64,000 bases of DNA, taken from Thermoleophilia bacterium. Lineage in GTDB: Bacteria; Actinomycetota; Thermoleophilia; Miltoncostaeales; Miltoncostaeaceae. The number at the start of each line of letters is the position of its first letter. Position 1 is the stretch's first letter. A program made the translations under genes and the position numbers. This document shows positions 1-64,000 of this stretch, in pieces. The notes beneath the pieces are model-generated. The model had not been told where the DNA came from. It was given only the letters and a program-made list of their open reading frames with translations, and made no database searches. The DNA is taken from positions 1 to 64,000 of the forward strand of contig JAGQUM010000049.1 in the NCBI GenBank assembly GCA_020438485.1, in the 5' to 3' direction.

Positions 1-1074
1 GGTGGCGGGTGTGCTGGTGACGGGCGCGCCCGCCGGGACGGACGCCACCGGGGTCCCCTGAGCCCCCGACGTCTGGGGGACCGTGGTCGTCGGAATCCTG
101 GCGTTCACCCAGGTGAACGTGTTGTCGGCGAGCACCGGGGAATCGCAGGTCGCGGTCGACGCGCCGGTGAGATCATCGGCGCTCCTGCCGGAGACCTCGA
201 GTGTGCGCCACGCGCCGCATGCGTACTCGACGGCATAGGTCCGCGGCGTGGTCGAGTAGCCTGCGGGCGCCGACTTCTCCCACATGATCAGGCGGTGGCT
301 GGTCAGGCCCAGCAGTGGCGTGGTCGGGGTCGTCGGGAACCGGCTGGCGATGTCGTCACGCAGGAAGGTGCTGTTGGCCTGCGGGTCGATCGCCGGGTAG
401 TCGTCCAGGCTCTGACACTGCCAGTTGAGATCGCTGTCCCAGCGCGTGCAGCTGTGGCCGGTGGCCACGGCGCCGAGCAGCGGCCTGTTGTCCTGGTCGA
501 GCTTCTGAAGCAGCGGCATCTGGTTCTGCAACACGGGAACCATGATCGGTTCGTTGACGAGTCGCATCGGCTCGTCGGGCCCCATCGGATCGCTGTCGCA
601 ATCGACGGTCGGCTGCCCCTCCCAGCGCGGCGAGCGGTCCCGTCCGGGGTAGTCGGCGGGCGGGACTCCGCGACGCCAGCCGTTGCAGCCGGCGGTGTAG
701 CTCACCGGCGTGGAGTCGAGCGCATATCCGGCGGGCGCCTCGGTCTCCCAAACGGTGATCACCTGGATGAGGTTAGGACCGCCACCGCCCTCGGTGTCGA
801 TTTCGCGCCCGATCCAGTCGGTCCACCCGATCTTCGGGAGAGGACCGTAATCACTGCCCTGGATGCAGGTCCAATCGGGCTCGTTGTTGTAGCGCGTGCA
901 GGATTCGAACTGCCAACTCGCGCCCTCGATCTGCGTCCCGTTGGTGTCGACCTTCTGCAGCGGCGGAATGGTGCCGCCCTGACCGAACGCACCCGACGGC
1001 AGCACGAGGGCCAGCGCAGACGACGCGATCGTGACGGTGGCACCGAGGAGCCGGCGAGGTATCCGTGTGGTCAT
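1..1074 (-). CDS. Secreted SpaA/Cna-B-like repeat protein, 3' end beyond the window
   Basis: The frame opens with ATG at 1074 and runs without a stop for 358 codons to the left edge, so the C-terminus is missing. The N-terminus is a signal peptide (MTTRIPRRLLG, then a hydrophobic stretch ending near ALVLPSGAFG). Two repeats follow, at about residues 38-130 and 190-290. Each begins with LQK(V/L)D and a GA core and ends with a WE..APAGY motif, the signature of SpaA-like prealbumin-fold (Cna-B) domains of surface proteins and pilins. Each repeat also carries several cysteines (for example ESCTRYNNEPDWTC), unusual for isopeptide-bonded SpaA domains. After the second repeat comes a Thr/Pro/Ala-rich stretch (IPTTTVPQTSG), probably a wall or stalk linker. 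A sortase signal or membrane anchor would lie outside the window. The role, adhesion or surface structure, is inferred. Family assignment rests on motif reading only. Confidence 0.7.
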   Translation of the reverse strand, partial: MTTRIPRRLLGATVTIASSALALVLPSGAFGQGGTIPPLQKVDTNGTQIEGASWQFESCTRYNNEPDWTCIQGSDYGPLPKIGWTDWIGREIDTEGGGGPNLIQVITVWETEAPAGYALDSTPVSYTAGCNGWRRGVPPADYPGRDRSPRWEGQPTVDCDSDPMGPDEPMRLVNEPIMVPVLQNQMPLLQKLDQDNRPLLGAVATGHSCTRWDSDLNWQCQSLDDYPAIDPQANSTFLRDDIASRFPTTPTTPLLGLTSHRLIMWEKSAPAGYSTTPRTYAVEYACGAWRTLEVSGRSADDLTGASTATCDSPVLADNTFTWVNARIPTTTVPQTSGAQGTPVASVPAGAPVTSTPAT

Positions 1075-1395
1075 GGTGAGCGTTCTAGCGGGGTGTTGCC
1101 GCGTTTCCAAGCGCCGTTCATCGTCGATGAATCCGGGTACGCGGGTCCTCGACGTCCGTTCGGCGGATACTGGACGAAAGGACCATCCTTATGGACGGGC
1201 ATGGATCGACGAACGCCGACCTGTGCCGGTTGCCACGCGCTCCTTCCCCGAGAGCGCACCCGTGACGGCCGCCCGCCCGGCGCACACCCGGCCGAACGCC
1301 GGGCTCACGGGCTCGGCGGCGTCGAGCAGGGCCGGGGCATCACGGCGGGGCCGGCGTGGCTCGATGCCGGCGGCGGGTCCGCGTCCCGGGCCGCG
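1075..1395. other. Intergenic stretch, no gene seen
   Basis: This stretch lies between the start of the SpaA-like gene and the end of the DUF3891 gene. Apart from the candidate promoter at 1082-1110 I see no frame with a convincing start, ribosome site or consistent third-position GC. It would also hold any terminator of the helicase-DUF3891 unit, but no clear hairpin with a T-run was found. Confidence 0.5.
1082..1110 (-). promoter_or_regulatory. Candidate promoter giving a leaderless mRNA for the SpaA-like gene
   Basis: Reading the minus strand, TTGGAA (1110-1105), a 17-base spacer and TAGAAC (1087-1082) stand seven bases before the ATG at 1074. The hexamers match the sigma-70 consensus at four of six positions each. 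A start site seven bases after the -10 would fall on the ATG, so the message would be leaderless, and no Shine-Dalgarno sequence is visible. Inference from sequence only. Confidence 0.4.
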
Positions 1396-2226
1396 TCACG
1401 CGCGGCGGGGAGGGGTGACGCCTCTGGACCGCGTGGCGCCGCCCGGCACCACGCGGTACGCGACGCCCGAGGTGCGCGTGGCGGCCAGCACGCGCGCCAG
1501 GTGCGCATCGGAGCGATACGCGCGGCGCGCGACGCGGCGGACGCGCACCGGCACGTCCACCACGTCGGCCGCGAACGGCCACGGCGTCACCGTCGCCGTG
1601 CGGCCGTCGACGGCACCGACCGTGAGGTTCACGCCGTCGAGGTCTCCAGGCCGCGTCGGCACGGACGCGAGGGTCCACGTGGCGCCCCGCCGCAGGCCGG
1701 TCCAGGTCAGGTACAGGCTCAGGGCATCCCACGCCTGCAGCAGGCGGAACGCGTCCCACGCCCAGCCGGCGGCCTCGGCTCCCAGCCGGCGTTCCAACCG
1801 CGCCTGACGACGGAGTTGGACCGCGACGAACGCCCGCTCCACGGTGGGGCGCGAAGCCCGCGGGGGCCGCGGGCCATCCAGGCCGAGGCGTCTCTCGTAA
1901 AGGCCCCGCGCGTGCAGGCAGCACACCAGGCCCGCCCACGGATCGTCCGCCTGGACGGCCGCGACACCCGCCTCGTAGAACGCCGCGTGCACGCCGCGCG
2001 GCACGTCGGGGAAGTCCACCGGGAGGCCGCCCTCGCCGATACCGGGACGCGCGTCGGCGGCGATCCAGCCGTCGTCGTGGCGGGCGGCGGCGCGCTCGAC
2101 GCTGCGCCAACGAGGCAGGCGCGCGAACCCCGCGCCGCCCCATGCCCTCGCGAGGGCCAGGCACTGGCGCTGGTGGTCGTCCTGGCGCACCAGGGTGAGG
2201 ACGCTTCCGTCGTCGCCGACGATCAT
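1396..2226 (-). CDS. DUF3891 family protein
   Basis: The protein has 276 residues from the ATG at 2226; the open frame extends further upstream, but that part overlaps the helicase gene. The N-terminus (MIVGDDGSVLTLVRQDDH) followed by ALARAWGG and AAARHDDGWIAAD has the pattern of DUF3891, an uncharacterised family with a conserved HD-like dipeptide and an LxxQxDH opening. The C-terminal third is Arg/Ala-rich and less typical. It starts seven bases after the helicase stop, so the two genes are probably co-transcribed. No biochemical function is established for the family; the HDDGW motif hints at metal binding but does not show it. Confidence 0.75.
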   Translation of the reverse strand: MIVGDDGSVLTLVRQDDHQRQCLALARAWGGAGFARLPRWRSVERAAARHDDGWIAADARPGIGEGGLPVDFPDVPRGVHAAFYEAGVAAVQADDPWAGLVCCLHARGLYERRLGLDGPRPPRASRPTVERAFVAVQLRRQARLERRLGAEAAGWAWDAFRLLQAWDALSLYLTWTGLRRGATWTLASVPTRPGDLDGVNLTVGAVDGRTATVTPWPFAADVVDVPVRVRRVARRAYRSDAHLARVLAATRTSGVAYRVVPGGATRSRGVTPPRRA

Positions 2227-2233
2227 GTCCCGA

Positions 2234-4336
2234 CTATCGCACCGACCACTCGTCAACGAGGCCGCGCAGGTCCCGGTCGAGAAACCCGAGGCCGGAGTTG
2301 AGCACGACACGGTTGGCACCCGTGTCCCATGGACGCTTGGCCTGGATGGGCCGGCACAGGTACAGCTCGTCGCGCGCCCGGGTGAGGGCCACATAGAACA
2401 GGCGCTCTTCCTCAGCCAGGCGCCCCTCGGACATCGCCCACGACGAGGGGAACGAACCGGCCTCGCACTGCAGCACGAACACGACGGGCCACTCGAGGCC
2501 TTTCGCCTGGTGGACGCTGGACAGCGCCACCCGCTTGGCGGGGCCCGACACGTCCTCGTCGGCCTCTACGCGCTCGGCCAGCTGCATGTCGGCCAGGAAG
2601 GACTCGACGTCCGCGGCACGCACCGCCAGTTCGGCGACGCGGGCGAGGTCTCCCTCGCGGTCCTGCCAGTTGGGAAACCGCCGCTGGAGGCTGTCGCGGA
2701 ACCAGTCGGCGCGGGCGACGCCGAGGATGATGTCCTCCGGCCGGTCGAGCTGGGCCAGGGGGGCCAGGTGCGCGACGGCCCGGCCCAGCGCGGCGGGCCC
2801 GCCCTCCCCCGCCGCCGCCAGGGCGTCGGGCGTGCCGGGTGCCTTACCGGCCCTTTCGGCCGCGGCCGACGCCGTGCGCTCGCCGACCCCCGGAAAGAGG
2901 CGCAGGATTCGGTGCCACGCCAGGGTGTCGCGCGGGTTGTGCCGCACCCGGCAGAACGCCAGCACGTCCTTGACGTGCGCGCTCTCGACGAACCGGGCGC
3001 CGGAGAACAGCTCGAACTCCACGCCGGCCTGCGCGAGGGCCATCTGGATGTCGATGCTGTGGTGGTGGGCGCGGTACAGGATGCCGATCTCGCCGGGCTC
3101 CCTGCCCTCGGTGATGAGATCGGCGATGCGCTGCGTGACGAACGCCGCCTCGTCGGCGATGGACAGGCAATGCGCCACCACGGGCTCGGCGCCGTGGGCG
3201 TCGCGATGGGCGACCATGCGCTTGTCCCACCGGTTTCCCTCGGGCAGGCACTCCTGCGCCAGCGCGACGATCTGCGGAGTGGAGCGGTAATTGCGTCCCA
3301 GGGGAACCACGGTCGTCCCGGGGACGTCGGCGAACCTCTGCACCACGGCCGGGTCGGCGCCACGCCACGCGTAGATGGACTGGTCGGGGTCGGCGACCGC
3401 GACGACATGGGACCCAGCGGCGCCCAGCGCCTCGACGATGGCCGCCTGGGGGGCGTTGACGTCGTGCAGCTCGTCCACCAGCACCCACCGGAACTGGGCC
3501 GCCAGCTTCGCGCACACGTCGGCGTGGTCGGTCAACAGCCGCACGGTGAGCGTGAGCAGGTCGGCGTAGTCCACCGCCCCCGACTCGCGCTTCAGCGCCC
3601 CGTACCGGGTGCACACCGCGACGATCTCCTCCACCCTGTCGGCCAGACGGGGGTTCTGGTCCACGATCACGGCGGCCAAGGGCCTGCCGGACTCGTGGGC
3701 CAGTGCCAGCGTCTGTGCCATCCACTCCGGGCGCGGCAGGGACGCGCGGTCCCTTACCCCGGCGGTGACGGCGTCGCGGGCGATGCGCACCAGGTCGGCC
3801 TGATCCTCGCCGTCGAGGATGGTGTACCGGTTGGGCAGCCCCACGAGGGGCCCGTACCGCCGCAGGATGCGCTGGCAGACCGAGTGAAACGTGCCCGCCG
3901 TCATCTCCGACAGGTCCCGCCCGGCAAGCGTCTGTGCGCGCAGCGTCATCTCCCGCGCCGCGCGGCGCGTGAAAGTGACCAGCAGCACGTTGCGGGGCTC
4001 CGTGCCCGTCTCGGTGAGGTGGGCCACGATCGACGTGATGACCCGGGTCTTGCCGGTCCCGGCCGCGGCCAGGATGAGCGTGCGGCCCGTCGCCGACCGC
4101 ACCGCGTGGGACTGCTCGTCGTCGAGCATGCCGGCGAGCCGCTCGGACAGATCGCCCGCGGGGGGGCGGGGCGCGAGCCGGTACACCCTTCTGTCGCCCG
4201 GCTCGGCGAGCAACGCGCGGCGGGGCGCGTACGCGTCGCGCTCGGTCTTGGCCCGCTCGTGTGCGGGCAGCATCTTCGGGGCCGACTGCCCGCGCGGGTA
4301 TCCCATGCGTGTGAGGCTAGCGCACGGGGCGGACAT
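2234..4336 (-). CDS. UvrD/Rep-family superfamily 1 DNA helicase
   Basis: The protein has 700 residues. The ATG at 4336 is chosen because GGAGG lies about ten bases upstream; ATG at 4306 is an alternative. SF1A motifs appear in order: Q-motif LDDEQSHAV (about 71-79), Walker A AAAGTGKT (about 90-97), Walker B LVDELHD, motif III ADPDQSIYAWRG, motif IV GRNYRS, motif V SVHQAKGLEWPVVF and motif VI FYVALTRARDELYL. The usual DEFQD of motif II reads DELHD, with His in place of Gln. About 70 residues precede the Q-motif. UvrD-like enzymes unwind DNA 3' to 5' in repair and recombination. There are no nuclease motifs and no RecB/AddB partner nearby, so it is probably a stand-alone helicase. The downstream DUF3891 gene starts seven bases after it. 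Confidence 0.92.
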   Translation of the reverse strand: MSAPCASLTRMGYPRGQSAPKMLPAHERAKTERDAYAPRRALLAEPGDRRVYRLAPRPPAGDLSERLAGMLDDEQSHAVRSATGRTLILAAAGTGKTRVITSIVAHLTETGTEPRNVLLVTFTRRAAREMTLRAQTLAGRDLSEMTAGTFHSVCQRILRRYGPLVGLPNRYTILDGEDQADLVRIARDAVTAGVRDRASLPRPEWMAQTLALAHESGRPLAAVIVDQNPRLADRVEEIVAVCTRYGALKRESGAVDYADLLTLTVRLLTDHADVCAKLAAQFRWVLVDELHDVNAPQAAIVEALGAAGSHVVAVADPDQSIYAWRGADPAVVQRFADVPGTTVVPLGRNYRSTPQIVALAQECLPEGNRWDKRMVAHRDAHGAEPVVAHCLSIADEAAFVTQRIADLITEGREPGEIGILYRAHHHSIDIQMALAQAGVEFELFSGARFVESAHVKDVLAFCRVRHNPRDTLAWHRILRLFPGVGERTASAAAERAGKAPGTPDALAAAGEGGPAALGRAVAHLAPLAQLDRPEDIILGVARADWFRDSLQRRFPNWQDREGDLARVAELAVRAADVESFLADMQLAERVEADEDVSGPAKRVALSSVHQAKGLEWPVVFVLQCEAGSFPSSWAMSEGRLAEEERLFYVALTRARDELYLCRPIQAKRPWDTGANRVVLNSGLGFLDRDLRGLVDEWSVR

Positions 4337-4808
4337 ATGTTCGCCCCTCCGCGGGGGCGCGGTGCTCGGGGTGCGGTATCGACGCGGGAGGCCCCACCCC
4401 CTCGCCGACGCCGATCGCGGTGTTCGCGACCAACCACGACCCCCGCTTCGTGGGGAGGCTCTCGACCGCGCCGGCGTGCCTCGACGCGGTGGCCCACGCG
4501 CCCGCCGCCCCCCTCACCGTGGTGACCTCACTCGACGCGGACCTTGGGACGAACCATGGACATCGCTCGCCGAAGCGCGACGGGATCGCGCGGCGCTCCG
4601 TGGTCCTGGCCCCGCCGCGGATGGCCCCATGCCCGGCACCGGCAACCGGCTCATCATCGCGCGTGGTGCTCCAGAGGAGCATGCCGTTGAGGGAAACGCC
4701 CGGCGACCGGTCGCGCGGCTCGGCCTGCGCGCCGCGAGGCACCGCCCCCGTGCCACGACGTTGCTCCGGATCGGCAGACGGACCGCCGGCGGGGGGGCGG
4801 CATGGGGC
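4337..4808. other. Intergenic stretch of 472 bases with a coding-like remnant on the plus strand
   Basis: This stretch separates the end of uppP from the start of the helicase gene. One plus-strand frame from about 4340 to 4545 has G or C at almost every third position and reads CSGCG..., TPSPTPIAVFATNHDPRF and AHAPAAPLTVVTSLDAD. It has no ATG or ribosome site at its beginning, and third-position GC falls off after about 4545. A GTG at 4420 could open a 130-residue frame, but nothing supports translation. It may be the remains of a gene. The helicase promoter should lie at its left end. Confidence 0.4.
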
Positions 4809-5816
<1,008 letters not shown>

Positions 5817-5890
5817 CGGGCTCCTCGTCGGTGTGCGGCCGCGCGGCAGCGTACCGGCCCGCGGGTTATGGCCGTGTTGTGGGGCGTCCC

Positions 5891-6453
5891 CTATATCCCC
5901 AGGAGGCGGGCCAGCCGCAGCAGCCCGATGAGGGTCTTTGCGTCGCGGCTGCGCTCGATCACGCCCGGGATGGCCGACAGCGGGACGCGCACCACCTCGA
6001 TGCGCTCGTCCTCGTCGGCCTCCAGCGAGAACGGCTCCAGGTCGGTGGCGATGTACAGGTGGATGAATTCGGTGAGCATCGCGGGCGCCACGTAGAACCC
6101 CCCGAGGTACTCCCAGCGGGCGGCCCGCCGACCCACCTCCTCGGCCAGTTCCCGCCGCGCGGCGGACAGGGGGTCGGTGTCGGTGACATCGAGCTTGCCG
6201 GCGGGGAGCTCGAGCATGACCTCCTCGATGGCCTCACGCGGCTGGCGCACCATCAGCACGTGGTCGTCCTCGATGGGGATCATGGCGACGGCCCCGTCGT
6301 GGTCCAGCACCTCGCGGGTGACCTCGGTGCCGTCATCGCGCGCGTACGCGCTGACCCTCAGCCGGAAGATGCGCCCGTCGTACACGCGCTCAGAGCGGGC
6401 GGGCGGGTCGAGGAAGCCCTCCGCGGCCTGCGACGGCGCCCCGGCGTGGTGCC

Positions 6454-6457
<4 letters not shown>
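5891..6457 (-). CDS. NUDIX hydrolase, ADP-ribose pyrophosphatase-like
   Basis: The protein has 188 residues. The GTG start at 6457 overlaps the stop of the preceding peptidase gene as GTGA, which decides the start. The Nudix box reads GKLDVTDTDPLSAARREL followed by AEEVG. Compared with GX5EX7REUXEEXGU it has one extra residue before the helix, and the first Glu is replaced by Asp/Thr, while the REL-x-EE metal-binding core is intact. The flanking segments (VYDGRIFRLRV, LDHDGAVAMIPI, LLVRQPR-like VLMVRQPRE, and GGFYVAPAMLTE) are typical of the ADP-ribose pyrophosphatase branch. The same order pyrG-NUDIX occurs in mycobacteria. Substrate is inferred from family only. Confidence 0.88.
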
Positions 6458-10977
<4,520 letters not shown>

Positions 10978-10981
<4 letters not shown>

Positions 10982-11880
10982 CCGCGGCCGAACTTCTCCC
11001 GATAGCGCTGGAAGAAGGCGTTCTCGGCGAAGATCCCCAGCCTCACCTCGGCCCCCTGAAGCCCCACCACCACCTGCCGGCCCGGCGCGAGCGCCCCGAC
11101 CTTGACACCGTCCGCGAGGAGGTCACAGCTGCCCCAGATCGCGGAGTTCGTCAGCACCAGCGACTCCTCGGGGGAGATGATCATGGGCCGCGTGTCGAGG
11201 TGGTGCCCGGCCAGGAACGACAGCACGTAGCAGCGCACGCGCCAGCTCACCGTGGGGCCCCCGGCCGCGAGGTTGTAGGCGGTCGAACCCACCGGGGTGG
11301 ACACCACCGCGCCGTCGCAGCGGACGTTGGAGACCCTCACCCCGTCGATGGCGAACGAGAGGTCCGCGATGCGCGATTCCCCGCCCCTCACGAGCGCGAG
11401 GTCGTTGACCGCGTTGACCTGCCCGTCGCTCCAGTCCACGGTGAGCGAGGGAAGGCCGATCACCATGTAGTCGCCCGCCAGGGCCCGCCGGAGACCGTTC
11501 TCGAGGTCGTCTCGCTCGATCGAGCACAGGAACCCGACGCGGCCGAAGTTGACGCCCATGACCGGGGCGCCGGATCCCGCCTCCCGCGCGAGCGCGCGAA
11601 GCATCGAGCCGTCGCCCCCCAGCACGAGGATGAGATCCGTGCCGTCCTTCCGGAGCGTCAGCCCGCTCTCCACCTGGTACTGCCCCAGGCGATCGTGCTT
11701 GAGCACCTCGGTGGGGGGCACGACGATCTGTGCTCCCTGCTCCTCGATGATGCCGAGCACGGAAGACAGGGCACCGCTCGTCGCCTCCGGCGCGCGGTGG
11801 GTGAGGAGGAGCACGCGCTGGACCCGGGTGCCGGACCGATCGATCCGGACGGGGCCGCCGGCGCCTGCCACGTCGGTCAT
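10978..11880 (-). CDS. nadK: NAD kinase
   Basis: This enzyme phosphorylates NAD to NADP in the cytoplasm. The protein has 300 residues from the ATG at 11880; the frame is open for 92 more codons upstream, but that part is unlike the family and a ribosome-site-like GGCGGCGAGAA precedes 11880. The family motif LGGDGSMLRA is at about residues 83-92. Also present are NDLALVRG (NE/D motif) and the Gly-rich region STPVGSTAYNLAAGGP, followed by the beta-sandwich domain. It is coupled to recN. In many actinobacteria tlyA lies directly upstream; here tlyA is about 19 kb away, beyond the exopolysaccharide locus. Confidence 0.96.
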
Positions 11881-12207
11881 CGGGTTCTCGCCGCCCCCCC
11901 GCGGGGGGTCCCGCGAGGCGCGTGGTGGTTGTGCGTCGCCGTGGTCACTGATCCTCTCCGGTCTATGGCAGCAGCATGCCATGACCCGAGGCGCGGCGAA
12001 GGTTCCGGCCCTCGCGATCCGGTGCCCGACGATGCCGGCGGGCCCGGGGGCACGGGTGTCGGACGCGGCGCGGTTCGTCCGCCCCTCGGGCCCTGGCGCT
12101 AACGTGTGTATCCGTCCCGCGCGCCAGGCGGCGGCGCCCTCCACTCCCGTCTCCACCCGCCGTCACACGATGACCCAGGGGGCATCCATCCGCCACGCCG
12201 GCCGCTC
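11881..12207. promoter_or_regulatory. Divergent intergenic region between nadK and the polysaccharide polymerase gene
   Basis: No gene is seen. The region must hold the promoters for the leftward nadK-recN-pyrG unit and for the rightward polymerase gene. At 11965-11982 there is a perfect 6-base inverted repeat, ATGGCA and TGCCAT, around the spacer GCAGCA; it could be an operator or a small hairpin. No good consensus -35/-10 pair was found. The polymerase frame stays open to 12106, so part of this interval would be coding if the upstream GTG were used. Confidence 0.4.
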
Positions 12208-13578
12208 GTGAACCTCCGGACACCGCTTCGCGATACGCCTCTGCCCGTGTGGCTGGCGTGCATCGCCGCCGTCGCCGCGTCCCTCGGGGCCGGTTTCATC
12301 ATCCCCGGCATGCCGAGCGCCGACAACCTGGTGAAGGCGGTGATCGTGGCGGCGGGAGCCGCGGCGGTGATGGTGACGGCCCGCGATCCGCGACGGATAC
12401 TCGTGCTCTGCGCTGTGGCGGCACCGTTCAGTTTCACCGTCACCGTCGCGGGGTTCCCGCTCGATACCGCATCGCTGCTGCTGTTCGTCACCGGGCTCGC
12501 CCTCATCGGTCGCCTCGACGCCGAGCGCGTCCCCGCCGTCGTGGGCATCGGCGCAGCCCTGATGGTCGCCGGGTATGCACTCGCGACGGGCGCGGCGGAC
12601 GACCCCGCGCTCGCCGCCTACGGTGCGGCACGCTGGATCGCCGTGGTGACCGTGTTGATCGCCGGAGCCGGGGTGCTTCGCGAGTCGCCGGCGACCCGGG
12701 TCGCCGTCGCCCGCGCCGTGACCATCGCCACCCCGATCGTCGTGCTGGGCGCACTGGTGCAGGCGGCGGGCGTCACGGTCCCGCCCATCGGCGAACCGTT
12801 CGAGGAGCACCTCGACTCCACGTTCGGCTACTACACGAACTACGCCGGCTTCCTGGCCCTCGGGTCGGTTGTGGCGATCGGCTGCGCCCTGCACGCGGCA
12901 CGCGTCCGCGCGCCCGCATGGGCCGTCTTCTCGGTCATCTCGGCCGTTTCGGGCGTGGTCGGCATCGGGCTGGCGGTGTCGCGCGGAGGCATCCTGGCCC
13001 TCGGCGTCGGCCTCATCGTCCTCCTGCTGCTTCAGGTCAAGCGGCCCGCGGTCGCTCTCGTCGGAGTCGCAGGGGTCGTCGCCGTCCTGCTCGTGGCCTT
13101 CACCCTGACCCCCGGTACCGAGACCGCGGCCCTGAAGGAACGGCTCACCACGCGCCAGACGAGCGACATCGAGCGCCGCCTCATCCAGACGGCAGGCGTC
13201 ACGGCCGCGACGTCCCATCCCCTTGGTCTCGGGTACGGCGGGTTCAGGCGCTACGTGCGTGAGAACGTGCGCGCCACCCACACGCGCGCCGAGGTCGAGC
13301 ACGCGCATCGCACGCCCGTCCAGGTCACGATCGAGGGCGGATGGCTGGCGGGCGCGGGGTTCGTGCTGCTCTTCGCGGGGGCGTTCGCCACCTCGATCCG
13401 GTCGGCGTGGAGGGATGTGGATCCGCTGTCGAGCGGGGCCGCGGAGGCACTCATGGGGTTCGTCGCCCAGGGCTGGAACGACTACCTGCTGGTGGAGACG
13501 GCCTCGCTTCTCTGCGTCGTCGCGGTGCTGCTGATCGCCCTGACGGGCCGCTCCGGCGGGGAGCCTCGCACGGGATAG
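12208..13578 (+). CDS. O-antigen ligase/Wzy-type polysaccharide polymerase, multi-pass membrane protein
   Basis: About ten or more hydrophobic helices run through the 456 residues. A large extracytoplasmic loop near residues 325-380 contains the HAHRTPVQVTIEGG-type segment and precedes helices near the C-terminus, the layout of the Wzy_C/WaaL family. Such proteins polymerise or ligate undecaprenyl-linked oligosaccharide repeats outside the membrane. The frame is open from 12106, but the first 34 residues there are His/Pro/Arg-rich and unlike a membrane protein, so GTG 12208 is preferred; no clear ribosome site marks either. With the Wzx flippase and the Wzz/BY-kinase gene nearby, Wzy-type polymerase is the more likely role. 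The family is highly divergent, so polymerase versus ligase cannot be decided. Confidence 0.8.
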   Translation: MNLRTPLRDTPLPVWLACIAAVAASLGAGFIIPGMPSADNLVKAVIVAAGAAAVMVTARDPRRILVLCAVAAPFSFTVTVAGFPLDTASLLLFVTGLALIGRLDAERVPAVVGIGAALMVAGYALATGAADDPALAAYGAARWIAVVTVLIAGAGVLRESPATRVAVARAVTIATPIVVLGALVQAAGVTVPPIGEPFEEHLDSTFGYYTNYAGFLALGSVVAIGCALHAARVRAPAWAVFSVISAVSGVVGIGLAVSRGGILALGVGLIVLLLLQVKRPAVALVGVAGVVAVLLVAFTLTPGTETAALKERLTTRQTSDIERRLIQTAGVTAATSHPLGLGYGGFRRYVRENVRATHTRAEVEHAHRTPVQVTIEGGWLAGAGFVLLFAGAFATSIRSAWRDVDPLSSGAAEALMGFVAQGWNDYLLVETASLLCVVAVLLIALTGRSGGEPRTG

Positions 13579-13731
13579 GCGGGGAAGGCCGTTCAAGGTT
13601 GATCCCCGGTCGTCCGATCCTTTCGGCACCGGCCGATAACGACGTTTTCGCCGTCCCACGTCAACTCGCGCGGAGCGGCCCTGCCCGCGTGCCACGCGGT
13701 GCTCGCCTCTACGGGCGCCGGAGGTTCCCAC

Positions 13732-15348
13732 ATGTCGAAGAAACGTGAGGCTCTGCGGGGCCTTGCCCTCGTGTGCGTGCTCAGCGGCGCGGGCGGCGCG
13801 GCCGTCTCCCCGGCCACCGCGGCGACGGTGAGTGCCCGGACCTGCGCGACCGCGGGCGCCGCCCCCGCCCGCGATGCGGCCCCCCGTCCCTGCGTGGCGG
13901 GGAAGGCGACGCGCCCCGTCGCCGTCCGCCCGCCCCGGCGGACATCGGGGCTGCGCGCGCGTCTGACCGAGGTGGTGGCGCCACAGCTGTCGATCACCGG
14001 GAGCCGGTTGACGTGGACGCGGGTGTCCGCGACCCCGCGGTACGTGCTCATGACGATCACCGGCTCGCGGAGCAGCACCCGTCGCGTGAGCGGCGAATCG
14101 TACGTCCTGGCGGGCCCTGTGGCCGGGCAGCGGTTCATGATCCGGACCGACCGTCGCAACTCGGCGTGGTCGAATACCGTCACGTACCCCGCGCCCGCAC
14201 CGCCGCCGGCCACCCCGACGCCCCCGATCGTGACCACGCCCCCGCCGACCACACCCCCACCGGCGACGACCACCCCCACCGTACCCACGACGCCCACGAC
14301 GCCCGAACCCCCGCCCCCCACCGCGACGGTGCCCACCACGTCCACCACGTTCCCGGTGCCCTCACCGCCTCCTCCACCTCCCCCCGCGCCGTCGACGACG
14401 ACGCCCGTCGTGGGCCTGGTCGCGGGGTCCGCCATCTCGTGGGAGCTCGGCTTCAGCCGTCCCCTGGGGGCCCGCAACGTGCGCATGGAGTTCGATATCT
14501 CGACCCCCGTGTCCGAGATGTCCCCGATCCTGGCGCAGTACTTCGGGGCGGGAATCCGGCCGCTGCTCCTGGCCGGCTTCCACGGTCGGCGTCCCACCAC
14601 CGCCGAGGCGAAGAACCTGGCCACGTGGGCCGCGGCCTTCGGCCCCGGCGGCTCCGAGCGCCGGGGAAAGGGCTGGGCCGAGTCGACCGCCGTAACGGTG
14701 ATCGAATTCGGTAACGAGTCCAGCCATCGCTCCCAGTACCCGGAGCTGGCGACCGACCCGAACTGGGCGTCGTCCGCGGCGTACTCCGACATCGCCCGCA
14801 ACTACGCGCTTCGCCTGAGGGAGACCCACGACGCGGTGACCACCGCCAACCCCGGTGTCGGCGTGATCGCCGTGGCGGACTCGTACCCGGTGTCCGCGGC
14901 CTGGATGAACGCGATGTTCGCGGCGGCGCCGGATCTCGCATCGCACGTCGACGGCTGGACCATCCACGCGTACGGCCCCTCGTGGCGCGCGAGCGCCGAT
15001 CTCTCGCTGGGCGCAGCCGCGGCCAACGGCGCCCCGGACTCGCTGCCCGTCTACGTCACCGAGGTCGGCGTCGCGTCCGCGGGCGGCCGGTGCATGGCCG
15101 AGAACTCGGGATGGGACCCGTGCATCACCTACGCCGGTGCGGCCACCGCCCTGGACTCGATGCTCGCCGGTCTGCGTAGCCACTACCCCACGCGCCTCGG
15201 GGGCCTGTTCATCTACTCCACGCGGGACCTCTCCCCCACCGGGGCGAGCACCGACAAGGAGCGCTACTTCGGTTCCGTGGCCAGCGATGGCGCCGACAAG
15301 GGGGCGTTCACCGCCCGCGTGAGGGACGAGCTGGCGAAGACCCCATAG
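13732..15348 (+). CDS. Secreted glycoside-hydrolase-like protein with a Pro/Thr linker
   Basis: The protein has 538 residues. ATG 13732 has GGAGG seven bases upstream. A signal peptide (MSKKREALRGLALVCVLSG, cleavage near TAA) leads to a beta-rich module of about 100 residues. A linker of about 60 residues is almost only Pro and Thr (for example TTPPPTTPPP). The last 300 residues look like a TIM barrel of glycosidase clan A: VTVIEFGNES carries a candidate acid/base Glu at a strand end, and LPVYVTEVGVAS the candidate nucleophile Glu; an IHAYGPSW element lies between. It sits in the exopolysaccharide locus, so it may trim or release the polymer; that is inference. The specific family is not recognised. 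A 14-pair terminator hairpin follows the stop. Confidence 0.75.
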   Translation: MSKKREALRGLALVCVLSGAGGAAVSPATAATVSARTCATAGAAPARDAAPRPCVAGKATRPVAVRPPRRTSGLRARLTEVVAPQLSITGSRLTWTRVSATPRYVLMTITGSRSSTRRVSGESYVLAGPVAGQRFMIRTDRRNSAWSNTVTYPAPAPPPATPTPPIVTTPPPTTPPPATTTPTVPTTPTTPEPPPPTATVPTTSTTFPVPSPPPPPPPAPSTTTPVVGLVAGSAISWELGFSRPLGARNVRMEFDISTPVSEMSPILAQYFGAGIRPLLLAGFHGRRPTTAEAKNLATWAAAFGPGGSERRGKGWAESTAVTVIEFGNESSHRSQYPELATDPNWASSAAYSDIARNYALRLRETHDAVTTANPGVGVIAVADSYPVSAAWMNAMFAAAPDLASHVDGWTIHAYGPSWRASADLSLGAAAANGAPDSLPVYVTEVGVASAGGRCMAENSGWDPCITYAGAATALDSMLAGLRSHYPTRLGGLFIYSTRDLSPTGASTDKERYFGSVASDGADKGAFTARVRDELAKTP

Positions 15349-15356
15349 GAGCCCCC

Positions 15357-15391
15357 GTGATCGTGGCGCCGTGGGAGGGCGCCACGATTAC
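15357..15391. terminator. Bidirectional terminator hairpin between convergent genes
   Basis: The arms at 15357-15370 and 15378-15391 pair over 14 bases (ATCGTGGCGCC core, one G-U pair) around a seven-base loop. The hairpin follows the glycosidase-like gene and overlaps the stop codon of the deacetylase-like gene on the other strand. No long T-run follows on either side, which is common in high-GC genomes. Confidence 0.7.
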
Positions 15392-16401
15392 CGGGGTCCG
15401 CCTTCAGCCGCCAGCACCTCCGCGAGGAACGCGTCCCAGGATGCCGCGACGCCGGCGAGCTCGTCGCAGAGTGCCCGGAGGTCGGTGAGCCCGGCGTCCA
15501 TCTCCCAGCCCCAGTGCAGCACGAGGGGCACCCAGCCGCCGACGCGCCGGCCCACCAGATCCCTGACGACGGCCAGGAGATCCCGGGCCCTGCCGTAGAG
15601 CGGCGGATAACACGGCATGTACACGGCGTCACCGAGCCACGTGGGTGTGGGGTGCCAGCCCATGAGACGAACGCTCTCCGGACCCCCGGTGATCACCGGG
15701 AACCTGCGGGCGAGCTGTGCGTACTGTCCCGGATCGAACCGGTTGAACGGGGCCACGAACGCCCGTGGGACCACGCCGATCTCGCCGAGCACGCCGAGGC
15801 CGGTGTCCAGCATCTCTGAGAGCTCCCCCTCGGAGAGCCCGCAAAGCTCGGAGTGGCGGCGTGGGTCGGCGCTGACGGTCCGGTGCGTCAGGCCGTGCAG
15901 CCCCACGCTGACACCCTCGTCCTGCACGCGACGCAGCATCCCGGCGGAGCGCTCGTCCATGGGTACCCACGCCGTTTCCTCCGGATCGAGGTAGTCAACG
16001 CTCAGCCGGGGAAGAGCCGCCACCAGGTAGGGCACCCCCGCCGCGAGCATCACCTCGTGGAAGCGGGCGAACGCCCCGGCGCCGTAGCGATCGGGGAGGT
16101 CCGCCGCCCGGGCGTGCGGAAACTCGTCCACGCGGATCAGGAAGCGGGGCGCGTCCTCGGCGGCGTCGCCCAGGACGGCACGTCGCGCCGCTGTGGCGGG
16201 CGCGAGGCTCCCGGACTCGTACGACAGCCGTCCGGCCTTCGCCAGCACGGCGTGGGCGAGACGAACGGCACGGCGTGGGATCCGGCGGCGTCGTGCCGCC
16301 GTCAGCAGCGCCGGGCAGCCCCGTCCGTCGACGTCCGACAGGACTCGTGCGCGGTCGGCGCCGAGCAGCAGCGCGGCGTTACGGAGTTCATCCGAGTTCA
16401 T
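15388..16401 (-). CDS. Polysaccharide-deacetylase-like protein (DUF2334-type)
   Basis: The protein has 337 residues from ATG 16401, chosen for GGAGG seven bases upstream; an earlier in-frame start at 16428 is less likely. Motifs fit the NodB/DUF2334 barrel: RFLIRVDEFPHA (metal-site Asp region, about 85-97), VSVGLHGLTHRT (the His-x-x-x-His pair, about 166-177) and PRAFVAPFNRFD (the Arg/Pro motif). The C-terminal part has VPLVLHWGWEMD. There is no signal peptide, so it appears cytoplasmic, unlike most exported deacetylases. It lies in the exopolysaccharide locus and could act on a nucleotide- or lipid-linked sugar. The activity is inferred from motifs. Confidence 0.75.
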   Translation of the reverse strand: MNSDELRNAALLLGADRARVLSDVDGRGCPALLTAARRRRIPRRAVRLAHAVLAKAGRLSYESGSLAPATAARRAVLGDAAEDAPRFLIRVDEFPHARAADLPDRYGAGAFARFHEVMLAAGVPYLVAALPRLSVDYLDPEETAWVPMDERSAGMLRRVQDEGVSVGLHGLTHRTVSADPRRHSELCGLSEGELSEMLDTGLGVLGEIGVVPRAFVAPFNRFDPGQYAQLARRFPVITGGPESVRLMGWHPTPTWLGDAVYMPCYPPLYGRARDLLAVVRDLVGRRVGGWVPLVLHWGWEMDAGLTDLRALCDELAGVAASWDAFLAEVLAAEGGPR

Positions 16402-16455
16402 CCCGCCACCTCCCGCGGCGATTCGCATATCCCACGCCCGTATCGCACCGGGCCG

Positions 16456-17043
16456 TCACCGGCGAAAGGCCCGCCATGGTCGCGCGCGACCGGCGGGTGG
16501 CGGTTCCGGCAGCCCACGGATGCGGCAGCCCACGCCAGACCCCATCAGCCACAGGGCCCGGACGTGCACGCGCTGGCGGGCCCGGCGCGCTCCCGCCGGG
16601 TCGGGGTAGACGCCCGCGCCCGCCGCGGACGCGTCCGCCGCACGCAGTGCAAACGGTGCAACCCACCGCGCGGCGTCGCGGACGCTTCTCTCCGTAACCC
16701 CGCCGGCGGGCACCGCGTCGTGGAACGCGCCCAGCAGCACCGCGCGCGACCGGCGGGCGCCCGCGAGGGTCACGGCCGCCGCCAGGTGCTCCAGCTCGAA
16801 ACCCACGACGAGGTCGCACCCGCGCAGGTCCGCCTCGCTGATCGCCCGGCTTCGACAACCCCCGACGTCCCGCCCCAGCAGTGCGAGTTCAGCCGTGACG
16901 GCGTCCAGGGGTGGGCATCCCGACGGCCCCCGCGACGCGTACGACGTCACGTCCGCCCCCCATCCGTGCCACGCATTGCGCAGGGCGTCCGCGACCACGA
17001 CGCTGCGAAACCGGTTGGCGGTGCACACAACGGCGACCCTCAC
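16456..17043 (-). CDS. Low-molecular-weight protein-tyrosine-phosphatase-like protein
   Basis: The protein has 195 residues from GTG 17043. The P-loop VVCTANRFRS at residues 5-14 fits CX5R(S/T), and the late VYPDPAG supplies the Asp-Pro acid motif, so the catalytic residues of the LMW-PTP fold are present although the rest is divergent. In exopolysaccharide loci such phosphatases (Wzb type) dephosphorylate the BY-kinase that controls chain length; here that kinase is encoded about 1.3 kb away on the other strand. The C-terminal 40 residues are Arg/Pro-rich and may be disordered. The gene lies 22 bases after the glycosyltransferase gene. Another LMW-PTP occurs at 59587-60129. Confidence 0.75.
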   Translation of the reverse strand: MRVAVVCTANRFRSVVVADALRNAWHGWGADVTSYASRGPSGCPPLDAVTAELALLGRDVGGCRSRAISEADLRGCDLVVGFELEHLAAAVTLAGARRSRAVLLGAFHDAVPAGGVTERSVRDAARWVAPFALRAADASAAGAGVYPDPAGARRARQRVHVRALWLMGSGVGCRIRGLPEPPPAGRARPWRAFRR

Positions 17044-17065
17044 GAGCCGGAACCCGTCCGGGCGG

Positions 17066-18184
17066 TCACGCCGCCCGCCGAGCAACGCTCCGGAACAGGG
17101 ACAGGTGCCGGTCTGCCCACGGCCGGGTGTCATGGGCGCGCGCCCACGCGAGCGATCGATCCCGCGCGGACGCGCCCGCCGCCAGGGCCGAACGCATCCC
17201 CTCCGCAAGCGCCCCGGCATCGTCACCGGTCTCCCAAGCCCCCGCCGCCCGCGCGAGGTGGCCGATGCCCGCGCCCCGGTTCATCACGAGGGGCAGACCG
17301 TGCGCCGCGGCCTCGAGCAGAACCGTGGGGAACCCCTCGCCGGTGGAGGTGAACAGGTAGACGTCGGCGGCCCAGAACACGTCAGTGAGGTCCGGGACCG
17401 TGCCGAGAAAGCGCGCCCCGTTGGCCCGGGTCGCCGCGGCCACGTCCTCCCGCTCGGGGCCGTCCCCCACCATCAGCAGCCGCAACCCCGCCGCGGCGGC
17501 CGCCTCGACGGCCCGCACCGGGAGCTTGTTGCGGTGGAGCCGCCCGATCCACAGCGCGACGGGTTCGTCCGCCGCGAGGCCGAGCCGCGCGCGGGCCGCC
17601 TGACGGTCCGCGGCCGACGGGGGATGCTGGGCCACCGTGTCCACCGCGTTCTCGATGACCTCGATGTGCGGGTGCCGGGTGATGCGCCGGACGTCCCCGG
17701 CCACGCGCTCGTCGACACAGATGATGGCGTCGGCGAAGCGCGATGCGCGCCGGTAACCCGCCGCCAGGGCGATTCCCATGGGCCCGCTGAGCCAGCGCCC
17801 GTGCTCGATCCAAACGACCGGTGCAAGACGTGACAAGCCCCGGCTGAAACCGATCTGCTCGCGCTTGTACTGCATCTGAATGACGTCCGGACGCAGGCGT
17901 CCGACGGCGTCGCGGGTCCGTCGCGCCTCGGCGGGTAGCCTCAGCAGGCCCGCGGGGAGCGTCCGCCGTGACCACTTCGGTCCCAGGTCGGGGTCGACCG
18001 CGTCCAGCCCGTGGTCCGTCCACGACGGGACCCTCCCCACCAGGGTGGCCCCCGCGCCACGGCGGGCCGTCTCCGCGTAGAGGCGTGTCAGGTATCGCTC
18101 CGCACCCCCCAGGTGGTCGGACGTGACGACGACAGCGATGTGCAACGGACGTCCCGGGATCGACGGCGATGAGAGCGCGCGCAC
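17066..18184 (-). CDS. Glycosyltransferase family 4
   Basis: The protein has about 372 residues. The N-terminal Rossmann half has LHIAVVVTSDHLGGAERYL, the Gly-rich donor/acceptor loop of GT-B enzymes. The C-terminal half has VALWIGRLHRNK, LLMVGDGPEREDV and the EX7E-like GEGFPTVLLEAAAHGLPLV. GTG 18184 is preferred because third-position GC drops sharply upstream, although the frame is open to 18265; TTG 18145 is another candidate. It probably transfers one sugar of the repeat unit to the undecaprenyl-linked acceptor at the cytoplasmic membrane face. Donor and linkage cannot be read. It is divergent from the BY-kinase gene and runs with the phosphatase gene. Confidence 0.88.
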   Translation of the reverse strand: MRALSSPSIPGRPLHIAVVVTSDHLGGAERYLTRLYAETARRGAGATLVGRVPSWTDHGLDAVDPDLGPKWSRRTLPAGLLRLPAEARRTRDAVGRLRPDVIQMQYKREQIGFSRGLSRLAPVVWIEHGRWLSGPMGIALAAGYRRASRFADAIICVDERVAGDVRRITRHPHIEVIENAVDTVAQHPPSAADRQAARARLGLAADEPVALWIGRLHRNKLPVRAVEAAAAAGLRLLMVGDGPEREDVAAATRANGARFLGTVPDLTDVFWAADVYLFTSTGEGFPTVLLEAAAHGLPLVMNRGAGIGHLARAAGAWETGDDAGALAEGMRSALAAGASARDRSLAWARAHDTRPWADRHLSLFRSVARRAA

Positions 18185-18208
18185 GAACGGACGAACGCGT
18201 GCTCCGCC

Positions 18209-18305
18209 ACGGTAGCGGCGAAACCGCTCACATCCGTACGGGTCTTTCGGCCAGCACTCACCCACCGGACGCCTAGGTGCGGCTGGGTAAGGGGGTCGCT
18301 ACCGT
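18209..18305. promoter_or_regulatory. Inverted CGCTACCGT elements in a divergent promoter region
   Basis: CGCTACCGT occurs on the plus strand at 18297-18305 and, inverted, on the minus strand at 18217-18209. The plus copy ends 25 bases before the preferred TTG 18331, the minus copy 24 bases before the preferred GTG 18184. TACCGT fits a loose actinobacterial -10 (TAnnnT), although no good -35 is present. The copies may be paired -10 elements or half-sites for a regulator of the divergent units. Confidence 0.35.
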
Positions 18306-18330
18306 ACGTGGCCCCCTTCCCGGAGCTGCG

Positions 18331-19884
18331 TTGACGTCCCATTCCTTCGCCCTGGCCGCGTGGCGCCGCCGGTGGACCGTTCTGCTGATCGCCCTCGCGT
18401 GCCCGCTGGTCGCGCTGATCCAGAGTTCCAGGACCGCCCCGGAGTACGCCGCCTCGGCCCAGGTGCTGCTGAGCTACCGCGATCTCGCCGGGGCCCTCAC
18501 CGGCACCAACTTCTCCAACTCGGTCATCCAGGAGCCCCGCCGCATCGCCGCGACCCAGGCGCAGATCGCCGCCGCGCCGGAGGTTGCGGAGCGGACGGCG
18601 GCGGCGGTGCCCGGGGCCGGCCTGACCGCCAAGGAGATCCACGAGTCGACCACGGTCGAGAGCGCCCCCGACAGCGACTTCCTCGTCATCACCGCCACGA
18701 ACGGCTCGGCCGCGACGGCCTCGGTGATCGCCAACGCCTACGCCAAGGAGTTCACGACCTACAAGCAGGCGGTGGACTCCGCGGCGTTCGTGGCCGCACG
18801 CCTGGACATCGGGAAGCGGATGTCCGAGATGAGGGCGCGCGGCGACGGTGGCACCGCGCTGTACCGGGACCTCGAGCAGAAGGCCGCGACCCTCCGCACC
18901 CTGGAGACGCTCCAGACATCGAACGCCCTCGTGGTGAATCAGGCCACCGACGCGACGAAGATCCGACCCACCCCCGCCAAGAGCGCCCTGATGGGGGCCA
19001 TCCTGGGTCTCCTACTCGCGGGGGGTGCGGTCGCGGTGATCGAGCTGGTGGACAAGCACGTCCGGGACTCCGACGAGATCGTCGAGGCGCTCGGAGTGCC
19101 CCTCTTGGGCCGGCTGCCCGCGCCTCCCGGTGGGCGCCGTTCCGAACGCTCGATCACGGTGCGCACGGACCCCGCCTCGCCGTACGCCGAGGCGTTGCGC
19201 TCGGTCAGGACCAGCCTGGAGTTCCTTCGGGCCGACCGCTCGGTGCGCGCGATCATGGTGACCAGCGCGCGGCCCGGGGAGGGCAAGTCCACGACCGCCG
19301 TCAACCTGGCCGCCGCCTACGCGTCCGGCGGCCAGCGCGCCGTCGTCGTGGACATGGACCTGCGTCGCCCGGCGGTCACCGAGCACTTCGCCGAGGAATT
19401 GCACCTGGCGCCCGCCCATGAACTCCCGGGGGTCACCACCATCGCCCTCGGCCACCACACGGTCCAGGACGCGCTGATCTATCTGCCGTCGTCCGCCGCC
19501 GACGGCGATCCCTTCCAGCCGGGCAGCAGGATGATCGCCGCCGTCCCAGCGGGCCCGACTCCCCCCAATCCCGCGGAGGCCGTGGCGAGTTCCCCGGTGG
19601 CGAGCATGTTGACCAGCCTCCGCCAGATGTTCGACGTGGTGATCGTCGACGTCCCGCCGCTGCTCTCGGCGAGCGACGCCGTGGCCATCACGCATCTCGT
19701 GGACGGAATCGTCCTCGTGGCCAACACGTCGGCGGCGCGCCGCGACGGGCTCAAGGAGGTCCGACGGCTGCTCGACACGTGCCCGGCGCGACCTCTCGGC
19801 GTCGTCATCACCGGCGAAGGCACTCGGGGGGGGATGCGCCCGTACCAGTCCCGGACGTCGTCGCGGCGGGCTTCGGCCGCATGA
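18331..19884 (+). CDS. Polysaccharide chain-length determinant fused to a BY-kinase-like ATPase (Wzz/CpsD type)
   Basis: The protein has 517 residues from TTG 18331, which has GGAG five bases upstream; GTG 18277 is an alternative. A Wzz domain comes first: a membrane helix near residues 17-32, an extracytoplasmic part, and a second helix near 220-240 preceded by a Pro-containing motif (RPTPAKS). A cytoplasmic P-loop domain follows with Walker A SARPGEGKST (about 312-321), Walker A' VVVDMDLRRP and Walker B VVIVDVPP. BY-kinases usually end in a tyrosine cluster; here the tail has a single Tyr (RPYQSRTSS), so autophosphorylation in the usual way is doubtful. It sets polymer length with the Wzy and Wzx proteins. 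The stop overlaps the next start (ATGA). Confidence 0.9.
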   Translation: MTSHSFALAAWRRRWTVLLIALACPLVALIQSSRTAPEYAASAQVLLSYRDLAGALTGTNFSNSVIQEPRRIAATQAQIAAAPEVAERTAAAVPGAGLTAKEIHESTTVESAPDSDFLVITATNGSAATASVIANAYAKEFTTYKQAVDSAAFVAARLDIGKRMSEMRARGDGGTALYRDLEQKAATLRTLETLQTSNALVVNQATDATKIRPTPAKSALMGAILGLLLAGGAVAVIELVDKHVRDSDEIVEALGVPLLGRLPAPPGGRRSERSITVRTDPASPYAEALRSVRTSLEFLRADRSVRAIMVTSARPGEGKSTTAVNLAAAYASGGQRAVVVDMDLRRPAVTEHFAEELHLAPAHELPGVTTIALGHHTVQDALIYLPSSAADGDPFQPGSRMIAAVPAGPTPPNPAEAVASSPVASMLTSLRQMFDVVIVDVPPLLSASDAVAITHLVDGIVLVANTSAARRDGLKEVRRLLDTCPARPLGVVITGEGTRGGMRPYQSRTSSRRASAA

Positions 19885-21098
19885 CCGCACCACGCCGTGC
19901 GGGCCGGGGCGTCTACTGCCTGTCCACCGCCGACTGGGACGCTCCGCTCTGGACGAACAAGCAGCACCTGATGTCCCGCCTGGCCGCCAGCGGGGTTCCG
20001 GTGGTGTACGTCGATTCCCTCGGCCTCCGGGCCCCCGGCCTGGGCGGGGCGGACGTCAGGCGCATGGCCTCCCGGCTGGCGGCGTGGAGGCCGCTGCCGC
20101 GAGAGATCATCAGCGGACGGCTCTGGCGCGACGCCCCGCTCGTGCTGCCGTTTCACCGCCGCCGGGATGCCCGCGCACTCAACCGGGTGCTGTTGCGCGC
20201 CCGCATCCGCCGCGTCATCGCCCGCACCCCGCTGCATGGGCCGGTGCTGTGGACCTACACACCCACCGCGGTCGACGTGCACGATCAGCGGCGGTTCAGC
20301 GCACTCGTGTACCACTGCGTGGACGACCTCGCCGCGTATCCCGGAATCGACGCGCCGTCGTTTCGCGAAGCGGAGAAGCGCTTGGTGGAGGCCGCCGACG
20401 TGTGCATCGCCTCGTCTCGGCCGCTGGTGGAGCACCTCCGGCGGATGGGGGCCCCGGATCCCCTGTACTGGCCCAATCCCGCGGACACCGGGGCGTACAG
20501 CCGCGCCGCGCGGGCGGCACCCCCGCGCGCACCGGGTCGGCCCGTGACCGTGGGCTTCATCGGCGCGGTGCAGGAGCACAAGGTCGACATGGACCTCCTC
20601 TGTGAGGCCGCCCGCCTGCGGCCGCAGTGGCGCTTCCTCATGGTGGGGCCGGTCGGTATCGGCCTGCGGTCGTCCGGCATCGCGGAACGGGCGCTGCCCG
20701 ACAACCTGCAGCTCCTGGGGGGACGGCCGCGCGAGGACCTTCCCGAGCTCGTCGCCAGGTTCGACGTCTGCATGATCCCGTACCGGCTCAACGAGTACAC
20801 CGGCGGGGTGTTCCCCATGAAGGTGTTCGAATACCTGGCCGCGGGGAAACCGGTGGTCGCCACCTCGCTCCCCAGCCTCATCGGGGGTGAGGTGAGCCAC
20901 GTCAGGTTCGCGGACTCCCCGATGGACTTCGTGCAGGCGATCGACGGAGCGCTCGGCGATGACGCCGACGCGGCCGAGGAGCGCATGCGCTACGCCGACG
21001 GGTTCTCCTGGGCCCGTCGCACCGAGCAGGCGCGCGAGCTCCTGGAGGAGTTGTGGTCACCCCGAGCCCCCGCGCCGGCCGGCATCTCACCCGCGTGA
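19881..21098 (+). CDS. Glycosyltransferase (GT-B fold, family 4-like)
   Basis: The protein has 405 residues from the ATG at 19881, which overlaps the preceding stop. The N-terminus GVYCLSTADWDAPLWTNKQH resembles UDP-sugar transferases that begin with a D..W..KQ motif. Then come LVYHCVDDLAAYPG, the phosphate/sugar-binding part VTVGFIGAVQEHKVD, and FPMKVFEYLAAGKPVVAT near the C-terminus, the GT-B donor-site signature. It probably adds a sugar to the lipid-linked repeat unit. Specificity is unknown. It lies in the plus-strand run BY-kinase, this gene, flippase, glycosyltransferase, all with overlapping ends. Confidence 0.87.
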   Translation: MTAPRRAGRGVYCLSTADWDAPLWTNKQHLMSRLAASGVPVVYVDSLGLRAPGLGGADVRRMASRLAAWRPLPREIISGRLWRDAPLVLPFHRRRDARALNRVLLRARIRRVIARTPLHGPVLWTYTPTAVDVHDQRRFSALVYHCVDDLAAYPGIDAPSFREAEKRLVEAADVCIASSRPLVEHLRRMGAPDPLYWPNPADTGAYSRAARAAPPRAPGRPVTVGFIGAVQEHKVDMDLLCEAARLRPQWRFLMVGPVGIGLRSSGIAERALPDNLQLLGGRPREDLPELVARFDVCMIPYRLNEYTGGVFPMKVFEYLAAGKPVVATSLPSLIGGEVSHVRFADSPMDFVQAIDGALGDDADAAEERMRYADGFSWARRTEQARELLEELWSPRAPAPAGISPA

Positions 21099-22567
21099 GC
21101 GTCGACGCCGGTGAGGCGCCTCCCCCCGCCCCCGCGCCGTCGGCTCGCGGCGTTACCGTGTCGGCCTCGATCCAGGTACTCGTCCGCGTCGCCTGCGCGC
21201 TCGCGGGCGTCGTCGTCGCGGCCATCCTCAGCCGCCACCTGGGGGACGCGGGCTTCGGCTACTTCTCCACCGCCCTGGCCATCATCGCCATCGCCGTGGC
21301 CCTCGGCGACCTGGGCCTCAACTCCACGGCGATGTCCCGGATGGCCGCCCACCCCCGCGCGAGAAGCGAGACCCTCGGCGCCCTCCTGACCGCGCAGGCC
21401 CTCTTGCTGAGCGTGGCGCTGGCACCCTCGCTCGCGGCCGTGTGGCTCGTCCTGCCGCCCGGCGAGCCCCGTGTCGCGGGCGCGCTCATCTGTCTCACGA
21501 TCCCGTTCAGCCTCTCCTCCGCCTACTCCGCCGCCGCGCAGTCCCAGCTTCGCATCCTGGTGGTCACCGTCCTCACCGCCCTCGGCAGCGCCGTGTGGCT
21601 CGCGCTCGTGATCGCGCTGGCGGCAAGCGGCGCCTCGCTCGCCTGGGTGGCCACGGCGTTCCTCGCCTCGTCCGTCGCGCTGGCGGCGATCACGGTCCTC
21701 GTCTGCCGTCGTCACTGCCGTCCGGTGTGGGCCGGAGCAGGCCGGCGCGCCGGATCCCTGCTGCGGGCGGCCGCGCCGCTCGGGTTCTCCGCCGTGCTCA
21801 CGACGCTCTACTACCGCCTCGACGGCATCCTGCTGCTTCATATCGGTGGAGCGGCCGCCGCCGGCCACTACAGCGCCGCCTATCGGTTCCTCGACACGCT
21901 GCAGATCCTGCCCGCCACCCTGTTCGGGGTGCTGCTCCCCATCGTTTCCCAGCGCATCGCCGCCGGCCAGCCGATCCAGCAGCTGTTCGGCCTCAGCCTG
22001 CGTCTGTCCGCGGCGATCAGCCTCCCGATCGCCGCCGTCGGCGCCTTCGTGGCACCCGAGACGATGACCCTCATCTACTCGTCCGAGTTCCGCGAGGGAG
22101 CGCGGCCGCTCGCGGTCCTGCTGTTCTCGTTCCCCATGATCTTCCTGGGGTATATCTCGAGCGGGCTTCTCATCGCCGCGGGTAGACGCCGGCCCCTCTG
22201 GGTGGTCTCCCTCATCGCGCTGCTCGCGTCGCTGCCCGTCGTCTGGATACTCATCGCCGCCCACGGGGCGACGGGCGCGGCGCTGGGCACGGTTCTGGTG
22301 GAGGTCTTCGTCGGCTGCACGCTCCTGGCGATCGCCGCACGGCACCTGGCACTGCGCCTGCCCTGGGGCGGGCTGCTTCGCATCGGGGTCGCCTGCCTGG
22401 TGGCCGTCTTTCCCCTGGCCCTCTACCGGCCGGATCGCCTTGGCGGACTCCTCGCGCTGGTTGTGCTGGCCGCCGTCATCTACCTCGCCTGCCTCGTGCT
22501 GAGCGGGGCCGTGACCCGCCAGGATCTGGAGGTCCTGTCCTCGCGTCGCGTGGTGCTGGATGCCTAG
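21095..22567 (+). CDS. Wzx-type polysaccharide flippase (MATE/MVF superfamily)
   Basis: The protein has 490 residues and about 12-14 hydrophobic helices. The start of the transport domain, VLVRVACALAGVVVAAILSRHLGDAGFGYFSTAL, has the RxLG..GFG.. pattern of Wzx/RfbX proteins (quoted here over two parts: the helix, then SRHLGDAGFGYF). It would flip the completed undecaprenyl-linked repeat to the outside. GTG 21095 overlaps the preceding stop as GTGA, in keeping with the rest of the operon; GTG 21053 has GGAGG four bases upstream and would add 14 residues. The neighbouring Wzy-like and Wzz-like genes support the assignment. Confidence 0.88.
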   Translation: MSVDAGEAPPPAPAPSARGVTVSASIQVLVRVACALAGVVVAAILSRHLGDAGFGYFSTALAIIAIAVALGDLGLNSTAMSRMAAHPRARSETLGALLTAQALLLSVALAPSLAAVWLVLPPGEPRVAGALICLTIPFSLSSAYSAAAQSQLRILVVTVLTALGSAVWLALVIALAASGASLAWVATAFLASSVALAAITVLVCRRHCRPVWAGAGRRAGSLLRAAAPLGFSAVLTTLYYRLDGILLLHIGGAAAAGHYSAAYRFLDTLQILPATLFGVLLPIVSQRIAAGQPIQQLFGLSLRLSAAISLPIAAVGAFVAPETMTLIYSSEFREGARPLAVLLFSFPMIFLGYISSGLLIAAGRRRPLWVVSLIALLASLPVVWILIAAHGATGAALGTVLVEVFVGCTLLAIAARHLALRLPWGGLLRIGVACLVAVFPLALYRPDRLGGLLALVVLAAVIYLACLVLSGAVTRQDLEVLSSRRVVLDA

Positions 22568-23708
22568 GCCCGCCGGCCGACGGCCACCGCGGGTCGCCAT
22601 CTTCTCCGCGGCCACGGAGTTCGGTGGGGCCGAGCGGTACGTGGAGACCGTCGCCGCCGATCTCGCCGCGCGGGGATGCGTCGATCTCACGGCGATCCTC
22701 ACGCCTTCGCTCGCCGCGGGCGGGCATGGCGACGCCCTCCGCTCGGCGGGTATCCGGGTGATCACGTGTGCGGCCGAGCCAGCCGGCCGCCTGACACCGG
22801 CGTCCGTGGCGGCCGCGGGACGGGCGGTGCGGAGCGCGCGGGCGGACGTGGTGCACTTCAACCTGGGATCCCCCCGTGCCGCTCAGAACGCGATGGTGGC
22901 GGCCGCCCTACTCAGAACGCCGCGCAGGGTGGCGACGTTTCATCTCGTGCCCGCGCTGCCACCCGCAAGCGGTGCCCGCGGCGCGCTCAAGTCGATCGCG
23001 CGGCGGAGCCGCTGGGCGCTGGTCCACGAGGCGATCGCCGTCTCGCACGGCTCGGCCGCCACCCTCGTCGAGGATCACGACTTCCCCGGATCGAGGCTGA
23101 GGGTGGTGCTCAACGGCGTGGAGGACCGCATCCTCGTTCACCGTCCCGCGCGAGCGGTCGATCCGGCGCGCCCGGTGGTGGGGGCGCTCGGGCGGCTCGA
23201 ACCCCAGAAGGACCTCGGCAGCCTCATCGACGCGATGCCCACGGTGTGGAAGCGGCATCCCACGGCGCTTCTCAGGCTGGCCGGGGACGGGACCGAGCGC
23301 GACCGGCTGGAGCGGCGTGCCCGTGACGTCGATGCCGCCGGAGGCCGCATCGAGTTCGCGGGCGCCACGCGGGACCCGCTTGGCTTCCTCGCTCGCTGTG
23401 ACGTGCTGGCCATGCCGTCCCTCTACGAGGGGCTGCCGTTCGTCCTGCTGGAGGCAATGGCCGTGGGCACCCCCGCCGTCGCGTCGAGGATCCCCGGCGT
23501 GACGGACCTGGCCGACGACGACACCGCGCGTCTGGTCCCACCTCGCAGCCCGGCCCAGCTCGGCGAGGCCATTTCCTCTCTGCTCGCATCGCCCGAGCGT
23601 GCCGCGGGCATGGCCGACAGGGCGCGGCGCCGCGTGCAGGAGCGCTTCACGCAGCGGGCGATGGTGGACGGCGTGGCCCGTCTCTACCGGGTGAACGACA
23701 CGGCCTAG
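22560..23708 (+). CDS. Glycosyltransferase family 4
   Basis: The protein has 382 residues. The N-terminal domain begins with RVAIFSAATEFGGAERYVET, the typical GT4 acceptor-side loop. The C-terminal domain has VVGALGRLEPQKD, LRLAGDGTERDRLE and the EX7E motif in SLYEGLPFVLLEAMAVGTP, and it ends with typical late helices. It overlaps the flippase gene by eight bases. Its TAG stop shares the palindrome CTAG with the stop of the convergent gene on the other strand. Sugar and linkage are unknown. Confidence 0.9.
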   Translation: MPRPAGRRPPRVAIFSAATEFGGAERYVETVAADLAARGCVDLTAILTPSLAAGGHGDALRSAGIRVITCAAEPAGRLTPASVAAAGRAVRSARADVVHFNLGSPRAAQNAMVAAALLRTPRRVATFHLVPALPPASGARGALKSIARRSRWALVHEAIAVSHGSAATLVEDHDFPGSRLRVVLNGVEDRILVHRPARAVDPARPVVGALGRLEPQKDLGSLIDAMPTVWKRHPTALLRLAGDGTERDRLERRARDVDAAGGRIEFAGATRDPLGFLARCDVLAMPSLYEGLPFVLLEAMAVGTPAVASRIPGVTDLADDDTARLVPPRSPAQLGEAISSLLASPERAAGMADRARRRVQERFTQRAMVDGVARLYRVNDTA

Positions 23709-25888
23709 AGCCGTCCTCCCTTCAGGGTGCGTATCCGGGCCAGCGCGTCGGGGCCCAGCACCCTCCGGGTCCGCGCGATCGAGGGGAGGCCCGCGACGGC
23801 GTCGTGCAGCGCCTTGAGCGGCCACAGGGGGTACCCGTCGCGCATCGCGAGCCATCCGAGCCTCAGCGTACGGCGTGCCGAGAACCGGACGGCGTCGCGC
23901 ACCGGGTAGTGGCGTGCGGCGAACCAGACGGAGTTGCGCAGATCGAAGTAGTGCCGCCGCCACGATGCCCTTCCCCGTTCGGAGAAGCTGTGGGTTACGG
24001 AGATGTCCGGGCGGTACACGACGCGCCGGCCCACGTCCATCATCCGCACGGCGAGGTCGTCCTCTTCGATACTGATGAAGTAGTCGGGCGGGTACAGGCC
24101 CACGTCCGCCAGGACCCCCGTCCGGAACGCCACGGCGCCTCCGGCGAAGGTCGCGGTCTCGATGGGTTCACCGCCGGCCGCCCGTGACGGGTGCACGCAT
24201 CCGTTCAGCTCGCGGCCGGTTTCCGCCTCGCGAACCCGGAACGTGATGGCCCCCGCGTCCGGGGCGGCACGGAACGCGTCCACCACGCGGCGCAGCGTGG
24301 CGGAATCGTCGAGCCACACGTCGTCGTCGAGCGTGACCAGGTACTCCGCCGTGGCCCGCGACATCGCGGCGTTCCTGGCCACCGCACCGTAGTTCTCTCC
24401 CAGCCGGATCACCTCGACGTGCGGGAACTCCGCCTCCACGGTCTCCGCCGCGGAGGCGGATCCGGGGCCGTTGCAGACCACGCGGACCGCCGCCGGCCGC
24501 AGGGTCTGCCGCCCGATGCTCTCGAGAAGGCGCCGCAGTTCGTGAACGCGCCCCAGCGTGACGATCGCGACGTCGAGTGCCCCTGTCGCGAACGGGGGCC
24601 GGGGCGGGAGGGCGAGTTCATCCGGCAGCACGGGATGCCGCACCGCGCGAGGCCCCCATCCCGCCGCGAGCCGCGTCTGCGGGGGCCGCCGGGAGCGCGT
24701 CGCGGCGTGCCGCTCCACGACGCCGACGAACCGTTCTCCGAGCATGGGCCACGCGTAGCGCGCAGCGACGAGGGCGAACGCCCGTTCCCTCAACGTCTGC
24801 GCCAGCGCCGGGTCGGCCTCAAGACGCAGGATGCGCCCCGGGAGATCCTCCGGCCGGTCGCCGATCAGGGCGTTCTCGCCGTCCACGAGGTCGATGCCCT
24901 CGACGGCCGTGGCGGTTCCGATCACGGGGACACCCGCCGCCATGGCCTCGAGCACCTTGAGCCGCGTCCCTCCCCCCGACGTGATGGGAAGGACCACCGC
25001 CGACGCGGCCGCGACCACGGCCGCCATGTCGTCGACCGGCGACGCGACCTCGGCCCCCGCACCCGCGGCCCGGCGGCGAAGCGCGTCGTCGGCTCCGCGC
25101 CCCGCCACGATCCAGCGTCGGGGGGTGCCGGGCCGGGGCGGGACGGCCGGGATCACGTCTCCCAGCAGCGCGTCCACCGCCTGCCGATTCGGTCCGTACC
25201 CGAGGTCACCGATGTACGCGTAGACGGGAACGGGGCCCTCCGTCCTGGGGGGCAGGACGGAGGGCACGGAAGCCCCGTTCGGAACGACCGCCGCAGCGAC
25301 GCCGTCCGCATGGAGCATCTCGGCCTCGTACGGCGCGCAGACCACACAGGCGCCGCGCCTCAGCCTGTCCAGTTCGTGGCGCCGCACGCGGGACCCATTG
25401 AGGAGGCGGTCGCCCCACCGGCGGACCTGCGTCATGCCGGCCCGCTCGCGAGCGTGCCGCATGTACTCGATGTTGTGGGTGTCGACGACCGTGGGAATGC
25501 GTCGCATGACCCGGGGCCCGGGGCACCTCCCCACCGTGGCCGCCACCGCCACGTCGATGGTGTCCGCGCGCTCCAGGAGCCAGCGGTCCAGCGCGGCGTT
25601 GCGCGGGCGGGCGAAACGCAGGGGCACGCCGCGGGCCAGCGACGCCAGCGCACCCAACCGGAACAGGCGCGGTTTCGGCACGTGGACGTGCGCGATCGCG
25701 CGATCGCAGAGCCAGGCGGCCGTGGCCCGGGAGGGTGCCTCGGTGAAGACCACCGTCACGTCGTGCGTGCGGGCCATGGCCTCGAGGAGGCGGGCGTTTC
25801 GGATGCGGGCGCCGTTGTGAAGCGGCAGCAGGTCGTCCTGGGTGAGGAAGGCCACGTGCCGTCGCACGGGCGCCGGGGACCCGGTCAT
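23705..25888 (-). CDS. Bifunctional glycosyltransferase: GT4 domain fused to GT2 domain
   Basis: One uninterrupted frame of 727 residues carries two transferase domains. Residues 1 to about 390 are GT-B: HVAFLTQDDLLPLHNGARIRN, PTVVDTHNIEYMRH, YAYIGDLGYGPN, and GGGTRLKVLEAMAAGVPVI at the donor site. After a short Arg/Pro linker, residues from about 425 on are GT-A/GT2: DVAIVTLGRVHELRRLL, VTLDDDVWLDD (the DxD metal site), and SIEEDDLAVRM (the ED base motif). The two activities may add consecutive sugars. The ATG at 25888 overlaps the preceding gene as ATGA. The last codons share CTAG with the convergent glycosyltransferase. There is no change in composition at the junction, so the fusion looks genuine. 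Confidence 0.88.
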   Translation of the reverse strand: MTGSPAPVRRHVAFLTQDDLLPLHNGARIRNARLLEAMARTHDVTVVFTEAPSRATAAWLCDRAIAHVHVPKPRLFRLGALASLARGVPLRFARPRNAALDRWLLERADTIDVAVAATVGRCPGPRVMRRIPTVVDTHNIEYMRHARERAGMTQVRRWGDRLLNGSRVRRHELDRLRRGACVVCAPYEAEMLHADGVAAAVVPNGASVPSVLPPRTEGPVPVYAYIGDLGYGPNRQAVDALLGDVIPAVPPRPGTPRRWIVAGRGADDALRRRAAGAGAEVASPVDDMAAVVAAASAVVLPITSGGGTRLKVLEAMAAGVPVIGTATAVEGIDLVDGENALIGDRPEDLPGRILRLEADPALAQTLRERAFALVAARYAWPMLGERFVGVVERHAATRSRRPPQTRLAAGWGPRAVRHPVLPDELALPPRPPFATGALDVAIVTLGRVHELRRLLESIGRQTLRPAAVRVVCNGPGSASAAETVEAEFPHVEVIRLGENYGAVARNAAMSRATAEYLVTLDDDVWLDDSATLRRVVDAFRAAPDAGAITFRVREAETGRELNGCVHPSRAAGGEPIETATFAGGAVAFRTGVLADVGLYPPDYFISIEEDDLAVRMMDVGRRVVYRPDISVTHSFSERGRASWRRHYFDLRNSVWFAARHYPVRDAVRFSARRTLRLGWLAMRDGYPLWPLKALHDAVAGLPSIARTRRVLGPDALARIRTLKGGRL

Positions 25889-27057
25889 CGTGCTGTCGCC
25901 CCGTCGCCGCGTGCGAGCCGGAGGCATATCGCCGCCATCTCGTCGCGGAACCGTGCACGGGAGAAGCGGGACGCGCGCCGGCTCAGCTCCTCCCGGGGGG
26001 CCGCGGCCCCGCCGGCGATCCTGCCGACCGCGGCGCGTACCGCCTCGACGGTCGGCGCCTCGATGAGGATGCCCGCCTCCGCCGAGTCCACGATGTCGGC
26101 GGCGCCGCCGCGGGCGAGGCCGATCACCGGCGTTCCGCACGCGAGGCTCTCGGCCATCGTGATTCCGAAGTCCTCGTGAGCGGGGAACACGAACGCACGG
26201 GCGGTGCGGAGCACGTCCCGCAGCTCCCCATCCTCCCGGCGTCCCATGATGTCGATGTTCGGCGTGGCACGCTCGCGCAGGTGCCCCTCCAACGGTCCGG
26301 TGCCGATCACCTTCAGCGGGTGGGGCAGTTCGCGGAACGCCTCCACCACGAGGTCCGCCCGCTTGTACGCGACCAGCCTGCCGACGTACACGAAATGGTC
26401 GCCGGGGGTCCCGCCGGGCGTGAAGTACCCGGTGTCGACGGGGGGATGCACGACGTGGGCGGTCCGGCCGTACGCATCGGCGATCCGGCGGGACACGTCG
26501 GTCGAGTTGGCAACGAACTCCGTCACCCGGGCGGACGCGCGCCGATCCCACCTGCGGAACGCCGCCATCAGTACCCTCACGAACGGACGGAGGGCTGCGG
26601 GAAACCGCTCCCGCTCGAGTTCGAACTCCCACGCGTAACGCATGGGGGTGTGGCAGTAACACAGGTGGGGGATGCCCGCCGCGACCCTCACCGCCTTGGC
26701 GCATGCGTGGCTGCTGGAGATGACGAGGTCGACGTCGTCGACCCTGCGCCGCAGGCGCCACGCGGCCGGCATCAGGGGGATCAGCTTCTCGTAATGGCGC
26801 GCCGCCCCCGGGATCCGCTGCAGTAACGACACCTCCGCCCTCGCGAGGGCGCCCGGGATCCGGCCCGGGTTCATCACCGTGGTGAGCAGCCGGGCATCGG
26901 GGAACATGGCGAGCAGTTCCTCGACGCAACGCTCCGACCCCGCGTAGCTCACGAGCCAATCGTGGGCGATCGCCACCCGCAGGCCCGCCACCCCCGCCCC
27001 GGGGGCGGACGTCGCCTCGTCCTCCGCGACGCCGGTTCGCGCGTCGGACGGCCCCAC
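25885..27057 (-). CDS. Glycosyltransferase family 4 (WbaZ-like)
   Basis: The protein has 390 residues from GTG 27057, chosen for GGGGA eight bases upstream and a 23-base gap from the previous gene. The domain itself begins near residue 24 with LRVAIAHDWLVSYAGSERC. Then follow the hallmark CYCHTPMRYAWE of mannosyl/rhamnosyl-transferases of this subgroup, HFVYVGRLVAYKRADLVV, and the EX7E-like EDFGITMAESLACGTPVI. It probably adds one of the first sugars after the priming step, since it lies just downstream of the priming transferase in the same operon. Donor sugar is not certain. Confidence 0.88.
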   Translation of the reverse strand: MGPSDARTGVAEDEATSAPGAGVAGLRVAIAHDWLVSYAGSERCVEELLAMFPDARLLTTVMNPGRIPGALARAEVSLLQRIPGAARHYEKLIPLMPAAWRLRRRVDDVDLVISSSHACAKAVRVAAGIPHLCYCHTPMRYAWEFELERERFPAALRPFVRVLMAAFRRWDRRASARVTEFVANSTDVSRRIADAYGRTAHVVHPPVDTGYFTPGGTPGDHFVYVGRLVAYKRADLVVEAFRELPHPLKVIGTGPLEGHLRERATPNIDIMGRREDGELRDVLRTARAFVFPAHEDFGITMAESLACGTPVIGLARGGAADIVDSAEAGILIEAPTVEAVRAAVGRIAGGAAAPREELSRRASRFSRARFRDEMAAICLRLARGDGATAR

Positions 27058-27080
27058 CTCGGGTTCCCCGCTTCCCGGCG

Positions 27081-28533
27081 CTATTTCGCGCCCTCGCCCC
27101 TGAGCACGACCTTCACGGTGCGTGCGAGGACCCTGAGGTCCTGACGAAGCGACCAGTGCCGGACGTAGCTGTAGTCCATCTGCATCCTGGTCTCCCAATC
27201 CACGTCGCTGCGGCCGAGAACCTGCCACAGACCGGTCAGGCCCGGGCGCATCTCGTGCCTGGCGTGCTGCCACGGTTCCAGGCACTCCACCTCGAAGGGG
27301 CGCAGCGGGCGTGGACCCACGAGGCTCATCTCGCCCTTCACGACGTTGATGAGCTGCGGCAGTTCGTCCAGTGACGTGCGCCGGATGAAGTGCCCAACGC
27401 GTGTGATGCGCGACCGGTCGCTCTTGAGGCGCTCCACGACCTCGGAGATGGCGGCGCCCGGCTCCCCCTGCGCGGCGGCGCTCAGCTCGTCCGCACCGGT
27501 CAGCCCGCCCCGCATCGAGCGGAACTTCATCACGCGGAACACGTCGCCACGGCGACCCACGCGCTCCTGGCGGTAAAGGACCGGGCCCGGCGACGTCACC
27601 TTGACGGCGACGGCCACCGCGGCCATCACGGGCGCGGCGACGACCAGCACGACGCCCGCCGCGACGATGTCGAACGCGCGCTTCACCGCCCGCCGTCCCG
27701 GCCCGGCAGAGGGAGCCCCCACCTGAACCAATCCCAGGTCACCGAGGGCCTCGATACGGGTGGCCGATCCCATGAGTTGGTAGAGGCGCGGCACGACGTC
27801 CACGCGCACGCCCCGCGGGGTGCTCAATCGCAGGGCCGCCGCAAGGTCGCGGTCCCGGCTGGCATCGGAGAACGCGATGAGCACTCGCGAGTAGCGCCCG
27901 CTGTCGACAAGAGCCGGAAGGTCGTCGAGGGAGCCGACGAGTGGCACGTCGCCGCAGTCCAGGGGGGGCGGTGTCGACCACCCCGACCACACGCACCCCG
28001 TGCTCGGGATGCCGGAGAGTCAGTTCCACCAGGCGACGGGCAACGACGCCGCTGCCCACCACCAGGGCGGGTTCGGGCCGGCGGCGCACCACCTGTGCGG
28101 CGGCCACGCGCCCGATGAGCCATGCCACCACGATCGACACCCAGATCACGGTGAGGCTCGAGATCAAAGGACGTCCTCCCGTCGCGCTGACGACGACGGC
28201 CGCCAGCCACGTGGAGAACCCGGCCGATGCCGCCAGGCCACCCAGCTCCAGGGGCAGGTTGCCCAGGGGGCGACGGGTGCGCTCGTATCCGCCTGAGAGG
28301 TAGACCATCAGCGGTCCGCTGGCCAGCAGAGCCAGTCCCGCGATGGAGCGGCCCGGCGCGGACTGCTCCTCGATCCCGTCCACCAGGGCGTGGAGACCGA
28401 TCACCAGCGCAACGGAGACCACGTCCCAGAGGACCAGCAGCGGACGCAGCGACGGGCGCGGCCGCACCCCGCCATGATCGGCGGACTTGCCCGCCGCCTG
28501 CTGCGCCGGCGCCGTCTGGGCCGTTGCCTCCAC
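27081..28533 (-). pseudogene. Priming polyprenyl-phosphate sugar transferase (WcaJ/WbaP family), split by a frameshift
   Basis: Two overlapping frames carry the two halves of one family. The upstream half (from GTG 28533) has four or five membrane helices and a Rossmann-like domain (EPALVVGSGVVARRLVEL, then HGVRVVGVVDTAPP). It then runs out of frame at a C7 run on the minus strand (plus-strand G run 27962-27968). The downstream half continues with LDCGDVPLVGSLDDLPAL and the catalytic Bac_transf domain: [51 protein letters not shown] and [10 protein letters not shown]. Removing one C joins them into a full-length protein of about 480 residues. The enzyme starts synthesis by loading a sugar phosphate onto undecaprenyl phosphate. 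It may be a true mutation, phase variation, or a sequencing error. Confidence 0.85.
27962..27968 (-). repeat. Homopolymer run of seven C in the priming transferase gene
   Basis: The plus strand reads A, seven G, then CGG; on the coding strand this is GCC CCC CCT. With six C the codons GCC CCC CTG GAC would follow in frame and restore the conserved protein. This is the exact point where the two halves of the transferase part. Confidence 0.85.
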
Positions 28534-28636
28534 GCGTTCCCCCGTCTGCGCTACTCACTTGCGGTCTGTTGCGCATGGTCCGTGAGGGGCGGAGCTCGCA
28601 CCACTGGGCCGACGTCGAGACCGAACGCCAGATTCG

Positions 28637-28682
28637 CCTAAACTTTGGGTTAGGTCGCCTGCGTTTGACGGCTTTGTAAAGC
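28637..28682. promoter_or_regulatory. AT-rich inverted repeats upstream of the sugar transferase gene
   Basis: In a 252-base gap between dxs and the sugar transferase gene, 28637-28654 reads CCTAAACTTTGGGTTAGG, an inverted repeat with one mismatch. The bases 28671-28682 read GCTTTGTAAAGC, five-base arms around GT. This is the lowest-GC spot for several kilobases, so a promoter or operator for the minus-strand polysaccharide genes is likely here. No clear -35/-10 pair could be assigned. Confidence 0.4.
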
Positions 28683-28785
28683 TTCGGCGCTTTTCCGGGT
28701 GGGTTTGGGGGATTTCATCGCTTTGCGCTGCGAGGGGGCCGCGACGCGCGAGCCGTCCGCCCCGGAGCCCTCAATCGTTGCCGCG

Positions 28786-30693
28786 TCAGCGCGTGCCGTG
28801 CGCGGCCTGCTCCCGGTGGAACGCGCGGGCGACGGCGTCGGCGACCGTCGACGGGTCCAGGCCCGCCTCGGCCAGGAGCAGATCCCGCTTCCCATGGTCG
28901 ATGAACCGGTCCGGCAGGCCCAGCGTGAGTACGCGCGCCGGCGAGTGCTGCAGGGCCTCGAGAACCGCACCGCCGAAGCCGGCGAGCGCTGCGTGATCCT
29001 CGACGGTGACGATCAGCTCATGATCGGCGGCGAGCCGGTGGAGCAGCTCGGTGTCCAGGGGCTTGCAGAAACGCGCGTTCACCACGGTGGGCGCCACGCC
29101 CACGCGGTCGGCCACCAGCTCCGCCGCCTGCAGGGCGAGGCCCACCCCGTGGCCGTAGCCCACCAGCGCCACGCCCTCGCCACGCTCGAGCACCTCACCC
29201 CGCCCCACCGGCAGCAGCTCGGGCGTCTGGGGTACCTCCGCGCCCGGCCCCGCCCCGCGCGGGTAGCGGAACGCGACGGGCCCGTCGATGGCCAGGGCGG
29301 TGTGCAGCATGTGCACCAGCTCCGCCTCGTCCTTCGGCGCCATGATCGTCATGTTCGGGACGGCCCGCAGATACGCCAGGTCGAAGACCCCGTGGTGTGT
29401 GGGGCCGTCGTCGCCCACCAGGCCGCCGCGGTCGATGGCGAACACCACGTTGAGGTTCTGCAGCGCCACGTCGTGGACGATGGGGTCGAACGCACGCTGC
29501 AGGAACGTCGAGTACATCGCGCAGACGGGCTTGAACCCGGCGATGGCCAGGCCACACGCGAACACCACGCCGTGCTGCTCCGCGATGCCCACGTCGTACG
29601 TGCGCTCGGGGAAGCGGTCGCGCATGTGGTTCGTGCCGGTTCCCTTGAGCATCGCGGCGGTGACGGCGATCACCCGCGGGTCCGCCTCGGCCTCGCGCAC
29701 CAGCGCCTGCCCGAACACCTCCGTGTACGTGGGCGGCGGCGGGGTCGCGGGCTTGCGCGCCGTGCCGCACGCGGGGTCGAACGGCGTGGCGCCGTGCATG
29801 TGCTCCACGTCGCTCTCGGCCGGGTCATACCCCTTGCCCTTCACGGTCTGGGCGTGGATCAGGACCGGGCGCTGGCGCTCGATGCCCGTCCGGATCGCCC
29901 GGCGCAGGGCCTCGATGTCGTGGCCGTCGATGGGCCCGACGTACGCGAACCCCAGCGACTCGAACAGCGCCCCGTGCTGGAACCAGAGCGCCTTCGTGGC
30001 GTCGCGCAGGTGGGTGCCCACCGCCTCGGCACCGGGCAGGCGGGCGAGCCCCCGCTCCATCTCCTCGCGCACCCGCGTGATGGTGGAGTCGACGCGCGCC
30101 TTCTGGAACATCCTCGCCAGCGCACCCACGTTCTCGCTGATGCTCATGCCGTTGTCGTTGAGCACGACCACCATCGGCGTCCCGAGCGCGCCGGCCTGGT
30201 TGAGCCCCTCGTACGCCATGCCGCCCGTCATGGCGCCGTCGCCGATGACGCAGGCCACGTGGTTGCCGCCGCCACCGGGCATCCGGGCGGCCTCCGCCAG
30301 CCCCACGCCGTAGCTCACGGACGTCGACGCGTGGCCGGCACCCATCACGTCGTGCGGGCTCTCCTCGCGCCGCAGGAACCCGCTCATGCCGCCGTGCTGG
30401 CGCAGCGTCCCGAACTCGGGCAGGCGGCCCGTCAGCAGCTTGTGGCCGTAGGCCTGGTGGCCCACGTCCCACAGGATCTTGTCGCGGGGGCTCTGCAGCT
30501 CGCAGTGCAGGGCGATGGTGAGCTCGACCGTGCCGAGGCTCGCACCCAGGTGGCCGCCGGTCTCCGAGACGGTCGCGATGATCGCGTCGCGCATCTCTGC
30601 CGCCAGCCTCTGCAGCGCGTCGGGTGAGAGCGAGGCGACGTCGTGGGGGTCGGTCAGCGCCTCGAGGATGGGAAAGCGGCGTTCGGGAGCCAT
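28786..30693 (-). CDS. dxs: 1-deoxy-D-xylulose-5-phosphate synthase
   Basis: This thiamin-diphosphate enzyme joins pyruvate and glyceraldehyde 3-phosphate in the first step of the MEP isoprenoid pathway. The protein has 635 residues, the family length. Seen are GGHLGASLGTVELT (catalytic His region), WDVGHQAYGHKLLTGR, the ThDP motif CVIGDGAMTGGMAYEGLN, AMYSTFLQRAFDPIVHDV, the DRGGLVGDDGPTHHG loop and the C-terminal transketolase domain. ATG 30693 gives the usual N-terminus; a TTG seven codons upstream is possible. It is the last gene of the long aroC-to-dxs run. Isoprenoids feed undecaprenyl phosphate, used by the adjacent polysaccharide locus. Confidence 0.97.
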   Translation of the reverse strand: MAPERRFPILEALTDPHDVASLSPDALQRLAAEMRDAIIATVSETGGHLGASLGTVELTIALHCELQSPRDKILWDVGHQAYGHKLLTGRLPEFGTLRQHGGMSGFLRREESPHDVMGAGHASTSVSYGVGLAEAARMPGGGGNHVACVIGDGAMTGGMAYEGLNQAGALGTPMVVVLNDNGMSISENVGALARMFQKARVDSTITRVREEMERGLARLPGAEAVGTHLRDATKALWFQHGALFESLGFAYVGPIDGHDIEALRRAIRTGIERQRPVLIHAQTVKGKGYDPAESDVEHMHGATPFDPACGTARKPATPPPPTYTEVFGQALVREAEADPRVIAVTAAMLKGTGTNHMRDRFPERTYDVGIAEQHGVVFACGLAIAGFKPVCAMYSTFLQRAFDPIVHDVALQNLNVVFAIDRGGLVGDDGPTHHGVFDLAYLRAVPNMTIMAPKDEAELVHMLHTALAIDGPVAFRYPRGAGPGAEVPQTPELLPVGRGEVLERGEGVALVGYGHGVGLALQAAELVADRVGVAPTVVNARFCKPLDTELLHRLAADHELIVTVEDHAALAGFGGAVLEALQHSPARVLTLGLPDRFIDHGKRDLLLAEAGLDPSTVADAVARAFHREQAAHGTR

Positions 30694-30726
30694 GTGACCG
30701 TCCACGATACCCAAACCCGGTCGGGT

Positions 30727-31545
30727 TCAGACCTCTCCCGGTGGCGCAGGCGACGTCCCGGCCTCCACGGCGGCGCCGATCCGCTCGTCGATGTCGGGCG
30801 CGGTGGCCGCGTCGCGCGCGTCGGCGAGAGCCAGGAACACCTCCCGGTTGCCCTTCGGCCCCGGCACGCCCGAGTCGGAGGCGTCCAGCACGGCGCCGCC
30901 CCACGCGGCGACGCACTCGGCGACCCGGTTCACGGCCCTACGCCGGACCTCCGGATCCCGCACCACCCCGCCCGACCCCACGTCCCTCCTGCCGGCCTCG
31001 AACTGCGGCTTGACCATCAGGCAGGCCCGCCAGCCCGGCGCCGCGCACGCGACCACGGCGGGCCAGACGAGCGTGAGCGAGATGAACGACACGTCCGCGG
31101 CCACGAAGTCGGGCGGGTACACCAGGCCCCCGGGGGTGAGGTGCCTGGCGTTCGTCCGCTCCATCACCGTCACGCGGGGGTCGTTGCGCAGCGACCAGGC
31201 AAGCTGGCCGTACCCGACGTCCAGCGCGATGACGTGCCCCGCGCCCCGTCGCAGGAGGCAGTCCGTGAAGCCACCGGTGGACGCCCCCACGTCGAGCGCC
31301 CGCACCCCGGCCACGTCCCATCCCAGGTGGTCGAGCGCGTTCGCGAGCTTGCCCCCGGCGCGCGACACGTAGCCGTCCGTCGCGGCCACCGTCACGTCGG
31401 CGTCCGCGGCGACCATTTGGCCGGGCTTGTGGGCGGGCGCCCCGTCCACCCGCACGTGCCCCGCAAGCACCAGCGCCTGGGCTCGGGAACGGGTGGGCGC
31501 CAGCCCGCGCCCGGTCATCAGCGCGTCCAGTCTCTCGCGTGCCAT
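30727..31545 (-). CDS. tlyA: TlyA-family rRNA methyltransferase / hemolysin A-like protein
   Basis: The protein has 272 residues from ATG 31545. An S4 RNA-binding domain comes first (RLDALMTGRGLAPTRSRAQ, HVRVDG). An FtsJ-type methyltransferase domain follows, with SAM motif VRALDVGASTGGFTDCLL at about 83-100, ALDVGYGQLAW, DVSFISLTLVWP and MVKPQFEAGR. TlyA of mycobacteria 2'-O-methylates 16S and 23S rRNA and confers capreomycin sensitivity. It usually stands next to nadK and recN; here it lies between the TfoX-like gene and dxs, and nadK is about 19 kb away. A small hairpin (AACCCG/CGGGTT) lies just after its stop. Confidence 0.94.
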   Translation of the reverse strand: MARERLDALMTGRGLAPTRSRAQALVLAGHVRVDGAPAHKPGQMVAADADVTVAATDGYVSRAGGKLANALDHLGWDVAGVRALDVGASTGGFTDCLLRRGAGHVIALDVGYGQLAWSLRNDPRVTVMERTNARHLTPGGLVYPPDFVAADVSFISLTLVWPAVVACAAPGWRACLMVKPQFEAGRRDVGSGGVVRDPEVRRRAVNRVAECVAAWGGAVLDASDSGVPGPKGNREVFLALADARDAATAPDIDERIGAAVEAGTSPAPPGEV

Positions 31546-31579
31546 CGCGCACAGGGTACCCGCGGGACCGCCGGCCGCG

Positions 31580-31924
31580 TCACGCGCCGCGCGAGCGCCC
31601 CCCGCGGGCCCTGCCGGGCGCCGACGGGGGCACCGCGGCCGCCGTGGCCCGCACGAGGTCCTGCAGCCAGTCCCGGTTCTCCAGCCGGTCGCCGGGCACC
31701 CGCAGGTACTCCTTCGCACCGGGATACGGACGACCCAGCGGCAGGTCGGCGGCCATGTCGCCCGGGCCGTCCGTGCGCTTCACGAACAGCTCGTCGTCGC
31801 ACACGAAGCCCACCACGCGCTCGTCGCAGTACAGCGCGAACTCGCCGAACATGCGGCGCACCCGCACGTCGAGCGGGCAGAGCTGGTCCAGGATGAACTG
31901 CGCGGTGCCGGCGTCGGAGGCCAT
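31580..31924 (-). CDS. TfoX N-terminal-domain protein
   Basis: The protein has 114 residues. RVRRMFGEFALYCDERVVGFVCDDELFVKRTD (seen in parts: MFGEFALYCDE, then VVGFVCDDELFVK) is the conserved core of the TfoX_N family, followed by YPGAKEYLRVPGD and a Trp-containing helix (NRDWLQDLVR). In Gammaproteobacteria TfoX regulates competence, but stand-alone TfoX_N proteins are widespread and of unknown role. It is embedded between nusB and tlyA in a housekeeping operon. The C-terminus (SAPGRARGG) is basic and low-complexity. Confidence 0.85.
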   Translation of the reverse strand: MASDAGTAQFILDQLCPLDVRVRRMFGEFALYCDERVVGFVCDDELFVKRTDGPGDMAADLPLGRPYPGAKEYLRVPGDRLENRDWLQDLVRATAAAVPPSAPGRARGGRSRGA

Positions 31925-31957
31925 GCGACGAGGCTACCCCGCGGCCGGGAGGCCGCG

Positions 31958-32383
31958 CTACACCGCCTCGCCCGGGCGCTCGCGCCGGGCGACGGTGCCC
32001 AGGATGCCGTTCACGAACCCCGGCGCGTCCGCGCCGCAGTACGTCTTGGCGGCCTGCACGGCCTCGGCGATGGCCACGGCAACCGGCGTCTCGGGGTAGT
32101 CGAGCAGCTCGTGCACGGCGACGCGCAGGATGTTGCGCTCGAGCGGGGCGATGCGGTCGACGGTCCACCCCTCGGCGGCGGCCTGGATGAGGCCGTCGAT
32201 GTGGTCGCGGTCGACGGCGACGCCGTCCACCAGGGCGTGCGTGAACTCGTGGGGTTCGCCGGCGTCGCGACGCAGGTTGTCCTGCAGCTCGTCCATCCCG
32301 AGGCCCGTGACGTCGGTCTGGTACAGCAGGAACACCGCCTGCGTGCGTGCCGCCCGGCGGCCCGTGGACGCGGCGGGGACCAT
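31958..32383 (-). CDS. nusB: Transcription antitermination factor NusB
   Basis: The protein has 141 residues from ATG 32383, whose first base overlaps the accC stop (TGATG). The all-helical NusB fold is supported by RRAARTQAVFLLYQTDVTG at the N-terminus, ILRVAVHELLDYPETPVAVAIAEAVQAAKTY (in parts), and the closing FVNGILGTVARRE. With NusE it binds boxA RNA in antitermination complexes. It lies directly after accC and upstream of the TfoX-like gene. Confidence 0.95.
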   Translation of the reverse strand: MVPAASTGRRAARTQAVFLLYQTDVTGLGMDELQDNLRRDAGEPHEFTHALVDGVAVDRDHIDGLIQAAAEGWTVDRIAPLERNILRVAVHELLDYPETPVAVAIAEAVQAAKTYCGADAPGFVNGILGTVARRERPGEAV

Positions 32384-33741
32384 CACGCCCCGCCGGACAG
32401 CGTCGGCAGCAGCGCGGCGCGGTCGGCCAGGTACGCCGTGGTGTAGCGGCCCTCGATGAACGTGGGCTCGCGGACGATGTCGCGGAACAGGGGCAGCGTG
32501 GTGGGCACGCCGGTGACCAGCGCCTCGTCCAGCACGCGCCGCAGGCGGGCGACGGCGCGGGGGCGGTCCTGCGCCCACACGATGAGCTTGGCCAGCAGCG
32601 AGTCGTAGTTGGGCGGCACGCTGGTGCCCGGCGCGCAGAACGTGTCGACGCGCACGCCGGGGCCGCCCGACAGGGAGAACTCCTTGAGCCTGCCCGCGGA
32701 CGGCCGGAAGTCGGCCGACGGGTCCTCGGCGTTCACGCGCACCTCGACGGCGTGACCGTTGGCCTCGGCCACACCGGTGCGGCTCAGCACGCCGCCGGAG
32801 GCCACCCGCAGCTGCTCGGCCACCAGGTCGAGGCCCGACACGAGCTCCGTGACGGGGTGCTCCACCTGCAGGCGCGCGTTGAGCTCGAGGAAATAGAAGT
32901 CGGCGTTGGCGTCGACGAGGAACTCCATGGTGCCGGCGCTCCTGTAGTTCCAGGCGCGGGCGGCGCGGGTGCACGCGTCGTGCATGGCATCGCGGGTGGC
33001 CTTCGGCAGGTTGGGGGCGGGACCCTCCTCCACCAGTTTCTGATGGCGCCGCTGGATGGAGCACTCGCGGTCACCGGCGATCAGCACGCCACCGAGGCCG
33101 TCTGCGACCACCTGCACCTCGACGTGGCGGGCGCCCTCCAGCATCTTCTCCACGTACAGGGACCCGTCGCCGAACGCGGCCACGGCCTCGGCCTGCGCGG
33201 TGTCGAACGCCTTGGGCAGCTCGGCGGCGTTCTCCACGCGGCGCATGCCGCGCCCTCCACCGCCCGCCGCCGCCTTCAGCAGAACGGGGTACCCGGCCCG
33301 GTCGGCGGCCGCGACGGCCTCCTTCAAGTCGGACACGGCGCCGTCGGAGCCCTCCAGCACCGGCAGCCCGGCCTCGCGGGCGGCCTGCTTGGCCTGCACC
33401 TTGTCGCCCATGCGCTCCATCACCTCGGGCGCGGGCCCCACGAACGTGATGCCGTTCTCGGCGCACGCGCGGGCGAACACCGGATTCTCGCTGAGGAAGC
33501 CGTAGCCCGGGTGCACGTGGGTGCAGCCCGTCACCTCGGCGGCGCCGATGACGTTGGCCATGCGCAGGTAGCTCTCCCCGGGCGGGGCGGCGCCGATGCA
33601 GACGGCCTCATCGGCCAGCTCCACGGCAGGCGTGTGGGCGTCGGCGACGGAGTACACCGCGACGGTGGGGATCTCCATCTCGCGCGCGGTGCGGATGACG
33701 CGAACCGCGATCTCGCCGCGGTTGGCCACGAGCAGCTTCAC
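32383..33741 (-). CDS. accC: Acetyl/propionyl-CoA carboxylase, biotin carboxylase subunit
   Basis: This enzyme carboxylates biotin on the carrier protein using ATP and bicarbonate. The protein has 452 residues, the normal length. It opens with KLLVANRGEIAVRVIRTARE. The ATP-grasp lid is KAAAGGGGRGMR. Also present are VQVVADG, RECSIQRRHQKLVEEGP and the catalytic LELNARLQVEHPVTEL. It follows the carboxyltransferase-like/BCCP fusion gene after 19 bases, so the carrier and its carboxylase are co-expressed. A true carboxyltransferase (accA/accD type) is not in the window. Confidence 0.97.
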   Translation of the reverse strand: MKLLVANRGEIAVRVIRTAREMEIPTVAVYSVADAHTPAVELADEAVCIGAAPPGESYLRMANVIGAAEVTGCTHVHPGYGFLSENPVFARACAENGITFVGPAPEVMERMGDKVQAKQAAREAGLPVLEGSDGAVSDLKEAVAAADRAGYPVLLKAAAGGGGRGMRRVENAAELPKAFDTAQAEAVAAFGDGSLYVEKMLEGARHVEVQVVADGLGGVLIAGDRECSIQRRHQKLVEEGPAPNLPKATRDAMHDACTRAARAWNYRSAGTMEFLVDANADFYFLELNARLQVEHPVTELVSGLDLVAEQLRVASGGVLSRTGVAEANGHAVEVRVNAEDPSADFRPSAGRLKEFSLSGGPGVRVDTFCAPGTSVPPNYDSLLAKLIVWAQDRPRAVARLRRVLDEALVTGVPTTLPLFRDIVREPTFIEGRYTTAYLADRAALLPTLSGGA

Positions 33742-33760
33742 GAACGCTCCTTTGCCCGCG

Positions 33761-35503
33761 TCACGACGGCTCGATGAGGAACAGCAGCTGCCCGAACTCC
33801 ACGCCCTCGGAGTTCTGCACCGCGATCTCGCGCACGACGCCGTCGCACGGGGACGTGATCTCGTTGAACAGCTTCATCGCCTCGATGAGACACAGCACCT
33901 GCCCCTTCGCCACCTTGCGGCCCACGTCCGTGAACGGCTCGGCATCCGGCGAGGAAGCCCGGTAGAACGTGCCCACCATGATGCTCTCGACGCGGGTCAT
34001 GCCATCGGCGGCGCCCGCCGCGGAGGACGCCCCGGGAGCCCCGGGAACGGGGGCGGCCGACGGGGCGGCGCGACGCACCGTGACGCGCGCGCCACCGACC
34101 TCCACCGACACCTCGGCCTCGTCGCTTCCCTCGACGGCCTGGATGAGCGTCTCGAGGAGCGCCCGGTCGATCGTGGCGCCCTCGGAGTCGTCCACCTCGG
34201 CCCGCAGGCTCAGGCGCCGCGCGCGCAGCCGCTCGGTGGCCTCCGGGAACTGCGCCATCAGGACGCGGTCCTCGTCGGCCATCTCGGCCGCGTCGCCCAG
34301 CCCGGCGACCTCGCTGGGGATGGTGTCCGCGTAATCGACGCCGGCCGCGGCGCGCGCCACCTCCTCGCTGACGTCGCCGCGCGTGGGGCCGTACACCCCG
34401 GCCGCGGCGGCGGCCAGCGCCGGCTGGACGTGGGTCCACCGCTCGCCGTTGATGACGTGCTCGGACGCCTGCGCCACCAGCGCGTCGCCCAGCGGGAACG
34501 CGAACGTCACGTTGCCCAGCTCGGCCGCGACCCGCGCGGCCTCGTCGGCCACATCGGACAGCAGGGGCGACATCCCGACGCGGCTGAGGCGGCTCATGAG
34601 GCCCACCTCGAGGTCCGGGGGGATGGACACGGCCGAGCCGAACACGGCGGCGGACCCCTGCGACAGGCGGTCGGCGGTCAGCATCCCGGCGACGATGCGC
34701 GCCGCATCGGCGATGGCGCCGGGATCGCATTCCAGCTCGCGGCCTGTGCCGAGCAGCGCCGCGCGCACGGTCTCGACGGACGGCCGGGCGCCCACGAGCG
34801 CGGCGGAGCCGACCGCCGTGTGCACCACGGACGCACCGGCCGAGATCGCCGACGCGCCGAGCAAAGGCGCGAGGCCACCGGGCGCCTGGATCAGCATCTC
34901 CACGGGTAGCGACGCGGCGGCCACGACGGCCTGGACCAGCGCCACGAGGTTCGTGGGCGACAGGTGCCCCCCGCCGTCCGAGATGCACACGGCGCTCGCG
35001 CCCGGCAACGCGGCCAGCGCCGCGGCCTCATCGGCCCAACGGCGGTCGCCCGGGCCGGGGGCGGGCCCCGCCACGAGCGTCGGGACGAACTCGATGCCGG
35101 CGCCCTGGCACGCGGCGGCCAGTGCCTGCATGTGGCCCGCGTTGTTGAGGGGATCGAGGGACCGCACCCGCCGGACGCCGTTCTCGGCGGCGCACATCAC
35201 GAACCGGGTGGCAACCTCGTCCGTGACCGGCCTGTCGCTCCACAGCAGGCGGCCGTGCACGACGACGCCGACCGGCGTGGCTCCCGCATTGCGCACCACG
35301 GCGCGCACGCGGTCCCACGGGCTCTCGGTGCGCAGCTCCAGCACGGCGCGGGCGACGCGGGGGTCCACCACCTCCAGCGCGCGGGCGCCCGTCCGGGCCA
35401 GGGACGCCGTCGCCAGCGCGACGTCATCCGCCGCGATCCCCGACCCCCACGGGTACGTGGTGAGGTCGCGCAGCGTGGTGTCGACGAAACCGACGGTGTT
35501 CAC
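33761..35503 (-). CDS. Carboxyltransferase-like domain (catalytic residues lost) fused to biotin carboxyl carrier protein
   Basis: The protein has 580 residues; GTG 35503 has GGGAG eight bases upstream. Residues 1 to about 400 align by motif with the pyruvate carboxylase / oxaloacetate decarboxylase carboxyltransferase barrel: FVDTTLRD, VMCAAENGVRRVRSLDPLN and VVHTAVGSAALVG. Yet the carbamylated-Lys motif KDMAG reads SDGGG (about 175-179), the metal-binding HxH of HTHATTG reads IQAPGG (about 205-210), and the Gln after DTTxRD is missing. The rest ends in an AccB domain: a Val/Ala/Pro linker and the biotinylation site IEAMKLFNE (Lys about 544). It may be a scaffold or AccB-specific N-terminal extension rather than an active transferase. 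The gene is followed by accC. Confidence 0.85.
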   Translation of the reverse strand: MNTVGFVDTTLRDLTTYPWGSGIAADDVALATASLARTGARALEVVDPRVARAVLELRTESPWDRVRAVVRNAGATPVGVVVHGRLLWSDRPVTDEVATRFVMCAAENGVRRVRSLDPLNNAGHMQALAAACQGAGIEFVPTLVAGPAPGPGDRRWADEAAALAALPGASAVCISDGGGHLSPTNLVALVQAVVAAASLPVEMLIQAPGGLAPLLGASAISAGASVVHTAVGSAALVGARPSVETVRAALLGTGRELECDPGAIADAARIVAGMLTADRLSQGSAAVFGSAVSIPPDLEVGLMSRLSRVGMSPLLSDVADEAARVAAELGNVTFAFPLGDALVAQASEHVINGERWTHVQPALAAAAAGVYGPTRGDVSEEVARAAAGVDYADTIPSEVAGLGDAAEMADEDRVLMAQFPEATERLRARRLSLRAEVDDSEGATIDRALLETLIQAVEGSDEAEVSVEVGGARVTVRRAAPSAAPVPGAPGASSAAGAADGMTRVESIMVGTFYRASSPDAEPFTDVGRKVAKGQVLCLIEAMKLFNEITSPCDGVVREIAVQNSEGVEFGQLLFLIEPS

Positions 35504-35534
35504 GGACGTGCTCCCGGGACGCGGTGGGACGGGG

Positions 35535-36095
35535 TCATACGCGGGCGCTGTACTCGCGGGTGCGGGTGTCGATCTTGATGCGGTCGCCCTCGTTGATGAA
35601 CAGGGGCACCTGGACTGTCGCGCCGGTCTCCACCTCGGCGGGCTTCATCACGTTGGACACGGTGTCGCCCTTGGCGCCCGGGTCCGTGCGGGTGACGGTG
35701 ACCTCGACGAACGTGGGCAGCTCCACGCGGAACGGCGCGTCCCGCACGAACAGCACCTGCACCTCGCTGTTGGGCGCCAGCAGGTCCTGCCCCTCGACGG
35801 AGTCGGCCGGCACCTCGACCTGCTCGTACGTCTCGTTGTCCATCAGCACCAGGTTGGCGCCGTCCGAGTAGAGGAACTGCATGTCCTTGGTGTTGGTGAG
35901 CACACGCTCCAGCTTCTCTCCGGCCCGGAACGTCTTGTCGACGACGTTGCCCGCCGCCATGTTCTTGAGCTTCGTGCGCACGAACGCCCCGCCCTTGCCG
36001 GGCTTGACGTGCTGAAAGCTGACCACCGACCAGAGGGATCCCTCCAGGTCGATCACCCAGCCGTTCTTCAGGTCGTTGGTGCTGATAGTCGGCAT
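35535..36095 (-). CDS. efp: Elongation factor P
   Basis: EF-P relieves ribosome stalling at polyproline stretches. The protein has 186 residues with three beta-barrel domains in family order. The tip loop HVKPGKGGAFVRTKL places the candidate modified Lys at about 34. Also seen are NVMKPAEVETGATVQVP and FINEGDRIKIDTRTREY near the end. GGGGAG precedes the ATG by five bases. It lies ten bases after the M24 peptidase gene, a common arrangement in bacteria (pepQ-efp). It would help translate the Pro-rich linker of the secreted glycosidase-like protein. Confidence 0.97.
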   Translation of the reverse strand: MPTISTNDLKNGWVIDLEGSLWSVVSFQHVKPGKGGAFVRTKLKNMAAGNVVDKTFRAGEKLERVLTNTKDMQFLYSDGANLVLMDNETYEQVEVPADSVEGQDLLAPNSEVQVLFVRDAPFRVELPTFVEVTVTRTDPGAKGDTVSNVMKPAEVETGATVQVPLFINEGDRIKIDTRTREYSARV

Positions 36096-36105
36096 GCGTC
36101 TCCCC

Positions 36106-37200
36106 TCACGTGTCGAGCTCTGCGATCGGCGTGCGCGAGATCACCTCGGCCCCGTCGTCCGTGACGAGCACCAGGTCCTCGATGCGGACGCCGCCGATCC
36201 CCTCCAGATAGATGCCGGGCTCGATGGTGACGGCCATCCCGGCCCGCACCTCCCCCCGCACGTTCCTGCCCAGCCGGGGCGCCTCGTGGATCTCGATGCC
36301 CACGCCGTGACCCAGCCCGTGACCGAACTGGTCACCGAAGCCCGCCTCCGTGATGATGTCACGCGCCACGGCGTCGAGCTCGCCGCACGCGACGCCGGGC
36401 CGCACGGCCGCCACGGCCGCGCGCTGCGCGCGCAGGCACACGGAGTAGATCTCCCGCAGCGCGGCGGGCGGGTCGCCGACCGGCACGGTGCGCGTCATGT
36501 CCGAACAGTAGCCGCCGTGGATGGCACCCATGTCGATGACCACGAGCGTGTCGTCGGGGATGACGTCGCCCGACGGCACGGCGTGCGGCCGCGCCCCGTT
36601 GGCGCCCGCGGCCACGATGCAGTCGAAGCTCGGTGCCTCCGCGCCCTCGTGGCGCAGCGCGGTCACGATGTCCCACGCCACGTCCCGCTCGGTGCGGCCC
36701 ACCAGGCCCCTCTCGAGCACCCGCGCGAGCGCCGCGTCGGCGATGGCGGCCGACTCGCGCAGCAGGCGGGCCTCGCCCTCGTCCTTGACCGCGCGGACGT
36801 CCTCCACGATGCCCGTCTGAGCCGACAGCGTCCGCGCCCCGGCGTCGGCCAGCCGGGTCCGCAGCCCGTCGGCCCGCGCCAGCGTGATGTGGTCGGCCTC
36901 CACCGCGACGACGGCCCCGTCGGGCGTCGCCTCGGACACCACCTCCACCAGCCGCGGGGTGGCGTCGAGCGCCGTGATCACCACGCGCGTTCCTGCGTCG
37001 ACGGCTTCCCGCGCGGCCACGCCATAGCGGGCGTCGGTCAGCAGCGTCGTGCTGGCGGGGCTCACCACCAGAGTGCCGTTGGAGCCCACGAACCCGGTCA
37101 GGTAACGGATGCTGGGCAGGTGGGTCACGATCAGCGCCGCGACGTCGCGCCGGACCAGTTCCTCGACGACCCGCGCCCGGCGGTCGGCGCGCCCGCTCAT
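36106..37200 (-). CDS. pepQ: M24-family Xaa-Pro aminopeptidase/dipeptidase
   Basis: The protein has 364 residues from ATG 37200, which overlaps the aroQ stop (ATGA). The N-terminal creatinase-like domain (HLPSIRYLTGFVGSNGTL) precedes the pita-bread catalytic domain. The metal ligands are in order: Asp in VIDMGAIHGG, Asp in YCSDMTRT, His in GHGLGHGVGIEIHE, Glu in VTIEPGIYL and Glu in GGVRIEDLV. Such enzymes cut the bond next to proline in peptides in the cytoplasm. The gene precedes efp by ten bases. Aminopeptidase versus dipeptidase specificity is not decided by the sequence alone. Confidence 0.93.
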   Translation of the reverse strand: MSGRADRRARVVEELVRRDVAALIVTHLPSIRYLTGFVGSNGTLVVSPASTTLLTDARYGVAAREAVDAGTRVVITALDATPRLVEVVSEATPDGAVVAVEADHITLARADGLRTRLADAGARTLSAQTGIVEDVRAVKDEGEARLLRESAAIADAALARVLERGLVGRTERDVAWDIVTALRHEGAEAPSFDCIVAAGANGARPHAVPSGDVIPDDTLVVIDMGAIHGGYCSDMTRTVPVGDPPAALREIYSVCLRAQRAAVAAVRPGVACGELDAVARDIITEAGFGDQFGHGLGHGVGIEIHEAPRLGRNVRGEVRAGMAVTIEPGIYLEGIGGVRIEDLVLVTDDGAEVISRTPIAELDT

Positions 37201-37661
37201 CGGGCACCCGCCAGCATGTCGAGCGCGTCGCGGTACCCGTCGACTCCCTTCCCCCACACCGACCCCGCCGCGATGTCGCGGATGACCGACACGCCGCGGT
37301 GCGGCTCGGCCTTGGCGCGCTCCTCCACGTCGCTCAGGTGGACCTCCACGAACGGAACCCCCAGGATCTCCAGCGCGTCACGGATGGACCACTGGTAGTG
37401 GGTCCACGCGCCCGGGTTGACGATGGCGCCGTCCACGATGCCCGCCAGGCCGTGGACGTGCTGCACGAACGCGCCCTCGTGGTCGGTCTGGAAGCAGCCC
37501 AGCCGCATCCCGCGCTCGTGCGCCCATCCGCGCACCGTGCGCTCCAGCTCCGCGAGCGTCAGGGTGCCGTAGTGCTGCGCTGGACGATGTCCAAGACGGT
37601 CCAGGTTGGGGCCGTGGAGCAGCGCGATGCGGGGTGCGTCGGCGGGCAGTCCGGTGGTCAC
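37197..37661 (-). CDS. aroQ: Type II 3-dehydroquinate dehydratase
   Basis: This dodecameric enzyme dehydrates 3-dehydroquinate in the shikimate pathway. The protein has 154 residues from GTG 37661, which overlaps the aroB stop (GTGA). Motifs are IALLHGPNLDRLGHRPAQHYG (in parts: LLHGPNLDRLG then HYG, with the catalytic Tyr), CFQTDHEGAFVQHVH, IVNPGAWTHYQWSIRDAL (catalytic His region) and VEVHLSDVEERAKAE. It lies between aroB and pepQ with four-base overlaps on both sides. Confidence 0.96.
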   Translation of the reverse strand: MTTGLPADAPRIALLHGPNLDRLGHRPAQHYGTLTLAELERTVRGWAHERGMRLGCFQTDHEGAFVQHVHGLAGIVDGAIVNPGAWTHYQWSIRDALEILGVPFVEVHLSDVEERAKAEPHRGVSVIRDIAAGSVWGKGVDGYRDALDMLAGAR

Positions 37662-38749
37662 GCGCGCAACTCCTCGATGGCGTCCACGACGGCGGCGTGC
37701 GGGGGATTCTGCCTGAGCGCCACGGCGCCGGGGGCGTCGAGCAGCACCATGTTGAGCGCCGCCGCGTCCGCCTTCTTGTCGCGCCCCATGGCCGCGAGGA
37801 CGTCGTCGGTGGCGATGGCGGCGTCCAGCCGGGTGGGCAGGCCGTGACGTTCGAGCACGGCCCTCGTGCGCTCGCGCCACTCGGGGTCGAGCCCGCGCCC
37901 GGTCTCGCTGAGGCGCAGCGCGGCCAGCATCCCCAGGCTGATGGCCTCACCGTGGGTGTGGTGACGGTAGCCGCCCGCGGCTTCGATGCCGTGGCCGACG
38001 GTGTGCCCGAGGTTGAGGCTGGCCCGCAGGCCGCCCTCGTGCTCGTCCTGGGTGACCACGCGCAGCTTGTGGGCCGCGCAGTCGGCGACGAGCTCGGCCA
38101 GGGCGCCGGGGTCCCCGGGCAGCGCGGGCCACTCCTCGACGCGGTCCCACAGCCCACCGCCCTCCAGCAGGCCGTACTTCACCACCTCGGCGAATCCGCA
38201 GGCCAGCTCGCGGGCGGGCAGCGTGGCCAGCGCGTCGAGGTCCTCCACCACCAGGCGGGGCTGCCACACGGCGCCCACGTAGTTCTTACCCTCCGGCAGG
38301 TCGATGGCGGTCTTGCCGCCGATGGCCGAGTCGACCATGGCCAGCAGCGTCGTGGGCACCTGCACGAGGCGCACGCCGCGCTGGTAGCTGGCGGCCACGA
38401 AGCCGGCCAGGTCCCCCACGACGCCGCCCCCGACGGCCACGACGGTGTCGGTGCGCCGAATGCCCTCGCGCGCCGCCAGGCGGGTGAGGCGCTCCAGCTC
38501 GGCAAAGCACTTCGACGGCTCGCCGGGCGGCACGGACGCGCTCACCACCCGCAGGCCGGCGTCCTTCAGAGAGCGGGCCACGCCCCCCGCCAGGGGGGCG
38601 ACGTTCGCGTCGTGGATCAGCAGCGCCGCGGCGCCCCCCGCCTCGGGGGCCCACAGCGCACCGACGCGGGCGACGCCGCCCCGCCCGATGACCACACGCA
38701 CGTCCACGGCGCCGATGCGCGCCTCCAGCACCCGGTCCGCGGCGCTCAC
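37658..38749 (-). CDS. aroB: 3-dehydroquinate synthase
   Basis: The protein has 363 residues from GTG 38749, which overlaps the aroK stop (GTGA). The NAD-binding domain has VVAVGGGVVGDLAGFVAA and the metal/substrate domain has QVPTTLLAMVDSAIGGKTA, NYVGAVWQP, GFAEVVKYGLL, NLGHTVGHGIEA (metal-binding His) and HGEAISLGM. The enzyme makes 3-dehydroquinate from DAHP, the second shikimate step. It lies in the aroC-aroK-aroB-aroQ unit. Confidence 0.97.
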   Translation of the reverse strand: MSAADRVLEARIGAVDVRVVIGRGGVARVGALWAPEAGGAAALLIHDANVAPLAGGVARSLKDAGLRVVSASVPPGEPSKCFAELERLTRLAAREGIRRTDTVVAVGGGVVGDLAGFVAASYQRGVRLVQVPTTLLAMVDSAIGGKTAIDLPEGKNYVGAVWQPRLVVEDLDALATLPARELACGFAEVVKYGLLEGGGLWDRVEEWPALPGDPGALAELVADCAAHKLRVVTQDEHEGGLRASLNLGHTVGHGIEAAGGYRHHTHGEAISLGMLAALRLSETGRGLDPEWRERTRAVLERHGLPTRLDAAIATDDVLAAMGRDKKADAAALNMVLLDAPGAVALRQNPPHAAVVDAIEELRA

Positions 38750-39249
38750 CCCCGGCCCCGCCACCACGCCGCCACGTCCCGCGCCACGGCCTCCTGGTCG
38801 GGGGCCGTGGCGTCCACCGTCAGGTCGGCCAGACCCTCGTACAGCGCGGCGCGGCGGGCGAAGCGGCGGTTGAAGCGGGCCTCGTCCGTGGCCAGTGGAC
38901 GCCCCGACCCGCTGACGCGGGCCCACAGCACCGCGGGGTCGGCCTCCAGGTACACGACGTCGGCGACCCGCCCCAGGAGGTTGCGGGTCTTCTCGCTTTC
39001 CACCGCCCCGCCGCCGATGCTCAGCACCCCCTGCGGCTCGCGGGCGACGAGGTCCCGGATGACCCGTTCCTCCATGCGCCGGAACCACAGCTCGCCCTTC
39101 GTGGCGAAGATCCGCGGGATGGGCAGGCCGGCCTGCTGCTCGATGAGCGCATCGGAGTCGGCGAACTCCGCGCCGGCGGCGTCCGCGATCATCCGGCCAC
39201 CGGTGCTCTTGCCGGCCCCCATGTAGCCCGTCAGCACGAGCCAGCTCAC
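38746..39249 (-). CDS. aroK: Shikimate kinase
   Basis: The protein has 167 residues. The P-loop VLTGYMGAGKSTGG is at about residues 5-17. The shikimate-binding motifs are FADSDALIEQ (Asp), ELWFRRMEE, and VLSIGGGAVES; the lid has SGRPLATDEARFNRRFARRA. It starts with GTG overlapping the aroC stop by four bases. It phosphorylates shikimate between the steps of the neighbouring aro genes. Confidence 0.96.
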   Translation of the reverse strand: MSWLVLTGYMGAGKSTGGRMIADAAGAEFADSDALIEQQAGLPIPRIFATKGELWFRRMEERVIRDLVAREPQGVLSIGGGAVESEKTRNLLGRVADVVYLEADPAVLWARVSGSGRPLATDEARFNRRFARRAALYEGLADLTVDATAPDQEAVARDVAAWWRGRG

Positions 39250-40406
39250 GCGCCGAGCCCCTCCGTGTAACGCCGTACAGCAGATTGCAGCTCGTCAAGC
39301 GAGTCGCCCCCGAACTTCTCGACGAGGGCCTCCGCCAGCACGAACGCGAGCGCGGCCTCCCCCACGACCGCGGCGGCGGGGCTGGCGCAGATGTCGCTGC
39401 GCTCCTTGTGCGCCTTGCGCGGCTCCTTCGTGGCCACGTCGACGGAGGCGAGGGGACGCGAGAGCGTGGAGATGGGCTTCATCGCGGCGCGCACCACGAC
39501 GGGCGCCCCGTGAGTCATGCCGCCCTCCAGGCCGCCGGAGCGGTTGGTGCGCCGGAAGTACCCGCGGCCGGGTTCGTGGTAGATCTCGTCGTGGGCGCGC
39601 GAGCCACGCATGCGGCCCAGCTCGAAGCCCGCTCCGATCTCGACGGCCTTGATGGCCTGGATTCCCATGAACGCCTGGGCGATGCGCCCGTCGAGGCGCC
39701 GGTCGCCGCTGACGTGCGATCCCAGGCCCGGCATGACGCCGAACGCCCACACCTCGAAGATGCCGCCGAGCGTGTCGTGATCCTGGCCCGCGGCCTTGAT
39801 GGCGGCCCGCATGGCGTCGGACGCCGCGGGGTCCAGGCAGCGGACGGGGCTGTCGTCCACGCCGTCGAAGTCGGTGACCGCCAGCTGTGGGCGCTCCGGG
39901 GCCCTCACGTCGCCGATCTCGGTGATGTGGCTACGAACCTCGATGCCGAAGACGCGCAGCAGGGCCTTGGCGACGCCGCCGGCCGCGACGCGGGCGGCGG
40001 TCTCGCGCGCCGACGACCGCTCGAGGATCGGCCGCAGGTCGTCGGTGCCGTACTTCAGCATCCCGGCGAGGTCCGCGTGCCCGGGGCGGGGCAGCGTGAT
40101 GTGCTCCACCTCGGGGTGAGGCTCCCACACCGCCATCCGGTCGGCCTCCCAGTTGGCGAAGTCGCGGTTGGCGATCTCCATCATCAGAGGCGAGCCGATG
40201 GTGCGCCCGTGGCGCAGGCCGGCGCGCACCTCCACGCGGTCGGTCTCGATCTTCATGCGGCCGCCGCGCCCGTAGCCCAGTTGGCGGCGGGCGAGGTCGC
40301 GGTCGATGTCGTCGCGGGTGAGCGGCAGGCCGGCCGGAAGCCCCTCGACGAGGGCGAACAGCGCCGGGCCGTGCGACTCACCGGCGGTGCGGTAGGTCAG
40401 CGTCAC
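39246..40406 (-). CDS. aroC: Chorismate synthase
   Basis: The protein has 386 residues from GTG 40406; the open frame upstream (40 residues) is not family-like. It begins with LTYRTAGESHGPALFALVEGLP, and has RRQLGYGRGGRMKIE, GRTIGSPLMMEI, RPGHADLAGMLKY, RSSARETAARVAAGGVAK and a C-terminal RSDICASPAAAVVGEAALA. The enzyme uses reduced FMN to make chorismate. It is the first gene of the long minus-strand operon. The 123 bases to the chemoreceptor gene must hold the operon promoter. Confidence 0.97.
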   Translation of the reverse strand: MTLTYRTAGESHGPALFALVEGLPAGLPLTRDDIDRDLARRQLGYGRGGRMKIETDRVEVRAGLRHGRTIGSPLMMEIANRDFANWEADRMAVWEPHPEVEHITLPRPGHADLAGMLKYGTDDLRPILERSSARETAARVAAGGVAKALLRVFGIEVRSHITEIGDVRAPERPQLAVTDFDGVDDSPVRCLDPAASDAMRAAIKAAGQDHDTLGGIFEVWAFGVMPGLGSHVSGDRRLDGRIAQAFMGIQAIKAVEIGAGFELGRMRGSRAHDEIYHEPGRGYFRRTNRSGGLEGGMTHGAPVVVRAAMKPISTLSRPLASVDVATKEPRKAHKERSDICASPAAAVVGEAALAFVLAEALVEKFGGDSLDELQSAVRRYTEGLGA

Positions 40407-40529
40407 GACCCCGAACACTAACCGAACGGCGCACGCGGCCACCCCCGTCGCCCTGTTCAAGCCCGCCGCCGCCCGTGCCGATGTCAGGTGGTGCCCTACG
40501 CACGCCCCGAGCGACCAGGAGAACACCCC

Positions 40530-42293
40530 GTGCCGTCAGCCGTCACCCGCGCAGTCGCGCTGCTTCAACGACTCAGCATCGGCCGGCGCCTGGCCGCCTG
40601 TTTCGCGGTCGCGGGGGTCGTTATCCTCGCCCTCGGCGCCGTGAGCTACTGGTCGGCGAACCGCCAGCAGATGGAGGCGTCGAAGGCCCGTGACCTCGGG
40701 CGCGTGATGAAGCACGTGGACGGCGCCGCGGCGGACGTCGCCCGGACCGACGCGGCGCTCAACGCGTCCGCGCTGGAGGTGCTGGTACACGGGCCGTCGC
40801 AAGCCGTGGAGGGCTCCGTCCCGCGGCAGCGCTTCCTCATTGAGGCCGACCACCTCGGCCGTCACCTGCGCACCACCGCCAAGATGCCGGGCGTCAGCGA
40901 GGAGCGCCGCGCCGACCTTGCCGCCGCGAGCGCAGAGCTGACGCGGTACATGGCCATCGACGCCCGCGCGAACCGGCTGTTCGCCGCGGGCACGCCGCGG
41001 GCCCGCGCCGTGGCCGCGGCACTGGTGACCGAGCGCGCCGAGGCGTCGGCCCTGCGGCTGAACGCCCAGCTGGTGGACATCACGTCGAAGACCGCCGAGG
41101 AGCACGACGCGGCCCTCAGGGCGTCTCTGCGGGCCGGGACGGTGGCCAAGGTCACGGTCGTCGCCACCACCCTGCTGGCCGTCCTGCTGGCCTGCGGCCT
41201 GGCGTGGCTCGTGACGTTGTCCATCACCGCCCCTCTGGCGCGTCTGCGCCGCGCCGCCGAGCGGGCGGCCGAGGGCGACCTGACTGTTGCCGCCGACGTG
41301 ACCGGCACCGACGAGGTGGCACTGACGGGGACGTCCGTGAACGGCATGCTCGACCATTTCCGCGGCATCGTGTCGCAGGTGAAGGCGGCCGCCGACCGTC
41401 AGGTGGAGGCCGCGCGCGGCCTCAGCGACGCCGCGTCCCAGTCCGGCGAGTCGGTGGCTCAGGTGGCGGCCACGATCACCGAGATGGCCGGCGCGTCCAG
41501 CATTCAGGCCGAGACCGCCGAGCACGTCAACACCACGATGGCCTCCATGATGGAGCGCGTCGGCGACGTAGCCCGCGGCGGCGCCGCCGCGTCGACCGCC
41601 GCCGCCAGCGCCGACGACGCCGCCGGCGAGGGAGTGCGGGTCGTGGACGCCGCGACCGCGGCCATGCACGGCATCAGCGAGAGCGTCGCGTCGGCCGGTG
41701 AGGTCGTCACGCGCCTCGGCGACCGCGGCGAGCAGATCGGCGCCATCGTCGGCACCATCGACCAGATCGCCTCCCAGACGAACCTCCTGGCGCTCAACGC
41801 GGCCATCGAGGCCGCCCGCGCCGGTGAGCAGGGCCGTGGCTTCGCCGTGGTCGCCGACGAGGTGCGCAAACTGGCCGCCCAGAGCCAGAGCGCGGTGGCC
41901 GACATCACCACGATCATCCGCGACATCCAGGCCGAGACGCGCCAGGCGGTCGACGCCATGGACGCCGGCCGCCGCGAGGTGGAGTCGGGCGTGGCCAGCG
42001 TCGCCCAGGCCGGGGGCGCGTTCGCGGAGATCCGCGACCAGGTCCAGCGGGTCGCCAGCGAGGTCGGCGGCGTGGCGAACTCCACCGGCGACCTCGAGGC
42101 CGGCGCGCAGGAGGTGCAGGACCTGGTGGCGAGCGTGTCGGCCGCCAGCCAGCAGAGTGCCGCGTCGGCCCAGGAGATCTCGGCCGCCACCGAGGAGTCA
42201 GGCGCCGCCAGCCAGGAGGTCGCCGCGACCGCCGCGTCGGTGGCGCGCGACGCCGACGGGCTGCGGGAGCTGGTGGCTGGCTTCACCGTCTGA
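40530..42293 (+). CDS. Methyl-accepting chemotaxis protein
   Basis: The protein has 587 residues from GTG 40530, with GGAG nine bases upstream. One membrane helix near residues 20-42 and a second near 215-240 flank an extracytoplasmic helical sensor of about 170 residues. A HAMP domain follows ([18 protein letters not shown]). The signalling coiled coil has the hairpin-tip signature [20 protein letters not shown] and [15 protein letters not shown]. No che genes are in the window, and no C-terminal CheR pentapeptide is seen. It stands a few kilobases from the type IV pilus genes, so an input to pilus-driven movement is possible; that is inference. Ligand is unknown. Confidence 0.95.
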
Positions 42294-42304
42294 CGCCCCG
42301 GGCC

Positions 42305-42333
42305 GGGGCGCGCCGCTACGGCGTGCGCGCCCC
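42305..42333. terminator. Terminator hairpin between the convergent chemoreceptor and UPF0182 genes
   Basis: GGGGCGCGC (42305-42313) pairs with GCGCGCCCC (42325-42333) over nine bases around an 11-base loop that contains the UPF0182 stop codon. A second hairpin, CGCCCCG/CGGGGCG, lies just before it at 42294-42310. Both genes end here, so it probably acts in both directions. Confidence 0.6.
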
Positions 42334-45300
42334 CCGGTTCAGGCGCCCCAGCAGCACTCGCAGCGCCGCGAGGTGGCGGGCCGCGGCGGCGTAGTCGCCC
42401 GACCCCATCGCCGCGTTGTAGGCCTCCAACTCGGCCTGCGCCCGCGCCGCCAGCTCGGGGACACCGGCCCCGTCGTCGGCCACGGGGGCGCCGGACGACG
42501 CGCGCAGCGCCACGAGCGCGTCGGGCAGCGTGCGCCCCCAGGCCACGTCGTCGCCCCCGGTCGAGACGACGACGCGGAAGACCGCCGCCGGCGTGCCCGT
42601 GCCCTGCGTGCGCAGGTAGATGGGCAGGACGTAGAGCAGCCCCCTGCCCACCGGCACCACCATGGTGTCTCCCCACGCGGGCGCGGACTGCAGCTTGAGT
42701 TGCTGGGCCATGTCGGCGTTGTTGGTGATGCGCCCCCCGAACGCCGTCAGGGAGCTTGGGGCGGCGTCGCCGGTGAACCGATCGAGCGTCAGCGCACCGA
42801 GCGTCGCGGGATCACTCGACGCCGACAGCATCCCCGCCATCGTCGACGGCGGCTGCCCGTCGCGGGAGAGGCCCGTGTACGTGCGGATGAGCCCGAACCG
42901 CTCCGGCCCCCCCGCACGGTCGCGCCACACCGCGTAGCGGGCGTTCGACGGGACGCTCTGGTCGTCCTGGCGCTGCCACCCCTCGGCCCACTGGGCGCTG
43001 CCGTTGGCCAGCAGCTGGGGATCGGACACGTGATACCGCTCGGCCGCGGCGGACTGGAACGCGAACACGTCCTCGCCGTAGCGCAGCTGCGCGCGCAGGC
43101 CGGGCGCCACGGCGTCCATCCGCTCGCCCGGGGTGAACAGCCCCGGGTACACGCGGCGCCACGTGGCCAGCATCGGCTCGTCCGGGTCGAGCACGAACAG
43201 GTACGTGCGGCCCGAGTACGCGTCCATGGCCGCCACGGCGGGCTGGCGCATGTAGTTGGAGTCGCCGTACGCCGCGGCGTACGGGTAGCGCGCCGTGTGC
43301 GTGTAGAGGGGCACGACCACCCACAGCGTGCCGCCCGCCGGCGCGAAGTACGGGTCGGCGTCGGCGCGCAGGAACGGCGCCAGCTCGCGAACCCGCGTCC
43401 GGATATCGCGCATCAGCAGCAGGCGCGTCCCGTCGCCTCCCATAGCGCTCAGGGCCCGGCGGCTGTCGCCCGCGACGGGGATCCCCCCCACGTACGTCGC
43501 GGCGGCGAAGCGCCGCCATCCCGAGCCCAGCGCGATGCCCGTGCCCCCGTCCGCGCCGCAGGAGGCCGCGTTGTCGCCCCGGCACCAGTCGGTGATGACC
43601 GTGGCCGGGTTGCGGCCGTCCAGCACCGGCTGGTCGGTGTTGACCAGCGTCCACGGCGCCCCCGACGCCGCGCCGAAGTAGATCTCGGGGTGGCGCAGCG
43701 GCGGGGTCAGGCCGGCCTGGGGGAAGCCGCGGGCGAACCACGACGGCTGGCCATCGGACGCCACCTCGTCCACGGGAGCCACCAGCACCCCGTAGCCGTG
43801 CGTCAGCCCCAGGTGGGTGCGCTGGAAGTCGCCGCGGGCGGCCGGGGCGATCTCCCTTCCGGCCACGAGCACGGTCCGCAGCCGCCCGTCCACGGTCATG
43901 CGGTTGATGTCGATGTCGTCGCAGACGTAGGCGTTGACGTCGCGCGGGACCTCGCGGCTGGTGCAGGCGTCGCGGGCCGCCGCGATGTCCAGCAGACGCA
44001 GCGACGCCACGGACGCCGGGGCCGCGCGCACGTCGGCGGGCGTCACGGCCGCGCGGGCGTAACGGTTGGTGCGCACGGTCGCGGCGTCCAGGCCCGCCGC
44101 CCGCCGCGTGCCGGCCAGCGAGTCGGCGATCGCCTGGCGCTCCACCTGATACGTCGGCCCGCGCAGGACGAACGCGTCGTAGATCCGGGCCCCGATGGGC
44201 CCCATCACCCCGAACACCGCCACCGTCGCGGCCGCGAACGCCGGCAGTGCCCACAGCGGCACGGAAGCCTCGGCGTCCCCCACGGTCCCCCGGTGCAGCA
44301 GCACGCCCGCCAGCACGACGAGCGCCAGCAGCACCAGCCACCACGCGCTGGAGATCACGACCAGGACGGCGGCCGTGGCGGCCCACGCCCCGAGCCCCCA
44401 GACGGCGGCGGGCCCCTGCCGGCGCGGCATCCACGCCCGGCGCACCGCGGGCACGGCCCACGCCACGGCGACGAGAGCCAGGCACGCCACCGCGATGGAC
44501 GCGACGGCGCGGGCGGGCAGGTCGATGTGGCGGGTGGCGCGGCCGGGTCCCGCCAGCGTGCCGTCGCCGGTCGACAGGATCCCGTAGCGCGACAGCCACA
44601 GCGCCGCCGCGATGCCCGCCAGCAGGCCGCCGCCCAGGAGGAGCCCCCAGCCAAGCCCGCGCGAACGGACGCTCTCCGCGTCGGCCCGGCCCCCGCGCTG
44701 GGTCTCGGCGTACCAGAGCGCCCCGGCCACGGCGAGCACGGCGCACAGCGCCAGGAAGAACCCGACGAGCGCCAGCTGGACCACGGCGGACAGGGCGGGC
44801 ACCGTGAACACGGTGTACGCGACGTCGCGGCCGTACACGGGGTCGGTCACGCCGAAGGGCTGGGCGTTGCGTGCGGCCAGCAGCGGGTCGCGCAGCGCCA
44901 TGGCGCCGGGCACGAGGACGGCGCCGAGCACCAGGGCCGTGAGCCCGAACGCCCCCCACCCGATGCGGCGCGCCGTCCGGTCGCCCGTGGCGCTGCGGGG
45001 CGGCCGGATGAGGTCGGCGGGCTCCAGGCGCGCCATCATCCGCGAGATCTCGTCGTCCGTGGGGAGCTCGGACGCCTGCTCCGCGCCCTCCCGGGGAGCA
45101 GGCGGCCGTGCCGGACCCCGCGGGGCGCGCGCGACGGCCAGCACGGGCAGGGCCAACAGGACGGCCGCGGCGGCGCCGCCGGCGCCGAGCCACACCGACC
45201 ACCGCAGGCGGGTGCCGTACACGTCCCCCATGCCCAGCGCGTCGTAGAACGCCCGCATCACGGTGATGACGGCCGCCTGGCGCAGGGCGATCCACGCCAC

Positions 45301-45357
45301 CACGAACGCCACGGCCAGCCCGACGGCGGCGCGCAGGAGCAGCGGGCGGGCGTTCAT
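42316..45357 (-). CDS. UPF0182 family membrane protein
   Basis: The protein has 1013 residues. About seven hydrophobic helices fill residues 1-320, starting LRAAVGLAVAFVVAWIALRQ. A long soluble region follows with family features such as RAPTYQVERQ-like RGPTYQVERQAIA, NRYARAAVTPADV, LTHGYGVLVAPVDEV, and YPYAAAYGDSNYMRQP. The last 80 residues include an acidic/Ala-rich stretch and a terminal helix (ARHLAALRVLLGRLN). UPF0182 (COG1615) is widespread in actinobacteria; its function is unknown. It is monocistronic here, with terminators or divergent genes on both sides. Confidence 0.94.
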   Translation of the reverse strand: MNARPLLLRAAVGLAVAFVVAWIALRQAAVITVMRAFYDALGMGDVYGTRLRWSVWLGAGGAAAAVLLALPVLAVARAPRGPARPPAPREGAEQASELPTDDEISRMMARLEPADLIRPPRSATGDRTARRIGWGAFGLTALVLGAVLVPGAMALRDPLLAARNAQPFGVTDPVYGRDVAYTVFTVPALSAVVQLALVGFFLALCAVLAVAGALWYAETQRGGRADAESVRSRGLGWGLLLGGGLLAGIAAALWLSRYGILSTGDGTLAGPGRATRHIDLPARAVASIAVACLALVAVAWAVPAVRRAWMPRRQGPAAVWGLGAWAATAAVLVVISSAWWLVLLALVVLAGVLLHRGTVGDAEASVPLWALPAFAAATVAVFGVMGPIGARIYDAFVLRGPTYQVERQAIADSLAGTRRAAGLDAATVRTNRYARAAVTPADVRAAPASVASLRLLDIAAARDACTSREVPRDVNAYVCDDIDINRMTVDGRLRTVLVAGREIAPAARGDFQRTHLGLTHGYGVLVAPVDEVASDGQPSWFARGFPQAGLTPPLRHPEIYFGAASGAPWTLVNTDQPVLDGRNPATVITDWCRGDNAASCGADGGTGIALGSGWRRFAAATYVGGIPVAGDSRRALSAMGGDGTRLLLMRDIRTRVRELAPFLRADADPYFAPAGGTLWVVVPLYTHTARYPYAAAYGDSNYMRQPAVAAMDAYSGRTYLFVLDPDEPMLATWRRVYPGLFTPGERMDAVAPGLRAQLRYGEDVFAFQSAAAERYHVSDPQLLANGSAQWAEGWQRQDDQSVPSNARYAVWRDRAGGPERFGLIRTYTGLSRDGQPPSTMAGMLSASSDPATLGALTLDRFTGDAAPSSLTAFGGRITNNADMAQQLKLQSAPAWGDTMVVPVGRGLLYVLPIYLRTQGTGTPAAVFRVVVSTGGDDVAWGRTLPDALVALRASSGAPVADDGAGVPELAARAQAELEAYNAAMGSGDYAAAARHLAALRVLLGRLNRGARTP

Positions 45358-45510
45358 CGTGGCGGGCGCGCAACCGGGGTCATCCGGCCCAGGCTACCGG
45401 CCCGGGCACCCCGTCCGGGGGATTAACCGGTCTCTGGCCCAACGGGGGGCGACAGCGCCCGCGGGGTCCGTCATACTGCCCCTCGTCCGCCTGAGGAGGG
45501 GGTTGCCGGC

Positions 45511-45708
45511 ATGACCGATACCGATCAGCTTCAGCACCTCGCAGAGGAGCTCGAGCGCGCGCGCAGCGACTACCTCGCCGTGTCGCGCAACGCACGCCTG
45601 TACTCGTCGGCCGCCGACCACGCGGAGGCCGAGGACCGCGCGTGGCAGCGCCTCGAGGAGGCACTGGCCGCGATGGCCGCCGTCCAGGGAGCGGGCGACC
45701 CCACCTGA
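45511..45708 (+). CDS. Small Ala/Glu-rich helical protein, function unknown
   Basis: The protein has 65 residues. ATG 45511 is preceded by GAGGAGGGGG. The whole sequence looks helical with heptad-like spacing (LQHLAEELERARSDYLAVSR, then AEDRAWQRLEEALAAMAAV), suggesting a short coiled coil. No family is recognised. It lies between the start of UPF0182 and the end of the pilus cluster, and is followed by a strong hairpin. Confidence 0.7.
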   Translation: MTDTDQLQHLAEELERARSDYLAVSRNARLYSSAADHAEAEDRAWQRLEEALAAMAAVQGAGDPT

Positions 45709-45713
45709 TCCGC

Positions 45714-45747
45714 CCGGAGGGGGCGTCCCCGGTGGGCGCCCCTCCGG
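45714..45747. terminator. Bidirectional terminator hairpin
   Basis: CCGGAGGGGGCG (45714-45725) pairs with CGCCCCTCCGG (45737-45747) over 11 bases with one bulged G, loop of 11 bases. It lies six bases after the small plus-strand gene and four bases after the lipoprotein gene read on the other strand. Confidence 0.7.
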
Positions 45748-45750
45748 TGA

Positions 45751-46506
45751 TCAGATCTTGCGGATCTCCAGAAGCCGCAACTTGTAGGTGACCCTGCTGG
45801 TCTGGTTGACCAGCGTCAGGGACGCACCCTCCTTCAGCGTGACGGTGTCACTGCCGTCGGGCAGCAGGCCGCCGTTGAGCTTCAGGACGACCGATCCCAG
45901 CGAGATGCGGTCGACGGTGAACTGCTGGGTCTCGGGCGGGATCGCGTCGCCGACGCGGGCCACGACCGGCTCGCCGCCGATGTCGAAGTCGGCCTCGTAC
46001 CCCTGCACCGCGGGTGCCTGCGACGGGGCGGGCGTGGGCGCGGTGGCCGTCGGGCCGGTGGGCGTCGTCGCCGTGCCGGTCGGCACCGGCGTGACGCCCA
46101 CCGGCACGCCGGTCGACGGCTGCGTCACCACGGGCGGGTTCGGCGTAGACCCCGGCGACGTGGCGGTGCCGGCGCCGGAGCCCTCGCCCGCGGAGGGGGC
46201 GTTGCCGGGGTCGGACGCCTCGTCCTTCACGATCGGCACGAACACGTCGCCGGGCGTGCCCATCTCGTCGTAGCCGGGCAGGCTCGACGCGTTGGCGCCG
46301 GGCTCGGGTACGGCCGGGGATCCGTACAGCTGGTCGGTCGGGGCCGGCGCCGCGCCCGCCACGGGGGCGGCGACGGCGGCGGTCGCGTTGCCGTCGCCGC
46401 TGCCGACGTCACCGCCCCCGTCCCCACCCCCGCCGCAACCGGCGAGGACGATGACAAGGGCGGCCGCGGCCGCGGCGGAACGCGCGGCGGTCGGGCGCAG
46501 CCTCAC
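45751..46506 (-). CDS. Lipoprotein in the PilP position of the pilus cluster
   Basis: The protein has 251 residues. A signal peptide ends in the lipobox VLAGC, with a Gly/Asp-rich stretch after the Cys. A low-complexity Pro/Thr/Gly region fills residues 85-165. The last 85 residues form a compact beta-like domain (YEADFDIGGEPVVARVGDAI ... VDRISLGSVVLKLNGG ... TVTLKEG). In order and build (lipobox, disordered linker, small beta domain, directly after pilO) it matches PilP, which links PilNO to the secretin in Gram-negative bacteria. Sequence identity is not evident, and a secretin is not expected in a monoderm. GTG 46506 overlaps the pilO stop. Confidence 0.7.
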   Translation of the reverse strand: MRLRPTAARSAAAAAALVIVLAGCGGGGDGGGDVGSGDGNATAAVAAPVAGAAPAPTDQLYGSPAVPEPGANASSLPGYDEMGTPGDVFVPIVKDEASDPGNAPSAGEGSGAGTATSPGSTPNPPVVTQPSTGVPVGVTPVPTGTATTPTGPTATAPTPAPSQAPAVQGYEADFDIGGEPVVARVGDAIPPETQQFTVDRISLGSVVLKLNGGLLPDGSDTVTLKEGASLTLVNQTSRVTYKLRLLEIRKI

Positions 46507-47207
46507 GGGGTACCTCCGGCGGAGTTGTTGGTGGCGTTGATGGCGTTGATGCTCTTCTGCTCCGCGGCCTTCGGGGACATCGGAGCGGGCGCCGAGGGCG
46601 CGGCGACGGGGGTCGCGGTGCCGCCGTCCGTGAACACGAGGACCTTCAGCTCGGTCTCGACCGTGCCAGCGGGTGCCGGGTCCTCGCTGTCACCCGTGGT
46701 CAGGTCCATGTCGACGGCCTTGGTGGCGAACAGCCGACCCTCGACCCGGGGGGCCGACCGCTCGTCCAGCGTCACCTGGCGGTGCAGGCGGAACATGAAG
46801 TCGTCCACATCGAAGTAGCGGCCCTTGACCACCACCGAGAGCTCGGTGGCGGCGATGTTCGGATACACGGTCGTGGCGCTGGTGCGCACGCCCATCAGCG
46901 TCACGTTGGACTGCTTGGCGAGGCTCTGCAGCTGCACGATCGCGGTGTCGACCTGCGGCCGCGCGGGCACGGCCTTCGACATGGCGAACGCGTCGATCAT
47001 GCGGTCCTGGGCGCCTGTCTGCTGCTTGGTCAGCCGCGTGAGCTGATCCTGCAGGTTGGCGTTGTCGGACTGGACCATGGACAGCTGGTCGCGCTTGGCC
47101 TGGGCGTCGGCCTTGGCGGGCTTGACGACGAACCAGTAGAGGCCGCCGATCGCCGCGACGGCGGCGAGCACGGACAGCAGCAGCTTGTCGCGCTTGTTCA
47201 GGGTCAC
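46503..47207 (-). CDS. pilO: Type IV pilus assembly protein PilO
   Basis: The protein has 234 residues from GTG 47207, overlapping the pilN stop. A short cytoplasmic tail (LNKRDKLLLSVL) and one membrane helix are followed by a coiled coil (QAKRDQLSMVQSDNANLQDQ) and a ferredoxin-like periplasmic domain: VQLQSLAKQSNVTLMGVR, LSVVVKGRYFDVDDFMFRLH. This layout is that of PilO, which pairs with PilN in the inner-membrane alignment complex. A Pro/Ala/Ser-rich tail follows. Assignment rests on domain layout and the pilM-pilN-pilO order. Confidence 0.88.
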   Translation of the reverse strand: MTLNKRDKLLLSVLAAVAAIGGLYWFVVKPAKADAQAKRDQLSMVQSDNANLQDQLTRLTKQQTGAQDRMIDAFAMSKAVPARPQVDTAIVQLQSLAKQSNVTLMGVRTSATTVYPNIAATELSVVVKGRYFDVDDFMFRLHRQVTLDERSAPRVEGRLFATKAVDMDLTTGDSEDPAPAGTVETELKVLVFTDGGTATPVAAPSAPAPMSPKAAEQKSINAINATNNSAGGTP

Positions 47208-47929
47208 GGAACCATCCCCCCCGGGGCGGTCGAGCCGGCGGGCGAGCCCTGCGCGGCGGCGGTGAGGTCGGCCGAGGCGGTCAGCGACGCGCGGTCCTGC
47301 GCGCGCTGGTCGACCGGGATCTCGACGATGAAGCTGACCACCCAGCGGTTCCCGCGCTTGACGACGTCGGACGACGTGACGCGCGGGGTGCCGAGGCCCG
47401 GGACGGCCCCGAGGCGGGCGATCATGTGGGCGACGTCGTCCTGGGTGTAGGCGAGTCCCTCCAGGTGGAGGCCCTGGACGGCCTGCGCCGTCTGGGGTTG
47501 CGCTGTCGCGCCGGGCGTGGTGGGCGTCGGCGCGGCGGCGACCTCGGTCGGCGACGTCGCCGTGACCTTCACCAACGACACGCGCTTGCGCGGCATCACG
47601 GTGACGGAATCGCGGATGAGGCGCTCCCAGTTGATGCGAGCGGCCGTCAGCGACACCAGGACGCCGCGGCGGGCCTCCTGCTTGTTGGCCTGCTGGTCGG
47701 CGGCAAGCAGCTGCTGGAGCTGCGCGTTCATGACCTGGTTGTCGGCCTGCGCAGCCGCCAGCTCCTCGCCGGCGGCCGAGGCGTCCTGGCGGGCGGTGAA
47801 GCCCATGTAGCCGACGGCCGCGAGAAGGGCCACGGCGCCGAGGACGGCGGCGGACTGCTTGCGGTTGCCGCCGGAAAGCGAGAGGCCCTGGCGGCCCGTC
47901 TTGGCGGGAAGGAGGTTGATGGCCTGCAT
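47204..47929 (-). CDS. pilN: Type IV pilus assembly protein PilN
   Basis: The protein has 241 residues. The N-terminus MQAINLLPAKTGRQG carries the INLLP motif that binds PilM, followed by one membrane helix (VLGAVALLAAVGYMGF), a coiled coil rich in Ala/Gln and a PilN domain (INWERLIRDSVTVMPRKRV, LHLEGLAYTQDDVAHMIARL). A Pro/Thr-rich loop interrupts the domain near residues 125-145. It lies three bases after pilM and overlaps pilO. Confidence 0.9.
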   Translation of the reverse strand: MQAINLLPAKTGRQGLSLSGGNRKQSAAVLGAVALLAAVGYMGFTARQDASAAGEELAAAQADNQVMNAQLQQLLAADQQANKQEARRGVLVSLTAARINWERLIRDSVTVMPRKRVSLVKVTATSPTEVAAAPTPTTPGATAQPQTAQAVQGLHLEGLAYTQDDVAHMIARLGAVPGLGTPRVTSSDVVKRGNRWVVSFIVEIPVDQRAQDRASLTASADLTAAAQGSPAGSTAPGGMVP

Positions 47930-47932
47930 GGC

Positions 47933-49000
47933 TTAGCGCTCCCCGTCCAGGGCGAGCCCCAGCGCCACGGCGCTGCGGGCCGCGATGTCGCCGGCGACAC
48001 CGCCGTCGTGGTCGAGCTGCCCCAGGGGGTCGCCCACCTCGACGCGCATCCCGATGCCCTGTTGCAGGTACCGGTCGATGCCGGTGCACAGGGACGTCCC
48101 GCCGGTCACGATCAGGCGGTCGATGGGCCGCGCGAACGGCTGCGACCTGTAGTAGTCGAGGCAGCGGGCCACCTCGCGCACCAGGGGCCGGGCGCCCAGC
48201 GCAAGCGCATGGCGGACCTCGGCGACGGTGTCGGAGTCCCACCCCTCCAGCGGCTGCCCCAGCAGGCCGCAGGCCTGTTTCACGGCCTCGGCCTCCTCGC
48301 TCGACAGGCCGGTGCGGTCGGCGACGGCGGTGGTGAGGTGGGACCCGCCGAAGTTCACCAGGCGGGTGAAGTGGCATTTGCGGTCGACCGCGACGATGAC
48401 GTTCGTGACCTCGGCACCCACGTGCACGACGGCCTGGGCGGGGGTGTCGGTGGAGCCCTCGTCGACGACCGATGGGGCCGGCAGCAGGGCACGCAGCAGC
48501 GCGAACGCCTCGAGGTCGATGCCGACCGGCTGCAGGCCTGCGGCCCGCACCACGGACACGAGCGTGTCGATCATGTCGCGGTAGGCCGCGACGACGACCA
48601 GCCGCTCCCGCTCGCCGTCGTCGCCGGAGTAGCGCATGACGGGCTGGTAGTCGACGACGCTCTCGTCGACGGGGATCGGGATGTGCTCGCCGGCCTCGAA
48701 CTGCACGGCGGCGCGGAGCTCCGCCGGGTTCTCCAGGACGGGCAGCTCGATCGTGCGCACCAGGACGCGCTGGTTGGCGACGCCGAGGCGCACCTTCTTG
48801 CCGGAGAACCGGTGGGTCTTCCAGAACCGCTTGAGCTCGGCGGCGAGTTCGCTGGGCTGGCGGATCTCCCCGTCCTGCAGGAGCCCGGGGGCGATCGGCT
48901 CCACCGCGGCCTTGGTGAGGCTGACGCGGTCGCGTGAGCTCTTCACCTCGACGCCGGCGATGGCGCTCGATCCCATATCCAGTGCAACGACTGTACTCAT
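47933..49000 (-). CDS. pilM: Type IV pilus assembly ATPase-like protein PilM
   Basis: The protein has 355 residues with the actin-like fold of PilM/FtsA. The first phosphate loop is VVALDMGSSAIAGVEV, the second VVHVGAEVTNVIVAVD, and the adenosine motif LIVTGGTSLCTGIDRYL. PilM sits on the cytoplasmic side and holds the PilN N-terminus. It is the first gene of the pilMNO-lipoprotein run; a 73-base gap separates it from the prepilin peptidase gene upstream. Confidence 0.94.
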   Translation of the reverse strand: MSTVVALDMGSSAIAGVEVKSSRDRVSLTKAAVEPIAPGLLQDGEIRQPSELAAELKRFWKTHRFSGKKVRLGVANQRVLVRTIELPVLENPAELRAAVQFEAGEHIPIPVDESVVDYQPVMRYSGDDGERERLVVVAAYRDMIDTLVSVVRAAGLQPVGIDLEAFALLRALLPAPSVVDEGSTDTPAQAVVHVGAEVTNVIVAVDRKCHFTRLVNFGGSHLTTAVADRTGLSSEEAEAVKQACGLLGQPLEGWDSDTVAEVRHALALGARPLVREVARCLDYYRSQPFARPIDRLIVTGGTSLCTGIDRYLQQGIGMRVEVGDPLGQLDHDGGVAGDIAARSAVALGLALDGER

Positions 49001-49073
49001 CAGGTCGACGTCCGTGTCGTGATCGGGGTTTTGCGAAAGGGCACTTCGTGGACCGCGGGGCGACGCGGGTGGA

Positions 49074-49853
49074 TCAGCCGAGGCGGTCGGCGTACCAGCC
49101 GACCATCGCGGGCCCCCACCACAGGGCGACGAGCGCCCCGACGGCGAGGAACGGGCCGAACGGGACCGCCATCTTGCGGGCGGCGGACCCGTGCCGGAGG
49201 AGCATCGCGACGCCCAGCAGGCTGCCGGTGAGGAACGCGATACCCAGCGCGGGGATCACGGCGGTGCCGAGCACGGCGCCCATGAGGAGCGCCAGCTTGA
49301 CGTCGCCGAGGCCCATGCCCCCGGGGTAGAACAGCCAGAGGAGGAAGAGGAAGCCGGCGGCGCCCGCGGCGGCCACGACGGGCTGCCACCAGCGGCCGGG
49401 GTCCGCCGCGATCACCAGCGCCAGCGCGACGGCCGCGGCCGGGAGCACGATGACGTCGGGGATGAGGCGGTGCTGCAGGTCGATCACCACGATCGGAACC
49501 AGCGCGACGGCCATCAGGGCCGCGGCCAGACCGCTCGCGGTGGGGCCGAACGTGGCGACGGGGATCGCCGCCAGCGCGGCGGTCGCCAGCTCGATGGCCG
49601 GGTACCGCGCCGAGACGCGGGCGCCACAGCCGCGGCAGCGGCCTCGCTGGATCGCCCACGACAGCACGGGCACCAGCTCGTGCGGGCCCAGCACGTGGCC
49701 GCAGCCCGTGCAGTGGGACCGCGGGGTCGACAGCGACTCCTCGCGGGGCCAGCGCCACGCCATGACCGTGAAGAACGATCCCAGCGCGAGGCCCAGGAGG
49801 GCGGCCATGACCACCCAGTACCACAGGGGCGCGATTGTCAGGAGATCCGGCAT
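49074..49853 (-). CDS. pilD: Prepilin peptidase (type IV leader peptidase)
   Basis: The protein has 259 residues and about eight membrane helices. The cytoplasmic loop has two CxxC pairs (HCTGCGHVLGP and CRGCGARVS), the zinc site of bifunctional PilD/PulO. The aspartic-protease residues are in VIDLQHRLIPDV and GGMGLGDVKLALL (the GxGD motif). The N-methylase region LGSFFTVMAWRWPR is present. It would cleave and methylate both pilins in the cluster. It begins six bases after the fibronectin-like gene. Confidence 0.95.
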   Translation of the reverse strand: MPDLLTIAPLWYWVVMAALLGLALGSFFTVMAWRWPREESLSTPRSHCTGCGHVLGPHELVPVLSWAIQRGRCRGCGARVSARYPAIELATAALAAIPVATFGPTASGLAAALMAVALVPIVVIDLQHRLIPDVIVLPAAAVALALVIAADPGRWWQPVVAAAGAAGFLFLLWLFYPGGMGLGDVKLALLMGAVLGTAVIPALGIAFLTGSLLGVAMLLRHGSAARKMAVPFGPFLAVGALVALWWGPAMVGWYADRLG

Positions 49854-49859
49854 CAGCGG

Positions 49860-52580
49860 CTACCGACGCACCACGAACTTGTCGTACACGAACAGCTTGC
49901 GGGCCCGACTGGGCGTCGCCTCGAGGGTGCGCCGGGCGTCGACCGGCACGAACAGGCGCACCCGCTGGTTGCCGACGGCGAGCTTCGGGCGGAGCGTGAC
50001 CTTGAAACGGCGCGCGCCCCGGATGGTCTTCACGACGCGCCAGCCGGAGCCGTCGCGCACCTGGATCTGCACCGTGCGCCTGGGGAACACCGTCCCCTTC
50101 GCGGTGATCCTGCCGGTGCGCACCATGCGGCCACGACCCAGCGCGAAGCTGACGCGCGGGGTGGCGCGGACGACGAACGGCGCGACGCCCTCGGGGTGGT
50201 CGGCGGTGGCGACCCAGCGCAGCCGCCACGACGCGCTGCGGCGCACCGGCAGCCGGAACGCGAACCGCCCGTCCGCCCGTCCGGTGACCGTGCCGTACCT
50301 CGTGTAGTCGCTCTTCGGCCACACCCGCTGCTCGAGCACCAGCCTGGGCTTCCGGACGTTGGCGCCGTTGTGCTTCAGGCGCCCGGCGATGACCAGCTTG
50401 GTGCCGTACGCGACCTTGTTGGGGATGGCGTTCAGGTTGAACTGCGGGGGACGCACGCTGACGAACGTGTGCGCCGGGCTCCACGCGCTGTAGTCGTCGT
50501 CGCCACAGAACTGGGTGCGCACGCGCCACCACCACTTGCCCGGGTGCGACACGATGGCGCCGTTGGGCACGAACGCGGTCTGCGGGGTGAGGACGGCGCC
50601 GTCGGCGGGAGCCGCCTTGGGGACCGGTGCCTCGCCGCCGGGTGTGTAGCCGCCGCCCGTCTGCAGCGCGGGCACCTGGGCGGTGTCGGACTTCTGGAAC
50701 GCCTCGTTGTCGGCGGTCTGCACCTGGTACGCGCAGCCGGCGATCTGCGGGTTCCACTTCATCAGCGGGGAGCCCACCACGACGGCGCCGTCGTTGGGGG
50801 CCGTCACGGTGACGCGGGGCGGGTTGAGGATGAACTCCTTGGCGGAGCTCCACGTCTGCCCCTTGCCGTCGGCGTCGACGGCGCGCACACGCCAGAACCA
50901 GCGACCGGATGGCAGGCGCTTGCCCTTGTCCTTGATCCACGAGGTGCCCAGCGACCACGACGTGATCGTCTCAGAGCGCGACTCGTTGAACTCCTGGTCG
51001 CGGCTCAGCTGCACCTGGTACCGGGCGGCACCGGGCACGTCGGCCCACGTGAACACGGGCGGCTCGGTGACGACGCCCGACGCCGCGCTGCCCAGGGTCA
51101 CGGATGTCTGCTTGCGGTACTTGCTCACCGGCACGCGGCTCTCGTCCTCGAGCCACTGAGGATTGGTGGGGTCGTAACCGGACCCCCACACCACCCGCCA
51201 GAAGTACCCCTCGCGGACCTGGTTGTCGGGCAGCGGGGTGCGCGGCGTGAACGACGTCGAGCGCGTGTGCTCGCTGAGGACGATGTTGTTGAACTGCTCG
51301 TCGGTGGCGATGTCGAGCCGGTAGATGTTCGCGTTCGTGACGGGCGTCCAGCTCATCGTCGGGCTGAGCGCCGACGTGCTGTCCGCCACCTGCGTCAGCA
51401 CCGGGACGGAGGTCCTCTCCGGGGCACCGGGAACGACCCACTCGAACGAGCGGGGCTTGCTCCAGGTGCCGTACACGTTGGAGACGATCGGCCGCACCCG
51501 CCAGAAGTACGTGCCCGGGGCCATGCCCTTGCCCGCGAGCTCCTTCTGGGTCGGCGTGAGCGCCGTGTTACCCGTGAGCGCGTCGATGTTGAGGGCCGTC
51601 CCCTGCCACACGTGACGCACCGACGAGATCTGGACCTCGTACTTCTCGGCGCCCGACACCGGCTCCCACGACAGGTTCATCGAGTGCGTGGTGGCCCCGT
51701 CCGCCGGGCTGGTCACGTTCACGGACACCCACGCCTTCGTGAACGCGCCCATCGACGTCCACGGGCCCGGGTTCTTGTTGGCGTCGAAGGCCCGCACCCG
51801 CCACATGTAGCCGTCGTCCGGCAGCACGCCGGACACGCCCGCGGTCATGTTCGTGACCGGGTAGTTCTCCGACGAGAACCCGCGCTCAGCGAACTGGTCG
51901 CCCGCGGAGATCTCGGTGCTGTAGTACGCCGCCCCGGGGGTGTGGTCCCAGCGCATGTACGGCGTGATGCGCACCAGGCTTGTGGCCGGGGAGTCGAGGG
52001 CGGGCGAGGCCGATAGGACGCCGCCCGTGATCTGTCCCGGCCACTCCTTGGCGAACGTCGCAACGGAGCTCACCCGTCCGTTCGTCCCGGCCTTGTCCGT
52101 GGCGGTCACGCGCCACCAGTACTGGCCGTCGGGAAGTAGCAGCTCGGGGGCCACCTGGATCTGGTCGGTGACGCCGGTCCACACGATGGCCGTCATGCCC
52201 GGGACGCTCGAGACCTCCACCTTGTACGTGACGGCGCCGGGGACGGGCGACCACTCCAGCACGATGGGCTCGGCCGGGTACGTGAACGGGTCGGCGGACT
52301 GGTTCGGGAACAGGCCCAGCGGCTCGCTGGACGGGCGGTCGGCCTTGAACGGCGACGCGGCGTTCGTCGTGCCGGGCACGCGCGGCACCAGCGTGGCGTC
52401 CTCCGGCGTGCCCGCGGCGGGAGTCATCGTCTGGGCGACGGAGGGGCCCGCGATACCGAGGGTGAGCGCGGCGGCGGCCGCCGCCAGGCCGGCGGGGGCG
52501 ATCGTGCGGCGGTGCGTGGCGGACGTTCCGAGCGCGCGACGCAGCTGCGACGCGGCGCGGGACCCATCGAGGTTGGGCAC
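49860..52580 (-). CDS. Large secreted fibronectin type III-like repeat protein in the pilus cluster
   Basis: The protein has 906 residues from GTG 52580, with AAGGA upstream; GTG 52655 would add 25 residues. A signal peptide ends near GIAGPSVAQT. Six repeats follow, each opening with a (P)xxxW.P..GA..Y.V.(I/V)S pattern (EWSPVPGAVTYKVEVSS, SWEPVSGAEKYEVQISS, TWADVPGAARYQVQLSR) and closing with a Trp-rich strand (PDGQYWWRVTATD, PGTYFWRVRPI, PSGRWFWRVRAVD). Two more beta domains end the protein (GTKLVIAGRLKHNG, GRITAKGTVFPRR). There is no pilin leader, LPxTG or lipobox. It may be a surface adhesin or pilus-associated protein. Lying between pilin and prepilin peptidase genes, it is probably linked to the pilus, but this is inference. 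Confidence 0.8.
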   Translation of the reverse strand: MPNLDGSRAASQLRRALGTSATHRRTIAPAGLAAAAAALTLGIAGPSVAQTMTPAAGTPEDATLVPRVPGTTNAASPFKADRPSSEPLGLFPNQSADPFTYPAEPIVLEWSPVPGAVTYKVEVSSVPGMTAIVWTGVTDQIQVAPELLLPDGQYWWRVTATDKAGTNGRVSSVATFAKEWPGQITGGVLSASPALDSPATSLVRITPYMRWDHTPGAAYYSTEISAGDQFAERGFSSENYPVTNMTAGVSGVLPDDGYMWRVRAFDANKNPGPWTSMGAFTKAWVSVNVTSPADGATTHSMNLSWEPVSGAEKYEVQISSVRHVWQGTALNIDALTGNTALTPTQKELAGKGMAPGTYFWRVRPIVSNVYGTWSKPRSFEWVVPGAPERTSVPVLTQVADSTSALSPTMSWTPVTNANIYRLDIATDEQFNNIVLSEHTRSTSFTPRTPLPDNQVREGYFWRVVWGSGYDPTNPQWLEDESRVPVSKYRKQTSVTLGSAASGVVTEPPVFTWADVPGAARYQVQLSRDQEFNESRSETITSWSLGTSWIKDKGKRLPSGRWFWRVRAVDADGKGQTWSSAKEFILNPPRVTVTAPNDGAVVVGSPLMKWNPQIAGCAYQVQTADNEAFQKSDTAQVPALQTGGGYTPGGEAPVPKAAPADGAVLTPQTAFVPNGAIVSHPGKWWWRVRTQFCGDDDYSAWSPAHTFVSVRPPQFNLNAIPNKVAYGTKLVIAGRLKHNGANVRKPRLVLEQRVWPKSDYTRYGTVTGRADGRFAFRLPVRRSASWRLRWVATADHPEGVAPFVVRATPRVSFALGRGRMVRTGRITAKGTVFPRRTVQIQVRDGSGWRVVKTIRGARRFKVTLRPKLAVGNQRVRLFVPVDARRTLEATPSRARKLFVYDKFVVRR

Positions 52581-52718
52581 TGAGGCGCTTTCCTTGCGTT
52601 CGGGAGAAACGTTCGTGCGGGGAGGCACGACCGAGGGATCCGTCCCCTCCGTCACATCCTCTATCGGACGTTCGGGCCGGTTATGTGAGCGCCGACGCCG
52701 CCGATTCCCCCGCCGCGT

Positions 52719-53162
52719 TCACCAGCGCCCGGGGGTTCCGCCGTCGTGGCAGCGGTCGGCCGGGGCGCACGTGCGCGCGACCCCGGACGCCGACCGGATG
52801 ATGGCCCACGTGGTCCCCGCGGCGGTCTCGGTGGACAGCGTGTAGCCGTCCGCGGCGGCCGTGAACGCCACCTGCCCGTCCTGCGCCCGGTTCTCCGTGG
52901 CGTCGAACGCGATGCCCGGCTCGATGGCACGCAGGCGCGCCACGTCGATGGCGGCGTAGTCGCGGGTGTCGGCGTAGGCCGACTCCACCGTGGAGGCCGC
53001 GCTGCGGACCAGGGACTTGGCGGCCGCCTCCTGCCCACGGGATCGCTGTCCCATGAACACGGGGATGGCGATGGCGGCCAGCAGACCGAGCATCGCGAGG
53101 GCAACCAGCAGCTCCACGAGGCTGAAGCCGCGCTGGAGGCGGCGGTGGGGCGCGATCTGCAC
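52719..53162 (-). CDS. Type IV pilin-like protein (second pilin)
   Basis: The protein has 147 residues from GTG 53162, with AGGA eight bases upstream. The leader MQIAPHRRLQRG is followed by FSLVELLVALAMLGLLAAIA, with Glu at mature position 5 and cleavage after Gly. The globular part has YADTRDYAAIDVARLRAIEPG, parallel to the first pilin, and a C-terminal pair of cysteines (RTCAPADRC). The tail DGGTPGRW differs. It appears to be a paralogue of the upstream pilin, possibly a minor subunit. It lies downstream of a terminator hairpin, so its level may be lower. Confidence 0.92.
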   Translation of the reverse strand: MQIAPHRRLQRGFSLVELLVALAMLGLLAAIAIPVFMGQRSRGQEAAAKSLVRSAASTVESAYADTRDYAAIDVARLRAIEPGIAFDATENRAQDGQVAFTAAADGYTLSTETAAGTTWAIIRSASGVARTCAPADRCHDGGTPGRW

Positions 53163-53254
53163 GGGCGGCTTCCTGTCGGGGGCGCGGCCGGACGGCCGTC
53201 CCCCCTGGCATCGGCAGCGCGGCCCCCGATCTGGATGGCCGGGCCCGGAAACGA

Positions 53255-53282
53255 CGAAGGGCCCGCCGAGGCGGGCCCTTCG
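53255..53282 (-). terminator. Perfect 13-pair hairpin after the first pilin gene
   Basis: CGAAGGGCCCGCC (53255-53267) and GGCGGGCCCTTCG (53270-53282) pair perfectly. On the minus strand it lies 36 bases after the pilin stop and is followed by TCGTTTCC. It probably terminates or limits transcription between the two pilin genes, giving more of the first pilin. Confidence 0.7.
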
Positions 53283-53318
53283 CGGTACCGCGTCCCGGGA
53301 GGCCCGGGGACGGCGGGT

Positions 53319-53741
53319 CTACCAGGTGCAGGTCGCGCTGGTGGAGCAGGTGCGCTTCACGCCGGTCGCGTCCTTCGTGATGCTGAAGGTCGTGCCGCTC
53401 TTGCTGGTGGACTTGATGGTGTACCCAGCGGCGGTGCCGGCGTAGTTGACCTCGTCGTTCGCGGCGGCGAACGTAGCACCGAACTTGATGCTCGGCTCGA
53501 TCGCGTTCAGCTTGGTGGCGTCGATGGCCGTGTAGTCCTGCGTGTCGGCGTAGGAGGCCTCCACCGAAGAGGCGGCGTTGCGCACGAGGGACTTGGCGGC
53601 GGCGTCGTTGGCCTTGTTGCGCTGGCCGAGGAACGTCGGGATGGCGATGGCGGCCAGGAGGCCGATGATGATCACCACGACGAGGAGCTCGATGAGGGTG
53701 AAGCCCTCCTGGCCGCGGCGGTTACGCAGCGAGTTGATCAA
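53319..53741 (-). CDS. Type IV pilin, probable major subunit
   Basis: The protein has 140 residues from TTG 53741, with GGAAGGG seven bases upstream; no ATG or GTG fits the frame. Leader LINSLRNRRGQEG is followed by FTLIELLVVVIIIGLLAAIA with Glu at mature position 5. The globular part has YADTQDYTAIDATKLNAIEPS and ends with RTCSTSATCTW, a likely disulfide loop. It is shorter and more Thr/Ser/Lys-rich than the neighbouring pilin and heads the cluster, hence probably the major pilin. The 177 bases to rnhA hold an AT-rich patch (CTTAACAG and AATTAAT near 53859-53883), probably its promoter region. Confidence 0.94.
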   Translation of the reverse strand: MINSLRNRRGQEGFTLIELLVVVIIIGLLAAIAIPTFLGQRNKANDAAAKSLVRNAASSVEASYADTQDYTAIDATKLNAIEPSIKFGATFAAANDEVNYAGTAAGYTIKSTSKSGTTFSITKDATGVKRTCSTSATCTW

Positions 53742-53918
53742 TTGGAATCCCTTCCATGGAGAGAGCGAGAAGAAACCGGGAGACACCGGGTTCGCCGGGA
53801 GCTGCGTACGCACTTGGGCTCCGCGGGCACCCCTTTCATCGCCCCCGCCCGGCCGTTCCTTAACAGTCCGCACGCAATTAATCCGCCCGGCGCCGCCGAG
53901 GCCGCTATCCTCGCCCCC

Positions 53919-54479
53919 GTGCCCAGCCCCGAGAACGCCCTGGTCTCCCCCGTCACCGTGGTCACGGACGGTGCGTGCTCGGCCAACGGGCGCGACGCGT
54001 CGCGGGGCGGCTGGGCCGCCATCCTCACCGACGCGGACGGCAACGAGCGCGTCCTGACCGGCGGCGAGGCGCCGTCCACCAACAACCGCATGGAGCTGAC
54101 GGCCGCACTGGAGGGCCTGGCCGCCGCGCCCGAGGGCGGCGACGTCAGGCTGGTGACCGACTCCACGTACCTGGCGCACGCCATCAGCAAGGGCTGGCTG
54201 GACGGCTGGCAGCGCCGCGGCTGGAAGACCGCGTCCAAGGACCCCGTGGCCAACCAGGACCTGTGGCGGCGGATGATCGCCGAGCTGGCCCGCCACCGTC
54301 GCGTCACGACCGAGGTGGTGAAGGGCCACGCGGGCCACGACGCGAACGAGCGGGCCGACCGGCTGGCCCAGGAGGCCGCCACGCGCGACTGGCCGGCCGC
54401 GCCCCGCGACGACGCCCCGCCCGCCGCCGCGCCCACTGCCCCGCCGTCCCGGGACGACGGCCAGCTGGGCTTCTTCTAG
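53919..54479 (+). CDS. rnhA: Ribonuclease HI
   Basis: The protein has 186 residues from GTG 53919. Catalytic residues are in order: Asp in VTVVTDGACSANG, Glu in NNRMELTAALEGL, Asp in VRLVTDSTYLAHAI and Asp in GHDANERADRLA. The handle region (GWQRRGWKTASKDPVANQDL) is present. A Pro/Ala/Asp tail (DDAPPAAAPTAPPSRDDGQ) extends it beyond the usual 150 residues. It removes RNA from RNA-DNA hybrids. The stop shares CTAG with the convergent metW stop. Confidence 0.96.
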   Translation: MPSPENALVSPVTVVTDGACSANGRDASRGGWAAILTDADGNERVLTGGEAPSTNNRMELTAALEGLAAAPEGGDVRLVTDSTYLAHAISKGWLDGWQRRGWKTASKDPVANQDLWRRMIAELARHRRVTTEVVKGHAGHDANERADRLAQEAATRDWPAAPRDDAPPAAAPTAPPSRDDGQLGFF

Positions 54480-55081
54480 TCCTCCGCGTCCGCGCGGATC
54501 ACGTACGCGGCGCCCGCCGCCAGCAGGTTCGGCGCACGCGAGCGCAGGCCGTCGGCGCGCGCGCCGCGTGAGTTCAACAGCACCCGTCCCGCCGGGCGGA
54601 CACCCTGCCCCGCCAGGAACTCGTCGAAGTCGCGCAGCGTGCACGGGCGGATGGCGGGGGTCTCGAACCACGGGTCGGGGAACATCCGCGACGTGGGCAT
54701 GCGTCCCCGGGTGAGCAGCCGCACGCGCAGCGCCACGTGGCCGTAGTTGGAGAACGACACGATGCCCGTGCGCGCCACCCGCATCATCTCGCGGATCACC
54801 AGGGCGGGCCGGTGGACCGCCTGGAGCGTCTGCGACAGCACCACCACGTCGAACGACCCGTCCGCGAAGTCGGGCAGGCCCTGGTCGATGTCGGCCGACA
54901 CCACGGGGATGCCGCGCCCCAGGCACGCGAAGAACGCGTCCTGCGACACCTCCACCCCCTGCCCCGAGCAGCCACGCACGCGGATGAGCTCGTCCAGCAG
55001 CGCGCCGTCGCCGCATCCGAGGTCCAGCACGCGCGCCCCGGACGGGATGAGGTCGGCCACCACGTTGAGGTCGGGCCTCAC
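54476..55081 (-). CDS. metW: Methionine biosynthesis protein MetW (methyltransferase fold)
   Basis: The protein has 201 residues from GTG 55081, overlapping the metX stop as GTGA. SAM-binding motif GARVLDLGCGDGALLDEL is at about 15-32, followed by GQGVEVSQDAF, DGSFDVVVLSQTLQAV and RVARTGIVSFSNYGHV, all typical of MetW. MetW works with MetX in homoserine acylation in several bacteria. Order here is metY-metX-metW. It ends in the CTAG shared with rnhA. Confidence 0.95.
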   Translation of the reverse strand: MRPDLNVVADLIPSGARVLDLGCGDGALLDELIRVRGCSGQGVEVSQDAFFACLGRGIPVVSADIDQGLPDFADGSFDVVVLSQTLQAVHRPALVIREMMRVARTGIVSFSNYGHVALRVRLLTRGRMPTSRMFPDPWFETPAIRPCTLRDFDEFLAGQGVRPAGRVLLNSRGARADGLRSRAPNLLAAGAAYVIRADAED

Positions 55082-56229
55082 CCGCGTCCCCCCCGGTTGC
55101 GGTACACGCGGTCCAGGAACGTCGCGACGGTCTGGTGGTAGTCGGGGATGTCCAGGAGGAACGAGTCGTGGCCGTGCGGCGACGAGATCTCGCGGAAGCT
55201 CACCGGGGTGCGGTGCGCGGCCAGCATCCTCACGATGTCCCGGGAGTGCGACGTGTCGAACCGCCAGTCGGTGTCGAACGAGATCACCAGGAAGCCGGTG
55301 CCGACGCGCTCCAGCTTCCGCCCCAGCGACGCGAGGTCGTCGAACGGGTCGAAGTAGTCCATGACCCGGGTGAGGTACAGGTAGCTGTTGGCGTCGAAGC
55401 GCCGCAGGAAGCTCTCGCCCTGGTGCTGGAGGTAGCTCTCCACCTGGAAGTCGGCGTCGAACCCGAAACGGGGCACGTCGGCGTCCTGCAGGCGCCGCCC
55501 GAACCGGGCGCGCATGCCCTCCTCGGACAGGTACGTGATGTGGGCCATCATCCGCGCCACGGCCAGGCCGCGATCGGGCCGCGTGCCGGCGGCCTCGTAG
55601 TCGCCGCCGTGGAACTGCGGGTCGCGCATGATGGCCTCGCGCGCGACGGCCGAGAACGCGATGTTCTGGGGGCTCAGGCGTGCGGTGGCGCAGATGACCA
55701 CGGCCGCCCCCACCTCCTCGGGGTGGTCCAGGGCCCACTGCAGCACCTGCATGCCGCCCAGGGACCCGCCGACGGCGGCCACCAGCCGCCGGATGCCCAG
55801 GTGCTCCAGCAGGGCGCGGTGGACGGTGACCAGGTCCGCCACCGTGAACAGCGGGAACCGCAGGCCGTAGGCCCTGCCGGTGGACGGGTCGGTGCTGGAC
55901 GGCCCCGTCGTGCCCATGCACCCGCCCAGCAGGTTGGCGCAGATCACATGGAACCGGTCGGTGTCGATCGGCCGGCCCGGCCCGATGATGTTGTCCCACC
56001 ACCCCGGGCGCGTGGCCCCGTCGTGCAGTCCGGCGGCGTGGGCGTCGCCCGTCAGCGCGTGGCAGATGAACACGGCGTTGCCGCCGTCCGGGTCGAGATC
56101 CCCGTACGTCTCGTACGCAACGTCCACGGGCCCCAGCGTTGCCCCGCTCTCCAGCACCAGCGGCGCAGCCTCGTCGAACAGGCGGGCCGTGCGGGTCTCG
56201 ACGCGCCCGACGGACGCGCCCGCGCTCAC
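55078..56229 (-). CDS. metX: Homoserine O-acetyltransferase
   Basis: The protein has 383 residues with an alpha/beta-hydrolase fold. It shows [25 protein letters not shown] (in parts), the oxyanion/product site [10 protein letters not shown], and the nucleophile elbow [14 protein letters not shown] with catalytic Ser. Asp in [11 protein letters not shown] and His in [11 protein letters not shown] complete the triad. It makes O-acetylhomoserine for the neighbouring MetY. It starts with GTG 56229 after a G-rich ribosome site, 12 bases after a strong hairpin. Confidence 0.96.
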
Positions 56230-56240
56230 TGCCGCCCCCC

Positions 56241-56268
56241 CGCCCGGGCGGTTCTGGCCGCCCGGGCG
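56241..56268 (-). other. Intercistronic hairpin between metY and metX
   Basis: CGCCCGGGCGG (56241-56251) and CCGCCCGGGCG (56258-56268) pair over 11 bases around TTCTGG. On the minus strand it lies between the metY stop and the metX start and has no T-run, so it may be an mRNA-stability or translation element rather than a terminator. Confidence 0.55.
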
Positions 56269-56277
56269 CGCCCGGCC

Positions 56278-57564
56278 TCAGGCAGTGGCAGCGGAGATCG
56301 CCTGGTCGAGGTCGGCGATGAGATCGTCGACGTGCTCGATGCCCACCGATAGGCGGACCATGTCCTGGGACACCCCGGCGCTCTGCAGCTCGGCGTCGTC
56401 GAGCTGCGAGTGGGTGGTGCTGGCCGGGTGGATGGCCAGCGACTTCGCGTCGCCGATGTTGGCCAGGTGGCTGAACAGGCCGAGCGTGTCGATGAACGCG
56501 CGGCCCGCCTCGCGGCCGCCCTCGATGCCGAACGTGAGAATCGCGCCATAGCCGCCGGACAGGATACGGGAGGCCACGTCGTGGGTCTCGGCCGTCTCCA
56601 GGCCGGGGTAGTCCACCCACGTGACCTTCGGGTTCGCATCCAGCCACCTCGCGATGGCCATGGCGTTCTCGCAGTGGCGCTCCATCCGCAGCGGCAGCGT
56701 CTCCACGCCCTGCAACAGCAGGAACGCGCTGAACGGCGAGAGCGCCGCGCCGGTGTTGCGCAGCAGCACGGTGCGTACGCGGCCGATGTACGCGGCCGGG
56801 CCGAGCGCGTCGGACCAGACCACGCCGTGGTACGACGGGTCGGGCTTCGTCAGGCCCGGGAAGCGGTCGGCGTGGGCGGGCCAGTCGAACGAGCCGCCGT
56901 CGATGACGATGCCGCCGATGGTGGTACCGTGGCCGCCCGCGAACTTGGTCAGCGAGTGCACGACGATGTCCACGCCGTGCTCGAACGGCCGGCACAGCAC
57001 GGGCGTGGCGATGGTGTTGTCCACGATCATCGGCAGGCCCTGGGCGTGCGCCGCGTCGCTCCAGGCGCGGAGGTCGACCACGTTGACGCGGGGGTTGCCG
57101 ATGCTCTCGGCGAACACGGCGCGGGTGTTGGCGTCGGCCAGGCGGGCCACGGCGCCGGGGTCCGCGGGGTCGGCGAACCGCACCTCGATGCCGTACTGCG
57201 GCAGCGTGTGCGCGAACAGGTTGTACGTGCCGCCGTAGAGCGTCGAGATCGCGACGATGTTGTCCCCCGCCCGGCACACGTTGAGCACGCTGTATGTGAC
57301 GGCCGCCTGGCCGGAGGCGGTGACGCAGCCGGCGACGCCGCCCTCCATCTGGGTCATGCGCTCCTCGAGCACGGCCCACGTGGGGTTCATGATGCGGGTG
57401 TAGATGTTGCCCGGCACCTTCAGCGCGAAGAGGTCGGCCGCGTGGTCCGCGTCGTTGAACGTGTACGACGTGGTCTGGTAGATCGGCACGGCCCGGGCGT
57501 TCGTGGTGGGGTCGGGCTCCTGGCCGCCGTGCAGCGCGACGGTTTCGGGTCGGAGGTCGCTCAT
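56278..57564 (-). CDS. metY: O-acetylhomoserine sulfhydrylase (aminocarboxypropyltransferase)
   Basis: The protein has 428 residues, a PLP enzyme of the Cys/Met-metabolism family. It begins [28 protein letters not shown] (in parts), has [55 protein letters not shown] and the PLP-Lys motif [14 protein letters not shown]. It makes homocysteine from O-acetylhomoserine and sulfide. GGAAGGG precedes the ATG. It heads the metY-metX-metW unit; an AT-rich patch just upstream is the likely promoter. Confidence 0.97.
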
Positions 57565-57572
57565 CTCACCCT

Positions 57573-57620
57573 TCCTGTGACGGTCGATATTCCCTCATAT
57601 ACCCGTTAACTTTAGTGGGA
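57573..57620 (-). promoter_or_regulatory. AT-rich patch upstream of metY, probable promoter
   Basis: The minus strand reads CACTAAAGTTAACGGG, then TATATGAGGGAATATCG, just before the metY ribosome site. TATATG or GAATAT could be a -10, and GTTAAC is a palindrome; no consensus -35 is seen. There is no room for a SAM riboswitch. Confidence 0.35.
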
Positions 57621-57682
57621 ATGGGGGCGCGGCGCGAGGCGCGGCGCGGATCGTCTCAGACCCGGGCCGCGCGGGCCCGCGG

Positions 57683-59515
57683 TCAGGGCGCGGGAACGGG
57701 CTCGGCGCGGGCTTTCGCGAACCCCAGGGCGACGAGGGCGCGGGCCTCGGCGGCCGCGCGGTCGGACGGCGCCGACGCCAGGGTCACCACCAGATAGCGC
57801 GTCCCCGCCACCGGGGTCCAGTGCGACACGATGCGCGGCGCCGGGCGGTGGCCGCGCAGCCGGCGCGCGACGGCCGCGGCCTGGGCCTGCGTGGCGACGT
57901 CGGCGGCCACGGCGCGGAACGCGCGCGACGCGGCGGGGGCGGGCACTCCCGTGGTGGTCGTCGCGGGGGCGGCCGTGCGCGGCGCGGGCCAGCGGCGCGA
58001 GCGGATGACGGGGTCGCCCTTCACTGCCGGGATGACGGTGGCGCGCACACGCCGGCGGCGCAGGGCCGCGCGCTCGCGCAGCGCCTCGGCCCGCGCGGCG
58101 TAGCGACCGGTGGCCACCACGTAGGCCCGGCCGCGGCGGAACATCACGCGCCTGGGCCGCAGCCGCGCCACGCGCTTGGCCGTCGCCGCGGCCAGGGCGC
58201 GCGAGCGGGTGCGAACCACGATCACCATCCAGCGGCCGCGCCGGGTCACCTGGCTCACGGGCGCCCGGGGCGCGGGCGCCTTCGTCGCGGGGGGCACCGG
58301 GGTGGCGGCCGCGGGCGCCCCGCCCGGCAGGGGTGGCTCGGGCGTGGGGCGGGCCTGGTCGCTGCGCGTCACCCAGAACCACGTGTCCCTCAGGCCCAGG
58401 CGGGCCTTGATCTGCAACCCCGTCAGCGTCTTGGTCGCTCCGGTCGCGGTCGTGACCTGCGCGGCCATCACGCGGGGGCTGTCGCCGCGCCTGGTGACGG
58501 TGAACGTGGCCACGGGCGCGCCGAGGCCGAGCCTCGCGCCTAGCGCGGACGCCGTGAACACGGGCGGGTCGCTCCAGCGGTGCAGGGGCGAGACCTCGTC
58601 GTAGGGGTCGGGCACGGCCACGAGGTACGGCACCGGCGAGCCGAACGCGTTCGCGGCGCTCTCGGTGTATCCCCCCGACGTCGAGGAGTACAGGGCATCT
58701 GCCACGGCGCCGTCGTACGTCAGCACGCGGTTGGCCGTGGCGGCGATGGCGGCGTCCGAGCGCGGATCGGCCCCGGACAGCCCCCTGTAGACCTGGCTGC
58801 GCGTGTCGTCGTGCACGTCCCACGTGCTCGACGCGCCGGTGTCGCGCCGGCGCGTCACGTAGGACCTCGCCGCGACGGCCTGGGCCTGCAGGGCGGCGGG
58901 CGGGAACATGGACGGCGACATCTCGTGCGGCACCACGCCCCGCAGGTACGCCTCGCGGTCCAGGGCATTGATGAAGTTCATGCCGCCCGGGGCGGGATTC
59001 GCCACGAGCTCACCGGGATAGAGGTGGTTGTCGGCGCCGGCGCGGATGCCGTCACCCCGCGGGGAGAGGCGCAACGACACGGCGCTCTCGGCGACGACGG
59101 CACCGCCCGGGCCCTCGATGCGGACCCCCGCTCCCGCCGCCCGCACCGTGTACGTCGCGCCCGCCTGCAGGGGGACGACGGTGTTGCCGGGCAGCACGTT
59201 GACGATCGCCGGGCCGCCGGACGGCGTGAACGTCACGGCGGGCACGCCCCCGGACAGCAGCACCCGCACCGTCACGGCGGGCGACGCCGTCAGCGCCGTG
59301 CCCGGGTAGTAGTGATCGAGGATCTGCGCCGCGGTCGCCCCGCGCTGGGCGTATCCCATGGCGCCGTACTGCGACATGCCCACGCCGTGCCCCCATCCAC
59401 GCCCGTCGAAGCGGAACGTCAGCTCGGCGGCGGCCGCGGGACCCGCCGCCCCCGCAGCGAGCGCCGCGGCCGCGCACAGGGCGGCCCGGCGTGGACGTCG
59501 AGGATGCATCTTCAT
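57683..59515 (-). CDS. SpoIID/LytB-domain protein with SPOR-like repeats
   Basis: The protein has about 610 residues from ATG 59515; GGAAC precedes it. A signal peptide ends near GPAAAAE. The segment GRGWGHGVGMSQYGAMGYAQRG and the later YLRGVVPHEMSPSMFPPAALQAQAVAARSY (in parts) are the SpoIID hallmark, with the catalytic Glu in PHEMS. YSSTSGGYTES follows. After a Pro/Ala linker come two SPOR-like repeats (RWMVIVVRTRSRALAAATAKR; RAFRAVAADVATQAQAAAVARR). SpoIID is a lytic transglycosylase that cuts denuded glycan strands, and SPOR domains bind such glycan. It stands alone, with no sporulation genes nearby, so a cell-wall remodelling role is likely. Confidence 0.9.
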   Translation of the reverse strand: MKMHPRRPRRAALCAAAALAAGAAGPAAAAELTFRFDGRGWGHGVGMSQYGAMGYAQRGATAAQILDHYYPGTALTASPAVTVRVLLSGGVPAVTFTPSGGPAIVNVLPGNTVVPLQAGATYTVRAAGAGVRIEGPGGAVVAESAVSLRLSPRGDGIRAGADNHLYPGELVANPAPGGMNFINALDREAYLRGVVPHEMSPSMFPPAALQAQAVAARSYVTRRRDTGASSTWDVHDDTRSQVYRGLSGADPRSDAAIAATANRVLTYDGAVADALYSSTSGGYTESAANAFGSPVPYLVAVPDPYDEVSPLHRWSDPPVFTASALGARLGLGAPVATFTVTRRGDSPRVMAAQVTTATGATKTLTGLQIKARLGLRDTWFWVTRSDQARPTPEPPLPGGAPAAATPVPPATKAPAPRAPVSQVTRRGRWMVIVVRTRSRALAAATAKRVARLRPRRVMFRRGRAYVVATGRYAARAEALRERAALRRRRVRATVIPAVKGDPVIRSRRWPAPRTAAPATTTTGVPAPAASRAFRAVAADVATQAQAAAVARRLRGHRPAPRIVSHWTPVAGTRYLVVTLASAPSDRAAAEARALVALGFAKARAEPVPAP

Positions 59516-59586
59516 AGCGTTCCACACCCCCGCGCCGACCCCTACCGTCGCCGGTCGCCGACGCGCGGTGCGCTATCGTCGGGAGC

Positions 59587-60129
59587 GTGCCAGAGGCCCA
59601 CGGCCAGGCCGATTCCGGCCACACGTCTCCCTTTCGTATGTGTTTCGTGTGCCTCGGGAACATCTGCCGCTCGCCGACGGCGGAGGTGGTGATGCGCGCG
59701 ACGGCGGAGCGCCGCGGCCTGGGCGACGCCGTGGTGGTGGAGAGCGCCGGCACGGGCTCGTGGCACGTGGGCGGCGACGCCGACCCCCGCTCGCGCGCCG
59801 AGTGGGAGCGTCGTGGCCTGCGCCACGCGCACCGCGCGCGGCAGTTCGGCGTCGGCGACCTCGCGCGGTTCGACCTGGTGCTGGCGATGGACGCGTCCAA
59901 CCTGGAGGCGCTGCAGCGGACGGCGGCCGCGGCGGGTTCCTCCACCCCGATCGAGCTGCTGCGCGCATACGATCCCTCCGCCCCGCCCGGCGCGGAGGTG
60001 CCGGACCCCTACTACGGCGGCCCCGACGGCTTCGTGGACGCGTTCGACATGGCCCAGCGCGCGTGCAACGGCCTCCTCGACCACCTCGTGGCCACCGGCC
60101 GTCTGCCCGGCGCGGCCCCCCCGGCATGA
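59587..60129 (+). CDS. Low-molecular-weight protein tyrosine phosphatase
   Basis: The protein has 180 residues from GTG 59587. The P-loop FVCLGNICRSPTAE is the classical CX5RS motif at about 20-33 and DPYYGGPDGFVDAF gives the Asp-Pro acid loop with its Tyr/Gly context. A polar 17-residue extension precedes the domain. It is divergent from the SpoIID gene and starts a plus-strand run of overlapping genes. Substrate is unknown; it is a more canonical LMW-PTP than the one in the polysaccharide locus. Confidence 0.94.
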   Translation: MPEAHGQADSGHTSPFRMCFVCLGNICRSPTAEVVMRATAERRGLGDAVVVESAGTGSWHVGGDADPRSRAEWERRGLRHAHRARQFGVGDLARFDLVLAMDASNLEALQRTAAAAGSSTPIELLRAYDPSAPPGAEVPDPYYGGPDGFVDAFDMAQRACNGLLDHLVATGRLPGAAPPA

Positions 60130-60533
60130 CGGGCGACCCGTGGCGTGACGAGCACGACGGCGGCGGTGACGCGGCCGCCGAGGCGGCCCTCGAACGCGAG
60201 GCCGCCGTGGCGGACGGTGTCGCGGCGTTCCTGGCCCTGGTCGACGTGCCGGCCGGCGACCGGGCGCTGGCCGTCGCGTCGGCCACGTGCGTGCTGCAGG
60301 CCGTCGCCGACGCCCGCGGGCCCGACGACCCCATCCCGGGCATGGCCACCGTGCCCGTGCTGATCGAGGACGCCGTCGCCCGCGCCCGCCTGGCCGATGC
60401 CGCACCCGGAGCGCGGGAAGCCCTCGGCGAGCTGGAGGTGGCCCTCGTGGGCACGCCGGCCGATGCCCGGGCCGGGGCCGCCGCGCGGCTGCGCGACGCC
60501 ATCCGCCACGCCGACGCCCGGCTGGGCGGGTGA
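60126..60533 (+). CDS. Conserved-looking hypothetical protein between phosphatase and dehydrogenase-like genes
   Basis: The protein has 135 residues; its ATG overlaps the phosphatase stop (ATGA) and its stop overlaps the next start (GTGA), so it is a real gene in a coupled run. It is almost entirely helical and rich in Ala/Arg/Asp: an acidic N-terminus (DEHDGGGDAAAEAALERE), then AFLALVDVPAGDRALAVASA and [20 protein letters not shown]. No family or catalytic motif is recognised. Confidence 0.7.
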   Translation: MTGDPWRDEHDGGGDAAAEAALEREAAVADGVAAFLALVDVPAGDRALAVASATCVLQAVADARGPDDPIPGMATVPVLIEDAVARARLADAAPGAREALGELEVALVGTPADARAGAAARLRDAIRHADARLGG

Positions 60534-61378
60534 GCGGCCCCCCGCCCGTCACGGCGGTGCGCACGGTCGGGCGCGCCGAGCGGGTCACGTGGACGAGCCT
60601 CGGGCCCGGCCGCGGCGGCATCGCGTGCGCCGTGCACACGCGCCAGCTGGGGCCGGCCATGGCCGGCCTCGCGACGCTCGCGAGGGGCTCGTCGGACCAG
60701 GCCGTCGCCGTGGCGATGGCGCGCGCCGAGCAGACCACCCTCGCCGCGGTGACGGCGGGCGCCCCCGTGGGCGGCGCGGCGGTCGTCCTGCTCGGCACCG
60801 CGGACGCCGCGACCCCACGGGACATCGCCGACGTGCTCGACGGCCTCGACGGCGACGTGGTGCTGGTGCCGGAGCTGGGCGAGCACGCGGATCTGGCGCG
60901 CTCCGCCGCCGCGCACACGGCGTTCGTCGCCGACCCGGGAGTCGACGTCGCCGCCGACGGGATCGCCGAGGTCGCGGCCGGGGCCTGGAGCGAGATCACC
61001 GGGGGTCAGGGCCTGGGCGGCGTGCGCGTGGCGGTGGTCGGGGGGCGTGACTACGGCGTGCGCATCGCGCGGGCGGCCGCCGCGCGCGGCGCGGTCGCGG
61101 TGCACACGCCGTGGTCTCCTCCCCTCCCGTCCGCCGACGTCCTCATCGCCGCGACGGCCGACGGCCGAACGGCCGAGGACACCCTGCGGCTGGACTGCCG
61201 CCTGCTCGTCGCCGCCGTCGGCGGACCCATGGACGACGAGGCGGTGTGGCGGGCGATGGTGGCGCGCGGCGTCGAGTGCGTGCCCGGCAGCGTGGCCCTG
61301 GGGCCGCTGCTGCGCGCCGCGGCCGCCATCGCCGCCCCCGAACCCGCCCGGCGCGGCAGCCGACCCCGACAGGGATAA
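60530..61378 (+). CDS. Glu/Leu/Phe/Val-dehydrogenase-like protein lacking catalytic lysines
   Basis: The protein has 282 residues from GTG 60530. Residues 20-90 resemble the dimerisation/substrate domain of leucine dehydrogenases: SLGPGRGGIACAV, then TTLAAVTAGAPVGGAAVVLL, matching MTYKNALAGLPLGGGKAVI-type segments. Both catalytic lysines are replaced by Ala (about residues 72 and 84). A Rossmann domain follows: LGGVRVAVVGGRDYGVRIAR, with the late VAAVGGPMDDEAVWRAMVARG resembling the end of the family fold. At 282 residues it is shorter than the usual 340-430. It is probably not an active amino-acid dehydrogenase. It may bind a nucleotide or amino acid as a regulator; that is inference. It is coupled to the preceding unknown gene. 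Confidence 0.6.
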   Translation: MSGPPPVTAVRTVGRAERVTWTSLGPGRGGIACAVHTRQLGPAMAGLATLARGSSDQAVAVAMARAEQTTLAAVTAGAPVGGAAVVLLGTADAATPRDIADVLDGLDGDVVLVPELGEHADLARSAAAHTAFVADPGVDVAADGIAEVAAGAWSEITGGQGLGGVRVAVVGGRDYGVRIARAAAARGAVAVHTPWSPPLPSADVLIAATADGRTAEDTLRLDCRLLVAAVGGPMDDEAVWRAMVARGVECVPGSVALGPLLRAAAAIAAPEPARRGSRPRQG

Positions 61379-61385
61379 TGCACCC

Positions 61386-61994
61386 GTGGCCCCGACTCAC
61401 GTACTCCTGACCCGGCACGGACGCAGCACGTACAACGACCGGGGCATCCTCAACGGCGACCCGTCGGTCCCCGTGGGCCTGACCGCCGAGGGCAAGGCCC
61501 AGTGCCTGGCGCTGGCCGTTCACTTGGCCGGGCAGCCCATCGACCTGGCGGTGCACACCCCGTTCCCCCGGACCGCCGAATCGCTCGAGCTGATGCTGGC
61601 CGGGCGCGTCGTGCCCACCGCGGTGATGGAGGAGTTCGGCGACGTGCGGCTGGGCGAGTTCGAGGGGCGCCCAGTGGGGGAGTTCCGGGCCTGGCGACGC
61701 GCCCACGGCCTCGACGCCCGGCCCGCGGGCGGCGGCGAGAGCCGCATGGACGTGCTGCGCCGGTACGCCGGCGGCTACGAGAGGCTGCTGTCCGTGGACG
61801 CGGGGGTGGTGCTGGCAGTCGTCCACGACGTCACGATCCGCATGATGGTGAACGCCACCGCCGGCGACGACCCCATCGACGGCTCCGTCAAGACGATCCC
61901 CAACGCCGAGCTGTACCGCTTCACCCCCGACGAGCTGCGGCGCGGCCTCGAGCGCATGCAGGCGCGGGCCGCCCAGCCGGCCGACGCACGCTAG
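61386..61994 (+). CDS. Histidine phosphatase family protein (phosphoglycerate-mutase-like)
   Basis: The protein has 202 residues from GTG 61386, eight bases after the previous stop. The catalytic signature LLTRHGRSTYNDRGILNG is at about 7-24. The second catalytic His is in AVVHDVTIRMM, and HTPFPRTAESLEL and EFGDVRLGEFEGRPVGEF (Glu acid) are in order. Such proteins include phosphoglycerate mutases and broad phosphatases; the shorter length and context suggest a phosphatase. Substrate is unknown. Confidence 0.9.
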   Translation: MAPTHVLLTRHGRSTYNDRGILNGDPSVPVGLTAEGKAQCLALAVHLAGQPIDLAVHTPFPRTAESLELMLAGRVVPTAVMEEFGDVRLGEFEGRPVGEFRAWRRAHGLDARPAGGGESRMDVLRRYAGGYERLLSVDAGVVLAVVHDVTIRMMVNATAGDDPIDGSVKTIPNAELYRFTPDELRRGLERMQARAAQPADAR

Positions 61995-62038
61995 ACCCGC
62001 GGGCGCCGCCCGCATCCACCAACCACGAAAGGACGCCA

Positions 62039-62236
62039 GTGCCCGTTCACCACACGCCCGAGCAGATCGCCGAGACCCTGGCCTGCGACGAGAGGGTGGT
62101 GCTCAACGCCGCCCGCGAGCTCGACGTGCCCGTGTTCGAGGGACGCATCGACTCGGTGCTGTTCGCCGAGGCCCTGGAGGCGGCCCACCACCACCTGGCG
62201 CCCGCCGCCCGCGCCGCGTTCATGGAGGGGTCCTGA
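62039..62236 (+). CDS. Small HTH-like protein
   Basis: The protein has 65 residues from GTG 62039, with AAAGGA six bases upstream. HTPEQIAETLACDERVVLNA followed by ARELDVPVFEGRIDSVLF has the helix-turn-helix plus wing-like pattern of small DNA-binding or excisionase-like proteins. It ends FMEGS. Only one base separates its stop from the stop of the convergent zinc-ribbon gene. No named family is recognised; DNA binding is inferred. Confidence 0.6.
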   Translation: MPVHHTPEQIAETLACDERVVLNAARELDVPVFEGRIDSVLFAEALEAAHHHLAPAARAAFMEGS

Positions 62237-62237
62237 G

Positions 62238-62642
62238 CTACCCGTCCCTGCGCGTGTGCATGGCGCTGCCGGCCTTCGACCGGGCGCTGCGCAGCACCGG
62301 CGGCGCCTCGGGCACATCCTCCCCCATCAGCCGCGCCCAGCCGAGGTAGCGCCGGCACGGCTGGCACAGTGACGTGCCCTGCGTCGGCGGGCGGTGGCAG
62401 CGCTCGCACAGCAGCGCGGGGCCGGTCGACAGCACGGTGATCAGGCCGGCCCGCACGAGGCCGGCCACCTCCATCGCGTCCATGCCCGTGCCCTTCATGA
62501 GGGCCGCCATGGGCTCGGGCCGCTCGGAACCGATCGCGGCCACGATGCGGTGGATCTCCGCCAGGCCCTCGCCGCGCCCGCTCTCCAGCGTCGCGCGAGC
62601 CGCGTTGCTCAGACAGATCTGGCTGGAGGCGCTGAGGGTCAT
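62238..62642 (-). CDS. Helical protein with a C-terminal zinc ribbon
   Basis: The protein has 134 residues; GAGGAGAC precedes the ATG. The first 75 residues are helical (SNAARATLESGRGEGLAEIH, MAALMKGTGMDAMEVAGLVR). A zinc ribbon follows: LLCERCHRPPTQGTSLCQPC. The build, a helical region ending in VRAGLI and then a CxxC/CxxC ribbon, recalls the YvyF-type flagellar-operon protein of Bacillus, but there is no N-terminal ribbon here and no flagellar gene nearby. Function is unknown. Confidence 0.65.
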   Translation of the reverse strand: MTLSASSQICLSNAARATLESGRGEGLAEIHRIVAAIGSERPEPMAALMKGTGMDAMEVAGLVRAGLITVLSTGPALLCERCHRPPTQGTSLCQPCRRYLGWARLMGEDVPEAPPVLRSARSKAGSAMHTRRDG

Positions 62643-62708
62643 GTCTCCTCTATCGCCACCTGACCGGTGATCCTTCAGCCCCCGGGAGTGCGGCCCGATC
62701 GTCCCCCG

Positions 62709-62957
62709 TCAGCCGCGCGGCCGACCGGCGGCCCGCGCGCGCGTGCACGGCCCGCATTCGGGGCCCGGGTTGTAGCGGTTCAGCACGGTCGGGCAACTCA
62801 TGCACACCCGGCGGCCCGCGGGCTTCGCGACGCGCTGAAGCGGCGGGCAGTCGCACAGCTTGGGCCGTGCCGCCCCGCGGGGACGGTACAGCTCGGCGAT
62901 CAGCCCGCACGTCGGGCACGTGATCTCGATGGGTTGCGGCGGCTTGCGCGTGCTCAT
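62709..62957 (-). CDS. Small cysteine-rich zinc-binding protein
   Basis: The protein has 82 residues from ATG 62957, with GGGGAG upstream. It carries four Cys groups: ITCPTCGLIAE, LCDCPP, RVCMSCPTVLN and PECGPC, enough for two zinc knuckles or ribbons. The rest is basic (KPAGRR, RARAAGRPRG). It could bind nucleic acid or partner proteins. No family is recognised. It lies between the zinc-ribbon gene and the divergent hydrolase gene. Confidence 0.65.
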   Translation of the reverse strand: MSTRKPPQPIEITCPTCGLIAELYRPRGAARPKLCDCPPLQRVAKPAGRRVCMSCPTVLNRYNPGPECGPCTRARAAGRPRG

Positions 62958-63080
62958 CGTGCTCCCCGGGGCATCGCTCCATTCTGGCGCCGATCGCCCC
63001 CGGGTTCCAGCGCCGCCCCCTTGCCGGACCCGCGGGGGTGGACGAGAGTGGGGGCGACGGCAGCGACCACGGGAGGGACG

Positions 63081-63782
63081 ATGGATCTCAAGGGCAACTC
63101 CGTGACCTGGCTGGGGCACGGCACGTGGCTGTGGACGACGTCCGAGGGCAAGCGCGTGATGGTGGACCCCTTCCTCGAGAACAACCCGTCCTGCCCGGAC
63201 GAGTACAAGAACCCGGCCGTCGACGGCGTGCTGGTGACGCACGGGCACATCGACCACATCGCCGACCTGCCCTCCCTCGTGGCGTCCTCGAAGCCACCCG
63301 TCGTCGCGAGTTGGGAGGTCGGTGCCCACCTCATCGGCCAGGGGATCGAGAACGTGACCCAGATCGGCTGCGGCGGCACCACGACCGTCGCGGGCGTGAC
63401 GGCCACGATGGTCACGGCCGTCCACGGCAGCGGCATCGGCGCGCCCGACAACACGATGCTGCAGGGCGGGGCCGCCGCCGGCTACATGATCGAGTTCCCC
63501 GACGGGCTCGTGGCGTACCAGGCGGGCGATACCGACGTGTTCGGCGACATGGCCCTGCTGGCCGAGATCCACCGGCCCGACGTGGCGGTGCTGCCCATCG
63601 GCGGCCACTTCACCATGGACCCGTCGCGGGCCGTCCACGCCATCCGGCTGCTGGGCGTCACCCAGGTGCTGTGCGGGCACTGGGGCACGTTCGAGGCGCT
63701 GGCCGGGACGCCCGCCGAGCTGCGCGGGCTGGTGCCCGCGGGGGTCGACGTGCCCGACCTGGAGCCCGGCACGACGTTCTGA
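63081..63782 (+). CDS. Metal-dependent hydrolase, UPF0173 family (metallo-beta-lactamase fold)
   Basis: The protein has 233 residues; GGGAGGGACG precedes the ATG. The fold begins VTWLGHGTWLWTTSEGKRVM and has the metal motif LVTHGHIDHIADLP (HxHxDH), then GCGGTTTVAGVTATMV, the bridging Asp in AYQAGDTDVFGDMAL, and a late His in VLCGHWGTFE. UPF0173 proteins (YtkL-like) are cytoplasmic hydrolases of unknown substrate. It is divergent from the cysteine-rich gene. Confidence 0.93.
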   Translation: MDLKGNSVTWLGHGTWLWTTSEGKRVMVDPFLENNPSCPDEYKNPAVDGVLVTHGHIDHIADLPSLVASSKPPVVASWEVGAHLIGQGIENVTQIGCGGTTTVAGVTATMVTAVHGSGIGAPDNTMLQGGAAAGYMIEFPDGLVAYQAGDTDVFGDMALLAEIHRPDVAVLPIGGHFTMDPSRAVHAIRLLGVTQVLCGHWGTFEALAGTPAELRGLVPAGVDVPDLEPGTTF

Positions 63783-63827
63783 GCCGAGCGGCGGCCTCGC
63801 CGCGCACGCCCACGGGGAACAGGCCCA

Positions 63828-64000
63828 TCAGCAGGCACGACGCGGCGGCGGCCGGCTCCACCCGGGGGGCGCCAGCACGGCACCGACGCGCCCCAGGCTG
63901 GAGCGCCGCACGCCGGCGAGCCCCCCGAACGCCAGGGCGGCGGCCATCAGCGCGAGCGGGGCCCCGCCGGGCGTGTCGGCCGCGGCGTGCCTCGCCGCCC
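63828..64000 (-). CDS. Partial gene at the right edge, possible membrane protein C-terminus
   Basis: A minus-strand frame enters from the right edge and stops at 63828. It reads LALMAAALAFGGLAGVRRSS, then LGRVGAVLAPPGWSRPPPRR. Third-position GC is very high, suggesting coding, and the first part could be a membrane helix. The start and most of the protein lie outside the window. A run of six C (plus-strand G, near 63864) could hide a frameshift, since the next frame continues with PAAAASCLLMGLFPVGVRGE. Product unknown. Confidence 0.35.
   Translation of the reverse strand, partial: AARHAAADTPGGAPLALMAAALAFGGLAGVRRSSLGRVGAVLAPPGWSRPPPRRAC

Follow-up and report, generated by a model that had tools for sequence, protein, structure and literature searches.

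The window, a stretch of 64,000 nt from the genome of a deep-branching actinobacterium, carries a gene in which a carboxyltransferase (CT) region is joined to a complete AccB. An earlier note on this DNA placed the gene correctly at 33761–35503, and it lies on the minus strand (Table 1); accC does follow, as that note had it, starting just past the end of the fusion gene in the local order efp-[fusion]-accC-nusB. Upstream (36106–40526, minus strand), the order aroC-aroK-aroB-aroQ-peptidase-efp precedes the accBC-nusB cluster, the aro names having been assigned by inspecting translations. Across the phylum, nearly every locus that carries the fusion has accC immediately after it, and in many members of the window's own family (f1) the two genes overlap by 4 nt; the gene order at this locus departs from the rule in family f71.

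Table 1. Genes of the fusion locus and features of the fusion protein, in positions of the window
Feature	Position	Strand	Remarks
accB-like fusion gene	33761..35503	-	580 aa, GTG start, stop 33761-33763
accC, biotin carboxylase, 452 aa	32383..33741	-	19 nt downstream of fusion
nusB	31958..32383	-	downstream of accC
efp	35535..36095	-	upstream neighbour of fusion
Degenerate (beta/alpha)8 carboxyltransferase barrel, residues ~1-260	34724..35503	-	TMt 0.77-0.80 to 1rqb/2nx9
D13, retained metal-ligand Asp of LRD motif	35465..35467	-	alignment
T16, replaces conserved active-site Gln after LRD	35456..35458	-	alignment
H83, replaces conserved substrate-binding Arg of LLRGQN	35255..35257	-	alignment
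S175, replaces carbamylated Lys of KDMA(G/A)	34979..34981	-	alignment
L204, replaces first metal His of HxH	34892..34894	-	alignment
Q206, replaces second metal His of HxH	34886..34888	-	alignment
C-terminal carboxyltransferase (PYC_OADA-like) helical domain, residues 261-400	34304..34723	-	too diverged for PF02436
AccB N-terminal helix and beta-hairpin, residues 441-478, predicted AccC-binding element	34070..34183	-	
Ala/Pro-rich flexible linker, residues 479-502	33998..34069	-	pLDDT < 50 at 482-498
Biotinyl domain with AccB-type thumb (RASSPDAEPF), residues 503-580	33764..33997	-	
K544, biotinylation lysine of EAMK	33872..33874	-	invariant in 87 sequences

Architecture of the fusion protein

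Residues 2–578 match the PycB family NF006761 (E 4.8e-57) and, with the full chain as query, residues 472–578 match the BCCP family TIGR00531 (E 5.3e-32), both NCBIfam models and both matches below the whole-protein cut-off; the NCBIfam cut-offs of PRK09282 and oadA are missed by the 580-aa protein as well (193.7 against 402 bits and 166 against 756.5 bits). Pfam recognises the biotinyl domain as the only domain, with no CT domain match. AccBs of this kind score as "pyruvate carboxylase subunit B / oxaloacetate decarboxylase", which is a warning for annotation, and misannotated copies could put false anaplerotic reactions into metabolic models.

Among solved structures the best relatives are V. 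cholerae OadA (2nx9) and the β subunit of M. flagellatus pyruvate carboxylase (PC; 5ks8), with E. coli AccB for the C-terminus. An AlphaFold2 model of the 580-aa protein (mean pLDDT 91.4) matches 5ks8, 2nx9 and the transcarboxylase 5S subunit, with a TMt of at most 0.80 for CT-only structures. The barrel outline that the earlier note had seen in the N-terminal region, and for which it proposed an overlay on 5S, is predicted as a full barrel with a TMt of 0.77–0.79 to 1rqb. Toward the C-terminus the model places a helix (447–459) and a hairpin (464–477), followed by a disordered linker and the biotinyl domain. The biotin site, likewise described as intact, is present as EAMK with its lysine at 544, and E541 and M543 are as unchanged as K544 across the 87 sequences.

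With PycB (5ks8) and OadA (2nx9) the protein shares the fold, the order CT barrel–helical domain–BCCP and a nearby biotin carboxylase gene, whereas its carrier is of the AccB type with a thumb and its active-site Lys, HxH, Arg, Gln and Thr are lost. With 5S (1rqb) it has the barrel fold in common; in that subunit the metal site is active and a carrier domain is absent. Compared with the AccB of heteromeric bacterial acetyl-CoA carboxylase (ACC; TIGR00531, E. coli 4hr7_B), it has the complete AccB C-terminus (helix/hairpin, linker, thumb and EAMK), an adjoining accC, and accA and accD in the genome, but to a typical AccB of about 150–180 aa it adds about 430 N-terminal residues of carboxyltransferase barrel. 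The central domain of eukaryotic ACC is unrelated to this barrel in fold and origin. The resemblance is that of a large non-catalytic domain within ACC (PMC4833862). BC1 of C. aurantiacus, a fused BC–BCCP (PMC11077971), is similar in that it belongs to a heteromeric ACC, joins the BCCP to a larger partner and has a hairpin important for assembly; its partner is an active biotin carboxylase, whereas that of the fusion would be an inert pyruvate-type CT. AccB and PycB are already known individually, and in the literature searched, the coverage of which was incomplete, no paper was found that describes a complete AccB on a PYC-type transferase or the conversion of such a fusion to a pseudoenzyme.

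Catalytic residues of the barrel

Six catalytic columns were read from an alignment with V. cholerae OadA, and their roles (metal Asp, Gln, Arg, carbamyl-Lys, His and His) are those established for 5S, OadA and PC. The intact-like relatives, that is, the group that remains once the degenerate families are set aside, read DQRKHH at these columns in 74 sequences, with one further, truncated relative reading RKHH. The window protein reads D, T, H, S, L and Q, and the Thr of VTPxSQ is likewise absent from its barrel. The alignment bears out the loss of the carbamyl-Lys (S175), the HxH pair (L204/Q206) and the Gln (T16) claimed in the earlier note, whose account of the metal site holds for both His but overlooked that the metal-ligand Asp, D13 of LRD, is retained. 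This column is Asp in f1 and Leu, Ile or Val in the sister families f6/f7.

Both the carbamyl-Lys and the HxH pair are missing from every f1 member (32 of 32, named public MAGs included) and from all 22 of f6/f7, one of which retains a single His; f2 and f71, families of the same class as the window, have all six catalytic residues. Since the losses are shared by all of the f1 and f6/f7 relatives, they are not sequencing errors. By the standards of pyruvate carboxylase the window barrel is, to judge from its residues, probably catalytically dead.

Could a chimeric assembly or a frameshift have joined a decayed barrel to accB? One relative (G078) does show a frameshift between the two parts, but the same fusion is found in about 100 independent genomes, single-contig ones among them, and its dN/dS, given below, is low; we consider the probability of such an artefact negligible. 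In G078 itself, a single-contig genome, the barrel is read in one frame and the BCCP in another (L152, G078:C1:1748777-1750524; open frames of 557 and 631 aa), which reflects either a sequencing indel or a real split.

The carrier and its distribution

The C-terminal 145 aa alone pass the cut-off of the BCCP equivalog TIGR00531 (117.3 against 115.2 bits); the full chain scores 111.4 bits alone and 116.3 bits with neighbouring pieces in frame. This C-terminal part aligns with E. coli AccB in the thumb and the biotin site, and weakly (11 bits) in the N-terminal AccC-binding segment. The fusion is the sole BCCP-equivalog frame in the window's genome, where contig C61, away from the fusion locus, carries accA next to accD, with fabF and fabG as neighbours (accD scores 304.1 bits against a cut-off of 317.45, from a start codon chosen by the analyst). 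Because the genome has this one AccB, and accA and accD stand beside fabF and fabG, the AccABCD acetyl-CoA carboxylase very probably has the fusion as its BCCP. The earlier note was right to call it an AccB; the acyl-CoA carboxylase to which it assigned the protein gives way, on the same evidence, to the four-subunit acetyl-CoA carboxylase. On contig C80 this genome has a pair of the acyl-CoA-carboxylase type, separate from the fusion. Contig C57 holds an 1859-aa open frame (G000:C57, L230) that may encode a multidomain carboxylase: biotin carboxylase, biotinyl and carboxyl_trans models all match it on one strand.

Sampling 61 genomes of the class, we found 51 with a strong AccA match and 10 without. 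The fusion serves as AccB in 47 of the 51 (45 above the cut-off, plus G078 and G303 with split frames), and AccB above the cut-off occurs in none of the 10, among which G322 has a 117-aa AccB-like frame below it; the co-occurrence of AccA and the fusion has a Fisher p of about 1e-8, computed over genomes that are not independent. Four AccA-bearing f3 genomes are without the fusion. A whole actinobacterial branch thus appears to use an ACC whose carrier is embedded in a pyruvate-type carboxyltransferase. Three f3 genomes that are about 96% complete (G186, G304 and G312) have a strong AccA match but lack both the C-domain of biotin carboxylase and a fused AccB; either genes are missing from them or malonyl-CoA is made without ATP-dependent biotin carboxylation. 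In G186 there is also a transcarboxylase-like operon (12S/5S/1.3S) whose barrel is intact (L148, G186:C60:23000-32000).

The fusion is no isolated oddity: with an intact active site it is widespread in the phylum. Each of the ten f2 genomes has AccA and exactly one domain of the biotin carboxylase type; the BCCP locus and the PYC_OADA domain, both in the fusion, are likewise single. Since a single biotin carboxylase and a single AccB occur there together with both types of transferase, it is simplest to suppose that the pyruvate-type transferase and AccAD share one AccC and one carrier. Where an intact fusion is combined with just one biotin carboxylase, the genomes suggest a shared two-in-one carboxylase, and it is apparently from such a dual-use enzyme that the pseudoenzyme descends.

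In the AccC tree, f1 joins f6/f7 (99%), two degenerate f3 sequences nest among intact f3, and f11 is placed elsewhere, far away. From these placements it follows that catalysis is lost at least three times, namely in the ancestor of f1 and f6/f7, inside f3, and in f11, and this repeated conversion to a pseudoenzyme amounts to a natural experiment in the specialisation of multifunctional enzymes. A single origin of all degenerate barrels was considered and set aside: the barrel tree does cluster them, but f11 and the degenerate f3 sequences sit on long branches, to which the clustering is ascribed, and the AccC tree separates them; forcing the degenerate f3 sequences into the f1+f6/f7 clade gives a p-AU of 0.10 and is not firmly rejected.

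Selection on the barrel and its proposed role

Estimated by the Nei–Gojobori method, dN/dS over the barrel and the C-terminal CT domain is 0.015–0.16 in most close degenerate pairs, saturated pairs being unusable, and the barrel values resemble those of the biotinyl domain and AccC; the pair of the window and L086 gives 0.39 for the barrel at an unusually low dS. Mean entropy in the loops of the active-site face, where intact relatives are best conserved, climbs from 0.22 bits in those relatives to 1.07 in f1 (4.8-fold) and 0.70 in f6/f7 (3.2-fold), while the strands and helices of degenerate barrels change just 1.2–1.3-fold and the AccB N-terminal segment is more conserved in the degenerate groups. 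Families f1 and f6/f7 share the new near-invariant residues L14, P18, R240 and G339; at the barrel mouth, D8, D13, E44, D117, N120 and D176 are held at about 97–100% in f1, which has gained an invariant D47 where f6/f7 have Gly. The inert barrel is retained under purifying selection: the degenerate barrel that the earlier note saw carried by AccB is dead by the criteria of PC and yet, on both dN/dS and entropy, kept by selection.

It is conceivable that the barrel is a neutral leftover of constructive neutral evolution, kept only so that the fused chain can fold, and a loss of catalysis with the core kept is the outcome expected from selection on folding alone. A deletion of the barrel, however, is seen in no degenerate lineage (f1, f6/f7, f3 or f11) despite genomes of 1.2–2 Mb, and the four new near-invariant residues are common to degenerate groups, so that we hold neutral retention to be distinctly unlikely. 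A barrel repurposed for other chemistry, with other (carboxylate) metal ligands, could account for the acidic mouth residues conserved in f1, but it is in the active-site loops that conservation has fallen most, and these loops are not the same in f1 as in f6/f7; a new enzyme is very improbable.

The main rival is an allosteric sensor, in which the dead barrel gates the visits of AccB to AccC and AccAD and still has a small molecule as its ligand, be it pyruvate, oxaloacetate or the biotin/carboxybiotin arm. Such a sensor would fit the strong purifying selection and the acidic and polar residues conserved around the pocket mouth in f1, the invariant D47 included, and in other systems PII proteins regulate ACC through AccB (PMC5437119). 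Nevertheless, the loss of conservation is greatest on the active-site face, the substrate Arg is absent in f1, and f6/f7 are without D13 and have Gly at 47, which leaves no pocket common to the sister groups; a sensing barrel is rather unlikely. Equally doubtful to us is the broader proposal that intact fusions are bifunctional hubs and that the pyruvate transferase became, in at least three resolutions of the conflict between the two uses, a ligand-sensing pseudoenzyme tying fatty-acid synthesis to central-carbon metabolites.

On balance we think it probable that the protein is the AccB of a four-subunit acetyl-CoA carboxylase with an inert former CT, most likely a dimerising scaffold. Of the scaffold or regulatory role suggested in the earlier note, the scaffold seems, from the analysis as a whole, the best remaining reading and is in that measure upheld, with sensing as its rival. 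Going by the identity of the subunits, AccC would carboxylate the biotin on Lys544, and AccAD would move the carboxyl group from biotin-K544 to acetyl-CoA. The N-terminal 400 residues would come from a working pyruvate/oxaloacetate carboxyltransferase of a two-in-one ancestor, in which pyruvate carboxylase and acetyl-CoA carboxylase presumably shared one carrier and one AccC. The CT of this lineage, without its metal site and carbamyl-lysine, would be incapable of carboxyltransferase chemistry. Acetyl-CoA carboxylase commits carbon to fatty-acid synthesis. A tethered active transferase may compete with AccAD for carboxybiotin, and its loss would commit the carrier to that pathway. The dead barrel could then act as a dimerising scaffold that keeps two AccB arms, and via them AccC, in register. 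In two-subunit PC, CT dimers of the β subunit bear the BCCPs and touch the biotin carboxylase via the CT–BCCP linker (PMC5059739), and in the ACC of C. aurantiacus the BCCP β-hairpin drives biotin carboxylase tetramers (PMC11077971).

Replacement by another pyruvate carboxylase was examined as a general cause of the decay and rejected: the window's genome does have an intact single-chain PYC of 1173 aa (contig C51), but most of f1 outside the genera g1, g3 and g199, together with f6/f7, is without another strong PYC_OADA domain. PEP carboxylase likewise gives no general explanation of the losses, being sporadic among degenerate genomes and, in an archaeal-type form, present in the intact f2 family. 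Elsewhere in the phylum the degenerate barrels read differently. The f3 pair nested among intact f3 in the AccC tree (L218 and L221) has DxD in place of HxH and LRS/FRS in place of LRD, a possible sign of changed metal chemistry. In f11 (L137, L138 and L153), whose genomes still have AccA, the degenerate fusion keeps the Lys (KDVES), HxH has become S-x-Y, and the substrate Arg is replaced by Gly.

Follow-up and report, generated by a model that had tools for sequence, protein, structure and literature searches.

Introduction

To our knowledge, no mechanism has been established by which type IV pili pass through the thick wall of a monoderm bacterium without a secretin. In diderms, type IVa pili are anchored to the wall by TsaP and LysM factors. 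The described system closest to the locus analysed here is the monoderm type IVa machinery of Streptococcus sanguinis and Clostridium (PMC6916266), which our locus and its genome resemble in having a pilin, PilD, PilM, PilN/PilO-like proteins, ATPases, a platform protein and minor-pilin-like genes; no secretin was found here. Unlike our locus, the monoderm sets given in the accessible part of that source include no long multi-FN3 exported protein. In the same part, this 2019 review states that outer-membrane components are missing in monoderms, names no wall component, and gives the pili studied in Actinobacteria as type IVc (Tad). Pil-type clusters have already been reported in Rubrobacter (PMC8325347, in its accessible part).

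Here we describe a gene for a long, probably exported protein with FN3-like repeats (the FN3 gene) that lies inside a type IVa pilus cluster of Miltoncostaeaceae (Thermoleophilia, Actinomycetota; family f1). No description of such a gene was found in the literature that we searched, which included the accessible parts of PMC6916266, PMC8325347, PMC13059738 and PMC3244431, most subscription papers being outside its scope.

Results

A predicted exported multi-FN3 protein within a pilus cluster

The window, which is the whole stretch of 64 000 nucleotides that was analysed, has 73% G+C and derives from a 2.58-Mb draft genome in 91 contigs that is 95% complete. Its minus strand carries, in this order, two pilin genes, the FN3 gene, pilD, pilM, pilN, pilO and a lipoprotein gene. 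The features are as follows.

53319..53741, minus strand: first (probably major) pilin, TTG start (N_methyl, E 1.4e-8)
53239..53298, no strand: terminator-like inverted repeat 3' of the first pilin gene (core 53255-53282; no T run)
52719..53162, minus strand: second pilin (N_methyl, E 1.7e-8)
49860..52580, minus strand: multi-FN3 exported protein (906 aa), whose gene probably heads the assembly operon
52431..52580, minus strand: its N-terminal leader, residues 1-50, with a signal-peptide-like hydrophobic stretch (sequence inspected by eye)
50457..52286, minus strand: its six Trp-rich FN3-like repeats, residues 99-708 (motif positions and structure model)
49863..50456, minus strand: its basic tandem Ig-like C-terminal module, residues 709-906 (structure model, K+R versus D+E, profile comparison)
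49074..49853, minus strand: PilD prepilin peptidase (A24_N_bact, E 5e-30; Peptidase_A24, E 1.5e-13)
47933..49000, minus strand: PilM (PilM_2, E 1.2e-49)
47204..47929, minus strand: PilN, from its position and a PF05137 match (E 4e-4) below the cut-off (20.7 versus 22.8)
46503..47207, minus strand: PilO, from its position, a T2SSM match (E 7e-9) above the cut-off and a PilO match (E 6e-4) below it (20.5 versus 22)
45751..46506, minus strand: conserved lipoprotein after PilO (lipobox by eye; no family match)

The open reading frame of the FN3 gene (49860-52655) encodes 931 aa when counted from its first GTG. The GTG at 52580, with AAGGAAAG just upstream of it, is the better start. Relatives with 43-59% identity, whose frames are open, show that the gene is coding. 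A preliminary description of this DNA had placed a Trp-rich protein of about 900 residues and six repeats between a pilin and the prepilin peptidase, and the open reading frame, the WRV motifs and the Pfam matches of the pilin and PilD bear this out. The leader is followed by a linker modelled with low confidence, by the six repeats and by some 200 residues of a different kind. Tryptophan accounts for 33 of the 906 residues. The repeats follow the pattern WxxVxGAxxY ... YxWRV, with WRV at residues 156, 260, 360, 461, 563 and 685; a seventh WRV, at residue 847, falls inside the C-terminal module.

Structure prediction, which the preliminary description had proposed, gave a mean pLDDT of 79.3 and a pTM of 0.67 for the mature protein (13 sequences), and a pLDDT of 88.9 and a pTM of 0.77 for the C-terminal part modelled alone (12 sequences). 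The predicted fold is nearly all beta and FN3/Ig-like. The term ‘FN3-like’, used from the outset, thus stands for a likeness of motif and fold; in the Pfam scan the protein did not match fn3 (PF00041), and its matches were to Ig_Rha78A_N (E 2e-9) and DUF4962 (E 7e-9). The same scan gave no match to N_methyl (the prepilin leader), to LysM or to PilY1 (PF05567). A second PilY1 search was also matchless, but its control matched nowhere. The sequence has no sortase signal (LPXTG, hydrophobic stretch and basic tail) and ends in VYDKFVVRR.

Searches of solved structures with the protein family returned weak matches only, the best of them heparinase-like (E 0.0099). Foldseek and VIA-align returned generic Ig chains (complement, alpha-2-macroglobulin, antibodies) and no functional lead; Vibrio RbmA stood at rank 27 of one of these searches. 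Kinship with phage tails was considered on account of PHROGs tail-protein matches (9.8e-9 and 0.0076), which we judged to reflect common Ig/FN3 folds. We also rejected a mobile origin of the gene, as no close plasmid homologue was found; two records had 26-27% identity over about one-third of the query.

Other pilus components in the genome

A pilin with the N-methylation motif, the prepilin peptidase and PilM are all present in the cluster by Pfam scan. Elsewhere in the genome, contigs C89 and C80 encode T2SSE ATPases and a T2SSF platform protein, the extension and retraction ATPases being assigned by eye among the T2SSE proteins. Contig C66 holds a minor-pilin-like group, and its presence led us to rule out that the FN3 protein replaces the minor pilins. 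By eye, this group is a trio near a groEL-like gene (1971-5678 of the locus). Two of its proteins are long: one of 528 aa has a weak carboxypeptidase-regulatory-like domain, and one of 502 aa has no Pfam match.

The preliminary description had also regarded the organism as lacking a secretin, and none (PF00263) was found in the 95%-complete draft, in a search whose control matched in 6 of 14 genomes. The lipoprotein at 45751-46506 occupies the slot after PilO that PilP holds in diderms. We rejected its identification as PilP for want of a PF04351 match, which is a weak ground as the control matched in 1 of 14 genomes. It has no convincing solved relative (best E 0.067). This lipoprotein could link the pilus machine to the wall protein.

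The FN3 gene is closely spaced with pilD

Six bases (49854-49859) separate the FN3 gene from pilD, which starts at 49853; the preliminary description had given the same gap. Across 13 family genomes (the window and 12 others) this gap ranges from -4 to 17 nt. The pilin-to-FN3 gap is 138 nt in the window and 146-615 nt in 11 other family genomes, values that rest on uncurated starts, some called late, and may therefore be overestimates. A hairpin with a 13-bp core and no T run lies 3' of the first pilin gene. Given the tight spacing with pilD, the wide gap to the pilin and this hairpin, the FN3 gene more likely begins an assembly operon than closes the pilin unit. No promoter or terminator was predicted when 52400-54100 was scanned. 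Genes beyond the window were called with our own codon-score script, on genomes that are mostly drafts.

Work on Rubrobacter suggested a WhiG-type promoter (PMC8325347, in its accessible part). The window contains no exact match to this consensus. Eight sites with three mismatches occur in it, one of them upstream of the first pilin (53836-53862); shuffled sequences contained 3.65 such sites on average, and eight were reached in 3 of 100 shuffles.

Within the family, all orthologues found lie in pilus clusters

A search of 61 genomes with the FN3 protein gave matches in 17. Fifteen of these, the genome of the window and 14 more at 43-59% identity, are among the 37 Miltoncostaeaceae genomes searched and hold orthologues; the two from other families gave weak, repeat-only matches. 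PilM was found in 41 of the 61 genomes, 20 of them Miltoncostaeaceae. Every one of the 15 family carriers has PilM and has the FN3 gene within its pilus cluster. A pilin is upstream in 14 of the 15 (in G019 the contig ends) and pilD is downstream in 14 (in G003 the contig ends inside the gene); in G013 the FN3 gene was seen as a called fragment only. Co-occurrence with pilus genes, which the preliminary description had proposed to check, is thus found throughout the carriers, and the fixed gene order strongly supports an association with the pilus.

Five family genomes have PilM and no FN3 gene. G007 and G016, with a PilM identity of 58% in the search, keep the order pilin-pilD-pilM; in G008, G011 and G017 the PilM identity is 35-38%, and these group with family f3 in the PilM tree. 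In genus g7 genomes that lack the gene, extra pilins occupy its slot. Five pilin genes were called before pilD in G016 (3908-8722 of its locus). A second contig of G025 encodes a second, divergent PilM (29% identity) with no recognised pilus cluster around it. Weak matches to the FN3 profile occur in family genomes G005, G008, G011 and G029 (best E 1.8e-6 to 8.6e-5). Both the FN3 gene and PilM are absent from 17 family genomes. A Fisher test of co-occurrence gave p = 3.1e-6, a value that is inflated because 15 of these 17 genomes belong to one genus, so that the events are not independent.

The six repeats are in register in 13 aligned family sequences. In this the protein differs from repeat-variable adhesins.

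The divergence of the FN3 protein correlated with that of PilN (r 0.93), the lipoprotein (0.90), PilO (0.87), PilD (0.83) and PilM (0.77), in 10 genomes whose pairs are not independent. The housekeeping control AroC, at r 0.86, matched most pilus proteins. After the AroC trend was removed, the values were 0.69 for PilN, 0.61 for the lipoprotein, 0.44 for PilO, 0.24 for PilD and 0.15 for PilM. We take this as no more than a hint that the FN3 protein co-diverges with pilus proteins.

The same gene order occurs in a second family

Standard pilus operons had been said not to carry such a gene, and other PilM loci support this. We fetched 24 of them from the class Thermoleophilia and called PilM in 23; none of these 23 has an FN3-protein match among the six genes flanking PilM on each side, or among as many of them as its contig includes, since some contigs end early. 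In several of them the slot of the FN3 gene is taken by genes whose starts look prepilin-like by eye, with one match to PilX_N. A class-wide profile search matched the FN3 profile in at least 118 of 299 genomes, many matches being to repeats only or to the module only, and found PilM in at least 187. Among the matches listed, three genomes of family f12 have a remote homologue of 25-27% identity beside a pilin. Two of them (G198 and G238) show the order pilin-FN3-pilD-pilM, and in G248 the pilin and FN3 genes are on one contig and pilD and pilM on another. The repeat number and order are about the same in the f12 homologues despite the low identity, and the FN3-to-pilD gap is 41 and 89 nt (uncurated starts). 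Thermoleophilia isolate RYN_237, the contig of which equals that of G198 in length, has a remote homologue (27% identity) between a pilin and pilD-pilM, whose alignment extends to the very C-terminus of the FN3 protein. In the PilM tree the FN3 carriers require two changes; a single clade of FN3 carriers and g7 was not rejected (p-AU 0.252).

Wall enzymes carry modules homologous to the C-terminal one

The preliminary description had found no anchor in the protein. This is probably wrong, as the protein has a C-terminal module in common with wall enzymes. That first reading had missed the module, a separate basic part in the last 200 or so residues. It has 46 K+R versus 9 D+E and carries a net charge of +13 to +50 in all 15 full-length homologues measured (13 from the family, 2 from f12), with a net negative remainder. 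The charge is not specific to it, since six module-less remote FN3 proteins likewise have a basic C-terminus (+11 to +31).

The module profile matched 51 of 1381 distinct proteins searched: 29 copies or fragments from Miltoncostaeaceae, three f12 entries (two of them from one genome), 18 other proteins and one weak match, at locus L144. The 18 others originate from 17 loci; 19 of the loci with a C-terminal profile match had been chosen from among the class-wide matches, and two of the 19 gave nothing. Five of the 18 contain an L,D-transpeptidase domain (four by Pfam YkuD, one by motif) and two contain DPBB_1, a lytic transglycosylase domain. No wall enzyme domain was found in the remaining 11, of which four were scanned with Pfam and seven by motif only. 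When the profile of the pilus module was compared with that of the modules from the seven wall enzymes, 185 columns aligned (probability 99.5, E 4.6e-23). By these comparisons the module is homologous to those on L,D-transpeptidases and lytic transglycosylases. Because it is common to peptidoglycan enzymes, it plausibly serves as a non-covalent wall anchor. The homology is new here, and the plausible anchor is the main correction to the earlier view.

Remote multi-FN3 proteins

Remote multi-repeat proteins share 24-36% identity with the FN3 protein in the best segment. At 64 of 66 remote loci, tblastn at 1e-3, a search of limited sensitivity, found no pilus gene. Apart from L169, and except for the weak match at L144, the remote loci gave no C-terminal-module match at 1e-3. 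None of the orthologues found lies away from pilus genes; it is these remote proteins that are mostly found elsewhere.

Among 22 distinct loci, five have a module-less remote multi-FN3 protein next to Flp/Tad pilus genes: L150 (G245; 9998-16877), L211 (G215), L124, L216 (G073) and L121. In G215 and G245 the remote gene is directly before the Flp pilin. The proteins at these loci are 837-981 aa if complete; one was called at 1183, and two are cut by contig ends. Tad, RcpC, T2SSE and T2SSF domains at L150 are above the Pfam cut-offs and its Flp match (E 5e-5) is below; the Tad assignments were made by blastp to L150. Two classes of type IV filament may each have recruited FN3 rods in Thermoleophilia.

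Discussion

We have considered a model alongside the observed gene order, tight spacing, conserved repeats and module homology, in a genome in which no secretin gene was found. Our leading reading, which we hold tentatively and at somewhat less than even confidence, is that the FN3 protein is a dedicated wall-resident component of the type IVa pilus machine of a single-membrane bacterium, possibly a stalk or collar where the pilus emerges. The protein would be the first product of a co-transcribed assembly operon (FN3-pilD-pilM-pilN-pilO-lipoprotein) and would be exported by Sec. The basic C-terminal Ig pair may then hold it in the cell wall. The six-repeat rod, at about 20-25 nm by domain size, would form this stalk or collar around the exit point, within the wall or immediately above it and near the PilM/N/O complex, and may guide the filament, or steady it, as it extends and retracts. 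Such a machine part is favoured only moderately by the unvarying number of repeats and by the spacing with pilD. Several results count against it: the gene-less clusters of G007 and G016, the 11 of 18 module carriers without a wall enzyme domain, the basic C-termini elsewhere, the AroC control at r 0.86, and the low partial values for PilM and PilD.

The preliminary description had offered an adhesin or a wall guide. Wall residence is favoured by the module, and a tip adhesin is less so. A wall-held adhesin would look alike in sequence to a machine part and is a close rival, if on balance rather unlikely: it would be made together with the pilus and project its repeats outwards, binding surfaces, polysaccharide or cells after the pilus pulls the cell close, with no role in assembly. 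The multi-FN3/Ig architecture is what such an adhesin would have, the best Pfam match is to an accessory domain that takes its name from a rhamnosidase, and G007 and G016 keep the pilus cluster without the gene. Repeat number and order, fixed in 13 family sequences and nearly unchanged in the homologues with 25-27% identity, speak against this adhesin, as does the tight spacing with pilD. We consider it improbable that the protein is instead an adhesin bound to the tip or shaft of the pilus, carried out by minor pilins and functionally like PilY1. The absence of N_methyl and PilY1 matches in the Pfam scan argues against this, the module points to the wall, and the gene is spaced with pilD and not with the pilins it adjoins; on the other side are that adjacency, the prepilin-like starts in the same slot in several other families, and the minor-pilin-like genes elsewhere in the genome. 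Least probable of all, in our judgement, is a generic exported structural protein that hitch-hikes in the operon with no pilus-specific function. Remote multi-FN3 proteins are indeed common and mostly away from type IVa genes; yet no orthologue was found outside the cluster, and the gene order is common to two PilM lineages.

How would a wall-resident FN3 protein compare with known components? Like the TsaP and LysM factors, it would tie the pilus port to peptidoglycan, but it has no LysM match and no secretin was found for it to anchor. Like PilY1-type tip adhesins, it is a large exported protein encoded near pilus genes, but it lacks a PF05567 match and is predicted to contain FN3/Ig-like domains only. 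The remote multi-FN3 proteins of Thermoleophilia are similar in length and repeats (24-31% identity), but they have no module match at 1e-3 and either serve a different class of pilus or are encoded at a distance from any recognised pilus gene.

If the protein is part of the machine, its significance may be broader. It is conceivable, though we think it unlikely, that Miltoncostaeaceae and f12 have a type IVa machine with its own wall-resident exit structure, in which the six-repeat rod and the basic Ig-pair anchor, perhaps with the lipoprotein as a link to PilN/PilO, stand in for the secretin and wall anchor of two-membrane bacteria. A part of this kind is not known from described pilus machines. 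Our results add to the pil-type clusters of Rubrobacter one from Thermoleophilia with an extra part. A wall-linked protein that heads the assembly operon would be a concrete candidate for how the pilus passes the wall, and it offers a module that can be tested.
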